This document shows positions 1 to 55,132 of a DNA stretch of 55,132 nt, piece by piece. Position 1 is the first letter of the stretch. Every line of letters begins with the position of its first letter. This DNA comes from Bacteroidota bacterium (lineage in GTDB: Bacteria > Bacteroidota > Bacteroidia > Flavobacteriales_C > GCA-002722245), in NCBI GenBank assembly GCA_026390935.1, contig JAPLEZ010000083.1, positions 1 to 55,132 on the forward strand. Reading direction: 5' to 3'. Below the pieces are notes generated by a model, which worked only from the letters and a program-made list of their open reading frames with translations, did not search any database and was not told where the DNA came from. The position numbers and the translations under genes were made by a program.

Positions 1-163
1 CTTCTTTTTCGATTTCACCAACTGAATTGTTTTCCAAATGGCCACCAGAAACAACTAGGAAATACGCGAGGGAAGGATGATTGCCGATTGCTTTAATGAT
101 TGGACATAACATCCCGAATTCAGCTCGATTACCAGTGTAAATTGCGATTTTTCTTTTTGTCAT
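1..163 (-). CDS. neuC: UDP-GlcNAc 2-epimerase (NeuC-like), N-terminal part, cut by window edge
   Basis: Only the first 54 codons are present. The translation starts MTKRKIAIYTGNRAEFG, which matches the N-terminus of hydrolysing UDP-N-acetylglucosamine 2-epimerases of the NeuC/NnaA/LegG type (the usual motif is TGTRAEYG, a sugar-nucleotide-binding loop). These enzymes release ManNAc or a related 2-epimer, the precursor condensed by NeuB. The ATG at 163-161 overlaps the stop of the upstream epimerase gene by four bases (ATGA), so translation is probably coupled. It is the last visible gene of the minus-strand polysaccharide operon and lies in the expected company of neuB. Whether the substrate is the plain GlcNAc nucleotide or a diacetylated bacillosamine (legionaminate route) cannot be told from this fragment. 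Confidence 0.85.
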   Translation of the reverse strand, partial: MTKRKIAIYTGNRAEFGMLCPIIKAIGNHPSLAYFLVVSGGHLENNSVGEIEKE

Positions 164-1062
164 TTAAGTAAAATTTCTTTCAAAGCACTTTCAAGTGTGT
201 ATTTCGGTTGCCAATTGTATTCCTTTTTTATTTTTGAAATGTCTAAAGTGATATTTGAAAACATTGAGGATGAATCATTTATTTCACAAATTGGATTCGT
301 GTAATTTTTTATCTTACAAATGATGGTTGCCAACTCCAGCACAGATTTAGATTCACCATTACTCAGATTAACAATGTCAAACTTTTTATTTATTCCTTGA
401 TCAGCAATTTTGAAAATTGCCTGACAGACATCTTTTACATAAATAAAATCTCTTCTCGGACTTAAATTTAGTAATTCAATTTTTGTTGTTTTGTTTTCTA
501 TTTGTTCAAGAACATCACTGATGACAGTGCGTGTGTTGTTTTTTTTTCCGAAAACATTGCCTAAGCGTAAGACCAAAGAGTTGATGTTGTTTTTTTTGCT
601 GAAATTATGAATCAGTTGTTCACTCATCAATTTCGTTGAACCATAAATATTGTTGTTAAATACTGGGTTTCCTTCCGTGCAAGGCTTTTCAAATAAATCA
701 GAATACAATATCCCTGTTGACGCGAATATGAAATTATTAATATTGTGAGTTTTACAGAAATTAAGAACATCAATGGTAAGCATCACATTTGATTCAATTG
801 CTTCTTTGGGATTTTCTGAACAGTATTGAATATTTCCGTTCGCAGCCAAATGGATGAAAAAGCTGTTTTCAGGCAGGTAATTTTTATTTCTATCAGGGTG
901 AGATTCAATTTCAATATATTCTGCTCCAGCGACTGATCGGTTTTTTGCTCTGTTTTTTGTCTCAATTAAATACACTTGATGTCCCAGTGAAATTAATTCA
1001 TTCACTATTTCAGATCCAATTAAACCAGTCCATCCAGAGATAAAGAATGTTTTGAGATTCAT
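160..1062 (-). CDS. NAD(P)-dependent sugar-nucleotide epimerase/dehydratase (extended SDR)
   Basis: A 300-residue extended short-chain dehydrogenase. The N-terminal Rossmann loop is GWTGLIG (residues 10-16), with a catalytic serine near 115 (FASTG) and the YxxxK pair at Tyr140/Lys144 (YGSTK). Length and motifs fit NAD-dependent epimerases/dehydratases acting on nucleotide-activated sugars. It lies 3 bp downstream of neuB and overlaps neuC by 4 bp, so it probably modifies a sugar nucleotide for the same glycan, perhaps in the nonulosonic-acid branch. The exact substrate cannot be assigned. The tyrosine, lysine and glycine loop are intact, so an active oxidoreductase is expected. Confidence 0.85.
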   Translation of the reverse strand: MNLKTFFISGWTGLIGSEIVNELISLGHQVYLIETKNRAKNRSVAGAEYIEIESHPDRNKNYLPENSFFIHLAANGNIQYCSENPKEAIESNVMLTIDVLNFCKTHNINNFIFASTGILYSDLFEKPCTEGNPVFNNNIYGSTKLMSEQLIHNFSKKNNINSLVLRLGNVFGKKNNTRTVISDVLEQIENKTTKIELLNLSPRRDFIYVKDVCQAIFKIADQGINKKFDIVNLSNGESKSVLELATIICKIKNYTNPICEINDSSSMFSNITLDISKIKKEYNWQPKYTLESALKEILLK

Positions 1063-1065
1063 TGA

Positions 1066-2094
1066 TCAATAATCTGTTAATAGTAGTTGTTCGTCTTTTT
1101 GTATGTTCCTTTTTGCGGGTTTTCCTAAAATATCATAGTATTTTTCAGCCAACACCTGCCCACTTCCAGGTCTTTTCACCCATAAGTTCTCTTTACTGAA
1201 CACATCTCCTTCTTTAACGTCTTTTATTGTTACAACGCAAGAATATGCAAAATCGATAATTGGTTGTTCTTCTTTCAAAATATTCTTGCTACCACCCAAT
1301 GCTTGAAAAATCGCATTTGATCCAAATACAAGTTCTTTTAGTTCGATAGGGTCAATAGATAATGCAACATCAGGGCCTGGCCACGTTTTGTCGGATGTAA
1401 AATGTTTCTCCAGAATTCTTGCGCCTAAACTCACTGCAGCAAAACAAGTGTAATTCCCTAAAGAATGGTCGCTTAAGCCAACAATAGCATTGGGGAAGTT
1501 TTTTTTCAAATCTTCAATCCCTCCAAGTCTTACTTTATCATAAGGAGTAGGATACATGCTGGTGCAATGCGTTAATGCGTATGGAACATTATATTTTTCC
1601 ATGATTTTCACAGCCTTGGCAATGGATTCGATATTGTTCATTCCCGTACTTAGAATTATTGGTTTTCCAAACGAAGCAATGTGCTCAACTAAAGGATAAT
1701 TATTGCATTCTCCTGAACCAATTTTATAAATTTCAACACCAAGTTTTTCTAGTCTGTCAGCAGCAGCTCTGCTAAAAGGAGTGCTCATAAAGATCATTCC
1801 TTTGCCTTCGATGTAATTTTTTATGTCAATTTCTTCCTGAGCACTTAATGCGCATCTTTTCATGATATCGTAAACACTTTCTGTGCAATGATCAGGGGTA
1901 ATGTCATTGGGAATCATCTCATCTTCTACGATGTGCGTTTGAATTTTCACACATTCGCATTTTGCTTCGAAGGCATCATCCACCATTTTTTTTAATTTCA
2001 CATAATCGCCTTCGTGGTTAATTCCTATTTCAGCAATTACCAGAGGAGGAAAGTTTTCTCCAATAGTTCGATGTTTAATTTTTATTTCTCTCAT
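1066..2094 (-). CDS. neuB: Nonulosonic acid (sialic/legionaminic-type) synthase, NeuB family
   Basis: A 342-residue enzyme with the NeuB TIM barrel (about residues 15-260) and a C-terminal SAF/antifreeze-like domain (about 285-342). Recognisable blocks are VIAEIGINHEGD (residues 19-30), the IGSGE loop, LSTGM, THCTSMYPTP and GLSDH ending at His210, then EKHF. The family condenses phosphoenolpyruvate with ManNAc or a 6-deoxy di-N-acetyl hexose to give N-acetylneuraminate or legionaminate/pseudaminate. It starts 16 bp after the reconstructed stop of wzt and ends 3 bp before the epimerase gene, so it is inside the operon. NeuB, LegI and PseI are paralogues; the neighbouring NeuC-type epimerase favours a sialic or legionaminic product over pseudaminic acid. 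Confidence 0.88.
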   Translation of the reverse strand: MREIKIKHRTIGENFPPLVIAEIGINHEGDYVKLKKMVDDAFEAKCECVKIQTHIVEDEMIPNDITPDHCTESVYDIMKRCALSAQEEIDIKNYIEGKGMIFMSTPFSRAAADRLEKLGVEIYKIGSGECNNYPLVEHIASFGKPIILSTGMNNIESIAKAVKIMEKYNVPYALTHCTSMYPTPYDKVRLGGIEDLKKNFPNAIVGLSDHSLGNYTCFAAVSLGARILEKHFTSDKTWPGPDVALSIDPIELKELVFGSNAIFQALGGSKNILKEEQPIIDFAYSCVVTIKDVKEGDVFSKENLWVKRPGSGQVLAEKYYDILGKPAKRNIQKDEQLLLTDY

Positions 2095-2110
2095 AAATAG
2101 TATAATAACC

Positions 2111-2259
2111 TTATTTATTAACTAATTCCCAAACTATTTCAGGTGCTGTTATTGCATCACTTCTGTATAATTGTTTTATTCCTCTTTGTGTTTTTGAATC
2201 AATGATTTCAAGGCTTAGTAATCCTTTGAACTGCTGTACAATAGGGTGAAACCTGTTGC
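2111..2259 (-). pseudogene. Out-of-frame C-terminal end of the Wzt carbohydrate-binding domain
   Basis: Immediately past the A7 tract at 2260-2266, the minus-strand frame that differs from the annotated wzt frame encodes CNRFHPIVQQF, then GLLSLEIIDS, then EIVWELVNK and a stop at 2113-2111. The LLSLEIID and closing xWEL pattern is what the last strands of Wzt-type C-terminal domains look like. Adding one base to the run fuses the parts into a 422-residue protein whose stop lies only 16 bp from neuB. The short tail of the annotated frame (GFTLLYSSSKDY) has no such look. I read this as the true 3' end of wzt, disconnected by a one-base indel. Confidence 0.75.
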
Positions 2260-3378
2260 AAAAAAACAGATCAATGGTGTATTTGCAGGAATAGTGAAAT
2301 TGTAAGTGTGTTCTCCTACAGGTAAATTTCCAGCCGAATAACCATCCGTGTAGTCTTCGTCGGTGGTAGTAAATACATTAAGTTCATTGATATCTAAAAG
2401 AGTAAAATTGATGTAGTAATTGGGGGATACTGTCTTTATCTTAAATCGCATTGAAACAAAAATGCTTTCAACGTATTCAAAATGATTTAATGTTTCGTGC
2501 TGTGCGTTTTTAAATGAGAGCTCTAATAGTTGAAAAGGGATGTCATTATTTGATGGAAAACTTACGAATCCAAGGTCTGATGTGCTACTTATATTTGCGT
2601 TTTTGTATGCTTCAATGATTTCACTAACGGTTCCGTCTGCTATTTTTTGCCCTTGCTTTAACAAGATTGCTCTAGAGCACAATTGATTAATAGCAGCCAT
2701 GTTGTGACTAACAAACAAGATTGTTTTTCCTCCTCTAGCGACGTCCTGCATTTTACCAATGCATTTATTTTGAAATTCATAATCACCGACAGCTAAAACC
2801 TCATCAATAATCAAAATTTCAGGATCTAGATGGGCGGCTACAGAAAAAGCTAATCGAACCCGCATTCCACTGGAATATCTTTTAACTGGTGTATCAATAA
2901 ATTTTCTTACTCCAGAAAATTCAATGATCTCCTCCATTTTTTGATTAATTTCTTTCCTCGTCATTCCTAGGATCGTGCCATTCAAGAAAATATTTTCGCG
3001 ACCAGTTAAGTCAGCATGAAAACCTGTGCCAACTTCTAGTAAACTAGCTACTCTACCTTTTATAGATATTTCACCGCTAGTAGGTTCTGTAATTCTTGAC
3101 AAAACTTTAAGAAGTGTACTTTTTCCAGCTCCATTCATTCCTATAATTCCAAGAGCATCTCCTTGTTTTACTTCAAAACTGATGTCTTTTAGTGCCCAAA
3201 ACACATCTTCACTTTCATCACCAAATGAACTAAGGTTTTTAAGTTTTTTAAAACTTTTAAATGGAGATTTTAAAAATGCAGCCATAGAAGCAGCTAAACT
3301 ATCATGCATCTCTTCTCTTAAACCTATGCGATAGCGTTTAGATAATCTCTCAACTTTTATTACTGTTTTATTTTCCAT
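2215..3378 (-). CDS. wzt: Polysaccharide/O-antigen ABC exporter, ATP-binding subunit (Wzt-like), frameshifted near its end
   Basis: The ATPase of a two-component polysaccharide exporter. Walker A is GMNGAGKST (residues 80-88), the ABC signature YSSGM (168-172), Walker B ILIIDE (188-193) and the H-loop His225. After the ATPase (about 1-250) comes a beta-rich region starting near 265 that corresponds to the C-terminal carbohydrate-recognition domain of Wzt proteins, which selects the finished glycan. The frame breaks at a run of seven T on the coding strand (2266-2260) and stops at 2217-2215; the rest of the domain continues in another frame to 2111. The ATPase half is intact. The partner permease wzm ends 6 bp upstream. 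A sequencing error, a mutation or a phase-variable tract are all possible. Confidence 0.9.
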   Translation of the reverse strand: MENKTVIKVERLSKRYRIGLREEMHDSLAASMAAFLKSPFKSFKKLKNLSSFGDESEDVFWALKDISFEVKQGDALGIIGMNGAGKSTLLKVLSRITEPTSGEISIKGRVASLLEVGTGFHADLTGRENIFLNGTILGMTRKEINQKMEEIIEFSGVRKFIDTPVKRYSSGMRVRLAFSVAAHLDPEILIIDEVLAVGDYEFQNKCIGKMQDVARGGKTILFVSHNMAAINQLCSRAILLKQGQKIADGTVSEIIEAYKNANISSTSDLGFVSFPSNNDIPFQLLELSFKNAQHETLNHFEYVESIFVSMRFKIKTVSPNYYINFTLLDINELNVFTTTDEDYTDGYSAGNLPVGEHTYNFTIPANTPLICFFATGFTLLYSSSKDY

Positions 3379-3384
3379 CTTTAT

Positions 3385-4293
3385 TTATGCGACATCAGCA
3401 AAAATACTTTCCTTACTTCTGAAGAAATAGATCCCGGAAATTAGCAGAAACAATGACATTATAGTGCCGTTTACTATTAAATTCCAAGGCATTTCTGAGT
3501 ACGAATTACCACCAATTAAGCAAGTTCTAAAGCCCTCAATAATACCAGTTAAAGGAAAAAAACTGTAAATATTTTCAAAGACATTTGCAATCCCGCTTAC
3601 ACCAGTCGCTGTCTCCAGTGTGCTTGAAATTTCTTTTAATCGGGAAAATGGCCAAACAATTGGTGCTGCATACATCATAAATTGCGCAAGAAAAGTAACG
3701 ATTTGATTTAAATCTCTGTACTGAATGGCTAACGCCGAAAACCACAATGATATACCAAAAGAAAACATCATCAGAAGTATAATCAATATTGGCAAGAAAA
3801 GAATATTACTATTGATATTAATGCTACCGGGTTGTGTTTGGTGGTAGTAAAACAACATAAATCCTAAAACAATCATCGCGATACCAAAGTCGACGAGTTT
3901 TGCAATGATTGGTACCAAAGGAATAATTAATCTAGGGAAATACACTTTGGTTATAAAGGCTTCATTGCTAATTAAACTACCTGTGGAAGCTGTTAGTGCG
4001 CTGGAAAAATAAGTGAATGGTACTAATGCAACAAAATTGAATACAGTATAGGGTATGGTGTCATCGTCCATTTGGACTTTAGCGATGTAAGTAAATAAAA
4101 AAGTGAATATCACCATTTGCACTACAGGCTTTATAACAGCCCAACCAAATCCAATTACACTTTGTTTGTATACTACACTTACATCCCGCTTAATTAAGGT
4201 AAAAAGAAGATCTCGGAATTTTATCAATTCAAAAAAATCCTGTTTGCTGAAAAGTTGCCAAGAATGTCTTTTCTTTATTTTCAAGTCATTCAT
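3385..4293 (-). CDS. wzm: Polysaccharide/O-antigen ABC exporter, permease subunit (Wzm-like)
   Basis: A 302-residue inner-membrane protein of the ABC-2 permease family. A cytoplasmic N-terminus contains LFTLIKRDVSVVYKQS, the amphipathic stretch typical of Wzm/TagG permeases, followed by about six hydrophobic segments, the first near residues 50-72 (AVIKPVVQMVIFTFLFTY) and the last near 275-290. It forms the channel for a lipid-linked polysaccharide and is powered by the ATPase encoded 6 bp downstream. It lies 10 bp after fcl in the same operon. Length and hydropathy are normal and no defect is seen. Confidence 0.92.
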   Translation of the reverse strand: MNDLKIKKRHSWQLFSKQDFFELIKFRDLLFTLIKRDVSVVYKQSVIGFGWAVIKPVVQMVIFTFLFTYIAKVQMDDDTIPYTVFNFVALVPFTYFSSALTASTGSLISNEAFITKVYFPRLIIPLVPIIAKLVDFGIAMIVLGFMLFYYHQTQPGSININSNILFLPILIILLMMFSFGISLWFSALAIQYRDLNQIVTFLAQFMMYAAPIVWPFSRLKEISSTLETATGVSGIANVFENIYSFFPLTGIIEGFRTCLIGGNSYSEMPWNLIVNGTIMSLFLLISGIYFFRSKESIFADVA

Positions 4294-4303
4294 TGCTTTT
4301 AAA

Positions 4304-5251
4304 CTATCTTAAAGTGATGGACTCTGTTTTATCAACAAATACGGATTGATAAACTTTAGTTATACCCGTTTCTAAGTCAATTGTTGGTGACCAACCCATA
4401 GAGTTCAGGAATGTGCTGTCCATTAATTTTTTCATTGTGCCGTCAGGCTTTGAAGTGTTATATGTGATTTCGCCACTATAGCCCGATATTTTTTTAATGA
4501 GTTCAGAGAGTTCACCTATGCTAACGTCAGAACCGTAACCAACATTAACCAGTTTAGAGTCGTTGTAATTGTTCATTAAAAACATACAAGCATCAGCTAA
4601 ATCGTCAACATGTAAAAATTCTCTTCTTGGCTTCCCTGTTCCCCAAACTTCCATATTTGGAGTATGATTTTCTTTTGCCTCATGAAATTTTCTCAGAATA
4701 GCAGGCAGCACATGTGAGTTATTTAAATCGTAATTGTCATTCGGACCATATAAATTTGTTGGCATTGCTGAGATAAAATTACAGTTGTATTGACGTTTGT
4801 AATTTTCACAGAGTTTTAATCCTGCAATTTTTGCAATGGCATAAGGCTCGTTAGTTTGCTCTAAAACACTTGTCAGAAGGTAATCTTCTTTAATGGGCTG
4901 AGGAGCATTCTTTGGATAAATACAGGATGAGCCCAAAAACAGCAGTTTCTTCACTCCATTTACATACGATTGGTGAATTACATTGCATTCAATCATCAGA
5001 TTTTGATAAATAAAATCAGCTCTGTAAATGTTATTGGCTTGAATTCCACCCACCTTCGCGGCTGCTAAAAAAACATATTCTGGTTTTTCCTTCGAGAAAA
5101 AATTAGCAACAGCTTGCTGATTGGTTAAATCAAGTTCTTTGGAAGTGCGAACAATAATATTTGAAAACCCATCTTTTTGCAGTTTTCTTACTATAGCAGA
5201 ACCCACCGTGCCGTTGTGACCGGCCACATATATCTTGCTATCTTTCTGCAT
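4304..5251 (-). CDS. fcl: GDP-L-fucose synthase
   Basis: A 315-residue extended SDR that epimerises and reduces GDP-4-keto-6-deoxymannose to GDP-L-fucose. The NADP-binding loop is GHNGTVG (residues 11-17). The catalytic residues line up one position from those known in E. coli Fcl: Ser108, Cys110, Tyr137 and Lys141 (YAIAK), and His180. The C-terminal GKPRREFLHVDDLA block binds the nucleotide sugar. Its ATG shares one base with the gmd stop (TAATG), so the two enzymes of the pathway are translationally coupled. All active-site residues are present. Confidence 0.95.
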   Translation of the reverse strand: MQKDSKIYVAGHNGTVGSAIVRKLQKDGFSNIIVRTSKELDLTNQQAVANFFSKEKPEYVFLAAAKVGGIQANNIYRADFIYQNLMIECNVIHQSYVNGVKKLLFLGSSCIYPKNAPQPIKEDYLLTSVLEQTNEPYAIAKIAGLKLCENYKRQYNCNFISAMPTNLYGPNDNYDLNNSHVLPAILRKFHEAKENHTPNMEVWGTGKPRREFLHVDDLADACMFLMNNYNDSKLVNVGYGSDVSIGELSELIKKISGYSGEITYNTSKPDGTMKKLMDSTFLNSMGWSPTIDLETGITKVYQSVFVDKTESITLR

Positions 5252-6366
5252 TATTCACTCCAGTTCTTGATGGTGTGCCCCGCATCTTTTAATACTTTAT
5301 CCCTTGCAAATAAAGAAAGATCAGAAGCGACCATTTCTTTCACGAGCTGAGCCAAATCTCTTTTTGGTTTCCAGCCCAATTTTTTCTTTGCTTTAGAAGG
5401 ATCTCCTATAAGTAGTTCAACTTCAGTTGGTCGGAAATAACGAGGATCGATGCTAATTACTTCTTGCCCTATTTCAATGCCTGTGAATTCTGGATTTGAA
5501 ATAGAAACGATATATCCTTTTTCATCAACTCCTGATCCTTTGAATTCTAATTCAGCTCCTATTTCTTTAAACGCCATTCTGATAAAATCACGAATAGTAG
5601 TTGTCACACCGGTTGCAATAACAAAATCTTCTGGTTTGTCTTGTTGCAGCATGAGCCACATTGCCTCAATATAATCTTGAGCGTGACCCCAGTCTCTTTT
5701 AGCGTCAATATTTCCTAAAAATAATTTTTTCTGCAATCCAAAAGCAATTCTCGCTACTGCCCTGGTGATTTTTCTTGTCACAAAAGTTTCACCTCTTAAT
5801 GGTGATTCATGATTAAATAAAATTCCATTACAAGCATACATGTTATATGCTTCGCGGTAGTTAACAGTTATCCAGTACCCGTATAATTTCGCTACAGCAT
5901 AAGGAGAGCGAGGGTAAAATGGTGTGGTTTCTTTTTGAGGGACTTCTTGCACTAAGCCGTATAATTCAGATGTTGATGCCTGATAAAACCTTGTCTTTTT
6001 CTCCAAACCTAAAATTCTAATGGCTTCAAGAATTCTCATAGTTCCTAATCCATCAACATTGGCTGAATATTCAGGTTCTTCAAAACTCACCTGAACGTGT
6101 GACATCGCCCCAAGGTTGTATATTTCGTCGGGTTGCACCAACTGTATAATTCTTATGATGTTCGTAGAGTCAGACAAATCACCATAATGATTGATTAATT
6201 GAACATTCTTCTCATGCAAATCCTTATAAAGGTGATCAATACGTTGAGTATTAAATAATGAAGATCTACGTTTTATACCGTGAACTTCATATCCTTTGTT
6301 TAATAAGAATTCTGCAAGATAAGCGCCATCTTGACCTGTAATACCTGTGATTAAAGCTTTTTTCAT
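5251..6366 (-). CDS. gmd: GDP-mannose 4,6-dehydratase
   Basis: A 371-residue extended SDR, the usual length for Gmd, converting GDP-mannose to GDP-4-keto-6-deoxymannose, the substrate of the next gene. The cofactor loop TGITGQDG is at residues 7-14, the active-site STSELYG at 131-137, the YxxxK pair at Tyr156/Lys160, and the conserved [15 protein letters not shown] block near 185-199. It is the first gene of the minus-strand surface-polysaccharide operon; a possible -7 box lies at 6388-6395. Confidence 0.96.
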
Positions 6367-6387
6367 TTTAGTTTTAATAAGAGATTG

Positions 6388-6395
6388 CGAAGTTA
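6388..6395 (-). promoter_or_regulatory. Possible -7 box for the polysaccharide operon
   Basis: On the minus strand the sequence TAACTTCG lies about 21 nt before the gmd start. It matches seven of eight positions of the Bacteroidota sigma-A -7 consensus TAnnTTTG and is followed by CA, as at several other starts in this window. No good -33 TTG is seen at the expected spacing, so this is tentative. Confidence 0.3.
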
Positions 6396-6475
6396 ATTTT
6401 TTTTCTCATAATGGAAGGATTTATGGGAACATTAATGCAAGGTTTTTTCAATTTTGAAGCGGTGCAAATAAAATC

Positions 6476-6508
6476 AAAAAACCCTCCGTGTATCGAAGGG
6501 TTTTTTTG
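6476..6508 (-). terminator. Rho-independent terminator of rplS
   Basis: Read on the minus strand, CCCTTCG and CGGAGGG pair (seven pairs, one T-G) around the loop ATACA, followed by a run of T. It begins about 20 bp past the rplS stop. The plus strand also ends in a T run, so it may work in both directions and shield rplS from the operon beyond. Confidence 0.85.
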
Positions 6509-6525
6509 AATATAAGTATGGTTTT

Positions 6526-6891
6526 TTATTCTCCAGCTGTAACAGGAGCTCTTCTTTCTTTAATTCTTGCTTTTTTACCGGTTAGATCTCTTAAGTAGAA
6601 CAATCTTGCTCTTCGTACTTTACCGCGTTTGTTCATTTCTATTTTTTCAATAGAAGGAGAATAAACAGGGAAAATTCTTTCTACACCGATACCGCCAGAT
6701 ACTTTTCTGATAGTGAAAGTTTCTGTAATGCCAGAACCTCTTCTTTGAATAACAACCCCTTGAAAGAACTGAGTTCTGGTTTTGTTTCCTTCTATAATTT
6801 TGTAATAAACTGTTATAGAATCACCTGCAGAAAAATCAGACCATTTTGCTTCCGGTGTAAATTCTTTTGTAATCTCTTTAATGATGTCCAT
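6526..6891 (-). CDS. rplS: 50S ribosomal protein L19
   Basis: A 121-residue protein of the large subunit, at the 30S/50S interface. Typical L19 blocks are [23 protein letters not shown], the [18 protein letters not shown] stretch and [10 protein letters not shown] near the end. An in-frame ATG 87 bases further upstream would add an oddly hydrophobic extension; the start at 6891 ([11 protein letters not shown]) gives the family's normal length and N-terminus, so I chose it. It is transcribed alone, with a terminator at 6476-6508. Confidence 0.96.
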
Positions 6892-6973
6892 TGCTATAAA
6901 ATTTATGTCCCTAAAAAATAGGGAGTGCAATATTAAGGAAAAATTTTCAATCTGCAATAAGAGTTGTTTGATT

Positions 6974-6991
6974 TTCACTTTACAAAGTGAA
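6974..6991. promoter_or_regulatory. 18-bp perfect palindrome upstream of rplS
   Basis: TTCACTTT-AC-AAAGTGAA is an eight-base inverted repeat with a two-base centre, 83 bp upstream of the rplS start. On the minus strand it contains TCACTTTG, one mismatch from the -7 consensus, so it could be an operator overlapping a promoter. A chance palindrome or a short RNA hairpin is also possible. Confidence 0.35.
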
Positions 6992-7150
6992 TAAAATACT
7001 TTTTTAAGGCTGTTTTTGTGCCAAAATAACCATTATTTATGTTTATAAATTATGCCTATAACCAAAATCGTAAGCCGTCGTAGAACGCTTACCTTATGCA
7101 ATAAGGGGTGTGGTTGAAGGTGGAGTTTTTACAGTTAAATTGTTACGGAC

Positions 7151-10100
7151 TTGCCATTGAAATGGTTTAAATATAAAGTATTAATTCTAGTCGCGGGCTT
7201 ATTTTTAGTTCTGCCTCATTCTTCATTTTCTCAAACAAACACTGGTACTCCAAGTGCTTCCGAATTAAAGAAAAAATATAAAGAAGAAGCAAAAAGGAAG
7301 CAACAGGAGCGGGAAAAGGAAAGCAAAGAGTATCAAAAGCAGCTTAAGGAAAAGAAAAAAATTGCAGAAGAGCGTCAGAGACAGCTTAAAAAGGAAAATC
7401 AAATTGCAGAGGAAACCCGAAGAAAAGAGCGGGAACAGGCCGACAAGAACTTGAGGGAGGAAACTAAGCGGGCAAGAGAAGCGGAATTGAAAAAAGCTCA
7501 ACAATCCACAGAAGACGAGAAAAGAAAGGCGGAACAGATCAAGCGAGATTTGGTGCAGCAGGAAAGACACCGCAAAATGTTGGAAGCGGAAAGAGTTAAA
7601 CAAGAGAAGATAAAGTCGATCCAAGAAGAAAACCTAAAAAGAGAGCAAGAGAAGGATGCGAAGGCCGCTGCTGAAAAGCAGAAATTGAGAGCCGAAGAAG
7701 AGAAGTTGCAGAAAAAACAAGCGAAAATTGAAGCGGAAGCAGCCAAGATTGCCGAAAAAAGTAAGAAGTACAATGAAAGCAAGAAAGGCAATCAGAAGGA
7801 TTTAAATGAAATGGAAAAGGAGAAAGCTGCTAAAGCTGCCAAGGAGTTAGCGGAGAAGAAGGCGGCAGAAGACAAAAAGAAAATTCAAGGCAGTGTTGAA
7901 AAAGAGCAGGAAAAGGCAAGGATTCGCGCCGAGCAGGAGGAAGTGAATAAGAAAATTTTGGAATACAAAGAGAAGGAAAGGAAGGCGCAGGAAGATATTC
8001 AAAAATTTAAGCAGGAAGCAAAAGCTCGTCGCGATAAAGAAGAGGCTGATTACAAAGCCAAACAAGCTGAGTTGGCTGCCGAGTTGCAGCGTAAAAAAGA
8101 GATTGAGGCATTCAGACAGAAAAACAAAATGAAAGAGGAAGAGCTTTCTAAAAAGTTTGAGCAGGCCAAAGCCGGACAATCAGATCAAGAGAAATTGGAA
8201 CAGTTGAAAAGAGAGCAGGAACAAAAAGAGAAAGATGCCATTGCTTTAAAAGAGAAAGAAGAATTTGAGAAAAAACTAGCGGAAGTCAAGAAAAGTGGTA
8301 ATGTTGAATTGCAAAAAGCAATGGAAGAGGCTTCAAAAGCTGAAGCAAAATTAAAAGCTGAAAGAGACAGGGAAGAAGCTCAAGTGAGGAAGTTGGAAGA
8401 AAAGCGCAAGGAGAAAGCTTTAAAAGATCAACAAGAAAAAAAGCTCAGGGAAGAAAAGTTGCAGGAGAGGGAAGGAATTTCTGAAGAAAGGGAAGAGAAA
8501 AAACTGGTAAAGGAGGATGCTGCTGGAAAAAAGAAGGCCGAATATGAAAAACGTAAGCTGGAAGTTCAGGCAGAACAAGCCAAAGAACTAGAAGAAAAAA
8601 AGAGAGCGAAGGAAGCGTTGAAAGTCCAAAAGACTTTGGAAGCAGCTGAGCGCGCCGAACAAATAAAAAAGGAGACTGTGGAGACGATGAAGTTGGAAGA
8701 AGAAGCAAAGGCATTAAAAGCTCAAGCTGAGGTCACGCGCAAAGAGGAAATCAAAAAAAGAAAACTATTGCAACAAAATGCAAAGGAAGAGCTTGCCAAA
8801 AAGAAGGCAGATGAAAAGGAACAGAAAATCAAAGACGACATTTCTTCTGGCAATAAAGACGCGGAAAAATCTTTTACTACAAGAAAGAACAATGAAAGTA
8901 AGAGTGAAAAAGAGGAAAGTCAGAAAAAGGATATAAAGGAAAGTGAAGCTGATTTGAAGTTGCGTAAAGAAATTGAAAAAAGAATGGAGGATGAGCGAAA
9001 GCAAAGGGAAAAAGATGCGATGACCGCGAAATACGATGAGAAGAAAAAGAAGCTGAAAGAAAACATCAATAAGATTAAAGAGGAGAACGAAAAAATAGCA
9101 AAGGAAGAGGGTGCAAAAACAAATTCTGAAAAGGAAAAATTAAGCAAAGAGCAAATCGCACAGCAGGAAAGGGATAGGAAAACACAGCGTCAAAAAGAGC
9201 TACTAGCTCAAAAACAAGCTGAAAAGGAACAAGCTATTCAGAAGAAGAGAGATGAAGCAATGAAACTGGCTGAAATAAAAAATGAAGCTAAAAAAGAAAG
9301 AATCCAGCTGGAAGCTAAGTCGAGAGAATTAAAAGCTCAAAAGGATAAAGAGCGTGCGCTGAAATCTGAGAAGGATGAAAAAGGTAAAACAGAAAAATTG
9401 AAAAGCGACATCGAAAATAAATCTGTTGCACAGGATGATTCAAAAAAAGAACAGGAAATTAAAGATAAAATTAAGGAGCAGGCCAAAGAAAACGTAAATA
9501 GAGCCGCTAAGGAAGAACTTCGTCAGAAGAAAATGGCCGCCAAAGTGGAAGCGTTAAAAGAAAAAGAGAAGTTGGCCACTGAAAAAGTAAAAGAAAAATT
9601 AAGCAAGGACGAAGCTAACCATAAAGCAAATCCAGAAAACACAATGAGTTTTGAGGAGCAGGTGATCAAAGACTATTATGATGGTAAAAAAATAGGACTA
9701 TGGAGAAAAGCTGAAAAAGAAAAGATATTGGCTGAGCATCGCAAAAAAATGGATAAGGAAATTCAAGCGAAGAAAGACTCTATTGCTGAAAATATTGAAA
9801 AAATGAAGCAAGATCAGGGCAAAGCGGAAGAAGCTTCTTTGAATTCGGCAAGAGATCTTAAAAATATCGACGGTAAAATTAAGGAATTGGAAGAGCAGTT
9901 GCTGGTAGAGAAAGAGGCGAAATCCTTACTTGAAAAAAATCTTGTTAAACTAAAAGAATCTGGTTTAAGTGGATCCAACATTACGCTGGAGCTAAATATT
10001 TTGCAGAAACAAGCAGAAGAAAAGGGGAAAGAAATAGAAAGAATTGAGGAGGAGTTGGAAAAGCTGAAGGGGAGAGCTTCAATGATAAAAAGAAAAACCA

Positions 10101-12913
10101 AGGAAAAAGGAAAAGAATTAAAAGCACAGAAAGACGAAATGCTGAAGAAGAGCAATGAGGAGTTGAAAAAGTTGGAAGAAAAAGCGGCTATGAATAAAAT
10201 TGAATTGCCGTCGGAAAGAAAAGAGCGATTGAAAAGGGAAAAATTGGAGCAACAGCGCTTAAAGAACGACTACAAGGTAAAAATGGCCGAACAAAAGAAA
10301 AAGCTGAAAGACGCGTCGGTTGAAGCTTCTGCAGATAAGTCTGCAGAAGAAGTGCGAGATGTTAAATCGGATAAATTGAAAAAAGCTGAGGCGGAGTTCA
10401 ATAAAATGAATGCCGAAAAGGAAAGGGATAGTATAACTCGATTAAAGTTTAGAAATGATTTGGTTCGGGATAGCTTGAAAATGGCTGATCAGTTGGAAAA
10501 ACAAACAATTGCAACTGAAAAGAAAATTGAACGTGATAAAAAACTGGCAGAGCTCCGTCAGCAGCAGCAGACTTTTGCTAAGGAAGTAGAAGAGAAAAAA
10601 TTAAAACTACAAAAAGAAAAGCAAGAGTTGAGAGCTAAAAAACAACCTATTGAGGAGAAGAAGGTGATTATAAAGGAAGAAGAAGTTGTCAAAGAGGATT
10701 CTGAATTGGCAAAAAGGACCAAGGCTTTTGAAGAAACTAAAGCTAAGGAAATAGAAAAAATTAAGAAGGAAGAAGTCGAATTTGCAGCAGCAAAAGAAAA
10801 AACCAACATCGCAGAGAAATCAGTTGTTGATAAGAAATTATCAAAAAAAGAACTCCGCATCCAGGAGTTGAAGGATCGTATCGCGCAGTTGGAAACAAAG
10901 CTTAAGGATAATTATGGTCTGAAAGAAGATCTAGAAAAACAGGCTCAAGATATTAAGGAGAGGGGTACCGTGGATGACGCCATTGAGGATGCAAAAGTCA
11001 AGCGTAAAATCGCAGAAAAAAAACTAGAGATTGATCAGCTCTCAACGCAGCTAAAAGCTTTAAGAGATGAGTTGTCTAAAGAAGGTACTTCAGCAGTAGC
11101 TGATAAAGGAAAGACAGGTGCTTCAAAAGAATTAAATGTTGAAGAGCAGGCTCAGGCGCAAGCAAACGCTAAGGCTAAAAAAATTGCCGAAAAGCAAAAA
11201 CAAGCTGAAGAGGAAAGGGCCAGATTGGAAAAATTAAAATTAGCGAAGGAAAAAACAAAACAAGAGATTGAAGACGAGCAAAAGGCAATGGCCGAAAAAT
11301 CGGCAGCTAAGGATGCGGAATTTGAAAAAGAGAAAAAACAATTAGAAGAAGAGCGCAACGAGCTTTTAATTAAGGAGGAAAAAGAACAGAAACTTAAAGA
11401 AGAGCAAGATAAAATCAAGCAATTTGAAGAAAAATCGGCACTGGATAAGGCAGCTGCCATTGCACTAGCTAAAAAAGCTGCCGATTTAAAAGAACTAAAA
11501 AAGAAAGAAGAGTTGGATAAAATGAAGTTGGCAGCCACTGCTAAAGAGAGAGAAATTGCTGCTGAAAAATATCGTAGGGAAACAACTATCATGATTGCTG
11601 AAAAGGAAAGAGCTATACGTGATTCATTGCGATTAGTCTACCAAAATGTTGATAAGACCCACACCAATAATAAAGTTGCCTTTGACACTCTGGCGCAAAA
11701 GAAAGCCCAGGAAAATAAAAAATTACAAGATGAATATACATTGCTTAAAATCAAAAAAGAGCAAGAGCTTGCGCAAAAGAAAAAAGATCTTGATCTGAAA
11801 AAATCCAACGAGGTGAAAAAGCAAGTGGTAAAAGAAGTGAATGGAGAACAAGCGAAAAAAGCTCTTGAAGCAAAACTCAAGTACGAGGCTGAAGTAAGAA
11901 ACAACCAAAAGTTAGCAGCTAAAACATCTCAATTGAAAGATGAAGCTCGTCGTAAAGAGCTTGCCGACGCACAAAAAAGCAAAATTTATGAAAGGGAAAA
12001 AATGCTGGCGGCTAAGCAAAAGGCTCGCGAGGATTCGTTGCGATTGGTGAAAATCGCCTTTGACGACAAGCAAAAACCAATACAAGAGCAAATCACAAAG
12101 AAAATAACACAGCGTACAATTCTAGAAGATGATGTTGCCCGATTGAAAGAAAAAGAATTGGCAATTCTTCAAAATTACGTGAAGGAAAATGCGGCTTCAA
12201 AACAAATGAATTACGAGGCTACAAACACTGTTGGTATTGAAAAAATCAAGAAAACAGCACAAGTAGTTTTGCAGGAGAAAAAGGCTTTGGAAACTAAATT
12301 GCAGGCAAAAGAAAACTATTTGGTGCGTTTAGGTAAACAAGAGGAGTTGAATAAGATTCGACAAGAATTGAATCTCTTGCAATTTAAGCTCGATAATATG
12401 AATGCGAAAGCAGACACAAATGCTTTAAATGCTGTTTTGGTAGTGCAACATCAGAATATTGTGCAGTCAATGGAAAAAATAAAAAGTGAAATTTCTGTTT
12501 TAGAGGATGACATTAAGAAGAAAGAAGTTGAATACAGCAAAGAGCTGCAGCTCGCTAAACAAGAAGAGGATAAACAGAAAAAGGTAGAAGCGCAAAAGAA
12601 GAATTCGGGTCGTTCAATGAAGGATTTGAATTCACAATTGGAAACCTATCAAAAGCTTATGAAAGACGCTGCAACACCTGTAGAAAAGGAAAAGATTAGA
12701 AGGCAGATTGCAGAATTGGAAAAAAGTTATCCTGAAGGAGTATACGAGGAGTTGATTACTGAAAGCAACAGAACCATCAAAAAAGTTGTTGTAAGTAAAG
12801 GCGGGAAGGTAGTAATCTATAAAATGATAGTTTACGGTTGGGGTGGGGCTTTCTATTTTAAAAATGAAGTGAATGTTACTAAACAAGTGTTCGATAAAGA
12901 AACGTCCTATTAA
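7151..12913 (+). CDS. Giant exported coiled-coil protein of unknown function (1920 aa)
   Basis: A TTG start gives a signal peptide (LVAGLFLVLPHSSFS, cleaved about residue 28). There is no in-frame ATG nearby, and a TAA lies 15 bases upstream. The rest, to about residue 1850, is an almost unbroken Lys/Glu/Ala/Gln-rich helix with heptad-like spacing, predicted to form a very long coiled coil outside the cytoplasm. DSLRL/DSLK-type motifs recur (near residues 1103, 1490 and 1630). The last 60 residues differ: a small beta-rich module with VYGWGGAFYFKNEVN. There is no membrane anchor, no lipobox and no recognised T9SS domain. The coding strand is extremely purine-rich. cinA begins at the very next base. 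I do not recognise a function; a periplasmic or surface fibre or tether is a guess. Confidence 0.85.
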   Translation: MPLKWFKYKVLILVAGLFLVLPHSSFSQTNTGTPSASELKKKYKEEAKRKQQEREKESKEYQKQLKEKKKIAEERQRQLKKENQIAEETRRKEREQADKNLREETKRAREAELKKAQQSTEDEKRKAEQIKRDLVQQERHRKMLEAERVKQEKIKSIQEENLKREQEKDAKAAAEKQKLRAEEEKLQKKQAKIEAEAAKIAEKSKKYNESKKGNQKDLNEMEKEKAAKAAKELAEKKAAEDKKKIQGSVEKEQEKARIRAEQEEVNKKILEYKEKERKAQEDIQKFKQEAKARRDKEEADYKAKQAELAAELQRKKEIEAFRQKNKMKEEELSKKFEQAKAGQSDQEKLEQLKREQEQKEKDAIALKEKEEFEKKLAEVKKSGNVELQKAMEEASKAEAKLKAERDREEAQVRKLEEKRKEKALKDQQEKKLREEKLQEREGISEEREEKKLVKEDAAGKKKAEYEKRKLEVQAEQAKELEEKKRAKEALKVQKTLEAAERAEQIKKETVETMKLEEEAKALKAQAEVTRKEEIKKRKLLQQNAKEELAKKKADEKEQKIKDDISSGNKDAEKSFTTRKNNESKSEKEESQKKDIKESEADLKLRKEIEKRMEDERKQREKDAMTAKYDEKKKKLKENINKIKEENEKIAKEEGAKTNSEKEKLSKEQIAQQERDRKTQRQKELLAQKQAEKEQAIQKKRDEAMKLAEIKNEAKKERIQLEAKSRELKAQKDKERALKSEKDEKGKTEKLKSDIENKSVAQDDSKKEQEIKDKIKEQAKENVNRAAKEELRQKKMAAKVEALKEKEKLATEKVKEKLSKDEANHKANPENTMSFEEQVIKDYYDGKKIGLWRKAEKEKILAEHRKKMDKEIQAKKDSIAENIEKMKQDQGKAEEASLNSARDLKNIDGKIKELEEQLLVEKEAKSLLEKNLVKLKESGLSGSNITLELNILQKQAEEKGKEIERIEEELEKLKGRASMIKRKTKEKGKELKAQKDEMLKKSNEELKKLEEKAAMNKIELPSERKERLKREKLEQQRLKNDYKVKMAEQKKKLKDASVEASADKSAEEVRDVKSDKLKKAEAEFNKMNAEKERDSITRLKFRNDLVRDSLKMADQLEKQTIATEKKIERDKKLAELRQQQQTFAKEVEEKKLKLQKEKQELRAKKQPIEEKKVIIKEEEVVKEDSELAKRTKAFEETKAKEIEKIKKEEVEFAAAKEKTNIAEKSVVDKKLSKKELRIQELKDRIAQLETKLKDNYGLKEDLEKQAQDIKERGTVDDAIEDAKVKRKIAEKKLEIDQLSTQLKALRDELSKEGTSAVADKGKTGASKELNVEEQAQAQANAKAKKIAEKQKQAEEERARLEKLKLAKEKTKQEIEDEQKAMAEKSAAKDAEFEKEKKQLEEERNELLIKEEKEQKLKEEQDKIKQFEEKSALDKAAAIALAKKAADLKELKKKEELDKMKLAATAKEREIAAEKYRRETTIMIAEKERAIRDSLRLVYQNVDKTHTNNKVAFDTLAQKKAQENKKLQDEYTLLKIKKEQELAQKKKDLDLKKSNEVKKQVVKEVNGEQAKKALEAKLKYEAEVRNNQKLAAKTSQLKDEARRKELADAQKSKIYEREKMLAAKQKAREDSLRLVKIAFDDKQKPIQEQITKKITQRTILEDDVARLKEKELAILQNYVKENAASKQMNYEATNTVGIEKIKKTAQVVLQEKKALETKLQAKENYLVRLGKQEELNKIRQELNLLQFKLDNMNAKADTNALNAVLVVQHQNIVQSMEKIKSEISVLEDDIKKKEVEYSKELQLAKQEEDKQKKVEAQKKNSGRSMKDLNSQLETYQKLMKDAATPVEKEKIRRQIAELEKSYPEGVYEELITESNRTIKKVVVSKGGKVVIYKMIVYGWGGAFYFKNEVNVTKQVFDKETSY

Positions 12914-14146
12914 ATGAAAGCGGCAATATTAACCATAGGAGATGAATTGTTGATTGGTCAGGTGGTAGATACCAATTCTTCATGGATGGCCCAGCAATTG
13001 AATCTTGTAGGAATTAAGGTGGAAGAGAAAATTGGAGTGGGAGATGATGCTTCAGTCATAAAAGAGGCCTTAAGCAGATTGTTGAATAAAGTTGATTTTG
13101 TTTTAATTACAGGCGGACTAGGACCAACCAAAGATGACATTACAAAATCCACACTTACTGAATTTTTTCAAGATAAGCTGGTATTGCATGAAGGTTCTTT
13201 GGAAAATGTAAAAAGGATTTTTGCTACCATAGGCCGCGAACCTAATGCTGTCAATATTCAGCAAGCTATGCAACCTTCAAAAGCACTTGTCTTTGTCAAT
13301 CAAAACGGTACTGCATCAGGTATGTGCTTTGATGTTGATGGAAAAATGGTGGTTTCAATGCCTGGAGTTCCTTTTGAAATGAAAGCGATGCTGCTCAATC
13401 AGGTACTTCCAATGGCGCTAAAGCGATTTAGGAAAATTGATATAATTCACAAAACAATTTGCGCGCAGGGCATTGGCGAAACTTATGTTGCCGAAAAAAT
13501 CGCCGACATTGAAGCTTCGTTGCCTGATTATATTAAGCTCGCTTATCTTCCGTCTGTCGGATTATTAAGATTACGACTCTCGGGTTATGGTGCGGCATCT
13601 AGGCAAGAAGTAGATGATTATTCTAATCAAATAGTGGAGAGGATATCAGCTCATGTTTTTGGATTTGGAGATGATATTTTGCAGGACGTGCTCGGGCAGC
13701 TATTGATACAACAAGGGAAATCAATATCCACAGCCGAAAGTTGTACCGGTGGATACATCGGTCATTTGCTTACTTCGGTGCCTGGAAGTTCTCAATATTA
13801 TTTGGGTGGAACAATCGCTTATTCGAATGAAGTAAAAGTGAAGCAATTGGGAGTAAATAAACAAGATTTAGAAAAATTTGGAGCGGTAAGCAAGGAGGTT
13901 GTGGAGCAAATGGCGATCGGGGTATTAAAAAATACAGGGTCTGATTACGCCATTGCAACATCAGGGATAGCAGGTCCGACAGGCGGTTCAGTTGAAAAAC
14001 CGCTAGGTCTTGTTTGGATTGCTTTAGCAGGAAAAAGTGGAATATTCTCAAAAGATTTTAAATTTGGCGACAATCGGGAAAGAAATATTCAGAGAGCTGC
14101 TTTAACCGCTCTTAATCTTTTGCGAAAAGAATTATTAAAAAAGTAA
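12914..14146 (+). CDS. cinA: CinA family protein (NMN deamidase / damage-inducible CinA)
   Basis: 410 residues with both CinA domains. The N-terminal molybdopterin-binding-like domain (about 1-170) has AILTIGDELLIGQVVDTN and LITGGLGPTKDD. The C-terminal PncC-type domain (about 255-410) has STAESCTGG (Cys277) and ATSGIAGPTGG. The C-domain hydrolyses nicotinamide mononucleotide to nicotinate mononucleotide in NAD recycling; full-length proteins also carry an ADP-ribose pyrophosphatase activity. The ATG directly follows the stop of the giant coiled-coil gene with no gap, and terC follows after one base, so the three are likely co-transcribed. Confidence 0.95.
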   Translation: MKAAILTIGDELLIGQVVDTNSSWMAQQLNLVGIKVEEKIGVGDDASVIKEALSRLLNKVDFVLITGGLGPTKDDITKSTLTEFFQDKLVLHEGSLENVKRIFATIGREPNAVNIQQAMQPSKALVFVNQNGTASGMCFDVDGKMVVSMPGVPFEMKAMLLNQVLPMALKRFRKIDIIHKTICAQGIGETYVAEKIADIEASLPDYIKLAYLPSVGLLRLRLSGYGAASRQEVDDYSNQIVERISAHVFGFGDDILQDVLGQLLIQQGKSISTAESCTGGYIGHLLTSVPGSSQYYLGGTIAYSNEVKVKQLGVNKQDLEKFGAVSKEVVEQMAIGVLKNTGSDYAIATSGIAGPTGGSVEKPLGLVWIALAGKSGIFSKDFKFGDNRERNIQRAALTALNLLRKELLKK

Positions 14147-14147
14147 G

Positions 14148-14879
14148 ATGACTATAGTTGATGTTTTATTAGGGGTTACCACCCTCACCTTCATGGAAAT
14201 AGTATTGGGGATAGATAATATTATTTTTATCGCCATCATTGCCAATAAGTTACCTAAGCACGAACAGCCCAAAGCCAGAAGGATAGGTCTCACTTTCGCT
14301 TTAGTAGTGCGTATCATTTTGTTGATTTTTATCACACAATTGATGACTTTGAAGGCGCCGCTGTTTTACCTTCCCTTGCCTGATCATCCATCAGGAGAGG
14401 ATATGGTAGGAATTAGTTTGAAGGGGCTGATTCTCCTTGCGGGAGGTGTTTTTCTTTTAATTAAAAGTACGTTGGAGATTCATGAAAAGATCACCCACAA
14501 AGAAAAGGAAGTCACCACCAAAGGAGGGAATACCATGTCGAAAATTATTCTTCAAATTGTACTGATAGACATTGTTTTTTCATTTGACTCTATTCTTACA
14601 GCCATCGGATTGGCGCAGGATCAAGTGGGGATCATGATTGCTGCGGTGGTGGTGTCAATGATCATCATGATGTTTTTTTCGGGGCCGATTTCCAACTTTA
14701 TTAACAAACATCCTACACTTCAAGTGCTGGCGTTGTCATTTCTGATCATGATAGGCTTGATGTTGGTGCTAGAGGGACTGGAGTATCACTTCCCAAAAAA
14801 TTATTTGTACGTCGCTATAGCCTTCTCTTTTGGAATAGAGTTGCTGAATATGCGAATGCGGAAAAACGAAAACAAATAA
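14148..14879 (+). CDS. TerC family integral membrane protein
   Basis: 243 residues with about seven transmembrane segments. The TerC hallmarks are present: acidic motifs inside membrane helices, VLGIDNI (Asp23) in the first and VFSFDSI near residue 145. The family is linked to metal-ion (manganese) export and to folding of secreted proteins, and older members to tellurite resistance; which applies here is unknown. It starts one base after cinA, in the same operon. Length is typical of the short TerC form without CBS domains. Confidence 0.92.
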   Translation: MTIVDVLLGVTTLTFMEIVLGIDNIIFIAIIANKLPKHEQPKARRIGLTFALVVRIILLIFITQLMTLKAPLFYLPLPDHPSGEDMVGISLKGLILLAGGVFLLIKSTLEIHEKITHKEKEVTTKGGNTMSKIILQIVLIDIVFSFDSILTAIGLAQDQVGIMIAAVVVSMIIMMFFSGPISNFINKHPTLQVLALSFLIMIGLMLVLEGLEYHFPKNYLYVAIAFSFGIELLNMRMRKNENK

Positions 14880-14938
14880 CAAGAACTTTTGCCAAAGTTT
14901 TGATCTTTGAGAAAAATATATGATCTTTGGCATCAGTC

Positions 14939-15178
14939 ATGTCTAAAGTTTGTCAGATTACTGGAAAAAGAGCGATATCAGGAAACAATGTTTCCCACGC
15001 CCATAACAAAACAAAAAGAAAGTTTTATCCAAATCTTTTCGAGAAGAGATTCTTCATCGAAGGTGAGCAAAAGTGGGTGAAATTGAAGGTTTCTTCTGCA
15101 GGTTTGAAGTTGATTGATAAAAAAGGTGTTGCTGCGGTGATCAAAGAAGCTAAAGAAAAAGGGTTTCTTAAGAAATAA
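14939..15178 (+). CDS. rpmB: 50S ribosomal protein L28
   Basis: 79 residues starting [11 protein letters not shown], the standard L28 N-terminus, then [18 protein letters not shown]. An upstream TTG in frame would add four residues and is unlikely. In many Bacteroidota rpmB is followed by rpmG and a small DUF4295 gene; here it stands alone and is closed by a strong terminator. The 59-bp gap after terC includes a weak -7-like TGATCTTTG at about 14921-14929. Confidence 0.96.
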
Positions 15179-15201
15179 TTTTTTGAAGTATTTTATATGT
15201 G

Positions 15202-15238
15202 CATTGTCCCGCTGAATAGGCGGGACAATGTTTTTTTT
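15202..15238 (+). terminator. Strong rho-independent terminator of rpmB
   Basis: CATTGTCCCGC and GCGGGACAATG form a perfect 11-bp stem around TGAATAG, followed by eight T. It starts 23 bp after the rpmB stop and ends only 11 bp before the start codon of the next gene. Confidence 0.95.
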
Positions 15239-15249
15239 ATTCCATCCTC

Positions 15250-16902
15250 TTGCAAAGATCTATACTTATATCAGTTTTTTTCTTCTTTGTTTCTTTTCTT
15301 TCTGTTGCTCAATACTCTCGTGCCGACTCATTGCGAGGCGCATTAAATCCTGATCGTACTTGTTTTGATGTTCATTTTTACCACCTGAATATTTCAGTGG
15401 ATACCGCTGCAAAATCAATCGCTGGATACAATGAAATTGTTTTTACTGTACTCAATCAAACAGAAAGAATCCAATTGGATTTGTTTTCGAACATGACAAT
15501 TGATTCAATTGTTTTTCATCGATTAAAATTATCATATACTCGTGAGTTTAATGCAGTTTTAGTTGATTTTCCTGGTTATTTGATGCAAGGAGTGCAGGAG
15601 AAAGTGCGCGTATATTATCATGGTCAGCCTGTTCAGGCAAAGAAAGCACCTTGGGATGGTGGTTTCGTTTGGAAAAAAGACAAAAATGGCAATCCATGGA
15701 TTGGTGTGGCGTGCGAAGGTATAGGAGCAAGTTTGTGGTGGCCGAATAAGGATCACTTGTCGGATGAGCCAGACAGTATGCGAATCAGCTGCGAAGTGCC
15801 GAATGGCTTGCAATGTATTTCCAATGGAACGTTACTAATGACCCAAGAAGGAAAAAAGGGCACTATTTTTCATTGGAAGGTGCATTATCCTATTAATAAT
15901 TACAATGTCACATTAAACATAGGCAACTACGTTCTTTTTTCAGAAGATTACATTTCAGGCAATGACACGCTCAATTGTGATTATTATGTGTTGCCTCATA
16001 ATTTGGAAAAAGCCAAAGCGCAATTCAAACAAGTAAAGCCAATGCTTGCTATTTATGAGGATTTGTTCGGGCGCTATCCTTTCTGGAAAGATGGTTATGC
16101 ATTGGTGGAAACACCTTATTTAGGAATGGAGCATCAGGGAGCAATTTCTTATGGAAATAAATATATGCCCGGCTATATGGGGCATCATCCGGAGGGAATT
16201 GATTTTGATTACATTATTATTCATGAATCTGGTCACGAGTACTGGGGCAATAGCTTGAGCGTAAAAGATTTGGCCGATATGTGGATTCACGAAGGCTTCT
16301 GTACCTACACTGAGGCCTTGTATGTGGAGAAATTTTACGGATACGAAACAGCTATTAAATATTTAAAGGCGCAATTGCCGGGTATTGATAACGATAAGCC
16401 GATCATTGCTAATTACGATGTTAATGAAGAAGGAAGTAACGATAGATATCCAAAAGGTTCATGGATGTTGCACACCATTCGCAATTTAGTTAACAACGAT
16501 TCTTTGTGGTTCGCTACTATCAAAGGAATTACCACAGATTTCAAATGCACAAACGTGGATTCAAAAATGATTGAGAAGTACATGGAGAAGAAATTAGGTG
16601 TAGAACTTACGCCTGTTTTTGATCTTTATCTCCGTCATAAGGAAATTCCTGTGTTGAAAGTAGAGTTCGAAAAATCATGTCGCAACGTGAAATTGAACTG
16701 CAGAATGGAAAGTGTAGTTGATGGTTTTCATCTTCCTGTGAAATATTCAGTAGATGGTGGAATAAGCTGGAAGTTGCTGTTTTCTGGATCTGATGAAACG
16801 TCATTTATTGTTACAAAAAAAGAGTTCAAGCAAATTCAATTTTCCAATGATTTGTATCTTTTTAAAGTGGAAATGTTTGCAAAAGAAAAGGTTAAGAAAT
16901 AA
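15250..16902 (+). CDS. Exported M1 family metallopeptidase (aminopeptidase-like)
   Basis: 550 residues. A signal peptide (SILISVFFFFVSFLSVAQ) precedes an M1 N-terminal beta domain and a zinc peptidase domain. The zinc motif is HESGH at 325-329 with the third ligand Glu348 exactly 18 residues on (WIHEGF). The substrate-recognition loop is GMEHQGAI (292-299), the family's GAMEN position. It should release N-terminal residues from peptides in the periplasm or outside. The end lacks the large ERAP-type helical domain, so it is the short bacterial form, and no T9SS domain is visible. The start is TTG at 15250; no ATG gives a signal peptide. Confidence 0.92.
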   Translation: MQRSILISVFFFFVSFLSVAQYSRADSLRGALNPDRTCFDVHFYHLNISVDTAAKSIAGYNEIVFTVLNQTERIQLDLFSNMTIDSIVFHRLKLSYTREFNAVLVDFPGYLMQGVQEKVRVYYHGQPVQAKKAPWDGGFVWKKDKNGNPWIGVACEGIGASLWWPNKDHLSDEPDSMRISCEVPNGLQCISNGTLLMTQEGKKGTIFHWKVHYPINNYNVTLNIGNYVLFSEDYISGNDTLNCDYYVLPHNLEKAKAQFKQVKPMLAIYEDLFGRYPFWKDGYALVETPYLGMEHQGAISYGNKYMPGYMGHHPEGIDFDYIIIHESGHEYWGNSLSVKDLADMWIHEGFCTYTEALYVEKFYGYETAIKYLKAQLPGIDNDKPIIANYDVNEEGSNDRYPKGSWMLHTIRNLVNNDSLWFATIKGITTDFKCTNVDSKMIEKYMEKKLGVELTPVFDLYLRHKEIPVLKVEFEKSCRNVKLNCRMESVVDGFHLPVKYSVDGGISWKLLFSGSDETSFIVTKKEFKQIQFSNDLYLFKVEMFAKEKVKK

Positions 16903-16958
16903 AATGAAAAAATTGAATAGTTTCTTATACTTTTAAATTCTGTTTTATAGCTAGAGAA

Positions 16959-17756
16959 ATGTCAAAAATTAAAAATCTTGTATTGGGTGGATCGGGGATG
17001 ATAGGAACTCATCTTTGCGAATATTTGCGTTCGAAAGGGGAGGAAGTGATCAGTCTCGATTTGTTGGATGGGTTTGATTTGCGAAAGGATAATCTTGATA
17101 GGTATAAGGATGTTGATTTCGTTTGGTTTTTAGCGTGGGAAGTAGGAGGGTCAAAATTTTTGAATGATAAGGATAATTTCATTTCTATTATTAAAAATAA
17201 TACTCAGATCTGTTCCAATGTTTTTCAGTTTTTAGAAGACACAAAAATTCCATTTTTGTTTGCCAGCACTCAATTAGCAGCTCCCGACAATGTTTATGGA
17301 GTTACTAAACTACTGGGTGAAAACTGGACAAAAGCTTTAGGTGGAAAAATTGTGAGATTCTGGAATGTATACGGATGGGAAGATCCTGGAGAGCGCTCGC
17401 ATGTAATTACTGATATGGTGCTGAATGCCTTAAAAAACAAGCATATTCAGCTAATGACAAATGGTGAAGAAGAGAGGCAATTTATTTATGCCGAAGATTG
17501 CGTAAGAAATCTTTACAAAATAAAGTCGTTAAAGGGCGCTGAATTTGATTTGTCCGATGGACAATGGATTTCCATTAAAGATTTGGGTCAATTGATTGCA
17601 GAAAAATTAGATGCAAGAGTATCCATCGGAAGTGTGAAAGGGTATAATAATCGAATGGATCCAAAGCACAATGTTGATCAATTCGAATTTGAATTTACAT
17701 TAAGTAAGGGAATTGATAGAGTGATCGACTATGGAAAGAAGTTTTTAACGAGATAA
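16959..17756 (+). CDS. NAD-dependent epimerase/dehydratase family protein
   Basis: A 265-residue extended SDR. The cofactor loop is GGSGMIG (residues 10-16), with Ser103 (FASTQ) and YxxxK at Tyr113/Lys117 (YGVTK), followed by IVRFWNVYG, as in sugar-nucleotide epimerases/dehydratases. The C-terminal part (EEERQFIYAEDCVRNL) is the usual sugar-binding region. It is shorter than most family members and stands outside the polysaccharide operon at the window start, so its substrate is unknown. Gaps of 56 and 125 bp separate it from its neighbours. Confidence 0.85.
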   Translation: MSKIKNLVLGGSGMIGTHLCEYLRSKGEEVISLDLLDGFDLRKDNLDRYKDVDFVWFLAWEVGGSKFLNDKDNFISIIKNNTQICSNVFQFLEDTKIPFLFASTQLAAPDNVYGVTKLLGENWTKALGGKIVRFWNVYGWEDPGERSHVITDMVLNALKNKHIQLMTNGEEERQFIYAEDCVRNLYKIKSLKGAEFDLSDGQWISIKDLGQLIAEKLDARVSIGSVKGYNNRMDPKHNVDQFEFEFTLSKGIDRVIDYGKKFLTR

Positions 17757-17881
17757 ATCAGGGGAGATACAATACTCTTTTCAGCGCAGAATTCATTTCA
17801 ATATGTCATTGTCAATTATCTCATTTTATCATCTGTCAAATTAATATTAGATTTAGCGCATAATTTCAGAATACTTCACTG

Positions 17882-18271
17882 ATGGCAAAAGCATTTTTTG
17901 TTTTATTTCTTTCTGTTTGTTTTTACGCTTGTAAACAAACCACCACTAAGCAAGTGATTATCTACAATGATTCCGATGAGCTTTTGAAAGTGAAAGTGCA
18001 TTCTTCTTTGGATCTGCCTCAAGATTCATTTTCAGTAAATGCTCATGGTAATTTCGAATTGTACTTCAAAGAGGAAGAGGGATTGAAATCAGGTATTTCT
18101 TGTTTAAGCGCAGTGGATTCGGTTTTTACTTACTCTGCCACCAATAAAATGAAAATAAAAATTGTTGCCAATGACAAGTGGGGAAATCTGAAAGGAGATT
18201 CTATTATTGGAAATTCAAAACATGAATTCCGTTGCATATTGTATGTCGGAAAAGGCGATACTATTCAATAG
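17882..18271 (+). CDS. Small predicted lipoprotein, unknown function
   Basis: 129 residues. A short hydrophobic signal (AFFVLFLSVCFYACKQ) ends in a plausible though loose lipobox with Cys17 as the lipidated residue. The mature part is beta-rich and has no motif I recognise. A possible -7 box (TAGATTTA, 17848-17855) lies about 26 bp before the ATG. The next gene starts 26 bp after its stop on the same strand, so it may share a transcript with the permease. Confidence 0.7.
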   Translation: MAKAFFVLFLSVCFYACKQTTTKQVIIYNDSDELLKVKVHSSLDLPQDSFSVNAHGNFELYFKEEEGLKSGISCLSAVDSVFTYSATNKMKIKIVANDKWGNLKGDSIIGNSKHEFRCILYVGKGDTIQ

Positions 18272-18296
18272 AGGATTTCATCAATTAAAGAAAAAT

Positions 18297-19808
18297 ATGG
18301 GACTTTCTATTTTTAAAAGAAAATCATTAGACAAATTAATAGCAGAATCAGATGATTCCGAGAAAGGGTTTAAAAGAACTTTAAGTGCTACTGGTTTAAT
18401 TGCTTTGGGAATTGGCGCTGTAATTGGCGCTGGACTTTTTGTGAGAACTGCAGCGGCCATAGCAAACAATGCTGGCCCTTCAGTTACTATTGGATTTATC
18501 ATTGCCGGAATCGGTTGCGCTTTAGCTGGATTGTGTTATGCTGAATTTGCATCAATGATTCCTATCTCAGGAAGCGCTTATACGTATAGCTACGCAACTA
18601 TGGGTGAGTTGGTAGCTTGGATTATTGGTTGGGATTTAATGTTAGAGTATGCTATTGGTGCAGCCACTGTGAGCATTGCCTGGAGTGAATATCTCAATAC
18701 TTTACTTGGCTATTTTTCGGTTGGGGGTAGGCCGCTGCATATTCCTTACGAGTGGTGTCATTCTCCTTTTGAGACCTTTAAAAATGCTGCAGGAGTAGAG
18801 ATGCACGGTATTATGAATGTACCTGCGTTATTTATTGTTTTTGCAATTACCTTGCTGTTGATTCGTGGTATGAAAGAATCTGCATTTGTCAACGGCTTGA
18901 TCGTAATTACAAAAGTAAGTATTGTGATTATGGTGATTGTTTTCGGCTGGTCATATATTAATCCTGCCAATCATACACCGTACATTCCTGAACCTTCAGT
19001 TTTTAATGATGCTCAGGGCGTATCGCACAATTTTGGAGGTATTATGGGGATTTTAGGAGCTGCGGGAGTGGTGTTTTTTGCCTTCATTGGATTTGATGCA
19101 GTTTCTACTGCAGCCCAAGAAGCGAAGAATCCGAAGCGAGATATGCCTATTGGAATTTTGGGGTCGTTGGCAATCTGTACTGTTTTGTATATTTTATTCG
19201 CCCATGTTTTATCAGGTTTAGGAAGCGTGGAGAATTTCCGCACTACTGGTAAAGAAGCGTCAGTTTCTTATGCTATTCAAACTTTTATGCCTGGTTATGG
19301 GTGGTTAGGTAAGTTAATAACAGTGGCTATTCTTGCCGGATTTTCTTCGGTGATTTTAGTTTTATTGATGGGGCAATCGAGAGTGTTTTATTCAATGAGT
19401 CGTGATGGGTTGGTGCCGAAAGTATTTTCTGATATGCACCCTAAATTCAGAACGCCATATAAATCCAATCTGATCTTTTTTCTGTTTGTTGGATTATTTG
19501 CTGCCTTTGTCCCTGGTGATATTGTTGGCGATATGTCGAGCATTGGGACCTTGTTTGCTTTCGTTTTGGTTTGTGCAGGAGTTTGGATAATGAGGGTAAA
19601 GCGTCCTGAAATCCAAAGACAATTCAAAACACCATTGGTTCCTTTAGTTCCAATATTAGGAATTATAGTTTGTGGAGCTATGATTTATGGATTGGGCTGG
19701 ATCAACTGGGTTCGTTTGTTGATATGGATGGGATTGGGGATCGTAGTGTATTTTGCTTACAGCAGAAAACATAGCAAACTCAATAATGAGTCAGAGAACG
19801 AAAAATAG
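18297..19808 (+). CDS. APC superfamily amino-acid permease (cationic amino-acid transporter-like)
   Basis: 503 residues with about 12 transmembrane helices. The first helix carries GLIALGIGAVIGAGLFV, the substrate-binding signature of amino-acid/polyamine transporters, and the sixth carries FFAFIGFDAVSTAAQEAKNP. Length and motifs match the YfnA/CAT-type group. An in-frame ATG 90 bases upstream would lie inside the preceding lipoprotein gene; the start at 18297 (MGLSIFKRKSLD) gives the family's usual N-terminus. It is likely an inner-membrane importer of amino acids; specificity is not readable from sequence. Confidence 0.92.
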   Translation: MGLSIFKRKSLDKLIAESDDSEKGFKRTLSATGLIALGIGAVIGAGLFVRTAAAIANNAGPSVTIGFIIAGIGCALAGLCYAEFASMIPISGSAYTYSYATMGELVAWIIGWDLMLEYAIGAATVSIAWSEYLNTLLGYFSVGGRPLHIPYEWCHSPFETFKNAAGVEMHGIMNVPALFIVFAITLLLIRGMKESAFVNGLIVITKVSIVIMVIVFGWSYINPANHTPYIPEPSVFNDAQGVSHNFGGIMGILGAAGVVFFAFIGFDAVSTAAQEAKNPKRDMPIGILGSLAICTVLYILFAHVLSGLGSVENFRTTGKEASVSYAIQTFMPGYGWLGKLITVAILAGFSSVILVLLMGQSRVFYSMSRDGLVPKVFSDMHPKFRTPYKSNLIFFLFVGLFAAFVPGDIVGDMSSIGTLFAFVLVCAGVWIMRVKRPEIQRQFKTPLVPLVPILGIIVCGAMIYGLGWINWVRLLIWMGLGIVVYFAYSRKHSKLNNESENEK

Positions 19809-19814
19809 TATTAC

Positions 19815-19844
19815 TTGCATTTACGGACTTTCTTTTCTATTTTG
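19815..19844 (+). promoter_or_regulatory. Possible promoter of the S24 regulator operon
   Basis: TTG (19815-19817) and TATTTTG (19838-19844) are separated by 20 bp, the Bacteroidota -33/-7 layout with a slightly short -7 box. The predicted leader to the ATG at 19885 would be about 34 nt. Confidence 0.35.
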
Positions 19845-19884
19845 GTAAAAAACAAATCATTTTAATGGTTGAAAATTTATCAAA

Positions 19885-20682
19885 ATGAACTTCTTCTCTT
19901 CTAATCTAAAAGCTGTACGTAAGCGAAAAAAGCTGTCACAGGAGGAAATGGCTGAGCAAATCGGCATTACCCGTTCCAGTCAAAGTGCCTACGAAGTTGG
20001 TAACGCTGAACCTAATTTTGATACTTTATTGAAGATTTCAAAATTCTTCAATTTTCCGGTTGATATTTTACTGAAGGAGGATTTGTCAACCTATTCTGAT
20101 CTTCGATTGGAAAACATTGAAAATGGTTTTGAAATTGATATCACTGGCCGACAGTTGCGTGTGCTAACAACAACTGTAGATGAAAATAATAATGAGAATA
20201 TTGAATTGGTTCCAATAGGAGCAAAGGCGGGCTATACAGCTGGTTATTCAGATCCTGAATACATTAAAGTGTTACCTACTTTTCAGTTGCCATTTTTATC
20301 CAAGCAGAAAAAATACCGCACCTTCCCAATTAATGGAGATTCCATGCCACCAGTTTCTCATGGCTCTTATGTAACAGGAGAATTTGTTCAAAATTGGGAG
20401 TACATCCAGTCGGGATATCCATATATTATTATCACTAAAGACGACGGTATTGTTTTTAAAGTAGCATACAATCACATCAAGGATAAAAAAACTTTGCTGC
20501 TTTGTTCAACCAATCCTGAGTATCAGCCGTATGAGATATCAATAGCTGATGTATTGGAAGTTTGGAAGTTCACCAACTACATTAGTTCTCAATTGCCGGA
20601 ACCAAATTTATCAAGAGATAAACTTGCTGAAACTGTTTTACAGCTGCAAAAGGATATGGCATATTTGAAGAAGAAAACATAA
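19885..20682 (+). CDS. XRE-family repressor with S24/LexA-like C-terminal domain
   Basis: 265 residues. The N-terminal helix-turn-helix (about residues 7-62, LSQEEMAEQIGITRSSQSAY) is Cro/C1-like. The C-terminal peptidase S24 fold has a Ser153/Lys202 dyad (INGDSM and IVFKV). An Ala-Gly pair (KAGYTAGY, near 114-121) could be the self-cleavage site, as in LexA and phage CI. A short helical tail with heptad leucines follows (residues 245-263). The nearest downstream gene, a TonB receptor, begins 26 bp after its stop, so it may be autoregulated and control that operon. No phage genes are nearby, so this looks like a resident regulator. Confidence 0.9.
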   Translation: MNFFSSNLKAVRKRKKLSQEEMAEQIGITRSSQSAYEVGNAEPNFDTLLKISKFFNFPVDILLKEDLSTYSDLRLENIENGFEIDITGRQLRVLTTTVDENNNENIELVPIGAKAGYTAGYSDPEYIKVLPTFQLPFLSKQKKYRTFPINGDSMPPVSHGSYVTGEFVQNWEYIQSGYPYIIITKDDGIVFKVAYNHIKDKKTLLLCSTNPEYQPYEISIADVLEVWKFTNYISSQLPEPNLSRDKLAETVLQLQKDMAYLKKKT

Positions 20683-20708
20683 AAAGAACAGTTGTATATG
20701 CGTAACAC

Positions 20709-22988
20709 TTGAAGAAAAACCTTTCCATATTATTTTTGTTTTTCATCAGTGTTTCTTACGCACAGAAGCATACCATTAGTGGGTATGTTTATGATCAAAA
20801 AACTCGCGAAACCGTTATTGGAGCTTTTGTTGTTGAGCAAAGTGGTGTTGGTTCAACGCATACTAATTCCTATGGTTTTTACTCCCTTACACTTAAAAAT
20901 GATTCCGCCAATCTTACCGTTAATGTTCAAGGATACGAACTTCAGAGTATTTCTATAATCAGCAGAAAGGATACTTTAGTCAATATTTATTTGAATCCGG
21001 TTATCATACAAACCGAAGAAATAAAGATCACTAAAATTAAAAGGAACGATGCTGAAAAGGCAAGTGCTTCTACAATGAGTCAGTTGAAAATTGATCCCAA
21101 AAAATTAAATTCATTGCCTTCTTTCGCTGGAGAAGCGGATCCATTGAAAGTGTTGCAGCTGATGCCAGGGGTGCAGCGCGGTCAGGAGGGAACCAACGGT
21201 ATGTTTATCAGGGGCGGCACAGTGGATCAGAATTTAATTTTATTGGATGACGCACCAGTTTACAATGCCGGACATTTATTGGGTTTTTTCTCTGTATTTA
21301 ATAACGATGCATTAAAGGATGTGAAACTCGTGAAAGGTGGATTTGATGCTGAATATGGAGGAAGATTGTCCTCTGTTGTAGACATAAGGATGGATGATGG
21401 TAACATGAAACAACATCAAGTGGAAGGCAGTGTTGGTTTACTTTCTTCTCGATTAACACTGGAAGGCCCGATAAAAAAGGATACGATATCCTATATGATC
21501 GGTGTTCGTCGCTCGTACTTGGATCAACTTTCTAAGCTATTGAATTTCCCTGTGCCTTATTATTTCTACGATCTCAACGGAAAAATAAATTTCAAGGTAA
21601 ATGCAAAAACTAGAATTTACCTAAGTGGTTATTTCGGAAATGATATTCTCAATATCGATAAAACCATGCGGGATCAATACCGAGATATTGCTGGTTTCGG
21701 ATTTAATTTACTGAATTCAACTGCAACATTGAGGGTGAATAGGCAACATACATCAAAGCTGTTTGCGAATTATTCATTGATTCACACTCAGTTTGGTTAT
21801 GATGTTAAAGGCGATTTTAGTGGTAATTCAATTTTAGTTCGTTCTACAATTAGTGATTGGGGATTAAAAGCCGATTACAGTTATTATTATAGCAATCAAC
21901 ACACCATCAAGTTTGGGGTTTTTAGCGTGCAGCACGTGTTTACGCCTAATTTTATTAGCACTAGCGGAGAAATTACGGAGTTTATTAAAAGCAGAGATCC
22001 GGCACCCATTTTCATGATGGAGTATGCATCATATATTTCCGATCAGTATAAAGTAAATGAAAACCTGACTCTAAATTTGGGATTACGACTTTCTGGTGCT
22101 TTAGTGCAAACTACTTCCTATTCAGGATTTGAGCCTCGTTTTTCGAGTAGTTACGGTTTAAGTAAAAATCTTTTCCTCAAAGCGAGCTATTCTCGAATGC
22201 GTCAGTACATGCACTTGGTCTCCAGTTCTACAGTGAGTTTACCAACCGATTTATGGTATCCTGTAACAAAGGCTGTGAAGCCGCTGGTTTCGGACCAATA
22301 TGCAGCGGGATTTGAATTTGCTCTACCAAAGCTACGAAGCAAATTAACGATGGAAGGGTATTATAAAAAAATGAGCAATCTAATTGAATACAAAGAGGGA
22401 GCTCAAATTTTGCTAAACGATAATTTTGAAAAAGAATTACTCACAGGAACTGGCGAAGCTTACGGAATGGAATTTTTGCTTCAACGTTTTGTAGGTAAGT
22501 GGAGTGGTTGGGTAGGTTATACTTTGTCGTGGTCCACGCGCCACTTTGATGGATTGAATGGAGGAAAAACATATTTTGCCAAGTTCGACAGGCGTCACGA
22601 TTTATCTTTTGTATTGAATTATCAACCCAATGCCAAGTGGCAGTTTTCTGCAGTTTGGGTGTATATGACAGGAGCAAGGTTTACTCCACAAATCGGACAA
22701 TATTTTATGCCTAACGCGTCTCTCACTAATGTGGATATTTTGCCCATTTACACAGCGCGAAATGCAGTGACTATGTCGCCAACACATCGTTTGGATTTGA
22801 GTACAACAAGATCCTCTGATCGCAGTAAAAAATTTAAATACGATTTGGTTTTCGGAGTTTACAATGTATACAATAGAGCCAGTCCATTTTTAGTGGAGAT
22901 TGCGCGATCATCAAATGGATCCTTAGTTTATCAGCAACCGGGTCTCTTTGGAATTGTACCATATTTTGCTTTTAATTTTAAAATATGA
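20709..22988 (+). CDS. TonB-dependent outer-membrane receptor with carboxypeptidase-regulatory N-domain
   Basis: 759 residues. A signal peptide (NLSILFLFFISVSYA) is followed by a CarboxypepD_reg-like domain (about 20-105, ISGYVYDQKTRETVIGA), a plug domain (about 130-230, MFIRGGTVDQNLILLDDAPVY) and a beta-barrel to the end. It imports a ligand across the outer membrane using TonB energy. The start is TTG; an ATG 11 bases upstream stops after four codons. A DUF4249 lipoprotein gene overlaps its end by 4 bp. This pairing is common in Bacteroidota and distinct from SusC/SusD; its ligands are largely unknown. Confidence 0.93.
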   Translation: MKKNLSILFLFFISVSYAQKHTISGYVYDQKTRETVIGAFVVEQSGVGSTHTNSYGFYSLTLKNDSANLTVNVQGYELQSISIISRKDTLVNIYLNPVIIQTEEIKITKIKRNDAEKASASTMSQLKIDPKKLNSLPSFAGEADPLKVLQLMPGVQRGQEGTNGMFIRGGTVDQNLILLDDAPVYNAGHLLGFFSVFNNDALKDVKLVKGGFDAEYGGRLSSVVDIRMDDGNMKQHQVEGSVGLLSSRLTLEGPIKKDTISYMIGVRRSYLDQLSKLLNFPVPYYFYDLNGKINFKVNAKTRIYLSGYFGNDILNIDKTMRDQYRDIAGFGFNLLNSTATLRVNRQHTSKLFANYSLIHTQFGYDVKGDFSGNSILVRSTISDWGLKADYSYYYSNQHTIKFGVFSVQHVFTPNFISTSGEITEFIKSRDPAPIFMMEYASYISDQYKVNENLTLNLGLRLSGALVQTTSYSGFEPRFSSSYGLSKNLFLKASYSRMRQYMHLVSSSTVSLPTDLWYPVTKAVKPLVSDQYAAGFEFALPKLRSKLTMEGYYKKMSNLIEYKEGAQILLNDNFEKELLTGTGEAYGMEFLLQRFVGKWSGWVGYTLSWSTRHFDGLNGGKTYFAKFDRRHDLSFVLNYQPNAKWQFSAVWVYMTGARFTPQIGQYFMPNASLTNVDILPIYTARNAVTMSPTHRLDLSTTRSSDRSKKFKYDLVFGVYNVYNRASPFLVEIARSSNGSLVYQQPGLFGIVPYFAFNFKI

Positions 22989-23869
22989 AGTCGAAAATTT
23001 ACATATTGATTTTTTCCCTAGTGCTGATGCTGTGTGCATGCAGGCCAAAGCCTTTGGATATTGCTGTTCAGCCGCAATCCCCAAAATTAATTATAGCCTC
23101 ACAAATTATTCCTTCTAATGTAATGGCCGTTTTAGTCACCCGCAGTTTTTCTGTTTTGGAAGAAGGAACTTTTGTAGAAGGGACAAGTGAGATTTCACCC
23201 GGATTTATTGATAAAATCATTGTGCAAGATGCTTTGGTGACTGTGAGTTATGATGGGATCATTGATACTTTGTACAGTGTAGATACTATTCCTGGTGTGT
23301 ATGTGAGTGCAAAAATATTGCAGGTTCCTCATCAGAATTATGTTTTACATGTTTATGATCCGAAATCAGATGAATCTGTTTCGGCGAGTGCGCAAATGTT
23401 GTCCGCTGTGAAAATTGACACGATTTACCCAATTGGAAAAACAGACTCAACCGTTTCTTTAAAATTCAGATTTACTGATTTGCCTGGACAAAACTGGTAT
23501 TTATTCAACGTGTATAAAGCAAGTAAGCAATCGGGTGTTGCTAACCTTGATGTTAATACCACGCCTTTTGCCGTGGGAGAAAATCAATTGTTACAATCGC
23601 AGTTGATTACCGATTTGGTGTACAACAAAAATCTTATTGAAATTACTACAACAGTCCCAGGTGTATATCCTACCGATACAATAGGAATTACTTTCGCAAA
23701 TATTACGGAGGGCCACTTCTTGTTTTTGAGCGCTCAAAGTGGAACAGGTGATTTGTTTGGTCAGTTTTTTCATGAACCAGTTAATATTCCTACCAATGTT
23801 ATCAATGGCTTTGGTTACTTCAGTGCTTATGATCCCGATGTTAAGATCATCGATTTAAATAAATACTAG
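22985..23869 (+). CDS. DUF4249 family lipoprotein, partner of the TonB receptor
   Basis: 294 residues with a lipoprotein signal (IFSLVLMLCACRP; Cys19 in LCAC). The mature part has the DUF4249 pattern: a beta-rich start with LIIASQIIPSNVMAVLVTRSFS, a second block around IIVQDALVTVSYDG and the central FTDLPGQNWYLFNVYK. The ATG overlaps the stop of the TonB receptor (ATGA), so the pair is translationally coupled and probably forms one outer-membrane complex, by analogy with SusD-type lipoproteins. No substrate is established for the family as far as I know. Confidence 0.85.
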   Translation: MKSKIYILIFSLVLMLCACRPKPLDIAVQPQSPKLIIASQIIPSNVMAVLVTRSFSVLEEGTFVEGTSEISPGFIDKIIVQDALVTVSYDGIIDTLYSVDTIPGVYVSAKILQVPHQNYVLHVYDPKSDESVSASAQMLSAVKIDTIYPIGKTDSTVSLKFRFTDLPGQNWYLFNVYKASKQSGVANLDVNTTPFAVGENQLLQSQLITDLVYNKNLIEITTTVPGVYPTDTIGITFANITEGHFLFLSAQSGTGDLFGQFFHEPVNIPTNVINGFGYFSAYDPDVKIIDLNKY

Positions 23870-24005
23870 AGTTCTCTCTTTAATCTGTTCGTGAAAACCT
23901 TGTTGTTGCAAAAATTAATTTTGAATGTGGATATTAAGTGTTTATATTAGTGTAAATAGTACAATTACTAATTTTATTTTCATCGTTCAAAAACCCCTGT
24001 AAGTC

Positions 24006-27000
24006 ATGATGAATAAAGTTTACACGAAAATTCTGTTTGCAACTAATGTCATAGGTTTGTATTTATTTGGTGTTGCCTTGGCAGTTTTATTTTCCATTAA
24101 TAGTGCATCAGCTCAGCAGGTTTTTCCTGGAGGAGGAGCTGGAAGCTATAATTTAACAAAGTGGCCCGCTCCACCTTATACGCTTGTTGCTCCTGTTAAT
24201 CAGAAGAATTGGTATTTGCCAATGGCCAATGGCGCGGCAGGATTGGCAAGAAAAGGTGCCACTTATAAAGGTCCATTTCAGGCCAATAACTGGTGGAATT
24301 CGGCTTTTTGGAGAACTACTTCGCGTGAAAACCCTCCTGAGGCCGGTGATGTGACCTCTAATCATATGTATCCATATCCTTTAATGATGCAGATGGCGGG
24401 AGATGGAATGCAGTTTGGTTATCGTACTATTGATCAGCAAGCTGAAAATCCTGATCCCAATCAAAACCCACCAGCGGAAAAAGCGGGTGGAAATGCGCGA
24501 CTCTCTACTTGTGCATTTGATTTGAAATTGAATTTTGCCAATCCTGCAGATTATAATGCGCAAGCCATTAAGGCTACTAGCGCCGTAATTGCGGATTATG
24601 GAGATTGGCACGTGAAGTTTGAGCAACATTTTGGACCCAATACAACTCTGTACACCACCGCTGCCGCTGGAAGTCCTTTTGTGTTTTTTGATTATCAATC
24701 CACAGCAGGATTGGTTCCTACCTTCGATAGAGTATGGGGAGGAGCGCAGTTTAGAATTTTAGCGGTGAATAACAATTCTATTTTAGTTAATATTTTCCCT
24801 AGTGGCTTGCCCTCCAATCCGAAAGGCAATCCTTTGAATCCCGAAGGTTTTTATGCTTTTTATTTTCCGGAAGGAACACAATTGGCTGGTAACGATGGGG
24901 CCTTTAGAGCCATTGCCAATTGGGGCAAAAACAATGAGCTTACTCCATTAAGAATTAAATTGCCTGACGGTAAAACGCAATTTACTCTGGCCATAATGCC
25001 TGATAGCACTGTAAGTACCTTTCATCTGTATGAGCCTTATGCCTATTGCGCCATCACTGATACGCGATTTACATATAGTTATGATGTATCCAAATCAAAA
25101 GTAACCAACACGTTTACGGTTACTACTACTCCTTATGATAATCATGGAGATTCAGGAACCATAACGGCGCTATACCGTCATCAATATCTTTATTCACCTG
25201 AGGTTACTACTCATGGTATAGGTAAATCTTATTTTGGTGCACATGGTGAAATGAAAATTATTAAAGGTCATGGATTCAGAGATATAATGACCTATTATGG
25301 TAACTGTCCCGAACTAGGCAAGGCAGCCAAAAATTTTAATAAAGCCAAAATTTCTCAACTCATTACCAATCTTTTTGCCTTTTCTCAGTTTACTGATTAC
25401 AAAGGGGCCAACTACGATGATTATAATTTTTTTAGAGCCACAGCATTTTGGGGGCAATCAGCAGAAATTGCGCATCAAATAGGTCGCGATGATTTAAGGG
25501 ATAAGTTGCTCGATCAGGCAAAAATTATTTTGGAAGACTTTATGACTTCTCCCAACAATGACACTTTGTATACTGTTTATGATCCTCAGTTTAATTTCAT
25601 GGTCACTTTACCCAACGGTTTTTTCTCCGCTGTGGGACAATACGATTATCATTTTCTGGCGTGTTACATGATTTATTCAGCTGCGATGATTGGTAAATTT
25701 GAGTTGCAACGCAGCGGTAATTTAGATTGGGTCAATAAATACAAACCAATGATAGATCTTATGGTAAGAAATATCAACGATTGGAACAGGGATATGGTTG
25801 CACCTTCTAATCCCAACGATCCATGGTTTCCGTACTTGCGTTATTTTGATCCATATGCAGGCCATTCGTGGTTTTCACATTCTACAGTGGCACAGGAGGC
25901 AGTGAGTGAAGCGGTTCTTTTTGCTACAGGCGCTATGATGTGGGGAGATCTAACGGATAATATACCTATGCGTGATATGGGAACAATGTTATACGTTACT
26001 GAAAGTGAAGCTGGCAGACAGTATTGGTTTGATTACGATAATGTTGGTTTGAATAAAGGTCCGTTTGCCCCCGATTATCCAAGTCGCCATGCTGGCATTG
26101 TTTGGGAAGATGGTTCCAGCTACGGTAATTTCTTTGATCCTCATCACTATGCCATTATGCGCGGTGCTCTAATGCCGATAACCGGTTCTTCTGTTTGGTT
26201 GGGTAGTGATCGAGCTGCGGTGAAAGGCAATATTGATGATCTTTTGGCAAAAGAAGCATTGGATTATATTACGCAACCAACTTGGACGGGAGAAGTATTG
26301 GCATATGCAGCTTTAGATGATGCAAATGGTGCAAGGAAAAAATACGATAATAATATTTTTAATGGCTTACCGCCTAAACAATCTTTGGATGGATTGGTTT
26401 ATCCTGTTATACACGAACATTGGATGGCTACATTGGACAGCGTAGGGTATTACGACGGAAAGCAAGTGCAGGCTGATTTTCCTTTTTTTAGTGTTTTCAG
26501 AAAAGATACTTGCAACACATGGATTAGGCATTACATGATGTACAACGCGCCTGGTCCGAACCATCCAGCTCGAACCGTAAAATTCACCGATGGTACTTGT
26601 TGGCATTTGCCGCAGGATACTTTGATTGTGTATAAATTAATGGGCCCCGATTCCGTTAAAAGTATTACTGCTACAGGTGGTGCGTGTGAAAATGATGTAA
26701 TCAATATTGATGTAGATGCTGATATTTGTCCAATGCGTGATCCTAGTATGTACTATGAATATTCGAAGGACAAGGTGCATTGGAATACTTTATACAATGT
26801 AAAAACAGCAAGCGATTCTTTGCATGTAAAATTTACGCCAACAACTGCAGGAACATATTATTTCAGAGCCATTATGTTAGGAGAAGATGTTCCTGGTTTG
26901 CTATGTCCTTTGAGAGATACAACCGACAATATAGCGGAGGTCACGGTTTCATCGTGTTGTCCACTTAAAATTGATACAGTAAAAATAACCAAAGCAACTT

Positions 27001-28892
27001 GCAGTGGTCGCGCTGATGGTAAAATTATTATTGAAGCCAGCAACGGTGCAGCGCCATATCAATATTCTATTGATAATGGAATTACATTAACTGCCAGCAA
27101 TAACTTCAACAATTTAAAAGCCGATACTTTTTATGTGTATGTAAAAGATGCAAACAATTGCGTGAAGCGCCGTGAAGTAATTGTAGGTGAAGCTTCATCA
27201 ATCAATGTTGTAAAAAAAGATAGCGTAAATGTGAAGTGCTTTGGAGATACAAGCGCCTCTGCAACAATAGAAGTTTCTGGAGGAACTGCTCCTTATACCT
27301 ATTTATGGGATGATGCTGCTTTGCAAAGTACCCCAACTGCTCATGGATTAACTGGAAGGTTATATATAGTTAAAGTTAGCGATCAAAATGGCTGTTTCAT
27401 CAATGTTAGCTTTGATTTACCTGAACCTGCTCAGTTGAATATTTCTTCTATCGACATTACTAAAGTAAATTGTTTTGGCGATTCTACTGGAGCGTTGAAA
27501 GCCAATGTAGCAGGAGGAATTTCACCATATGAATTTTTGTGGAGCAATGCAGATACTTTGGATAGCATCACCTCTTTGCCGATAGGAGTTTATAAATTGC
27601 AAGTGAGCGATGCTAAAGGTTGTAAAGCCATTTCTCAGGCTGAAGTGAAGTCGCCTGCCTTGCTCGAATTGAAAATTGATAAATCGAGCGACAATTGTTT
27701 TGGTGGAAATAATCAAGGTGCATTAAGCGCTAAGGTTAGTGGTGGCGTTGCAGCATATACTTATCAGTGGGATGTTCCTGGAAGCGGAAATGTGTCTTCA
27801 TTGAATAATCTACCCAGTGGTGAATATCACCTTATTGTAACTGATGGCAATGGTTGTAGTGTTAGTGATAGCACAACTATTTTACAATCGGCGCCTTTGG
27901 ATTACACTGTTAATGTTGTAAATCCAAGTTGTGGCAATGCCGATGGAACTGCAAGCATTGTTGTAAATGTTGGAGGAAGTGTGCCGTATGTTTATCAGTG
28001 GGATGCTCGAGCAGCCAACCAAACTACAGCAACCGCCAATAATCTCAATACCGGGTGGTATCTTTTTACGATCACAGATGGAGCTGGATGCTCAAAAACA
28101 GATTCAATTGAATTGCAAAATCTTAATGGAGTTGCTTTCGTTGATAAGGAAATTACCAATCCAACTTGTTTTGGAAAATGTGATGGATCGCTTATGGCAG
28201 TGGCTGCTGGCGGCACGCGACCTTACAAATACCAATGGGATTCAATAGCATCTGTTGATTCATTTGCCACCGGACTGTGTGCTGGAAATTACCTACTTAC
28301 TGTTACTGATGTTAATAAATGCAGTGATGTAATTAGTTTCGTTCTCGACGATCAGGCAAAAAATCCTCCTTTTGCTAATTTTTCTTTTTCTCCGCAAGAA
28401 GTCAGTCTGCTGGAACCAACGGTGTATTTTACCAATTTGTCAACAGATGCTTCAATATTTAAGTGGACTTTTGGAAATGGTGATAGTTCGTTTGCTACGC
28501 AACCTGTGTACACTTATGCCGACACTGGATTTTATTCTGTTTGTTTGAGAGCGAGCAATGAGAACAATTGCTTTATGGATACCTGTGGACGAGTTCAGGT
28601 TGAAGGCATATCAGTGTTTTATGTGCCCAATGCTTTTACCCCTGGTTCTGATGGGAAAAATGATTTGTTTATGCCTGTAACCAGCGGACTTGATCCGGAT
28701 TCTTATCAGTTAAATATTTTCAATCGTTGGGGTGAATTATTTTTCTCTACCAATGATTTGAATAAAGGGTGGGATGGAACACGCAATGGTCGACCAGTGC
28801 AGGTGGATGTGTATGTTTGGAAAATTGATTTTAAGGAAAAAGATTCAAAGAAACTTCATTCAAAAATAGGACATGTGACTTTGCTGAGGTAA
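24006..28892 (+). CDS. T9SS-secreted divergent GH81-type beta-1,3-glucanase with SprB repeats
   Basis: 1628 residues. A signal peptide ends about residue 37 (INSASAQQ). Residues about 40-870 resemble GH81 endo-beta-1,3-glucanases: QYDYHFLACYMIYSAA (acid candidate Asp547), then DPYAGHSWFSHSTVAQEAVSE with the paired glutamates Glu631 and Glu635 four apart, then YVTESEAGRQYWF. Next come an Ig-like segment (about 890-985), six SprB-type repeats (about 990-1450), a PKD domain (about 1455-1530, TYADTGFYSVCLRAS) and a gliding-associated type B T9SS sorting domain (1537-1628, YVPNAFTPGSDGKNDLF). It is thus secreted through T9SS and should act on a glucan outside the cell. Against the usual DHHFHYG motif the second motif histidine is Leu551, so activity is uncertain. 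Confidence 0.85.
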   Translation: MMNKVYTKILFATNVIGLYLFGVALAVLFSINSASAQQVFPGGGAGSYNLTKWPAPPYTLVAPVNQKNWYLPMANGAAGLARKGATYKGPFQANNWWNSAFWRTTSRENPPEAGDVTSNHMYPYPLMMQMAGDGMQFGYRTIDQQAENPDPNQNPPAEKAGGNARLSTCAFDLKLNFANPADYNAQAIKATSAVIADYGDWHVKFEQHFGPNTTLYTTAAAGSPFVFFDYQSTAGLVPTFDRVWGGAQFRILAVNNNSILVNIFPSGLPSNPKGNPLNPEGFYAFYFPEGTQLAGNDGAFRAIANWGKNNELTPLRIKLPDGKTQFTLAIMPDSTVSTFHLYEPYAYCAITDTRFTYSYDVSKSKVTNTFTVTTTPYDNHGDSGTITALYRHQYLYSPEVTTHGIGKSYFGAHGEMKIIKGHGFRDIMTYYGNCPELGKAAKNFNKAKISQLITNLFAFSQFTDYKGANYDDYNFFRATAFWGQSAEIAHQIGRDDLRDKLLDQAKIILEDFMTSPNNDTLYTVYDPQFNFMVTLPNGFFSAVGQYDYHFLACYMIYSAAMIGKFELQRSGNLDWVNKYKPMIDLMVRNINDWNRDMVAPSNPNDPWFPYLRYFDPYAGHSWFSHSTVAQEAVSEAVLFATGAMMWGDLTDNIPMRDMGTMLYVTESEAGRQYWFDYDNVGLNKGPFAPDYPSRHAGIVWEDGSSYGNFFDPHHYAIMRGALMPITGSSVWLGSDRAAVKGNIDDLLAKEALDYITQPTWTGEVLAYAALDDANGARKKYDNNIFNGLPPKQSLDGLVYPVIHEHWMATLDSVGYYDGKQVQADFPFFSVFRKDTCNTWIRHYMMYNAPGPNHPARTVKFTDGTCWHLPQDTLIVYKLMGPDSVKSITATGGACENDVINIDVDADICPMRDPSMYYEYSKDKVHWNTLYNVKTASDSLHVKFTPTTAGTYYFRAIMLGEDVPGLLCPLRDTTDNIAEVTVSSCCPLKIDTVKITKATCSGRADGKIIIEASNGAAPYQYSIDNGITLTASNNFNNLKADTFYVYVKDANNCVKRREVIVGEASSINVVKKDSVNVKCFGDTSASATIEVSGGTAPYTYLWDDAALQSTPTAHGLTGRLYIVKVSDQNGCFINVSFDLPEPAQLNISSIDITKVNCFGDSTGALKANVAGGISPYEFLWSNADTLDSITSLPIGVYKLQVSDAKGCKAISQAEVKSPALLELKIDKSSDNCFGGNNQGALSAKVSGGVAAYTYQWDVPGSGNVSSLNNLPSGEYHLIVTDGNGCSVSDSTTILQSAPLDYTVNVVNPSCGNADGTASIVVNVGGSVPYVYQWDARAANQTTATANNLNTGWYLFTITDGAGCSKTDSIELQNLNGVAFVDKEITNPTCFGKCDGSLMAVAAGGTRPYKYQWDSIASVDSFATGLCAGNYLLTVTDVNKCSDVISFVLDDQAKNPPFANFSFSPQEVSLLEPTVYFTNLSTDASIFKWTFGNGDSSFATQPVYTYADTGFYSVCLRASNENNCFMDTCGRVQVEGISVFYVPNAFTPGSDGKNDLFMPVTSGLDPDSYQLNIFNRWGELFFSTNDLNKGWDGTRNGRPVQVDVYVWKIDFKEKDSKKLHSKIGHVTLLR
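26979..28360 (+). repeat. Six SprB-type repeats coded in tandem
   Basis: Units of roughly 70-80 codons, each opening with a cysteine motif (CSGRADG, CFGDTSA, CFGDSTG, CFGGNNQG, CGNADG, CFGKCDG) and followed by a GG-x-x-P-Y-x-Y-x-W block. At DNA level they have diverged, so this is an old protein-level repeat, not a recent tandem expansion. Such repeats are typical of long surface adhesins in gliding Bacteroidota. Confidence 0.85.
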
Positions 28893-28898
28893 TTTATT

Positions 28899-28989
28899 TA
28901 GATCCTGAAACAAGTTCAGGATGACAAAGGTGAATCATACTCATAAGGTAATACTCGCTAATGTCATTCTGAACTTGTTTCAGGATCTA
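28899..28989. repeat. BIME-like inverted repeat between convergent genes
   Basis: Two arms of about 27 bp (28899-28925 and 28963-28989) are inverted copies with one mismatch, separated by 37 bp. Each arm contains its own small hairpin, CCTGAA-ACAAG-TTCAGG or its complement. It fills the gap between the glucanase gene (plus) and the HEAT-like gene (minus). The layout is that of a paired REP element; it could also end transcription from both sides. Confidence 0.75.
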
Positions 28990-28999
28990 TTTTAAGATT

Positions 29000-29533
29000 T
29001 TAAGGTCTTAACAATTCCAGCACTTCCACTAAACTCAAAAGGAGTTTCATCTTTTCTGCATCACCACCATTTTCAATGCATTCGTTCACTGTGGAAATAC
29101 AATCTGTAATTTCATCGTCATTTACATTTCCTTCCATATTTTCAACTACAGTGAGCACCTCTAGTGTCGTCATGAAATTTTCCTTGCAGGCTAAGTCGAT
29201 TAAAAAACTAATATATTCTTCAGAAGGAATAGAAGATTGCCAAAGCGCAGAAACCAATACATCACGATGACCAGCAGAAATGTCTTTTTTTAAGTAATCA
29301 ATAATGATTTCTCCAGCTTTAGAAGCTTTCAATTCAAATAAAATTCCTTTGGCTTCATCGTAAACAGTATCGTCTTCTGTTTGCAGGAGGGCTTCAATAA
29401 TGCCGGGTAGCACATGAATAGTGCCGCGCTGCTTGGCGTCTTGCAGGGCTTTTAACACCAATCCGTTGTTCTTTGCTTTTAGATTTTGCAGGATATTCTG
29501 CAAAAATTTATTTTCTTTTTTTTCTTCGCTCAT
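29000..29533 (-). CDS. HEAT-repeat-like protein, unknown function
   Basis: 177 residues, all-helical by appearance and acidic. It has repeated helix pairs with conserved leucines, e.g. RGTIHVLPGIIEALLQTED and GEIIIDYLKKDISAGHRDVL, in the style of HEAT/armadillo scaffolds. There is no signal peptide, so it is cytoplasmic, and there are no catalytic motifs. It is divergent from the OsmC gene with only 26 bp between the start codons, so their promoters must overlap or lie within coding sequence. Function is not recognised. Confidence 0.75.
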   Translation of the reverse strand: MSEEKKENKFLQNILQNLKAKNNGLVLKALQDAKQRGTIHVLPGIIEALLQTEDDTVYDEAKGILFELKASKAGEIIIDYLKKDISAGHRDVLVSALWQSSIPSEEYISFLIDLACKENFMTTLEVLTVVENMEGNVNDDEITDCISTVNECIENGGDAEKMKLLLSLVEVLELLRP

Positions 29534-29559
29534 GGCGCAAAAATAGTGATATTTGAAAT

Positions 29560-29988
29560 GTGAAAATAAAATTAGTAAAACAGTCGGAACCTTTTCACTT
29601 TGAAGCTTTCAATGATGAAGGACAATCGGTTCACATGGATGCGTCACCTGAGATAGGTGGAACAAACAAGGGCGTGCGCCCAATGCAAATGATTATCATG
29701 GGTTTGGGAGGTTGTAGCGGAATTGATGTTTGCAATATTTTAAAAAAGCAGCGTCAGGAATTCAGTAGTTTCAATATTGAACTGGAAGCCAGAAGAAGAA
29801 GCGAACCTGAACCAAAAATATTTGAACACATCACTTTGAAATTCATTTTTGAAGGAAAAGTGGATCCGATAAAGGCGAGAAAAGCGGTGGATTTGTCCAT
29901 AGAAAAGTATTGTTCGGTGTCGGAGATATTACGCCAGTCGGCAGAGATAGAGTACCAAGTGATAGTAAACAATGAAATTGTAAAGTAA
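29560..29988 (+). CDS. OsmC family peroxiredoxin-like protein
   Basis: 142 residues. The two redox cysteines of the OsmC/Ohr fold are present: Cys52 in LGGCSGIDV and Cys118 in IEKYCSVSEIL. Family members reduce organic hydroperoxides; some act on persulfides or have only structural roles. The YhfA-like subgroup fits best because of the short N-terminus. The start is GTG; the ATG two bases earlier is followed at once by a stop. metZ begins on the next base after its stop, so the two are co-expressed. Confidence 0.9.
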   Translation: MKIKLVKQSEPFHFEAFNDEGQSVHMDASPEIGGTNKGVRPMQMIIMGLGGCSGIDVCNILKKQRQEFSSFNIELEARRRSEPEPKIFEHITLKFIFEGKVDPIKARKAVDLSIEKYCSVSEILRQSAEIEYQVIVNNEIVK

Positions 29989-31170
29989 ATGTCATTAAAA
30001 GATAAAAAAGACGAAACTAAAGCGATCAGGATACAAGCAGAGCGCTCTCAAAACAGAGAACACAGCGTTCCACTTTATTTAACCTCTAGCTTTATTTACG
30101 ATGACGCCGAGCAGATGCGTGCCGCTTTTGCCGATGAGATCGATATTAATATATACACCCGTTTTTCCAATCCGAATTCTGATGAGTTTGTGGCAAAAAT
30201 GTGTGCTTTGGAAAATGCTGAAGCAGGTTTTCCAACAGCTTCGGGAATGGCGGCGATTTTCGCCAGCTTTTCGGCTTTGTTGAAAACAGGAGATGATATT
30301 TTGGTGTGCCGATCAATATTTGGCGCTACACATACCTTGCTGAGCAAGGTAATGCCACGATTTGGTATAACTCATACTTTGGTGGAATTGAAGGATGCTG
30401 CCAACTGGGAAAAGTACATTAAGCCCAACACTAAAATGTTGTTTGTTGAAACACCTACCAATCCGGGAGTTGATATTTTGGATTTAGAGTGGTTGGGAAA
30501 ATTTGCTAAAAAGCACAATTTGATTCTTAATGTCGACAACTGTTTTGCTACTCCAGCCTTACAAAAACCAATAGATTTTGGTGCTGATATTGTAGTGCAC
30601 AGCGCCACTAAATATTTAGATGGTCAGGGCCGAGTTTTAGGAGGAATAGTTTTAGGAAAAAAAGAACTGATCAAAGAGGTTTATTCTTTTTGCCGAAGTA
30701 CTGGTCCGTCTATTTCTCCATTCAACGCATGGGTATTGTCGAAAAGCTTGGAGACTTTATCCATCCGCATGGAACGTCATTCTGAAAACGCTTTGAAGAT
30801 TGCTGAATTTCTGGAAACTCATGCCGAAGCTGAACAAGTTAGGTATCCTTTCCTGCCTTCTCATCCTCAATATGCCATTGCCAAAAAGCAAATGAGAATG
30901 GGTGGAGGTATTGTGGCATTTTCTATCAAGGGAGGACTGGAGCGAGGAAAAAGATTTTTGGATGCATTGGACTTGTGTTCAATGACGGCCAATTTGGGCG
31001 ATTCTCGAACCATTATCTCACATCCAGCTTCAACTACTCACGGTAAAATGACACCGGCTGATCAGTTGTTGGCAGGTATTGAACCAGGAATGATTCGTAT
31101 TTCAACTGGATTAGAAAATGTTATCGATATAATTGCAGATATTACACAGGCTTTAGAAAAATCAAAATAA
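29989..31170 (+). CDS. metZ: O-succinylhomoserine sulfhydrylase-type PLP enzyme (Cys/Met metabolism)
   Basis: 393 residues of the Cys/Met metabolism PLP fold type I. The cofactor lysine is Lys208 in VVHSATKYLDGQG. Other blocks are YTRFSNPNSDEF near the start, TASGMAAIFA, FVETPTNPG and LGDSRTIISHPASTTH. This set matches MetZ-type sulfhydrylases, which make homocysteine from O-succinyl- or O-acetylhomoserine and sulfide. Close relatives are cystathionine gamma-synthase and O-acetylhomoserine sulfhydrylase, and the sequence alone does not separate them fully. It sits directly behind the OsmC gene. Confidence 0.88.
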   Translation: MSLKDKKDETKAIRIQAERSQNREHSVPLYLTSSFIYDDAEQMRAAFADEIDINIYTRFSNPNSDEFVAKMCALENAEAGFPTASGMAAIFASFSALLKTGDDILVCRSIFGATHTLLSKVMPRFGITHTLVELKDAANWEKYIKPNTKMLFVETPTNPGVDILDLEWLGKFAKKHNLILNVDNCFATPALQKPIDFGADIVVHSATKYLDGQGRVLGGIVLGKKELIKEVYSFCRSTGPSISPFNAWVLSKSLETLSIRMERHSENALKIAEFLETHAEAEQVRYPFLPSHPQYAIAKKQMRMGGGIVAFSIKGGLERGKRFLDALDLCSMTANLGDSRTIISHPASTTHGKMTPADQLLAGIEPGMIRISTGLENVIDIIADITQALEKSK

Positions 31171-31176
31171 GAAAAC

Positions 31177-31770
31177 ATGAAAATAAAAATTACTCTTTTA
31201 TTGCTTACAGTGAGTTTAAGTGCTTTTTGTAAAGTTTGGACTGTAGTTAATTCGGGCTTAACTTTTAGTCCGAACACTTTGACTATTGCAGAAGGAGATT
31301 CAGTTAATTTTGTGTTGGCTAATTCCCATACAGCTTTGGAAGTGAGTCAGGCAACATGGAACAACAATAATAATACTGCTTTGTTGAATGGATTCGGAAC
31401 TAATTTTGGTGGTGGTATGATTTTGCCTGCAAAGCTAACAATTGGTACACATTATTACGTGTGCGAACCGCATGCTGGTTCTGTGATGAAAGGGCAAATC
31501 ATTGTTCAGTCTGCGGTTGGTGTTCTGGAAAACGCTGTATCTAATGTTTCGATATACCCTAATCCAGCTGGTGATTTTATTTCAGTGAGAGTAGGTAAAG
31601 GTTTGTTAGGATCGTCATATACAATGTTTGATTTAACTGGTCGACAAGTTTTGAGTAGCAAATTGGTAAATGAAACTACAGGTGTTGATTTGTCGCAGTT
31701 AAAAGATGGTGTTTACTTTTTACAAATAGGTACCGAAGGAAAGCAAACTTTCAAAGTGATAAAGAATTAA
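31177..31770 (+). CDS. Secreted cupredoxin (plastocyanin-like) with T9SS type A sorting domain
   Basis: 197 residues: a signal peptide (ITLLLLTVSLSAFC), a single cupredoxin domain (about 20-112) and a T9SS type A C-terminal domain (about 123-197, VSIYPNPAGDFISV through FLQIGTEGKQTFKVIKN). All four type 1 copper ligands can be placed: His51, then Cys96, His99 and Met104 in YYVCEPHAGSVMKG. It should therefore be a blue-copper electron carrier exported to the cell surface or outside. The gene starts 6 bp after metZ and is closed by a strong terminator. Confidence 0.88.
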   Translation: MKIKITLLLLTVSLSAFCKVWTVVNSGLTFSPNTLTIAEGDSVNFVLANSHTALEVSQATWNNNNNTALLNGFGTNFGGGMILPAKLTIGTHYYVCEPHAGSVMKGQIIVQSAVGVLENAVSNVSIYPNPAGDFISVRVGKGLLGSSYTMFDLTGRQVLSSKLVNETTGVDLSQLKDGVYFLQIGTEGKQTFKVIKN

Positions 31771-31785
31771 CTTAATCTTTTTGTT

Positions 31786-31817
31786 GAAAAAGCCCGGAAA
31801 TTTCCGGGCTTTTTTTG
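31786..31817 (+). terminator. Rho-independent terminator after the cupredoxin gene
   Basis: AGCCCGGAAATTTCCGGGCT is a perfect 20-base palindrome (31791-31810), flanked by A and T runs, starting about 20 bp after the stop codon and ending in seven T. Confidence 0.93.
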
Positions 31818-31853
31818 TGTAGTAATTTACTATCTTCGCACCTCATTTTATTT

Positions 31854-33743
31854 ATGCCTGATAATTGTAAATACGTATTTGATTTCGACAGCACTCTAAC
31901 TCAGGTAGAAGCACTGGATATACTTGCGGAAATCTCTCTGAAAAATCATCCGAAAAAAGATGAATTGATTCAAAAGATCATTGACATTACGAATCAAGGG
32001 ATTGATGGCACAATATCTTTTACTGAAGGGTTGAGTCAGCGTTTGGATGTGCTCAATGCGCGTGAAGAGCATTTGCCTTTGCTAGTAAAAAAGTTAAAAG
32101 CACAAATTTCAAAATCCATTTTCAGGAACAAGTCTTTTTTTAAAGAACAGTCCAAAAATATTTATGTGATGTCGGCAGGTTTTAAGGAATTTATTGTTCC
32201 TATTGTTGCTGAATTGAACATTCCTGCCGAACGTGTTTTTGCCAATACATTTGAATTTGAAAATGGAAATATTGTTGGCTTCGATAAAATGAATCCATTG
32301 TCGAAACACAATGGTAAAATCGAGTGCCTCAAAAACATGAACTTAAAAGGCACTGTTTTTATGATTGGTGATGGATACAGCGATTATGTTACTCGTAAAG
32401 CTGGCATCGCCACCAAATTTTTTGCCTATACCGAAAATGTAAGTCGCAAAAACATCTTGGATGTTGCCGATCATATCACCCCGAGTTTTGAAGAATTTTT
32501 ATATTTAAATAAATTACCCATGGCGATTTCTTATCCTAAAAACAGAATTAAAGTATTGTTGCTGGAAAACATTCACCCAAATGCTTTTAACATCTTTACA
32601 GAAGAAGGCTACACCGTTGAAACGATGAAAGGTGCTTTGGATGAAGCTGAGTTGTGCAAAAAAATTAAGGATGTTCATATTTTGGGAATTCGTTCCAAAA
32701 CAAATGTTACTGCAAAAGTTTTGGAGCATGCCAATAAGTTGATGTCGGTTGGTGCTTTTTGTATTGGAACGAAGCAAATTGATCTTGAAGCTTGCAAGGA
32801 AAAAGGAGTTGTAGCTTTTAACGCTCCATTCAGTAACACACGTTCAGTGGTGGAATTGGCGCTAGGTGAGATCATTATGTTGATGCGTCGTGTTTTTGAG
32901 CGCAGCACCGAATTGCATGCAGGCAAATGGAACAAAACTGCAACAGGCAGTTATGAAATAAGAAATAAAACCTTGGGTATTGTTGGATACGGAAATATTG
33001 GATCTCAGCTTTCTGTTGTTGCTGAAGCATTGGGGATGAAGGTTGTTTTTTATGACGCAGTAGAAAAATTGGCTTTAGGAAATGCACAAAAATGCAATAC
33101 ATTAAATGAATTGCTGAAAAAATCAGATGTGGTTTCTTTGCATATTGATGATAGCTCGGAAAATAAAAATTTCTTTGGCGACAAGGAATTCAAGGCTATG
33201 AAAGACGGAGCTGCTTTTGTCAACCTGAGCAGAGGATTTGTTGTAGATATCGCCTCTTTGGTAAAACACTTGAAAAGCGGAAAAATTTCTGGAGCTGGTG
33301 TAGATGTTTTTCCAAAGGAACCTAAAAACAATGATGAAGCATTTATCTCCGAATTGATTGGATTGCCGAATGTAATTTTAACTCCACACGTTGGTGGAAG
33401 TACACAAGAAGCACAAGTGAATATTGCTGAGTTTGTGCCTGCCCGAATCATTGATTACGTTAACAAAGGAATTACTTATAAGAGCGTTAATTTTCCAAAT
33501 ATTCGCTTGCAAGAGCAAGGAAGTTCGCACCGTTTCCTCCACGTTCACGAAAACGTGCCGGGTATCATGGCGAAGGTGAATGGTATCTTGTCAAAGCAAG
33601 GATTGAATATTGTTGGGCAATACCTCAAAACCGATGAAAAAATAGGGTACCTCATTACCGACGTGGATAAAAACTACAAGAAGGAATTGATAGAGGAACT
33701 TAAAAATATCAAGCACACTATTAAGTTCAGAGTGCTTTATTAA
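31854..33743 (+). CDS. serA: Fused phosphoserine phosphatase-like / D-3-phosphoglycerate dehydrogenase
   Basis: 629 residues carrying two steps of serine synthesis. Residues about 1-210 form a HAD phosphatase of the SerB type: DFDST with nucleophile Asp10 and Asp12, Ser107 (MSAGF) and GDGYSD (172-177). Residues about 225-540 form 3-phosphoglycerate dehydrogenase: NAD loop GIVGYGNIG (375-383) and catalytic Arg460, Glu489 and His512. An ACT-like regulatory domain (about 555-629, HVHENVPGIMAKVNGIL) ends the protein and may bind serine. The middle enzyme, SerC, is absent here. The start at 31854 (MPDNCKYVFDF) is preferred over an upstream in-frame ATG that would add 13 residues. A -7-like TATCTTCG lies at 31831-31838. 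Confidence 0.92.
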   Translation: MPDNCKYVFDFDSTLTQVEALDILAEISLKNHPKKDELIQKIIDITNQGIDGTISFTEGLSQRLDVLNAREEHLPLLVKKLKAQISKSIFRNKSFFKEQSKNIYVMSAGFKEFIVPIVAELNIPAERVFANTFEFENGNIVGFDKMNPLSKHNGKIECLKNMNLKGTVFMIGDGYSDYVTRKAGIATKFFAYTENVSRKNILDVADHITPSFEEFLYLNKLPMAISYPKNRIKVLLLENIHPNAFNIFTEEGYTVETMKGALDEAELCKKIKDVHILGIRSKTNVTAKVLEHANKLMSVGAFCIGTKQIDLEACKEKGVVAFNAPFSNTRSVVELALGEIIMLMRRVFERSTELHAGKWNKTATGSYEIRNKTLGIVGYGNIGSQLSVVAEALGMKVVFYDAVEKLALGNAQKCNTLNELLKKSDVVSLHIDDSSENKNFFGDKEFKAMKDGAAFVNLSRGFVVDIASLVKHLKSGKISGAGVDVFPKEPKNNDEAFISELIGLPNVILTPHVGGSTQEAQVNIAEFVPARIIDYVNKGITYKSVNFPNIRLQEQGSSHRFLHVHENVPGIMAKVNGILSKQGLNIVGQYLKTDEKIGYLITDVDKNYKKELIEELKNIKHTIKFRVLY

Positions 33744-33762
33744 AAATGATGTTTTCAGTACA

Positions 33763-33794
33763 GAAGGCGAAGATTTCTTCGCCTTTCTTTTTTT
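33763..33794 (+). terminator. Rho-independent terminator of the serine-pathway fusion gene
   Basis: AAGGCGAAG and CTTCGCCTT form a perfect 9-bp stem with an ATTT loop (33764-33785), followed by a T-rich run, 20 bp after the stop. Confidence 0.93.
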
Positions 33795-33836
33795 ATGTCC
33801 TTTTGTTACATTTGGTCAAACCTTAAAAAATTGAAA

Positions 33837-34214
33837 ATGAAAAAATTATTATTTATTCTATTTGCATCAACAATGATGCTTACTTCTTGCTCAAAGGAAT
33901 ATACACTTAATTCAGATTTGAATGGATCATGGAATATGACTAGTTGTGCTGGATATGTTGTAACTGATTATGCTGTTTTTAAGTTTGAAAAAACCAGTGC
34001 TGATAAAGGAAAGGTAACAATGACATACAAAATATTAGGAACTTCTATTTCCAGTACCGGAACTTATGTGTTGGATTCAGATACTAAAATTACAGTAACT
34101 CCTGATAAACAAGGTGAAGACATTATTGTTTACACTGTTCTGACGCATTCTAGTTCAGAATTGAAAGTGCAACAAGTGTCTAATTCTAGTACTTACATTT
34201 TCGCGAAGCAATAA
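33837..34214 (+). CDS. Small lipoprotein, lipocalin-like
   Basis: 125 residues from the ATG at 33837; an earlier in-frame ATG would put 14 polar residues before the signal. The lipoprotein signal ends in MLTSCSKE (Cys18). The mature part begins LNGSWNMTSC and continues as beta strands, the way lipocalin-like/DUF4923-type small lipoproteins begin (a Gly-x-Trp near the start). No ligand can be named. It is a single gene between two terminators. Confidence 0.78.
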   Translation: MKKLLFILFASTMMLTSCSKEYTLNSDLNGSWNMTSCAGYVVTDYAVFKFEKTSADKGKVTMTYKILGTSISSTGTYVLDSDTKITVTPDKQGEDIIVYTVLTHSSSELKVQQVSNSSTYIFAKQ

Positions 34215-34227
34215 TATTTTGTAGCGC

Positions 34228-34269
34228 AAAAAAAATGCCTCTGTCAATCGACAGAGGCATTTTTATTTT
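34228..34269. terminator. Bidirectional terminator between convergent genes
   Basis: ATGCCTCTGTC and GACAGAGGCAT form a perfect 11-bp stem around AATC, with an A run on the left and a T run on the right, so it can serve both the lipoprotein gene (plus) and the MORN gene (minus). Confidence 0.93.
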
Positions 34270-34285
34270 ACTTCGATTAGTTTCT

Positions 34286-34921
34286 TTATTTTACAAACTT
34301 ATTCTCTTTCCATTCTCCTTTGTATACTACTCCTGAAGCATATTTCATTGTGCCTTTTCCATCTACCAAATTGTTTTTGAATTCGCCAATGTAGTAGTCG
34401 CCGTTAGCCCATTTCATCTCACCCTTTCCTTCTTGTTTGCTGTCTAACCATTGTCCTTCATAGTGATCGCCAGTTTTCCATTTCATTGTTCCTTTACCGT
34501 TTTCCTTATCGTTTTTCCATTCGCCGTCATAAGATGTTCCGCTTGCCCAGGTCATTTTTCCCTTTCCTTCTTTGACGTTGTCTTTCCATTCCCCTTCATA
34601 TAAATCACCAGTTTGCCATTTCATTTTTCCTTCACCAGTTTTGTTGTTGTCTACCCATTCGCCTGAATACACATCACCATTTTTCCAACGCATGGTTCCA
34701 ATGCCGTGTTGTTTGTTGTTTTTCCATTCGCCTTCATAGCGTTCGCCAGAGGCCCATATCATGATGCCATATCCGTTGATTACTCCATTAAGGTAACCTT
34801 TACCGATAAACATACTGCCATCACCGTATCGAACGGTATCCGAAGTAATTTGAGAATACGAACTGTTTGAACTCAAGATAAGCAGTGCGATAATAACCAG
34901 AAGGGATCTTAATTTTTTCAT
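34286..34921 (-). CDS. Exported MORN-repeat protein
   Basis: 211 residues. A signal peptide (SLLVIIALLILSSNSSYS) is followed by about seven MORN repeats with a strict 23-residue period, pattern GxGxMxWxxGxxYxGEWKxx, from about residue 49 to the end; the last copy ends GEWKENKFVK. MORN arrays form an elongated beta sheet that binds lipids or proteins. Export of the array to the periplasm or surface suggests a structural or envelope-binding role. It lies 10 bp downstream of dapD on the same strand, so the two may share a transcript. No enzyme domain is attached. Confidence 0.9.
   Translation of the reverse strand: MKKLRSLLVIIALLILSSNSSYSQITSDTVRYGDGSMFIGKGYLNGVINGYGIMIWASGERYEGEWKNNKQHGIGTMRWKNGDVYSGEWVDNNKTGEGKMKWQTGDLYEGEWKDNVKEGKGKMTWASGTSYDGEWKNDKENGKGTMKWKTGDHYEGQWLDSKQEGKGEMKWANGDYYIGEFKNNLVDGKGTMKYASGVVYKGEWKENKFVK
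34290..34780 (-). repeat. Tandem 69-bp coding repeats of the MORN protein
   Basis: Seven imperfect direct repeats of 69 bp, each coding one 23-residue MORN unit. Wobble positions differ between copies, so they are not freshly duplicated. Confidence 0.85.
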
Positions 34922-34931
34922 GTGTCTATTT

Positions 34932-36095
34932 TTAATCGTTAATGTGCAAACTGCTGTTCAATTCAATTGTTTTAGGATTTGGACGGCAAACCAGTTTTCC
35001 TGTTTGTGTGTCTTGAATAAAAAGCAAATTGTTTTTGCCACTAAGTTCACTTGCCTTAACAACATTTTTTCCTTCACTTACTTTTTCGTTATTAATGTTA
35101 ACAGGTTCCATTTTTTCATTGAGCAACCAAACTTTTGAACCTGCTGTTACATAAACTCCAGCAGCAATTGTACAACCAAATCCCAATGAAATTCCTGTAC
35201 CTGAATTGGCTCCTAATAGAGATTTTTCTCCTATTGAAATCACTGCTTTATTTCCGCCTGAAAGTGTTCCCATTATAGAAGCGCCGCCACCTACATCAGA
35301 ATCTTGTTCTACCACTACTCCTGCAGAAATTCGGCCTTCCACCATTGAAGTTCCTTTAGTTCCAGCGTTAAAGTTGATGTAACCAGAAGGCATTACTGTA
35401 GTACCTTCTCCAAGATAAGCTCCTAAACGAACCTGCGCACCAGAAGCAATCCTCACACCTGATGGAATGTGGTAATTGACCATGTAAGGAAATTTATCTA
35501 CATGTGATACTATCATTGGTGAATGTGATCCATAGTGACGAATGGCTTGCATTGTTGTGTCTTCAGGGAGCATTGGACCTTTGTTTGTCCATGCGACATT
35601 GTTTAATTTGCCAAACAAACCTTCCAGATTTAATGAATGAGGCTGTGCTTTTCTTGTTGACAAACAATGCAATTTGAAATAAGCTTCTTCTGCAGTTTCA
35701 ACCGCTTTTGATTTATCGAATAGGAAATAGACTATGATGTCAATATCGGCGTATCCATTGGAAGTAGTGTAATTGTCGATTAACGCTGTGATAGTTTCAA
35801 TATTAGGATGTTGTCCCAGTTCATCATGAAAAGCGGCAAAACGTGAATAAGCTTCACTTAAATTTTCTAATGTTGTTGTGTAAAAACTGTTTTTAAAGTC
35901 ATGCACTTTTAAAATATCAATTAGCACTGCAGCGGTTCCAAATGATTCATTGAAGTTAATCACGGGGAAGGACACGTCTAAAGTTTTGTTGTTTTTTCTG
36001 CGACGGATACCAAGCGCAAAGGCATTTGGTTTAGTATATCCCGGTCGACTTTCAACGGAAGTGATATATTCTTTATAATCTATTAATGTTTGCAT
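34932..36095 (-). CDS. dapD: Tetrahydrodipicolinate N-succinyltransferase, long (actinobacterial-type) form
   Basis: 387 residues from the ATG at 36095 (MQTLIDYKEYI); an in-frame ATG 75 bases upstream overlaps the predicted promoter and is unlikely. The C-terminal half is a left-handed beta helix of hexapeptide repeats. The blocks VRLGAYLGEGTTVMPSGYINF, SMVEGRISAGVVVEQDSDVGGG, SIMGTLSGG and NNLLFIQDTQTG closely follow the DapD of mycobacteria and not the 270-residue E. coli type. The enzyme succinylates tetrahydrodipicolinate in lysine and diaminopimelate synthesis. The first 190 residues are a longer N-domain than usual. Confidence 0.9.
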   Translation of the reverse strand: MQTLIDYKEYITSVESRPGYTKPNAFALGIRRRKNNKTLDVSFPVINFNESFGTAAVLIDILKVHDFKNSFYTTTLENLSEAYSRFAAFHDELGQHPNIETITALIDNYTTSNGYADIDIIVYFLFDKSKAVETAEEAYFKLHCLSTRKAQPHSLNLEGLFGKLNNVAWTNKGPMLPEDTTMQAIRHYGSHSPMIVSHVDKFPYMVNYHIPSGVRIASGAQVRLGAYLGEGTTVMPSGYINFNAGTKGTSMVEGRISAGVVVEQDSDVGGGASIMGTLSGGNKAVISIGEKSLLGANSGTGISLGFGCTIAAGVYVTAGSKVWLLNEKMEPVNINNEKVSEGKNVVKASELSGKNNLLFIQDTQTGKLVCRPNPKTIELNSSLHIND

Positions 36096-36114
36096 CTCTA
36101 AATAAATTGAGCCG

Positions 36115-36122
36115 CAAAAATA
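36115..36122 (-). promoter_or_regulatory. -7 box of dapD
   Basis: On the minus strand TATTTTTG matches the consensus TAnnTTTG exactly and is followed by CGG. It is 19 bp before the dapD start, giving a leader of about 13 nt. No clear -33 TTG is seen. Confidence 0.5.
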
Positions 36123-36150
36123 AGTCTTCTTGGTGTAAAATAAAAGGACA

Positions 36151-36882
36151 TTAATCCCAAAGCATAACAAATCCGGCTTTCAGATTAACGCTAACGAAAT
36201 TCATTTCCACTTCAGTGGCTAAAAAAATGTTGGAGCTGTAGCTTGATTCTAGTTCCACATTCCACCATCGCTGCTCGTATCCCACGCAGATAAAGGGGGC
36301 TATCGGAAATATATCTCGTTGAGCATTGTAATATTCATTAAAGAGTTGCTGAGTTTCGGTGCTGACTTCCGTTCCGCTTTGCAGTTTCGTTCTTTTTATT
36401 TTTATTAAATCCTTCGTGTTGTACATGGACATTGCACCAATGCCTAAAGTGATTCCACCGGAGTTTTTGTATTTTAAACCAAGATAAAAATCCCAATAAT
36501 TGGCAATCATTTGGAATTTACTTTTGTCGATCAAGCCTGTGCTGTCAGAGATGCTGAAATTTTCTGTGTAACCTCTAGGCGTGTAAAACAAACCTGTGAA
36601 AATCATGATTTTGTCGTTGAATGGAATTCCATATTTAATTCCAACGGATATCGCTGAGGTAGGAAGGATGGACGAACTTACTTTATAATTTAAAGCATTC
36701 AGTTCAGTCCGATAATTATTCATGAATTTTTGATGCTGATAAAAACTAGCGCCAGTAATGAAGCTAGAAGAAAGTCCTGCATTGATCGAGAAAAAATTAG
36801 TAGCTGTTTTTATGTCGCGCGCGAATACTGTTGCAGTGAACAGAAGCAAAATAATCAAGCTAAATTTTAATTTCATTTTCAT
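36151..36882 (-). CDS. Outer-membrane beta-barrel protein (PorT-like)
   Basis: 243 residues. A signal peptide (FSLIILLLFTATVFA) is followed by alternating polar/aromatic strands of a small beta-barrel, e.g. KIMIFTGLFYTPRGYTE and YWDFYLGLKYKNSGG, ending in a strand with a terminal aromatic (VMLWD). It resembles PF13568-type barrels of Bacteroidota. The ATG overlaps the stop of the upstream double-barrel gene by four bases, so the two are translated together and may assemble together. Substrate or partner unknown. Confidence 0.78.
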   Translation of the reverse strand: MKMKLKFSLIILLLFTATVFARDIKTATNFFSINAGLSSSFITGASFYQHQKFMNNYRTELNALNYKVSSSILPTSAISVGIKYGIPFNDKIMIFTGLFYTPRGYTENFSISDSTGLIDKSKFQMIANYWDFYLGLKYKNSGGITLGIGAMSMYNTKDLIKIKRTKLQSGTEVSTETQQLFNEYYNAQRDIFPIAPFICVGYEQRWWNVELESSYSSNIFLATEVEMNFVSVNLKAGFVMLWD

Positions 36883-38381
36883 CTTCCTGATTTAAAGCCG
36901 TATTTATTTAAATAAAGAATAATTGATGCCTGCGCATAAAGATTGCTGATGCTTAATTCTGGTAGTTTTTCAGGCATCATATTTCCGCTGTAGAGTGCCT
37001 TTAAAGCTACGGCCAAGCGGTTGTCGATGTCATAACTTACGCCTGCGTGACCCGACCAAAGAAGGGTTCTGGCTTCATAGCCGAAGTATTTAAGCACACG
37101 GTTGTAACCCGATAAGTCGTTTAAGTCGGCTGGTGTTCCTAGGTATCCTTTTGGTGAATAAGTGAATTCGTAAATTTTGTCTTTCATGAAAACCGAAAGG
37201 CCAACACCTGCGAAAAGCTTGAGGCGATTGACTGGACTAAAAATAAATTCTACAGGAAAGTCGAGGTAGTTGAAGCGCACATTGGATTGAATGGTAAGTG
37301 GTGCTATTGTGCTGTCTTTATAATTGAAATGATCATTCAATTGAAATCCACGTTGAGAAAAACCAGGTGTAAATCCGATGGAAAAAATAGGATTGATTTT
37401 GCATTCCACAAATAGTCCGATGGAAAATCCGGGAACGCCATTAATTTTTGATGTATAGTCTTTTACTTTCGATGTATCAATTTCAGGATGACCATAAAGT
37501 GTCAATAATTCTTTATTTGTGCCTTTATTAATTGCAGCTGTGTATAATCCTCCATATTGAATGCCGAAACTGTAGCGCTTCAAATGTTCTCTCGAAAATT
37601 CTTTACAAGATAAAATCAAACTCGATTTCCCTGCCGCGTTGCCTCTAAAAATCCACCCTAGAGTAGCTTCAACTCCAACCGTTTGAAAAAAACTTTGAAC
37701 AGGTGCGTACGCAAAGTGATTAATGAGTGTCGTTTTATAAAAGGAGTTGATTTCGAAATACATTGTTTTGTCAATTTCCTTTCGCAGTCCTAATCCTACA
37801 TGAGCTGTTAGTCCTATGTTTCTCTGTACTCTGGCATTTTCAATATAGTTGTAGTAATATAAATTTTGCGTAGCATATCCGAAGGCAACACCAGCAGAAA
37901 GTATAGGGAAAAATCGAGATTTTTTGTCGTCAAAATTTGGCTTTAATCGCACAGTGAAAGGAAGTTCAATGGTGTTGTATTCTACTACATATTCCTTGCG
38001 ATCTAAAATATTAGAGAATACCTTGTTTAGCAAGGTGTCACTTAAACTGTTTGGAGTTATTTTTACCCCTCCTTTATTATAAATAACTCCGGTTTCAAAG
38101 TACAGATATGGATTAAGGCTGTAACCGAATTTTAGACCGAAGTGTTCATTCCAGATATTGAGATCATTAAGGTTCCTTAACTTGATGTATTTGGCATCGG
38201 TTATACCAAGATGTAAATTGCTATCGAGGTCCATGTGCGGATCATCCACCAATTGCAAAGTGTGATAATCTTTTGAATATTGCGCGCCGAAGTAATAAAT
38301 GACTTGCTTGCCATATTGCGAAATACCGCTGCAATATAGTAGATTAAAGAAAAGGAAAAGTGCTGCTTTGGTGTACTTCAT
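36879..38381 (-). CDS. Tandem double PorT-like outer-membrane beta-barrel protein
   Basis: 500 residues with a signal peptide (ALFLFFNLLYCSGIS). Two similar barrel domains follow each other, about 22-255 and 268-500. Each has the opening FGxQY/GIQYGG strand, then a SxNPYxxFxxGxxYxxxG-type strand (LNPYLYFETGVIYNKGG; INPIFSIGFTPGFSQRG), then a YNTIELPFTVRL / FNYLDFPVEFIF strand. A single such barrel is the norm for PF13568 proteins, so this looks like an internal duplication or fusion. It lies 41 bp after xth and overlaps the next barrel gene by 4 bp. Confidence 0.78.
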   Translation of the reverse strand: MKYTKAALFLFFNLLYCSGISQYGKQVIYYFGAQYSKDYHTLQLVDDPHMDLDSNLHLGITDAKYIKLRNLNDLNIWNEHFGLKFGYSLNPYLYFETGVIYNKGGVKITPNSLSDTLLNKVFSNILDRKEYVVEYNTIELPFTVRLKPNFDDKKSRFFPILSAGVAFGYATQNLYYYNYIENARVQRNIGLTAHVGLGLRKEIDKTMYFEINSFYKTTLINHFAYAPVQSFFQTVGVEATLGWIFRGNAAGKSSLILSCKEFSREHLKRYSFGIQYGGLYTAAINKGTNKELLTLYGHPEIDTSKVKDYTSKINGVPGFSIGLFVECKINPIFSIGFTPGFSQRGFQLNDHFNYKDSTIAPLTIQSNVRFNYLDFPVEFIFSPVNRLKLFAGVGLSVFMKDKIYEFTYSPKGYLGTPADLNDLSGYNRVLKYFGYEARTLLWSGHAGVSYDIDNRLAVALKALYSGNMMPEKLPELSISNLYAQASIILYLNKYGFKSGR

Positions 38382-38422
38382 TTTTATTAATTGCGCTCTT
38401 GTACGGCTGAGGTAAAAAATTG

Positions 38423-39181
38423 TTATAAATCAATTCCAACCGGACAATGATCAGAACCCATAATGTGTCCGCAAATGAAAGAGTCTTTGATTTTTGGTAA
38501 GAAATCTTCACTCACCAAAAAGTAATCAATTCTCCAGCCTACGTTTTTCGCACGCGCTCCAGCGCGGTAGCTCCACCAGCTGTATTCTATTTTTTCTGGA
38601 TAGAAGTGACGGTAGCTGTCTATCAATCCTGAAGCATGGAAATTGTCCATTCCATCAATTTCAATTTGAGTATATCCTGCCGATTTGTTGTAATTTGGTT
38701 TTGGATGGGTCAGGTCGATGGGCTTATGCGCAACATTTAAATCACCACAAACAATCACCGGTTTTTTGCTTTCCAACTTTTTTAAATAAGCTAAAAAATC
38801 CTTGTCCCATTGTTGTCGGTAAGGCAATCTTTCCAACTCGCTTTTTGAATTGGGAACATAAACGGTGACTACATAAAAGTCTTTGTATTCGGCGGCAATC
38901 ACTCTTCCTTCCTTATCGTGCTCTGGAATACCCATATCGTTGGTAACTGCTAAAGGCTTTTCTTTGGTTAGAATGGCTGTACCTGCATATCCTTTTTTTT
39001 CTGCTGAATTCGTATAAATATGAAAACCTGGAATGTGCGCCAGAGCTTCTCGCACCTGATCATCCTGCGCTTTTGTTTCTTGTAAACAAAGAATGTCACA
39101 GTTTAATTCTTTTATTGTTTCCGCAAAGCCTTTTCCGGCAATGGCGCGGATACCGTTAACGTTGAAGGAGATGATGCGCAT
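38423..39181 (-). CDS. xth: Exodeoxyribonuclease III / AP endonuclease
   Basis: 252 residues of the exonuclease III (EEP) fold, acting in base-excision repair at abasic sites. Active-site positions are visible: Asn7 (SFNVNGIRA), Glu35 (LQETK), Asp147/Asn149 (CGDLNVAH) and Asp244/His245 in the closing GSDHCPVGIDL. Length is typical. It is the first gene of a minus-strand group that continues with two barrel genes, probably without functional linkage. A -7-like TATCTTAG lies at 39202-39209. Confidence 0.95.
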   Translation of the reverse strand: MRIISFNVNGIRAIAGKGFAETIKELNCDILCLQETKAQDDQVREALAHIPGFHIYTNSAEKKGYAGTAILTKEKPLAVTNDMGIPEHDKEGRVIAAEYKDFYVVTVYVPNSKSELERLPYRQQWDKDFLAYLKKLESKKPVIVCGDLNVAHKPIDLTHPKPNYNKSAGYTQIEIDGMDNFHASGLIDSYRHFYPEKIEYSWWSYRAGARAKNVGWRIDYFLVSEDFLPKIKDSFICGHIMGSDHCPVGIDL

Positions 39182-39275
39182 GAGTAGGTATATTTTGAAA
39201 TCTAAGATAAAATACTTCTTTGAAAGAACACAGAATAGATTTTTGATTCCCGACTGGCTTTATTAAATTCGAAAC

Positions 39276-39617
39276 GTGAAATGCTATTTTCAAAATAAAG
39301 TCTCGGCCTTGCTGGCTGCTTTGTTCTGCACTTTTTTTTTAATGCAGGTAGGATTGGACATAGTGATGACAATGGATTTGGTTAATAAAAATAAAATCTC
39401 TGCTGAATATGAACAACCATCTTCGGATGATGATGATAATTCAGAAGAAGACCAGGAAAAGGAAGCGACAAAAGATGGAAAAGAACTAAACGTACTCATA
39501 TATTTTTCTGCAATGAAGGAACAATACATTTCCCTTCATCAAAAACAATGGAGGCTTATAAGTCTCTCCTCTGGATTTTTCAAAAAAATTTCCCCTCCTC
39601 CTGAATTTCTGAGTTAG
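39276..39617 (+). CDS. Small membrane-anchored acidic protein, unknown function
   Basis: 113 residues from a GTG start. One hydrophobic segment (about 9-33, VSALLAALFCTFFLMQVGLDIVM) is followed by a strongly acidic linker (about 44-68, rich in Asp/Glu/Ser) and a basic tail ending ISPPPEFLS. It could be an anchored or exported small protein. A TTTG (39242-39245) and TAAATTCG (39264-39271) form a possible promoter that would place the transcript start at or next to the GTG. I do not recognise the family. Confidence 0.55.
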   Translation: MKCYFQNKVSALLAALFCTFFLMQVGLDIVMTMDLVNKNKISAEYEQPSSDDDDNSEEDQEKEATKDGKELNVLIYFSAMKEQYISLHQKQWRLISLSSGFFKKISPPPEFLS

Positions 39618-39731
39618 GCTTTTTCTGCAGTAAAAGCTATTTCGAATTTAAATTTCCGCAATTTTTCACGGGTTTTTATTGGTTCATCCAATGAATTCTG
39701 ATTGGTCTAATAGTCAAAATAGTTGTATAAC

Positions 39732-40427
39732 ATGAAGTATTTCGGTTTTGTTTTTTTATTGTTTACAGTGCTCCGGATGGATGCGCAACAATTACAATAT
39801 AGTGATCAGCAACTGGGGAGTTGGCTCACCTTTTACAGCAATACTAAATTTACTAAAAACCTTTCCATGTATGCCGAAAGGAGTTACCGGCATTATTCAC
39901 TTTTGCCAAGTATTGAGCAATTCATTTTCAGGGTTGGATTTTTTTATCGTCCTGATTCCTCTGCTTTTTCCTATGGTGCAGGAATCGCCTTGCTGAAATC
40001 GATGGCACCTGAAGATGAATTTATTCCAATTTATCAAAGTGAGGATAGAATCTGGGAGCAAATTGCTTTCCGTAAAAACCTTCCGTATTGTAATTTCGAT
40101 TTAAGATGGAGGACTGAGCAACGTTTGGTAGACGATAAGATATGGTTTCGAAATCGTTTTCGAGTAGAAACCTTAGTCCCTTTAAATACACGGGGAATCC
40201 ACAAAAACACTTTGTTTTTATCTACTCATGGGGAAATATTTTTAAATACACAGGATCAAATCATCGATCGCTTCAGGTATGGAGCTTCATTTGGTTATAT
40301 GTTTTTGTCTAATTTACAATGCCGACTAGGTTATATGCATGAATTCAATACGATGTACAACAGGAAATACGTGAATTTTACTTTCGCCTATGATGTTGAT
40401 TTGACTAAGTTTTACAAGAAGAAATAG
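39732..40427 (+). CDS. DUF2490 family outer-membrane protein
   Basis: 231 residues from the ATG at 39732; a TTG three codons earlier is also in frame. The signal peptide ends near MDAQQ. The mature protein has the DUF2490 look: LGSWLTFYSNTKFTKNLSMYAERSYRHY, RVGFFYRPDSS, WEQIAFRKNLPYCNFDLRWRTEQR, and a terminal strand YVNFTFAYDVD. The family is a small barrel of unknown function, common in Bacteroidota. The 114-bp stretch before it contains a short hairpin (ATTGG-TTCAT-CCAAT) and nothing else I can name. Confidence 0.82.
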   Translation: MKYFGFVFLLFTVLRMDAQQLQYSDQQLGSWLTFYSNTKFTKNLSMYAERSYRHYSLLPSIEQFIFRVGFFYRPDSSAFSYGAGIALLKSMAPEDEFIPIYQSEDRIWEQIAFRKNLPYCNFDLRWRTEQRLVDDKIWFRNRFRVETLVPLNTRGIHKNTLFLSTHGEIFLNTQDQIIDRFRYGASFGYMFLSNLQCRLGYMHEFNTMYNRKYVNFTFAYDVDLTKFYKKK

Positions 40428-40491
40428 AATTTATTGTTTTCGGTGAGGGTTCATCTTCTTTTTCTTATTTTTACGGCCCTTATAAAAAGAT

Positions 40492-42429
40492 ATGATTAAG
40501 ATTACCTTGCCCGATGGCTCTGTTCGTGAATACCCGCAAGGGGTTACAGGGATGGATATTGCCAAAAGCATTTCTGAAGGTTTAGCCAGAAATTGCCTGT
40601 CGATTAAAGTAAATGGTGAAGTGCAGGATTTGTCGCGAACGATTATTGGTGACGCTTCCATAGTTTTAAATACCTGGAACGATACCGACGGAAAGGCAAC
40701 AATGTGGCATTCCTCTGCGCATTTGCTGGCAGAAGCCGTTGAGGTTTTGTATCCCGGAACAAAATTCGGTATCGGTCCGGCCATTGAAAACGGATTTTAT
40801 TACGACATTGATTTAGGCGGAAAAACCATTTCTGATGCAGATTTTAAAGCCATTGAAGATAAAATGCTGGAGCTGGCGCGTTTGAAAAGTGAATACAAAC
40901 GTACTGAGGTTTCTAAAAAAGATGCGATCGCCTATTTCACTGAAAAAGGCGATGAATATAAATTGGAGTTGCTGGAAAATTTACCCGATGGTGAAATTAC
41001 TTTTTACCAACAGGGGAATTTCACCGATTTGTGCCGCGGACCGCACATTCCTGATACTTCTTTTATTAAAGCAGCAAAAGTGATGAGTGTTGCCGGTGCC
41101 TACTGGCGCGGTGATGAAAAACGAAAGCAGTTGACTCGTTTGTATGCCATTACTTTTCCTAAACAGAAAGAACTGACGGATTACCTGACTATGCTGGAGG
41201 AAGCGAAAAAACGCGACCATCGTAAATTGGGTAAGGAAATGGAGTTATTCACTTTTTCACAAAAAGTAGGACAAGGTTTGCCACTGTGGTTGCCGAAAGG
41301 CGCTGATTTGCGTGACAGGTTGACCAACTTTTTGAAAAAAGCACAGGCTCAGGCTGGATATTTGGGAGTAATTACTCCGCATATCGGGAACGTTGAATTG
41401 TACAAAACCTCAGGTCACTACGAAAAATACGGAAAGGATTCTTTTCAGCCGATTCAAACTCCGCAAGAGGGAGAGCAGTTTTTCCTCAAGCCAATGAACT
41501 GTCCTCACCACTGTGAGATTTACAAAAGCAAACCGCGCTCTTACAAAGATATGCCGGTGCGTTTTGCAGAGTTTGGAACGGTTTATCGTTACGAGCAAAG
41601 TGGAGAATTACACGGTTTGACTAGGGTTCGTGGATTTACTCAAGATGACGCGCATATTTTCTGTCGTCAGGACCAACTCAACGAAGAGTTCGAAAAAGTG
41701 ATTGACCTCGTTCAATATGTATTTAAGGTTTTCGGATTCAATGAATATACCGCCCAGATTTCATTGAGAGATCAGGAGGATAGATCAAAATATATTGGAA
41801 CCAACGAAAATTGGGAAGCTGCTGAAGGAGCCATTATTGAATCTTCTGCTAAAAAAGGTTTGAAAACCGTTACTGAATATGGTGAAGCAGCGTTTTACGG
41901 TCCGAAGTTAGATTTCATGGTGAAGGATGTAATCGGTCGCAAATGGCAATTAGGAACCATTCAGGTGGATTACAATTTGCCTGAACGTTTTGAGTTGGAA
42001 TATGTAGGGAGCGATGACAAACGTCACCGTCCGGTGATGATTCATCGTGCGCCTTTCGGTTCACTGGAAAGATTCATCGCAATTTTAATTGAGCACTGCG
42101 CCGGAAACTTCCCATTGTGGTTAACTCCTGAGCAGGTGGCAATTCTTCCTTTAAGTGAAAAATATAACTCTGATTCTCAAAACCTTTTAAGTTTGCTAAA
42201 TAATTCCGATATTCGCGGATTCGTTGACGACCGTAATGAAACGATGGGCAAGAAAATCAGGGATGCCGAAATGCAAAAAATCCCTTATATGATTGTGTTG
42301 GGTGAAAAAGAAATTGCGGAAGGCGTTGTGGCAGTAAGGAAACACGGAGGGGAAGATTTAGGGAAGATGAAGGTTGAAGATTTTGCGAACTTATTAAAAG
42401 AACAAATAAATAAAGCGTTAGAATATTAA
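40492..42429 (+). CDS. thrS: Threonyl-tRNA synthetase
   Basis: 645 residues with the full domain set: TGS (about 1-60), the N2 editing domain with its metal-like site His73/His77 (MWHSSAH) and Cys181/His185 (CRGPHIP), the class II catalytic core and the anticodon-binding domain (about 535-645). Zinc ligands Cys347 (MNCPHH), His398 (QDDAHIF) and His518 (IHRAPFGS) are in place. These positions match the E. coli enzyme closely. It leads the translation cluster thrS-infC-rpmI-rplT; infC begins 3 bp after its stop. A TATTTTTA box lies about 20 bp upstream. Confidence 0.97.
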
Positions 42430-42432
42430 TTA

Positions 42433-43038
42433 ATGGCAAAAGTAGGCGGACCAGGTTTTAACAATAACTTCAGCAGACCAAGTGGTGGTGGTGGAGGTGG
42501 CAACTTCCCAAGAAGAGGTGGACGTTTCATTAAGAAAAACCCACATCGTACCAACGAGGAAATTACCGGACGTGAGTTGAGGGTGGTAGGCGAAGGCATT
42601 GAATCGGCAGTAATGTCGGTGAGAGATGCTATTGAATTAGCAAAATCGATGGAGCTGGACTTGGTGGAGATTTCACCAAATGCTGAGCCGCCGGTTTGTA
42701 AAATTACAGATTACAAGAAGTTCTTATACCAACAAAAGAAGAAACAAAAGGAGATCAAGAAAAAAACGCAAAACGTTGTTATCAAAGAGATCCGTTTCGG
42801 ACCGAATACTGATGAGCATGATTTTAACTTCAAGTTGAAACACGCGATTGGTTTCTTGCAAGATGGTGCTAAAGTGAAAGCTTATGTGTTCTTTAAAGGA
42901 AGAGCCATCATTTATAAAGAAAGAGGGGAAATTTTGTTGTTGAAGTTTGCGACGGAGCTAGAGGAGTTTGGGAAAGTGGAGAGCATGCCGCAATTGGAAG
43001 GAAAGAAAATGATTGTAATGATCACGCCGAAGAAGTAA
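42433..43038 (+). CDS. infC: Translation initiation factor IF-3 with Gly/Arg-rich N-terminal extension
   Basis: 201 residues. The IF-3 N-domain (from about residue 40, [16 protein letters not shown] and [15 protein letters not shown]) and C-domain (about 115-201, [17 protein letters not shown] and KAYVFFKGR) are complete. It binds the 30S subunit and checks the initiator codon. The first 35 or so residues are an added low-complexity tail rich in Gly, Arg and Asn, with six glycines in a row. The start is ATG and not the rare AUU used for autocontrol in E. coli. It begins 3 bp after thrS. Confidence 0.95.
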
Positions 43039-43045
43039 ATTATAT

Positions 43046-43075
43046 TGTAGAGACGCAAAATTTTGCGTCTTTACC
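43046..43075. repeat. REP-like palindrome between infC and rpmI
   Basis: AGACGCAAAATTTTGCGTCT is a perfect 20-base palindrome (43051-43070) within a 30-base imperfect one reaching GTAG on the left and TTACC on the right. No T run follows, so it is not a typical terminator. It resembles short dispersed palindromes seen in many Bacteroidota and cyanobacteria. Confidence 0.65.
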
Positions 43076-43094
43076 GAATTTTTAAATAAGTGTT

Positions 43095-43295
43095 ATGCCA
43101 AAAATGAAAGTGAAATCCAGTGCGAAGAAGAGATTCTCTCTCACAGGAACAGGAAAGATCAAAAGAAAACATGCTTACAAAAGTCACATCCTGACTAAGA
43201 AAGCTAAAAAAAGAAAAAGAAACTTGACTCACTCTGCATTGGTTAGCCCCGGTGACGAAGGAAATATCAAGTTGATTTTAACCATTGGAAAATAG
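43095..43295 (+). CDS. rpmI: 50S ribosomal protein L35
   Basis: 66 residues, strongly basic, starting [14 protein letters not shown] with [18 protein letters not shown] following, the L35 signature. It stands in the conserved infC-rpmI-rplT order. The 85 bp to rplT have only short possible stems (ACAG with CTGT; GACG with CGTC), where an L20-type control site might be sought. Confidence 0.96.
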
Positions 43296-43380
43296 TTTCC
43301 AGGTTCATTGTTTAACCCGATTGTACAGCTTATAAAGTTCTGTCGAAAGATGGACGCTGACCGTCAAAAAACTAAAAGTT

Positions 43381-43728
43381 ATGCCTAGAGCAACAAACTC
43401 CGTAGCTAGTAAAGCTAGAAAGAAAAAAGTCCTCAAGTACGCGAAAGGGTACTTTGGCAGAAGAAAAAACGTTTGGACCGTTGCGAAAAACGCAGTGGAA
43501 AAAGGTATGTTATACGCATACTCTGGTCGTAAACAAAAGAAAAGAAGTTTCAGATCAATCTGGATTCAACGTATCAATGCAGGTGTTCGTGAGCACGGAA
43601 TGTCATATTCTGAATTCATGGGTAAATTCAATGCAAAAGGATTGGAATTGAACAGAAAATCATTAGCTGATTTAGCTGCTCACCACCCTGAAGCGTTTAA
43701 AGCAGTAGTTGATTCTTTGAAGAATTAA
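43381..43728 (+). CDS. rplT: 50S ribosomal protein L20
   Basis: 115 residues, standard length. It starts [16 protein letters not shown] and contains [12 protein letters not shown] and [19 protein letters not shown], all typical of L20, an early assembly protein of the 50S subunit that also represses its own operon in other bacteria. Last gene of the translation cluster, followed by a terminator. Confidence 0.97.
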
Positions 43729-43748
43729 GATACTCTTTTGAGATAAAG

Positions 43749-43780
43749 AAAGCCTTGGTGTAAACCAGGGCTTTTTTGTT
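43749..43780 (+). terminator. Rho-independent terminator of the rplT cluster
   Basis: AAGCCTTGG pairs with CCAGGGCTT (9 pairs, one T-G) around TGTAAA, followed by a T run, about 20 bp after the rplT stop. Confidence 0.9.
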
Positions 43781-43904
43781 TTAATTACCTCGCGCGCGTT
43801 TTCAACGCGTGCGAATTTATCTTAGCAATTGAATTGCTAATCTTTAAGGCATTACAAATGCCAAAATAAATTCGCACGCGTTGAAAACGCGCGCGAGTTA
43901 AAAC
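43778..43904. repeat. Long inverted repeat with three hairpins (possible mobile palindromic element)
   Basis: Two perfect 32-bp arms (43789-43820 and 43866-43897) carry CG-rich blocks such as CTCGCGCGCGTTTTCAACG; outer flanks GTTTTAA/TTAAAAC also pair. The 45-bp centre holds two more perfect hairpins: TTAGCAAT-TGA-ATTGCTAA (43822-43840) and GGCATT-ACA-AATGCC (43848-43862). The whole folds as a three-stem cross, much richer in GC than its surroundings. It sits between two convergent terminators and codes for nothing. It looks like a REP/MITE-type repeat. Confidence 0.85.
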
Positions 43905-43938
43905 AAAAAATCCCCCACCTTTCGGCAGAGGATTTCCT
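43902..43938 (-). terminator. Rho-independent terminator of the YceI gene
   Basis: On the minus strand AAATCCTCTGCC pairs with GGTGGGGGATTT (12 pairs, three of them G-T) around a GAAA tetraloop, then TTTTTTGTTTT. It begins about 20 bp past the stop. Confidence 0.9.
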
Positions 43939-43954
43939 TTAAAATATTATTTCC

Positions 43955-44617
43955 TTATTTCTTTGTTGCTGTTAAAGAAACCTGCAATTCCATTAGGTCA
44001 CTAATGATATTTTCTTTTGCAACACTAGCTGCAGTTGCAGCATTGTATGTTACTCCCCATTTCATTCTGTCGATAGAGAATTTTTTAGATTCTACTACCA
44101 TATCAGCTTTCCCCATCATTTTCATGCTATAAGGAAAAGTAACGGAATTGGTGGTGTTCTTAATAGTAAGATCACCGGTTACAGTTGAATCGGTAGCAGA
44201 AATAATAGTGAATTGCGCGGTTGGGAAAGAATCAACAACAAAAAAATCTTTCGACTTCAAATGGTCAACCAATTTGCCTTTGCTTTTTTCATCTTTTAAA
44301 TCCATATTAACGATAGCAGTCATGTCAACAATGATGTTTCCATTGATTAATTTGCCTTGTTCCGACAAACCTATCCATCCTTCTTTTATTCTGATAAATC
44401 CGTTGTGACTTTTGCCCACTTCCTTAGCACCGGTCCATTTTAATGAGCTGGCTCCGGTTTCTACCTTGAAAGTGTCTATGATTATTTGAGGTGCAACAAC
44501 TTGATTCGGAATAGTGTCGGTTACCGGAGTAGTGACTACTTCAGCTGCTTGTTCTCCGCCGCATGAGGCAAAGGCCATAGCTGATGTCAGGACCAATAAA
44601 GTGATTTTAGTTTTCAT
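43955..44617 (-). CDS. YceI-family lipoprotein
   Basis: 220 residues. A lipoprotein signal ends in FASCGG (Cys19), a short Pro/Thr/Val linker follows, and then a YceI domain (about 48-218): VETGASSLKWTGAKEVGKSHNG, the DLKDEKSKGKLVDHLKSKDFF block, and FSIDRMKWGVTYN near the end. YceI proteins are lipocalin-like barrels that bind isoprenoid lipids; here it would sit on an envelope membrane. It follows purB by 31 bp on the same strand. Confidence 0.92.
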   Translation of the reverse strand: MKTKITLLVLTSAMAFASCGGEQAAEVVTTPVTDTIPNQVVAPQIIIDTFKVETGASSLKWTGAKEVGKSHNGFIRIKEGWIGLSEQGKLINGNIIVDMTAIVNMDLKDEKSKGKLVDHLKSKDFFVVDSFPTAQFTIISATDSTVTGDLTIKNTTNSVTFPYSMKMMGKADMVVESKKFSIDRMKWGVTYNAATAASVAKENIISDLMELQVSLTATKK

Positions 44618-44648
44618 ATTGTATATTTTTAGATAGATTCTAAATTAA

Positions 44649-46010
44649 TTATTTTAATTCATTTGCATTATAGCCTACATAATTGTGAGGACTGATTTTT
44701 TTCAATTGCGTTTTCAATTCTTCTGAAATGCTCAGCGTATCAATAAAAGCAGCAATAGTAGTCTGAGTTGTTTTTTCGTTTTTACGGGTAAGTCCTTTTA
44801 AGGCTTCGTAAGGTTTAGGGTAGCCTTCTTTTCTTAACACAGTTTGAATCGCTTCAGCAATTACTGCCCAGTTTTCTTCAAGATCTGTTTTTATTTTGTC
44901 TTCATTGATGATGAGTTTGTTCAATCCTTTTAAAGTAGAAGCAAAAGCGATCATCGTGTGCGCAAAAGGAACGCCTATGTTGCGCAAAACAGTACTGTCG
45001 GTGAGGTCGCGCTGCAAGCGGGAAACCGGCAGTTTTGCTGCCATAAATTCAAATCCGCTGTTGGCAATGCCGAGGTTTCCTTCTGAGTTTTCAAAATCAA
45101 TCGGATTTACTTTATGAGGCATTGCTGAGGAGCCAACTTCTCCTTCTTTCAATTGTTGTTTGAAATAGTCGGTTGAGATGTACATCCAAAGGTCTCTATT
45201 CAAGTCGATAAATATGGTGTTGATTCTTTTCAGTGCATCAAATAAAGCGGCAATGTTATCGTAATGTTCAATCTGTGTTGTTGTTTGAGAGCGATTCAGA
45301 CCTAAATTGTTGTTCACAAAATTATTAGAGAAATCAATCCAGTTGATTTCTGGAAAAGCGATTTTATGCGCATTGAAGTTTCCGGTGGCACCACCGAATT
45401 TGGCGCTAAATGGCACCGCTTTCAATTGCTTGATTTGTGCTTCAATCCGTTCAACATACACGTAAATTTCTTTTCCTAGAAGGGTAGGAGAGGCCGCCTG
45501 ACCGTGGGTTCTGGCCAGTAATGTAATGTTTTTCCAGCTTTGTGCCTGTTCTTTTAATTTGTTCAGGTTTTCTTCCAACAAAGGAAAATAAGAAGCGTTT
45601 AAGGCCTCTTTTAAAGAAAGCGGAATGGCTGTGTTATTAATGTCTTGAGAGGTCAGTCCGAAATGAATAAACTCTTTGTATTCGCTCAAGCCCAACGCAT
45701 CAAATTTCTCTTTGATGAAATATTCCACTGCTTTAACGTCGTGGTTGGTGGTTTTTTCTATGTCTTTGATGGCTTGCGCATCCTCAATAGAAAATGAGAT
45801 GTATATCTTTTTAAGATCAGGAAAAACACTTTTGTTGATTTTTTTGAGTTGGGGAAGTGGTATTTCACATAACGCGATAAAATATTCAATCTCTACTAAA
45901 ACACGATATTTTATAAGAGCATATTCTGAGAAATATAGGGAAAGGTCTTTGCTGATTCTTCTGTATCTTCCGTCGACAGGTGATATTGCGGTCAATTGTG
46001 ATAATTCCAT
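44649..46010 (-). CDS. purB: Adenylosuccinate lyase
   Basis: 453 residues of the fumarase/aspartase superfamily. The signature loop is GSSAMPHKVNP with catalytic Ser294/Ser295, and the acid/base His169 is in LLARTHG; both correspond to the known E. coli residues within two positions. It cleaves SAICAR and adenylosuccinate in purine synthesis. Length and the long C-terminal helix region match the E. coli-type PurB. It heads a two-gene group with the YceI lipoprotein. A -7-like TACCTTTA lies at 46029-46036. Confidence 0.96.
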   Translation of the reverse strand: MELSQLTAISPVDGRYRRISKDLSLYFSEYALIKYRVLVEIEYFIALCEIPLPQLKKINKSVFPDLKKIYISFSIEDAQAIKDIEKTTNHDVKAVEYFIKEKFDALGLSEYKEFIHFGLTSQDINNTAIPLSLKEALNASYFPLLEENLNKLKEQAQSWKNITLLARTHGQAASPTLLGKEIYVYVERIEAQIKQLKAVPFSAKFGGATGNFNAHKIAFPEINWIDFSNNFVNNNLGLNRSQTTTQIEHYDNIAALFDALKRINTIFIDLNRDLWMYISTDYFKQQLKEGEVGSSAMPHKVNPIDFENSEGNLGIANSGFEFMAAKLPVSRLQRDLTDSTVLRNIGVPFAHTMIAFASTLKGLNKLIINEDKIKTDLEENWAVIAEAIQTVLRKEGYPKPYEALKGLTRKNEKTTQTTIAAFIDTLSISEELKTQLKKISPHNYVGYNANELK

Positions 46011-46118
46011 GTTCTAGTGATTAGGCGTTAAAGGTAATAAGAAAACAATATTTTCAGCTGGATAAATGCTTTTGTTGCGATTTTAATTATCTTACAAGTG
46101 GAACTTTAAAGTCAATTG

Positions 46119-46150
46119 TTGACATAAAGTCGTGAATTTTTATATTTTTG
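46119..46150 (+). promoter_or_regulatory. Promoter of the PorE-like gene
   Basis: TTG (46119-46121) and TATTTTTG (46143-46150) are spaced by 21 bp, an exact match to the Bacteroidota -33/-7 layout. The expected start near 46157 gives a leader of about 13-19 nt. Confidence 0.6.
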
Positions 46151-46169
46151 TTTTTCGCACTTAAAATAA

Positions 46170-47606
46170 ATGGGCATGCAAAAAAATTACTTCATTAAAG
46201 GAATTGCTATTGTTTTTACGGTTTTATTGGCGTCGTGCGCTACTTATTGGAAAGGGAATTATTCTCTTAACGAAAAGCTGGTTTTGCGCAAAGCACAGGT
46301 ATGTGAAAATGAGGATGATTATACTTCGGCACTTGATTTTTACACCGCCGTTTATAATGAGCACAAAGAAGACGGATATCTTAATTATAAAATGGGTGAG
46401 TGCTACTTGATGCAGGGAGATGTGGCGAAAGCAGTTTCTTACTTTGAAGCTGCAGAAGCAAAAAGCTCGGGCTTGGATCCTTTGTATTCTTTCCGTTATG
46501 GGCAGGCGATGCAACAATCAGGTAATTATAAAAAAGCAGCTGAACTCTTCGACAGGTATAAAAGCACCGCTAAAGAAGCAGATGCAAAATTCAACAATAT
46601 TGATTTACACATCAACCAGGTTGCTTTTGCCGCTAAAGCAATGCAAAGCCCTGTAAATGCTACAGTAGTATCAGTTGGTGATTCTATCAACTCTATTTAT
46701 TCAGATGGAATTCCAAACATCACCGCCGATGGAAAAACCTTGATTTTTGCTTCTGCCCGTGCGGAAGGTAAAGGTGCTCAGGACGTAAAAGATGGTGCAT
46801 ATTTCCAGGATATTTACGGTTCAAGCTGGAATGAAAAAACTAAAAAATGGTCAAAAGCTAAATTGCTTGAAGGAGCTATCAATACTACAGGTCACGATGC
46901 CAACACAAGTATTTCGCCTGATGGGACTTCAATTTTCTTATACAGAAATGTGCAAGAAGCAAATTATCATACAGGATCTGGAGACTTATATGTGTCTTCT
47001 AAAGAGGGCAACAATCAATGGGGGCCAGCGAAACAAGTTCCTTTCATGAATACTGATTATTTTGAAGCTGGAGCTTGTGTTTCTGCCGATGGTAAAAAGG
47101 TGTTTTTCGTAAGCGAGAGAAATGATGTTCTCAACAAAAACTATGGTAACACGGATATTTTTATGATGGAATTGAAAGATGATGGAACATGGACTACTCC
47201 TTTTAATATCGGGCCAGTGGTGAATACTCCTCAAGATGAAATTGGTTTGTTTATCCATCCAGATAGCAAGACTTTGTTTTTTGCGTCAACTGGTCACGAT
47301 GAAAACATGGGAGGTTATGATATTTTTAAAACTACCTATGAAAATGGAGCTTGGTCAAAACCGGTTAACTTGGGTTATCCAATCAATACCTTCAGAGATG
47401 AACGTCATTTTGTAATGTCTGCTGATGGCTCAAAGGGCTATTACACTACACAAATGAATTCTGCTCGTACCGATTTGGATATTTACCAGGTAAATTTGGC
47501 CAACTACAACGTTCTAACAGGTGAGAGCAAAAATGTAGTGTTGCTGAAAGGAAGTTTAATGGATAAAACTTTAGGAAAGCCAGTGTCTTCTGATGTTTTC
47601 AGATAA
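46170..47606 (+). CDS. PorE-like lipoprotein, N-terminal part (TPR and PD40 propeller), cut by a frameshift
   Basis: 478 residues before a stop at 47604. A lipoprotein signal ends LLASCATY (Cys23). TPR-like helices span about 40-150 (LNYKMGECYLMQGDVAKAVSYFEAAEA), then a PD40/WD40-like propeller about 170-435 (ITADGKTLIFASAR, ISPDGTSIFLYRN, VSADGKKVFFVSERN). The frame ends inside the next domain, at LLKGSLMDKTLGKPVSSDVFR, which is how a carboxypeptidase-regulatory domain begins. The rest continues one base out of frame in the following entry. The TPR-PD40-CRD-OmpA order is that of PorE-type cell-wall anchors of the T9SS. The ATG two codons downstream could equally be the start. Confidence 0.85.
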   Translation: MGMQKNYFIKGIAIVFTVLLASCATYWKGNYSLNEKLVLRKAQVCENEDDYTSALDFYTAVYNEHKEDGYLNYKMGECYLMQGDVAKAVSYFEAAEAKSSGLDPLYSFRYGQAMQQSGNYKKAAELFDRYKSTAKEADAKFNNIDLHINQVAFAAKAMQSPVNATVVSVGDSINSIYSDGIPNITADGKTLIFASARAEGKGAQDVKDGAYFQDIYGSSWNEKTKKWSKAKLLEGAINTTGHDANTSISPDGTSIFLYRNVQEANYHTGSGDLYVSSKEGNNQWGPAKQVPFMNTDYFEAGACVSADGKKVFFVSERNDVLNKNYGNTDIFMMELKDDGTWTTPFNIGPVVNTPQDEIGLFIHPDSKTLFFASTGHDENMGGYDIFKTTYENGAWSKPVNLGYPINTFRDERHFVMSADGSKGYYTTQMNSARTDLDIYQVNLANYNVLTGESKNVVLLKGSLMDKTLGKPVSSDVFR

Positions 47607-48153
47607 AGGTGTGTTTGAATATAACTTGATGGCCGGACAAAAATATGTGATTGAAGCTGCAACACCAGAATTCAAACCTTTTATTGCTGAGATACAGGCT
47701 CCTGCTGAAGCAAAAGAAATGGCTTTCACTGTTTCTTTGGAAAGAACAGAGTCATCAATGGCTAGCAACAATGCAACGCCACAAGAGATTGCTCCAGAGA
47801 AAAGAGAAAAATTTGAAACCGAGCACCTTGTTTATACCGAGACAATGGATTCGTTGAAATTCGGTCCGAAATCAAAGGTCATCATGCAAAAGGATATTGA
47901 TAAACTTAAAAAAGAAGGGTATTTAAAAATCAAAATCACAGGTCACTATTATGGCGACAATAACGCTGTAGTTTGTATGGAGCAATCGAAAAAAATGGCC
48001 GACTATGTGAGAACAAAATTTGTTGCTCAAGGCGTTCCATTCGAAAGAATTAAAATTGAAGGAGCTGGAAATACAGAGCCATTGACCAAAGATACCAAAA
48101 GCAAAAAAGGAAAGGCGGAAAACACCCGTATTGACGTGCTGCTGGAATACTAA
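47593..48153 (+). CDS. PorE-like, C-terminal part (end of CRD and OmpA domain), out of frame with the preceding gene
   Basis: 186 residues if begun at the ATG at 47593, which overlaps the upstream frame by 14 bases. It opens with the missing half of the regulatory domain (SDKGVFEYNLMAGQKYVIEA) and ends with a peptidoglycan-binding OmpA domain (about 75-186: MDSLKFGPKSKVIMQKDIDKL, ITGHYYGDNNAV, KAENTRIDVLLEY). It has no signal peptide, so as a separate protein it could not reach the periplasm. Removing one base from the T4 run at 47596-47599 joins both parts into one protein. I read it as the 3' part of a single gene. Confidence 0.8.
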   Translation: MFSDKGVFEYNLMAGQKYVIEAATPEFKPFIAEIQAPAEAKEMAFTVSLERTESSMASNNATPQEIAPEKREKFETEHLVYTETMDSLKFGPKSKVIMQKDIDKLKKEGYLKIKITGHYYGDNNAVVCMEQSKKMADYVRTKFVAQGVPFERIKIEGAGNTEPLTKDTKSKKGKAENTRIDVLLEY

Positions 48154-48164
48154 GATCATTTACT

Positions 48165-49163
48165 GTGTCTTTTGAAAATATCATCCGTGAAATAAAAAAA
48201 AAGGAAGTAAAGCCCATTTACTTCCTCTCGGGTGAAGAGGCATATTACATTGATTATATTTCTGATTTCATTGAAGAAAACCTGATTCCCGAAGAGGACA
48301 AGGCTTTCAATCAATCTGTGTTTTATGGAAAAGATGTTGATTTGCAAAATGTGATCAACCTTGCCAAACAGTTTCCTATGATGGGCGAGAGGCAGCTGAT
48401 CATTGTTCGTGAAGCACAAGACATCAAGAATTTTGATTCTCTAGAATTGTATTTAAAACAACCGCAAGCCTCTACGGTTTTGGTGTTTTGCTACAAAGGA
48501 AAATCCTTGGATAAACGAAAGGCTCTTCCCAAAACCATTGATAAGATTGGGGTTTTATTTGAGTCAAAGAAATTGTACGACAATCAGGTTCCCGATTGGA
48601 TTGTAAAATATGTAGAAGGAAAGGGATTTAAAATTTCTCCAAAAGCTTCTGTTTTGCTAAGTGAGTTTTTAGGTAATGAATTGTCGAAGATCACTAATGA
48701 AGTAGATAAGTTGTGCATTTTGCTTCCCCCGGCATCAACGATTTCTCCTGAGGTGATTGAGAAAAACGTAGGTATCAGTAAGGATTACAATATTTTTGAG
48801 TTGAACAATGCCTTGGGCAGCAAGGATTTCGAAAAGGTGATGCGCATTGTTCACTACTTCGCTGCGAATCCTAAAAGCAATCCAATGGTGGTGGTGTTGT
48901 CTACTTTACATGGCTACTTTTTGAAAGTAATGACCTATCATTTTTCTCCCGATAAAAATCCGGATACGCTTGCTGCCACAATGAAAGTGAGTAAGTTCTT
49001 TATCAAGGATTACCAGCTCGCAGCAAAAAATTATCCGCCGAAAAAAATCAGTCAAATTTTTGAATTGCTCAACGAATATGATTTGAAATCCAAGGGAGTG
49101 AACAATCCAAGTACGTCGGAGGGAGAGTTATTGAAGGAATTGGCATATAAAATATTAAGATAG
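48165..49163 (+). CDS. holA: DNA polymerase III subunit delta
   Basis: 332 residues from a GTG start (MSFENIIREIKKKEVKPIYFLSGEEAYY). PIYFLSGEE is the N-terminal signature of HolA, followed by QFPMMGERQLIIVREA and the central ELSKITNEVDKL. The C-terminal collar domain is present. Delta opens the sliding clamp within the clamp loader. It lies 11 bp after the OmpA fragment and 4 bp before the VWA gene, an apparently mixed operon. Confidence 0.93.
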   Translation: MSFENIIREIKKKEVKPIYFLSGEEAYYIDYISDFIEENLIPEEDKAFNQSVFYGKDVDLQNVINLAKQFPMMGERQLIIVREAQDIKNFDSLELYLKQPQASTVLVFCYKGKSLDKRKALPKTIDKIGVLFESKKLYDNQVPDWIVKYVEGKGFKISPKASVLLSEFLGNELSKITNEVDKLCILLPPASTISPEVIEKNVGISKDYNIFELNNALGSKDFEKVMRIVHYFAANPKSNPMVVVLSTLHGYFLKVMTYHFSPDKNPDTLAATMKVSKFFIKDYQLAAKNYPPKKISQIFELLNEYDLKSKGVNNPSTSEGELLKELAYKILR

Positions 49164-49167
49164 AAAA

Positions 49168-50190
49168 ATGAAACAGTTTATTATTATTTTGATTGCAGCG
49201 TTATCCATAGCTGCATGTAATCCTGAAATTGAACAGGTGCCTCTTGTTAAAGCAGATGATTTCAGAGATTCATTACTTACTAAAATGGATTCTTTGATTT
49301 TAAAAGATATTAAACTGCCTCAGATTCGTAATTTCCTGCAATTCGACTCTGCTACCATTTCGGTATTTCAAACCCTGGCAGACAGTACAAATGGAAAGAT
49401 GTATTTGGCTGAAAATGCAAGTCTGGTGGTTCAATCTGTGATCGAAATTATTGAGAATCATGGAGGGGACGACATTGATCTTTGCTTTTTGATAGATAAA
49501 ACAGGGAGTATGACAGATGATATATTCATGTTGCAAAACAGTATGGACTTGATTTTTTCAGCAATAAAAAAATACAAGAATGTAAATGTTGCTCTGGTTT
49601 ACTATGGAGATAAAAATGTGGATGGTGCGAGTTGGATAGATATAAATGATTTTAGTAAGGATTTTAATAAGCTGGAATCAAATTTTAAAAAAGTAAGATA
49701 TTCAGGTGGTGGTGACACTCCGGAATCAATGACGGATGGAGCTCACAAGGCGATAGAATCTCTTTCGTGGTCTTCTAATGTGAAAAGAATAATGTTGGTT
49801 TTGGGAGACGCTCCTTCGCTGGAACCTCCATTGGCAAAATATAGCATAAAGGATATTATTGCACAGGCAAGATTGAACAATATCCAAAGTAATTACTATC
49901 CGGTTGTGGTAGGTTTTGCGGGAGAGATTGTAGGGCCTGTCAAAACCGAATTGATTGAAAACATTTATCCAAATCCGGTTTCTTCTATTCTCAATGTGGT
50001 GCTTGCTAACGAAGAGGAATATAATCTGGAAATCTTTAACGGATCAGGCGTTCTGATTAAAACAGAAAAGTTTAAGGGAGTTAAATATCAGCAGGATGTT
50101 TCAGAAATGGCAGATGGAGTTTATGTTTTAAGAGTAAGTAAGCCCGACGGTTCATTGGTGGATAGTCAGAAGTTTGTAGTGAAAAAATAG
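49168..50190 (+). CDS. VWA-domain surface protein with lipobox and T9SS type A sorting domain
   Basis: 340 residues. The N-terminus has a lipoprotein-like signal (IILIAALSIAACNPE, Cys17). A von Willebrand A domain spans about 100-255: the metal site is formed by DKTGSM (Asp110, Thr112, Ser114), GGDTPES (Asp183/Thr184) and LGDAPS (Asp214). A type A T9SS domain follows (about 266-340, NIYPNPVSSILNVVLANEEEYN to QKFVVKK). VWA domains bind protein ligands through a divalent metal. The combination of a lipobox with a T9SS signal is unusual; the Cys may not be lipidated. Starts 4 bp after holA. Confidence 0.87.
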   Translation: MKQFIIILIAALSIAACNPEIEQVPLVKADDFRDSLLTKMDSLILKDIKLPQIRNFLQFDSATISVFQTLADSTNGKMYLAENASLVVQSVIEIIENHGGDDIDLCFLIDKTGSMTDDIFMLQNSMDLIFSAIKKYKNVNVALVYYGDKNVDGASWIDINDFSKDFNKLESNFKKVRYSGGGDTPESMTDGAHKAIESLSWSSNVKRIMLVLGDAPSLEPPLAKYSIKDIIAQARLNNIQSNYYPVVVGFAGEIVGPVKTELIENIYPNPVSSILNVVLANEEEYNLEIFNGSGVLIKTEKFKGVKYQQDVSEMADGVYVLRVSKPDGSLVDSQKFVVKK

Positions 50191-50262
50191 CTGGTTTTTA
50201 ATAAGTCATTAAGGTCCCTACTTTATTTTCCATTTCTTTCTTTATTACACAGCGAATATTCG

Positions 50263-50270
50263 TAGCTTTG
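50263..50270 (+). promoter_or_regulatory. -7 box of pyrG
   Basis: TAGCTTTG fits TAnnTTTG exactly and is followed by CAC. The expected transcript start near 50277 leaves only about 9 nt before the ATG at 50286 but 27 nt before the ATG at 50304. No clear -33 TTG is seen. Confidence 0.5.
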
Positions 50271-50285
50271 CACTCGGCAAAATAA

Positions 50286-51911
<1,626 letters not shown>

Positions 51912-51923
51912 TAATAAAATACA

Positions 51924-53807
51924 ATGGATAAAAATTCGATAATAGGTTTTGTATTAATAGGTTTAATACTTGTTGGTTTTTCTGTTTACACGGCTAATAC
52001 CGACAAAGCTGTGGAGCCTGCAAAAACGGAGGTAAGCGATAAAAAAGCGGATCAACTTACAGAAGCAAAACCACTCACGCAAGCAGCAATTGATACAACT
52101 GTCAAAGATTCCGCAAAAGAGGCTTGGATCAACGAAGGCTTGAAAAAAGATTTCGGACTCTTCTACAACTCTATAAAAGGTGAAGACAAGGAGATTGTGG
52201 TGGAGAATGACAAAATGAAAATGACCTTCTCTCCAAAAGGTGGTTACATTTCAAAAGTGGAATTGAAGGACTACAGATCTTTTCATGGCACAGCGCCCTT
52301 GAATCTTTTCATTAAAGATTCTTCTTACTACCAAATCAACTTCAATCACGTTGGAAAAAAACTCAACACACGAGATTTCTATTTTGTTCCTTCTGCTCAA
52401 AGTTTCAATGTGAAAGGAGAAGAAAACAAATCTCTTTCCTTTAAGTTAGTCGCGGTTGATAACCCAGCTAAGTACATCGAGTTTCTATATATCATTTCTG
52501 GCAATGATTACAAAATTGATTTCAAAGTCAATATTGCTGGATTGGAAAGAGATATATCTGGTGGAGATAAAGGTCTGACTTTCGAATGGGAGCAATATAC
52601 ACCTAACCAGGAAAAAATTATTTCTGAGGAAAGGAAAGTGGCAACCATGTTTTATTACAATACCGAAGACGAGCAGGATGATGATTATATCACTGAAGGT
52701 TTAAGTGATGCAACTGAAGAGTTGGAATTCAACACCAAATGGGTGTCTATGAAACAACAGTTCTTCTCTTCTGCCATCATTGCAGAAAAAGATTTTGAAA
52801 AGGGAGGAAAAGTTTCTTGTTATTTTAAAGAAGAAGACACTACTTATGTAAAGAGATTACGTGCTGAGTTACCGGTGCCTATGGCATCTGCTGGTTTGAC
52901 GAATAACAATTATTCATTCTATTTCGGACCGAATGATTTTGATTTGTTAGATAGTTTTGATGTGCATTTGCAAGATCAAGTAAATTTGGGCTGGGGAATC
53001 TTCGGCTTAGTGAATGAATATTTCATGTATCCTTTGGTTCAGCTTTTTGATAGCTGGCAGATTGCGGCTGGAATGATTATTATTCTGTTGACGCTGGTAA
53101 TTAAAATGGTGTTGTTTCCAATTACCTATAAAAACTACTTGTCTTCAGCTAAAATGCGGGTGATTAAACCTGAGTTGGATAAACTCAATGAAGCCAATAA
53201 AAATGCTGATCCGCTGAAAAAACAGCAGGCTACCATGGAGCTCTACAAAAAAACAGGCGTGAATCCTATGGCGGGTTGTATACCAGCATTACTTCAGATG
53301 CCTATTTTGTATGCCTTGTTTCGATTGTTCCCTACATTGATGGAATTGCGTCAGGAGCCTTTCTTATGGGCTGAGGATTTGTCAGCTTATGATTCTATTT
53401 ATGATTTTGGATTTGAAGTTCCTTTATATGGAGATCACATCTCTTTATTTACCATCTTAATGGCTGTCTCTTTGTTCTTCTATACACGTTTCACTCAGCA
53501 AATGACACCAAGCGCTTCTGCAACAGGTGGCGGAGAAATGCAACAAGCCATTCAAAAACAAATGAAGATCATGATGAACATCATGCCAGTGTTGATGTTG
53601 TTCTTCTTTAATAATGTGGCTTCAGGCTTGACTTTCTACTACTTCCTGGCGAACGTTATCACTATCGGACAAACAATAGTCATCAAAAAATACTTTGTGA
53701 ATGAAGAGGCCATCCTCGCAAAAATAGAGGAGCACAAGAAAAAACCAATGACCAAGTCGCGCTTCCAGAAAAAATTGGAAGAGCTGCAAAATCAAGGCAG
53801 GAAATAA
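51924..53807 (+). CDS. yidC: Membrane protein insertase YidC
   Basis: 627 residues. One N-terminal membrane helix (about 6-24, IGFVLIGLILVGFSVY), a large periplasmic beta domain (about 60-350), and the five-helix insertase core (about 375-600: IIILLTLVIKMVLFPITYKN, NPMAGCIPALLQMPILYALF, MMNIMPVLMLFFFNNVASGL). The tail is Lys-rich, as in ribosome-binding YidC ends. It inserts proteins into the inner membrane with or without Sec. pyrG precedes it by 12 bp; a hairpin follows at 53826-53860. Confidence 0.96.
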   Translation: MDKNSIIGFVLIGLILVGFSVYTANTDKAVEPAKTEVSDKKADQLTEAKPLTQAAIDTTVKDSAKEAWINEGLKKDFGLFYNSIKGEDKEIVVENDKMKMTFSPKGGYISKVELKDYRSFHGTAPLNLFIKDSSYYQINFNHVGKKLNTRDFYFVPSAQSFNVKGEENKSLSFKLVAVDNPAKYIEFLYIISGNDYKIDFKVNIAGLERDISGGDKGLTFEWEQYTPNQEKIISEERKVATMFYYNTEDEQDDDYITEGLSDATEELEFNTKWVSMKQQFFSSAIIAEKDFEKGGKVSCYFKEEDTTYVKRLRAELPVPMASAGLTNNNYSFYFGPNDFDLLDSFDVHLQDQVNLGWGIFGLVNEYFMYPLVQLFDSWQIAAGMIIILLTLVIKMVLFPITYKNYLSSAKMRVIKPELDKLNEANKNADPLKKQQATMELYKKTGVNPMAGCIPALLQMPILYALFRLFPTLMELRQEPFLWAEDLSAYDSIYDFGFEVPLYGDHISLFTILMAVSLFFYTRFTQQMTPSASATGGGEMQQAIQKQMKIMMNIMPVLMLFFFNNVASGLTFYYFLANVITIGQTIVIKKYFVNEEAILAKIEEHKKKPMTKSRFQKKLEELQNQGRK

Positions 53808-53825
53808 TATTGCCTGCATTTATTT

Positions 53826-53867
53826 GTTCGTCCCTGTGAAAGCACTTCACAGGGACGAACTGTTTTA
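53826..53867 (+). terminator. 15-bp perfect hairpin after yidC, possible terminator or repeat
   Basis: GTTCGTCCCTGTGAA and TTCACAGGGACGAAC form a perfect stem with an AGCAC loop, followed by TGTTTT. The T run is short for a terminator; the perfect stem could also be a dispersed palindrome. Confidence 0.65.
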
Positions 53868-53921
53868 TAAAGTTCCCTCCAATCAGTAAATCTTTTTATC
53901 TTGGAAGAAAAATATTAAGGT

Positions 53922-54674
53922 ATGGAAGGCAGAATCACGACTTCAATAGAAGATGGAATTGGGAAAATAGTTTTCTTTCATCCTAAAAGTAATTCGCTTC
54001 CTGGGGTACTGTTGGATGAGTTGGCGAAGGCCATCACGGATTTTGGTACAGATGAAAAGGCGAAAGTAATTTATTTGCTTTCTGAAGGAGATAAAACCTT
54101 TTGCGCCGGCGCTTCCTTTGATGAATTACTATCTATTAATACTAAAGAAGCGGGAAAAGCTTTCTTTTCGGGCTTTGCGAAGGTAATGCTGGCGATGAAA
54201 GCTTGTCCGAAATTCATCATTACAAAAGTGCAAGGTAAAGCAATTGGCGGTGGCGTGGGTATAGTAGCGGCTTCTGATTATAGTTTTGCATTACAATCGG
54301 CATCTGTAAAATTAAGTGAGTTAAGTATTGGTATTGGTCCGTTTGTAATTGGTCCTGCAGTAGAAAGAAAGATTGGAGTTGCTGCGTTTTCTGCTTTGAG
54401 TATTCATTCTTCCCAATTTCAAAGTGCTCAATGGGCCTTTGATAAAGGGTTATATTCATCTATATATGAAAGTGAAGAGAAATTAGATGAAGAATTAACT
54501 GCTTTATTGAAGAATTTATCTGCTTCTTCTGTCGTCGCTACAAAAAAAATAAAAGAAATGTTATGGGAAGGAACTAGTCATTGGACTTCTTTATTACCCG
54601 AACGTGCCGCTATCAGCGGTGAATTGGTGTTGTCGGATCAGACAAAAGAAATATTATCTCAATTCAAAAAATAA
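53922..54674 (+). CDS. Enoyl-CoA hydratase/isomerase (crotonase) family protein
   Basis: 250 residues. Crotonase fold with the oxyanion-hole segments FCAGASFDEL (about 60-69) and GKAIGGGVGIVAASD (105-119) that hold the acyl-CoA thioester. Of the two glutamates of true hydratases, the first position reads Gly113 and the second is Glu133 (LSELSIGIGPFVIG). It may thus be a methylglutaconyl-CoA hydratase-like or isomerase-type member and not a standard enoyl-CoA hydratase. A short-chain dehydrogenase begins 12 bp after it, suggesting a joint role in acyl-CoA or branched-chain metabolism. Confidence 0.88.
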   Translation: MEGRITTSIEDGIGKIVFFHPKSNSLPGVLLDELAKAITDFGTDEKAKVIYLLSEGDKTFCAGASFDELLSINTKEAGKAFFSGFAKVMLAMKACPKFIITKVQGKAIGGGVGIVAASDYSFALQSASVKLSELSIGIGPFVIGPAVERKIGVAAFSALSIHSSQFQSAQWAFDKGLYSSIYESEEKLDEELTALLKNLSASSVVATKKIKEMLWEGTSHWTSLLPERAAISGELVLSDQTKEILSQFKK

Positions 54675-54686
54675 AAAATAAGTAAA

Positions 54687-55132
54687 ATGAATGTTGTTGT
54701 AACGGGCGCCAGTAATGGAATTGGCTACGAGGTGGTGAAGGAATTTGTAAAACAAAAAGCTTCTAAAATTTATGTCATTAGCAGAAATGCAGATAAATTA
54801 AATTACTTAAAGGAAGAATGTAAAAGTATTGGAAGCGCTGAATTTGTTGTGTTACCAATGGATTTAAGTGACTTTAATACGGATAAATTAAAAGTAGCAA
54901 TTGGAGAAAAGGCAATTGATATATTAATTAATAATGCGGGTAGTTTAGTGAATGCACCATTCCAAGAAATTACTTCAAAACAATTGGAAGAAGTATACAA
55001 AACCAATGTTTTCGCACCTTTCCTGATTTCTCAGGCCTTAATTCCCAATCTACGACAATCAAAAATTGCGCATATTGTGAATATAGGTAGCATTGGTGGA
55101 GTGCAAGGATCTTCTAAATTTCCTGGATTATC
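54687..55132 (+). CDS. Short-chain dehydrogenase/reductase, N-terminal part, cut by window edge
   Basis: 148 codons are visible. It is a classical SDR: cofactor loop TGASNGIG (residues 6-13), NNAG at about 91-94, and the catalytic serine in VNIGSIGG near 133; the YxxxK pair lies beyond the window. The start MNVVVTGASNG is typical. It follows the crotonase-family gene by 12 bp, so the two are likely co-transcribed. The substrate is unknown. Confidence 0.88.
   Translation, partial: MNVVVTGASNGIGYEVVKEFVKQKASKIYVISRNADKLNYLKEECKSIGSAEFVVLPMDLSDFNTDKLKVAIGEKAIDILINNAGSLVNAPFQEITSKQLEEVYKTNVFAPFLISQALIPNLRQSKIAHIVNIGSIGGVQGSSKFPGL

Follow-up and report, generated by a model that had tools for sequence, protein, structure and literature searches.

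A divergent GH81 domain with an altered acid loop on a SprB-repeat protein with a type B sorting domain in a Bacteroidota genome

The locus and its neighbours

The window, by which is meant the whole stretch of DNA analysed, comprises positions 1-55,132 of JAPLEZ010000083.1 (55,132 nucleotides; GCA_026390935.1, Bacteroidota bacterium, Flavobacteriales_C), and its coordinates are used unless stated otherwise. The gene of interest lies on the forward strand at 24006..28892, starts with ATG, and encodes 1628 amino acids in an intact frame. A probable Sec signal peptide (approximately residues 1-37, 24006..24116), read by eye from a hydrophobic stretch ending in SASAQ, is followed by a complete GH81 module (residues 34-870, 24105..26615) with an N-terminal beta part and an alpha-helical barrel, supported by structural modelling, superposition, and a sequence match to the PDB. 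A linker of approximately residues 871-992 (26616..26981), with no Pfam match above cut-off, leads to six SprB repeats (26982..28247; singly 26982-27080, 27219-27320, 27453-27557, 27684-27773, 27906-28004, and 28149-28247), a PKD domain (residues 1475-1522, 28428..28571), and a type IX secretion system (T9SS) type B sorting domain (CHU_C/TIGR04131, 28623..28889). Pfam E-values were 4e-26 for the GH81 C-terminal domain, 5e-53 for the six SprB repeats, 3e-7 for PKD_4, and 4e-13 for CHU_C, and the NCBIfam model TIGR04131 matched at 1e-14; these matches bear out the domain list of an initial annotation made from the letters of the DNA, which had named GH81, six SprB repeats, a PKD, and a gliding-type sorting domain.

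Upstream stand a TonB-dependent receptor and a DUF4249 protein (20709..23869, forward strand), which are conserved neighbours: the order HTH, TonB receptor, DUF4249, GH81 is common to the window and the sister species. Two other congeners have the HTH, receptor, and DUF4249 genes arranged likewise but lack a GH81 gene after them, which indicates that the GH81 gene was gained or lost at this locus and that the TonB receptor is not a dedicated GH81 partner; a dedicated polysaccharide utilisation locus was rejected on the same grounds. In one of these congeners (L141) the next gene, on the opposite strand, is only a few bases away, and its first residues resemble those of the PorP/SprF gene behind GH81 in the sister species. 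That PorP/SprF gene was considered as a dedicated partner and rejected, since its closest relative in the window's genome (74% identity) lies on another contig and the linkage is thus not conserved. A PorP/SprF-like gene (G004 C3:41420-42375, within L140) gave two partial matches that overlap, of which one contains an internal TGA, and is possibly broken or frameshifted.

The next gene downstream of GH81 encodes a 177-amino acid protein without a convincing Pfam match (29000-29533, reverse strand), and here synteny with the sister species is lost. Elsewhere in the window, one open reading frame (31815-33743, forward) combines a HAD phosphatase-like domain, a D-2-hydroxyacid dehydrogenase, and an ACT domain, and resembles a serine-synthesis fusion of SerB with SerA; a protein of 1920 amino acids (7151-12913, forward) has no Pfam match at 1e-5; and a surface-sugar cluster (160-6366, reverse) holds NeuB, a GDP-mannose dehydratase, two further epimerase-family genes, and an ABC exporter.

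Fold and catalytic carboxylates

The Pfam model for the C-terminal part of GH81 (PF17652) scores 92.5 bits on the window protein (cut-off 25.6), while the N-terminal model (PF03639) was not reached. In the PDB, the closest sequence is that of CtLam81A from Clostridium thermocellum (6fop, E 7.5e-64), a match that excludes a chance likeness to GH81, and BhGH81 is second. A profile built from 72 bacterial relatives recovers bacterial and Rhizomucor miehei GH81 structures and also served as the input for an AlphaFold2 model of the module (mean pLDDT 85.2, pTM 0.91). Superposition of this model, a check that the initial annotation had proposed, gave Z 41.9 with BhGH81 (5upm; 719 residues, 2.1 Å) and Z 40.3 with CtLam81A (697 residues, 1.9 Å). 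Scores with R. miehei GH81 were 27.6-28.9, and the first non-GH81 fold scored 14.4. The GH81 fold is assigned on this gap despite the PF03639 miss, and the predicted structure, with its N-terminal beta domain and (alpha/alpha)6 barrel, matches BhGH81 and CtLam81A over nearly the full chain.

In an alignment of 96 GH81 rows, representing 92 distinct genes (L005/L016, L006/L021, L008/L019, and L009/L025 were each fetched twice), strict invariance is limited to eight columns: Y473, D547, G619, E631, S634, E635, Y673, and G814. The Asp547 and Glu631/Glu635 pattern that the initial annotation had recognised is therefore kept. The two glutamates lie in QEAVSEA (residues 630-636, 25893..25913), and Glu631 aligns with the glutamate mutated in crystal structures of CtLam81A (E515A in 6fop) and BhGH81 (to Gln in 5upi). 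We take Asp547 to be the general acid and Glu631 the base, as is general for GH81. By its sequence the domain is nevertheless diverged: of 100 columns with at least 90% conservation among other GH81s it keeps 67, while reference members keep at least 84. CtLam81A shares the fold, the Asp, and both Glu with the window domain at 27% identity in superposition; however, it has the loop NDHHFHYGY with its His, and the crystallised chain has neither SprB repeats nor a type B tail. BhGH81 (BH0236 of Bacillus halodurans; 5t4a, 5upi, and others), for which laminaro-oligosaccharide complexes have been solved, likewise has the same fold and conserved carboxylates, but is 23% identical and has the His. 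BhGH81 carries CBM6 and CBM56 (PMC9609564), where the window protein has SprB repeats instead.

The acid loop

The loop around Asp547 reads YDYHFLACY (residues 546-554, 25641..25667), and the 96-row alignment confirmed NDHHFHYGY as the usual family sequence, as initially annotated with correct residue numbers for the loop, D547, L551, E631, and E635. The loop departs from the usual one at five of nine positions, including N546Y, H548Y, H551L, and G553C, and approximately five residues are absent between the SWFS segment and Gln630 in comparison with canonical GH81s, as they are in a paralogue type described below (C31). Leu551 presumably corresponds to His522 of yeast Eng2, which is reportedly essential in that enzyme. 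A clean match to characterised GH81 with all catalytic residues aligned, which the initial annotation had set against its own reading, is found for the three carboxylates and not for this histidine.

The column of Leu551 holds His in 86 rows, Gly in four, Val in two, and Leu, Met, Thr, and Cys in one each. The Gly rows are paralogues of one type (C48) from the window's genus, and the two Val rows are one gene. On a tree of 34 sequences with the motif columns left out, the pattern requires at least two separate changes, so the His four residues past the Asp was not counted as defining GH81. The Gly-bearing paralogues keep 89-91 of the 100 conserved columns, and loss of the His alone is thus no sign of a dead enzyme. 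No assayed GH81 member without the His was found in the literature. Two very distant GH81-like proteins of another genome (L013 and L015 of G002) have the acid loops NDKNLTYGY and TDHDMCYGY and still keep all three catalytic carboxylates.

The change at this position could in principle be an assembly or sequencing error or the product of gene decay, the genome being a draft of 155 contigs. This is highly improbable: the frame is open over the whole gene, constraint is still visible, and independent relatives have Val (the syntenic gene of another species) and Met (a Cytophagales protein) at the same column.

Clade, paralogues, and rate of change

The window domain groups with L016 (the gene also listed as L005, from the congeneric species Flavobacteriales nzgw150) and L017 (from a Cytophagales MAG) with support of 100/99 in the 34-sequence tree. 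This subclade is nested in an 11-member, Bacteroidota-only GH81 clade (support 100/100) on a long branch from canonical GH81s, and a further tree placed the window domain similarly. At 18 columns for which other GH81s show at least 90% conservation, all three members depart from the family, and they have L, V, or M for the His. Among 395 genomes drawn from the class, matches at E 1e-40 came from the window's genus only, and 395 genomes drawn from the phylum gave, outside the genus, matches of 31-36% identity over the C-terminal two thirds only; the subclade is therefore rare. Neither relatives in viral contigs nor a characterised GH81 within the clade was found.

The initial annotation had offered a new subfamily with altered activity or a glucan-binding adhesin derived from an enzyme. 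The clade, the subclade, and the shared departures support the subfamily, which may or may not differ in activity; the adhesin, a GH81 domain that no longer catalyses and now serves as the glucan-binding head of a SprB-like surface protein, is weakened and seems unlikely. The lost His, the heavily changed acid loop, and the 18 altered columns would suit such a protein, but the fold is kept and all three catalytic carboxylates persist along the long branch, and the His is Gly in a separate lineage that keeps about 90 of the 100 conserved columns.

The window's genome has three GH81 genes, and the two paralogues (C31, L007; C48, L011) resemble the window protein in joining GH81 to a T9SS type B tail and in keeping the carboxylates. 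They differ in having no detected SprB repeats and in evolving more slowly; the C31 protein is 36% identical to the window protein, with the loop VDAHFHVGY, and the C48 protein 31%, with NDHHFGYGY. Comparison of the window's genome with the sister species gave GH81 domain identities of 59% for the window gene, 92% for the C31 copy, and 78% for the C48 copy, and 72-97% for five flanking genes. This faster change could mean relaxed constraint and is a further point for the adhesin. Against the syntenic relative, however, 76 of 99 family-conserved columns are identical (77%), compared to 416 of 751 others (55%), which places the constraint on the family core. The dN/dS for this pair is approximately 0.13, a rough value since synonymous sites are saturated. 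The sequence pattern fits continued selection on an enzyme core with fast change elsewhere, and the syntenic relative keeps the six SprB repeats, the PKD, the CHU_C domain, and all carboxylates.

A second reading retains hydrolysis and moves the main substrate off plain β-1,3-glucan, for example to a glucan that is branched, modified, or of mixed linkage. The carboxylates are unchanged and the differences concentrate in the acid loop and in the loop preceding Glu631, and the near-canonical C48 protein in the same genome (90 of 100 conserved columns) would free the window copy to specialise. This too is improbable: PMC9609564 reports no activity other than endo-β-1,3-glucanase for GH81 members, and the sole genomic hint of a substrate belongs to a paralogue. 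The window's genome has eight GH18 matches, of which one, with a T9SS tail, stands two genes downstream of the C31 GH81 gene; a congener's relative of this copy (L021) also has GH18 nearby, and these neighbours hint at fungal-wall substrates for the C31 copy. On C31 (L096, 6561-13668), the neighbours of the GH81 paralogue include a chitinase-like GH18 gene whose T9SS tail is of type A, and a CBM6 phosphoesterase.

Export and the SprB stalk

The window protein has the C-terminal TIGR04131/CHU_C domain of a T9SS type B substrate, and SprA and PorP/SprF-type genes are found in its genome. Searches of that genome gave SprA at 5e-135, 65 TIGR04131 matches, 51 SprB-repeat matches, and 15 PorP/SprF-type matches; neither a type B tail nor SprB repeats are unusual there. 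PorP-like proteins bind type B proteins for surface anchorage (PMC9143113), and type B substrates have cognate shuttles (PMC12618676). Members of the wider Bacteroidota clade (L018, L020, L024, and L095) lack SprB repeats and may have a type A tail, which makes the SprB stalk an addition in the window's lineage; the contig of L017 ends before its C-terminus.

The six repeats are a feature of SprB-like proteins, and as the repeat is named for a surface adhesin they also speak for a binding role. SprB, the gliding adhesin of Flavobacterium johnsoniae, shares with the window protein its SprB repeats and a type B sorting domain, and is bound by SprF (PMC9143113); however, it has a mass of 669 kDa and is not known as a glycoside hydrolase, while the window protein has only six repeats. 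A SprB repeat is also found on a proven hydrolase, the T9SS-tailed GH107 fucoidanase Fhf1 of Formosa haliotis, which has been shown to be active (PMC7698502), and with this precedent the SprB architecture is no evidence against catalysis. Fhf1 differs in its catalytic family, its single SprB repeat, and its type A sorting domain.

Proposed function

Taken from sequence and model, the window protein is probably an active, surface-anchored endo-β-1,3-glucanase of GH81 with modified subsites. The altered acid loop is then no evidence for a new kind of protein and most likely marks a branch of a familiar enzyme. The signal peptide would direct the protein to the periplasm, and the type B domain would pass it to the type IX secretion system for anchoring to the outer membrane by way of a PorP/SprF-type protein, with the SprB repeats and PKD as a putative stalk. 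The GH81 domain would bind β-1,3-glucan of fungal, oomycete, or algal origin and cleave it with inversion, as is the mechanism of GH81, Asp547 being the likely general acid and Glu631 the likely base, with Glu635 assisting. Contacts in the subsites are probably altered by the acid-loop changes and by the shortening of the loop that precedes Glu631, so that preferences for chain length, linkage, or activity may differ from those of studied members. A broader proposal is more doubtful and is put forward tentatively: a Bacteroidota-specific GH81 subfamily, its acid loop rebuilt without the His and its members surface-anchored on a SprB-type stalk, in which either the substrate or the mode of attack has changed or only binding is left.

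Only three bacterial GH81 members had been studied before PsLam81A (PMC9609564). In the window protein, SprB repeats and a type B tail carry a glycan-degrading domain. With His, Gly, Val, Met, or Leu at the variable position, and with three GH81 paralogues in a single genome, this protein and its relatives offer a natural test of the need for a histidine near the catalytic acid.
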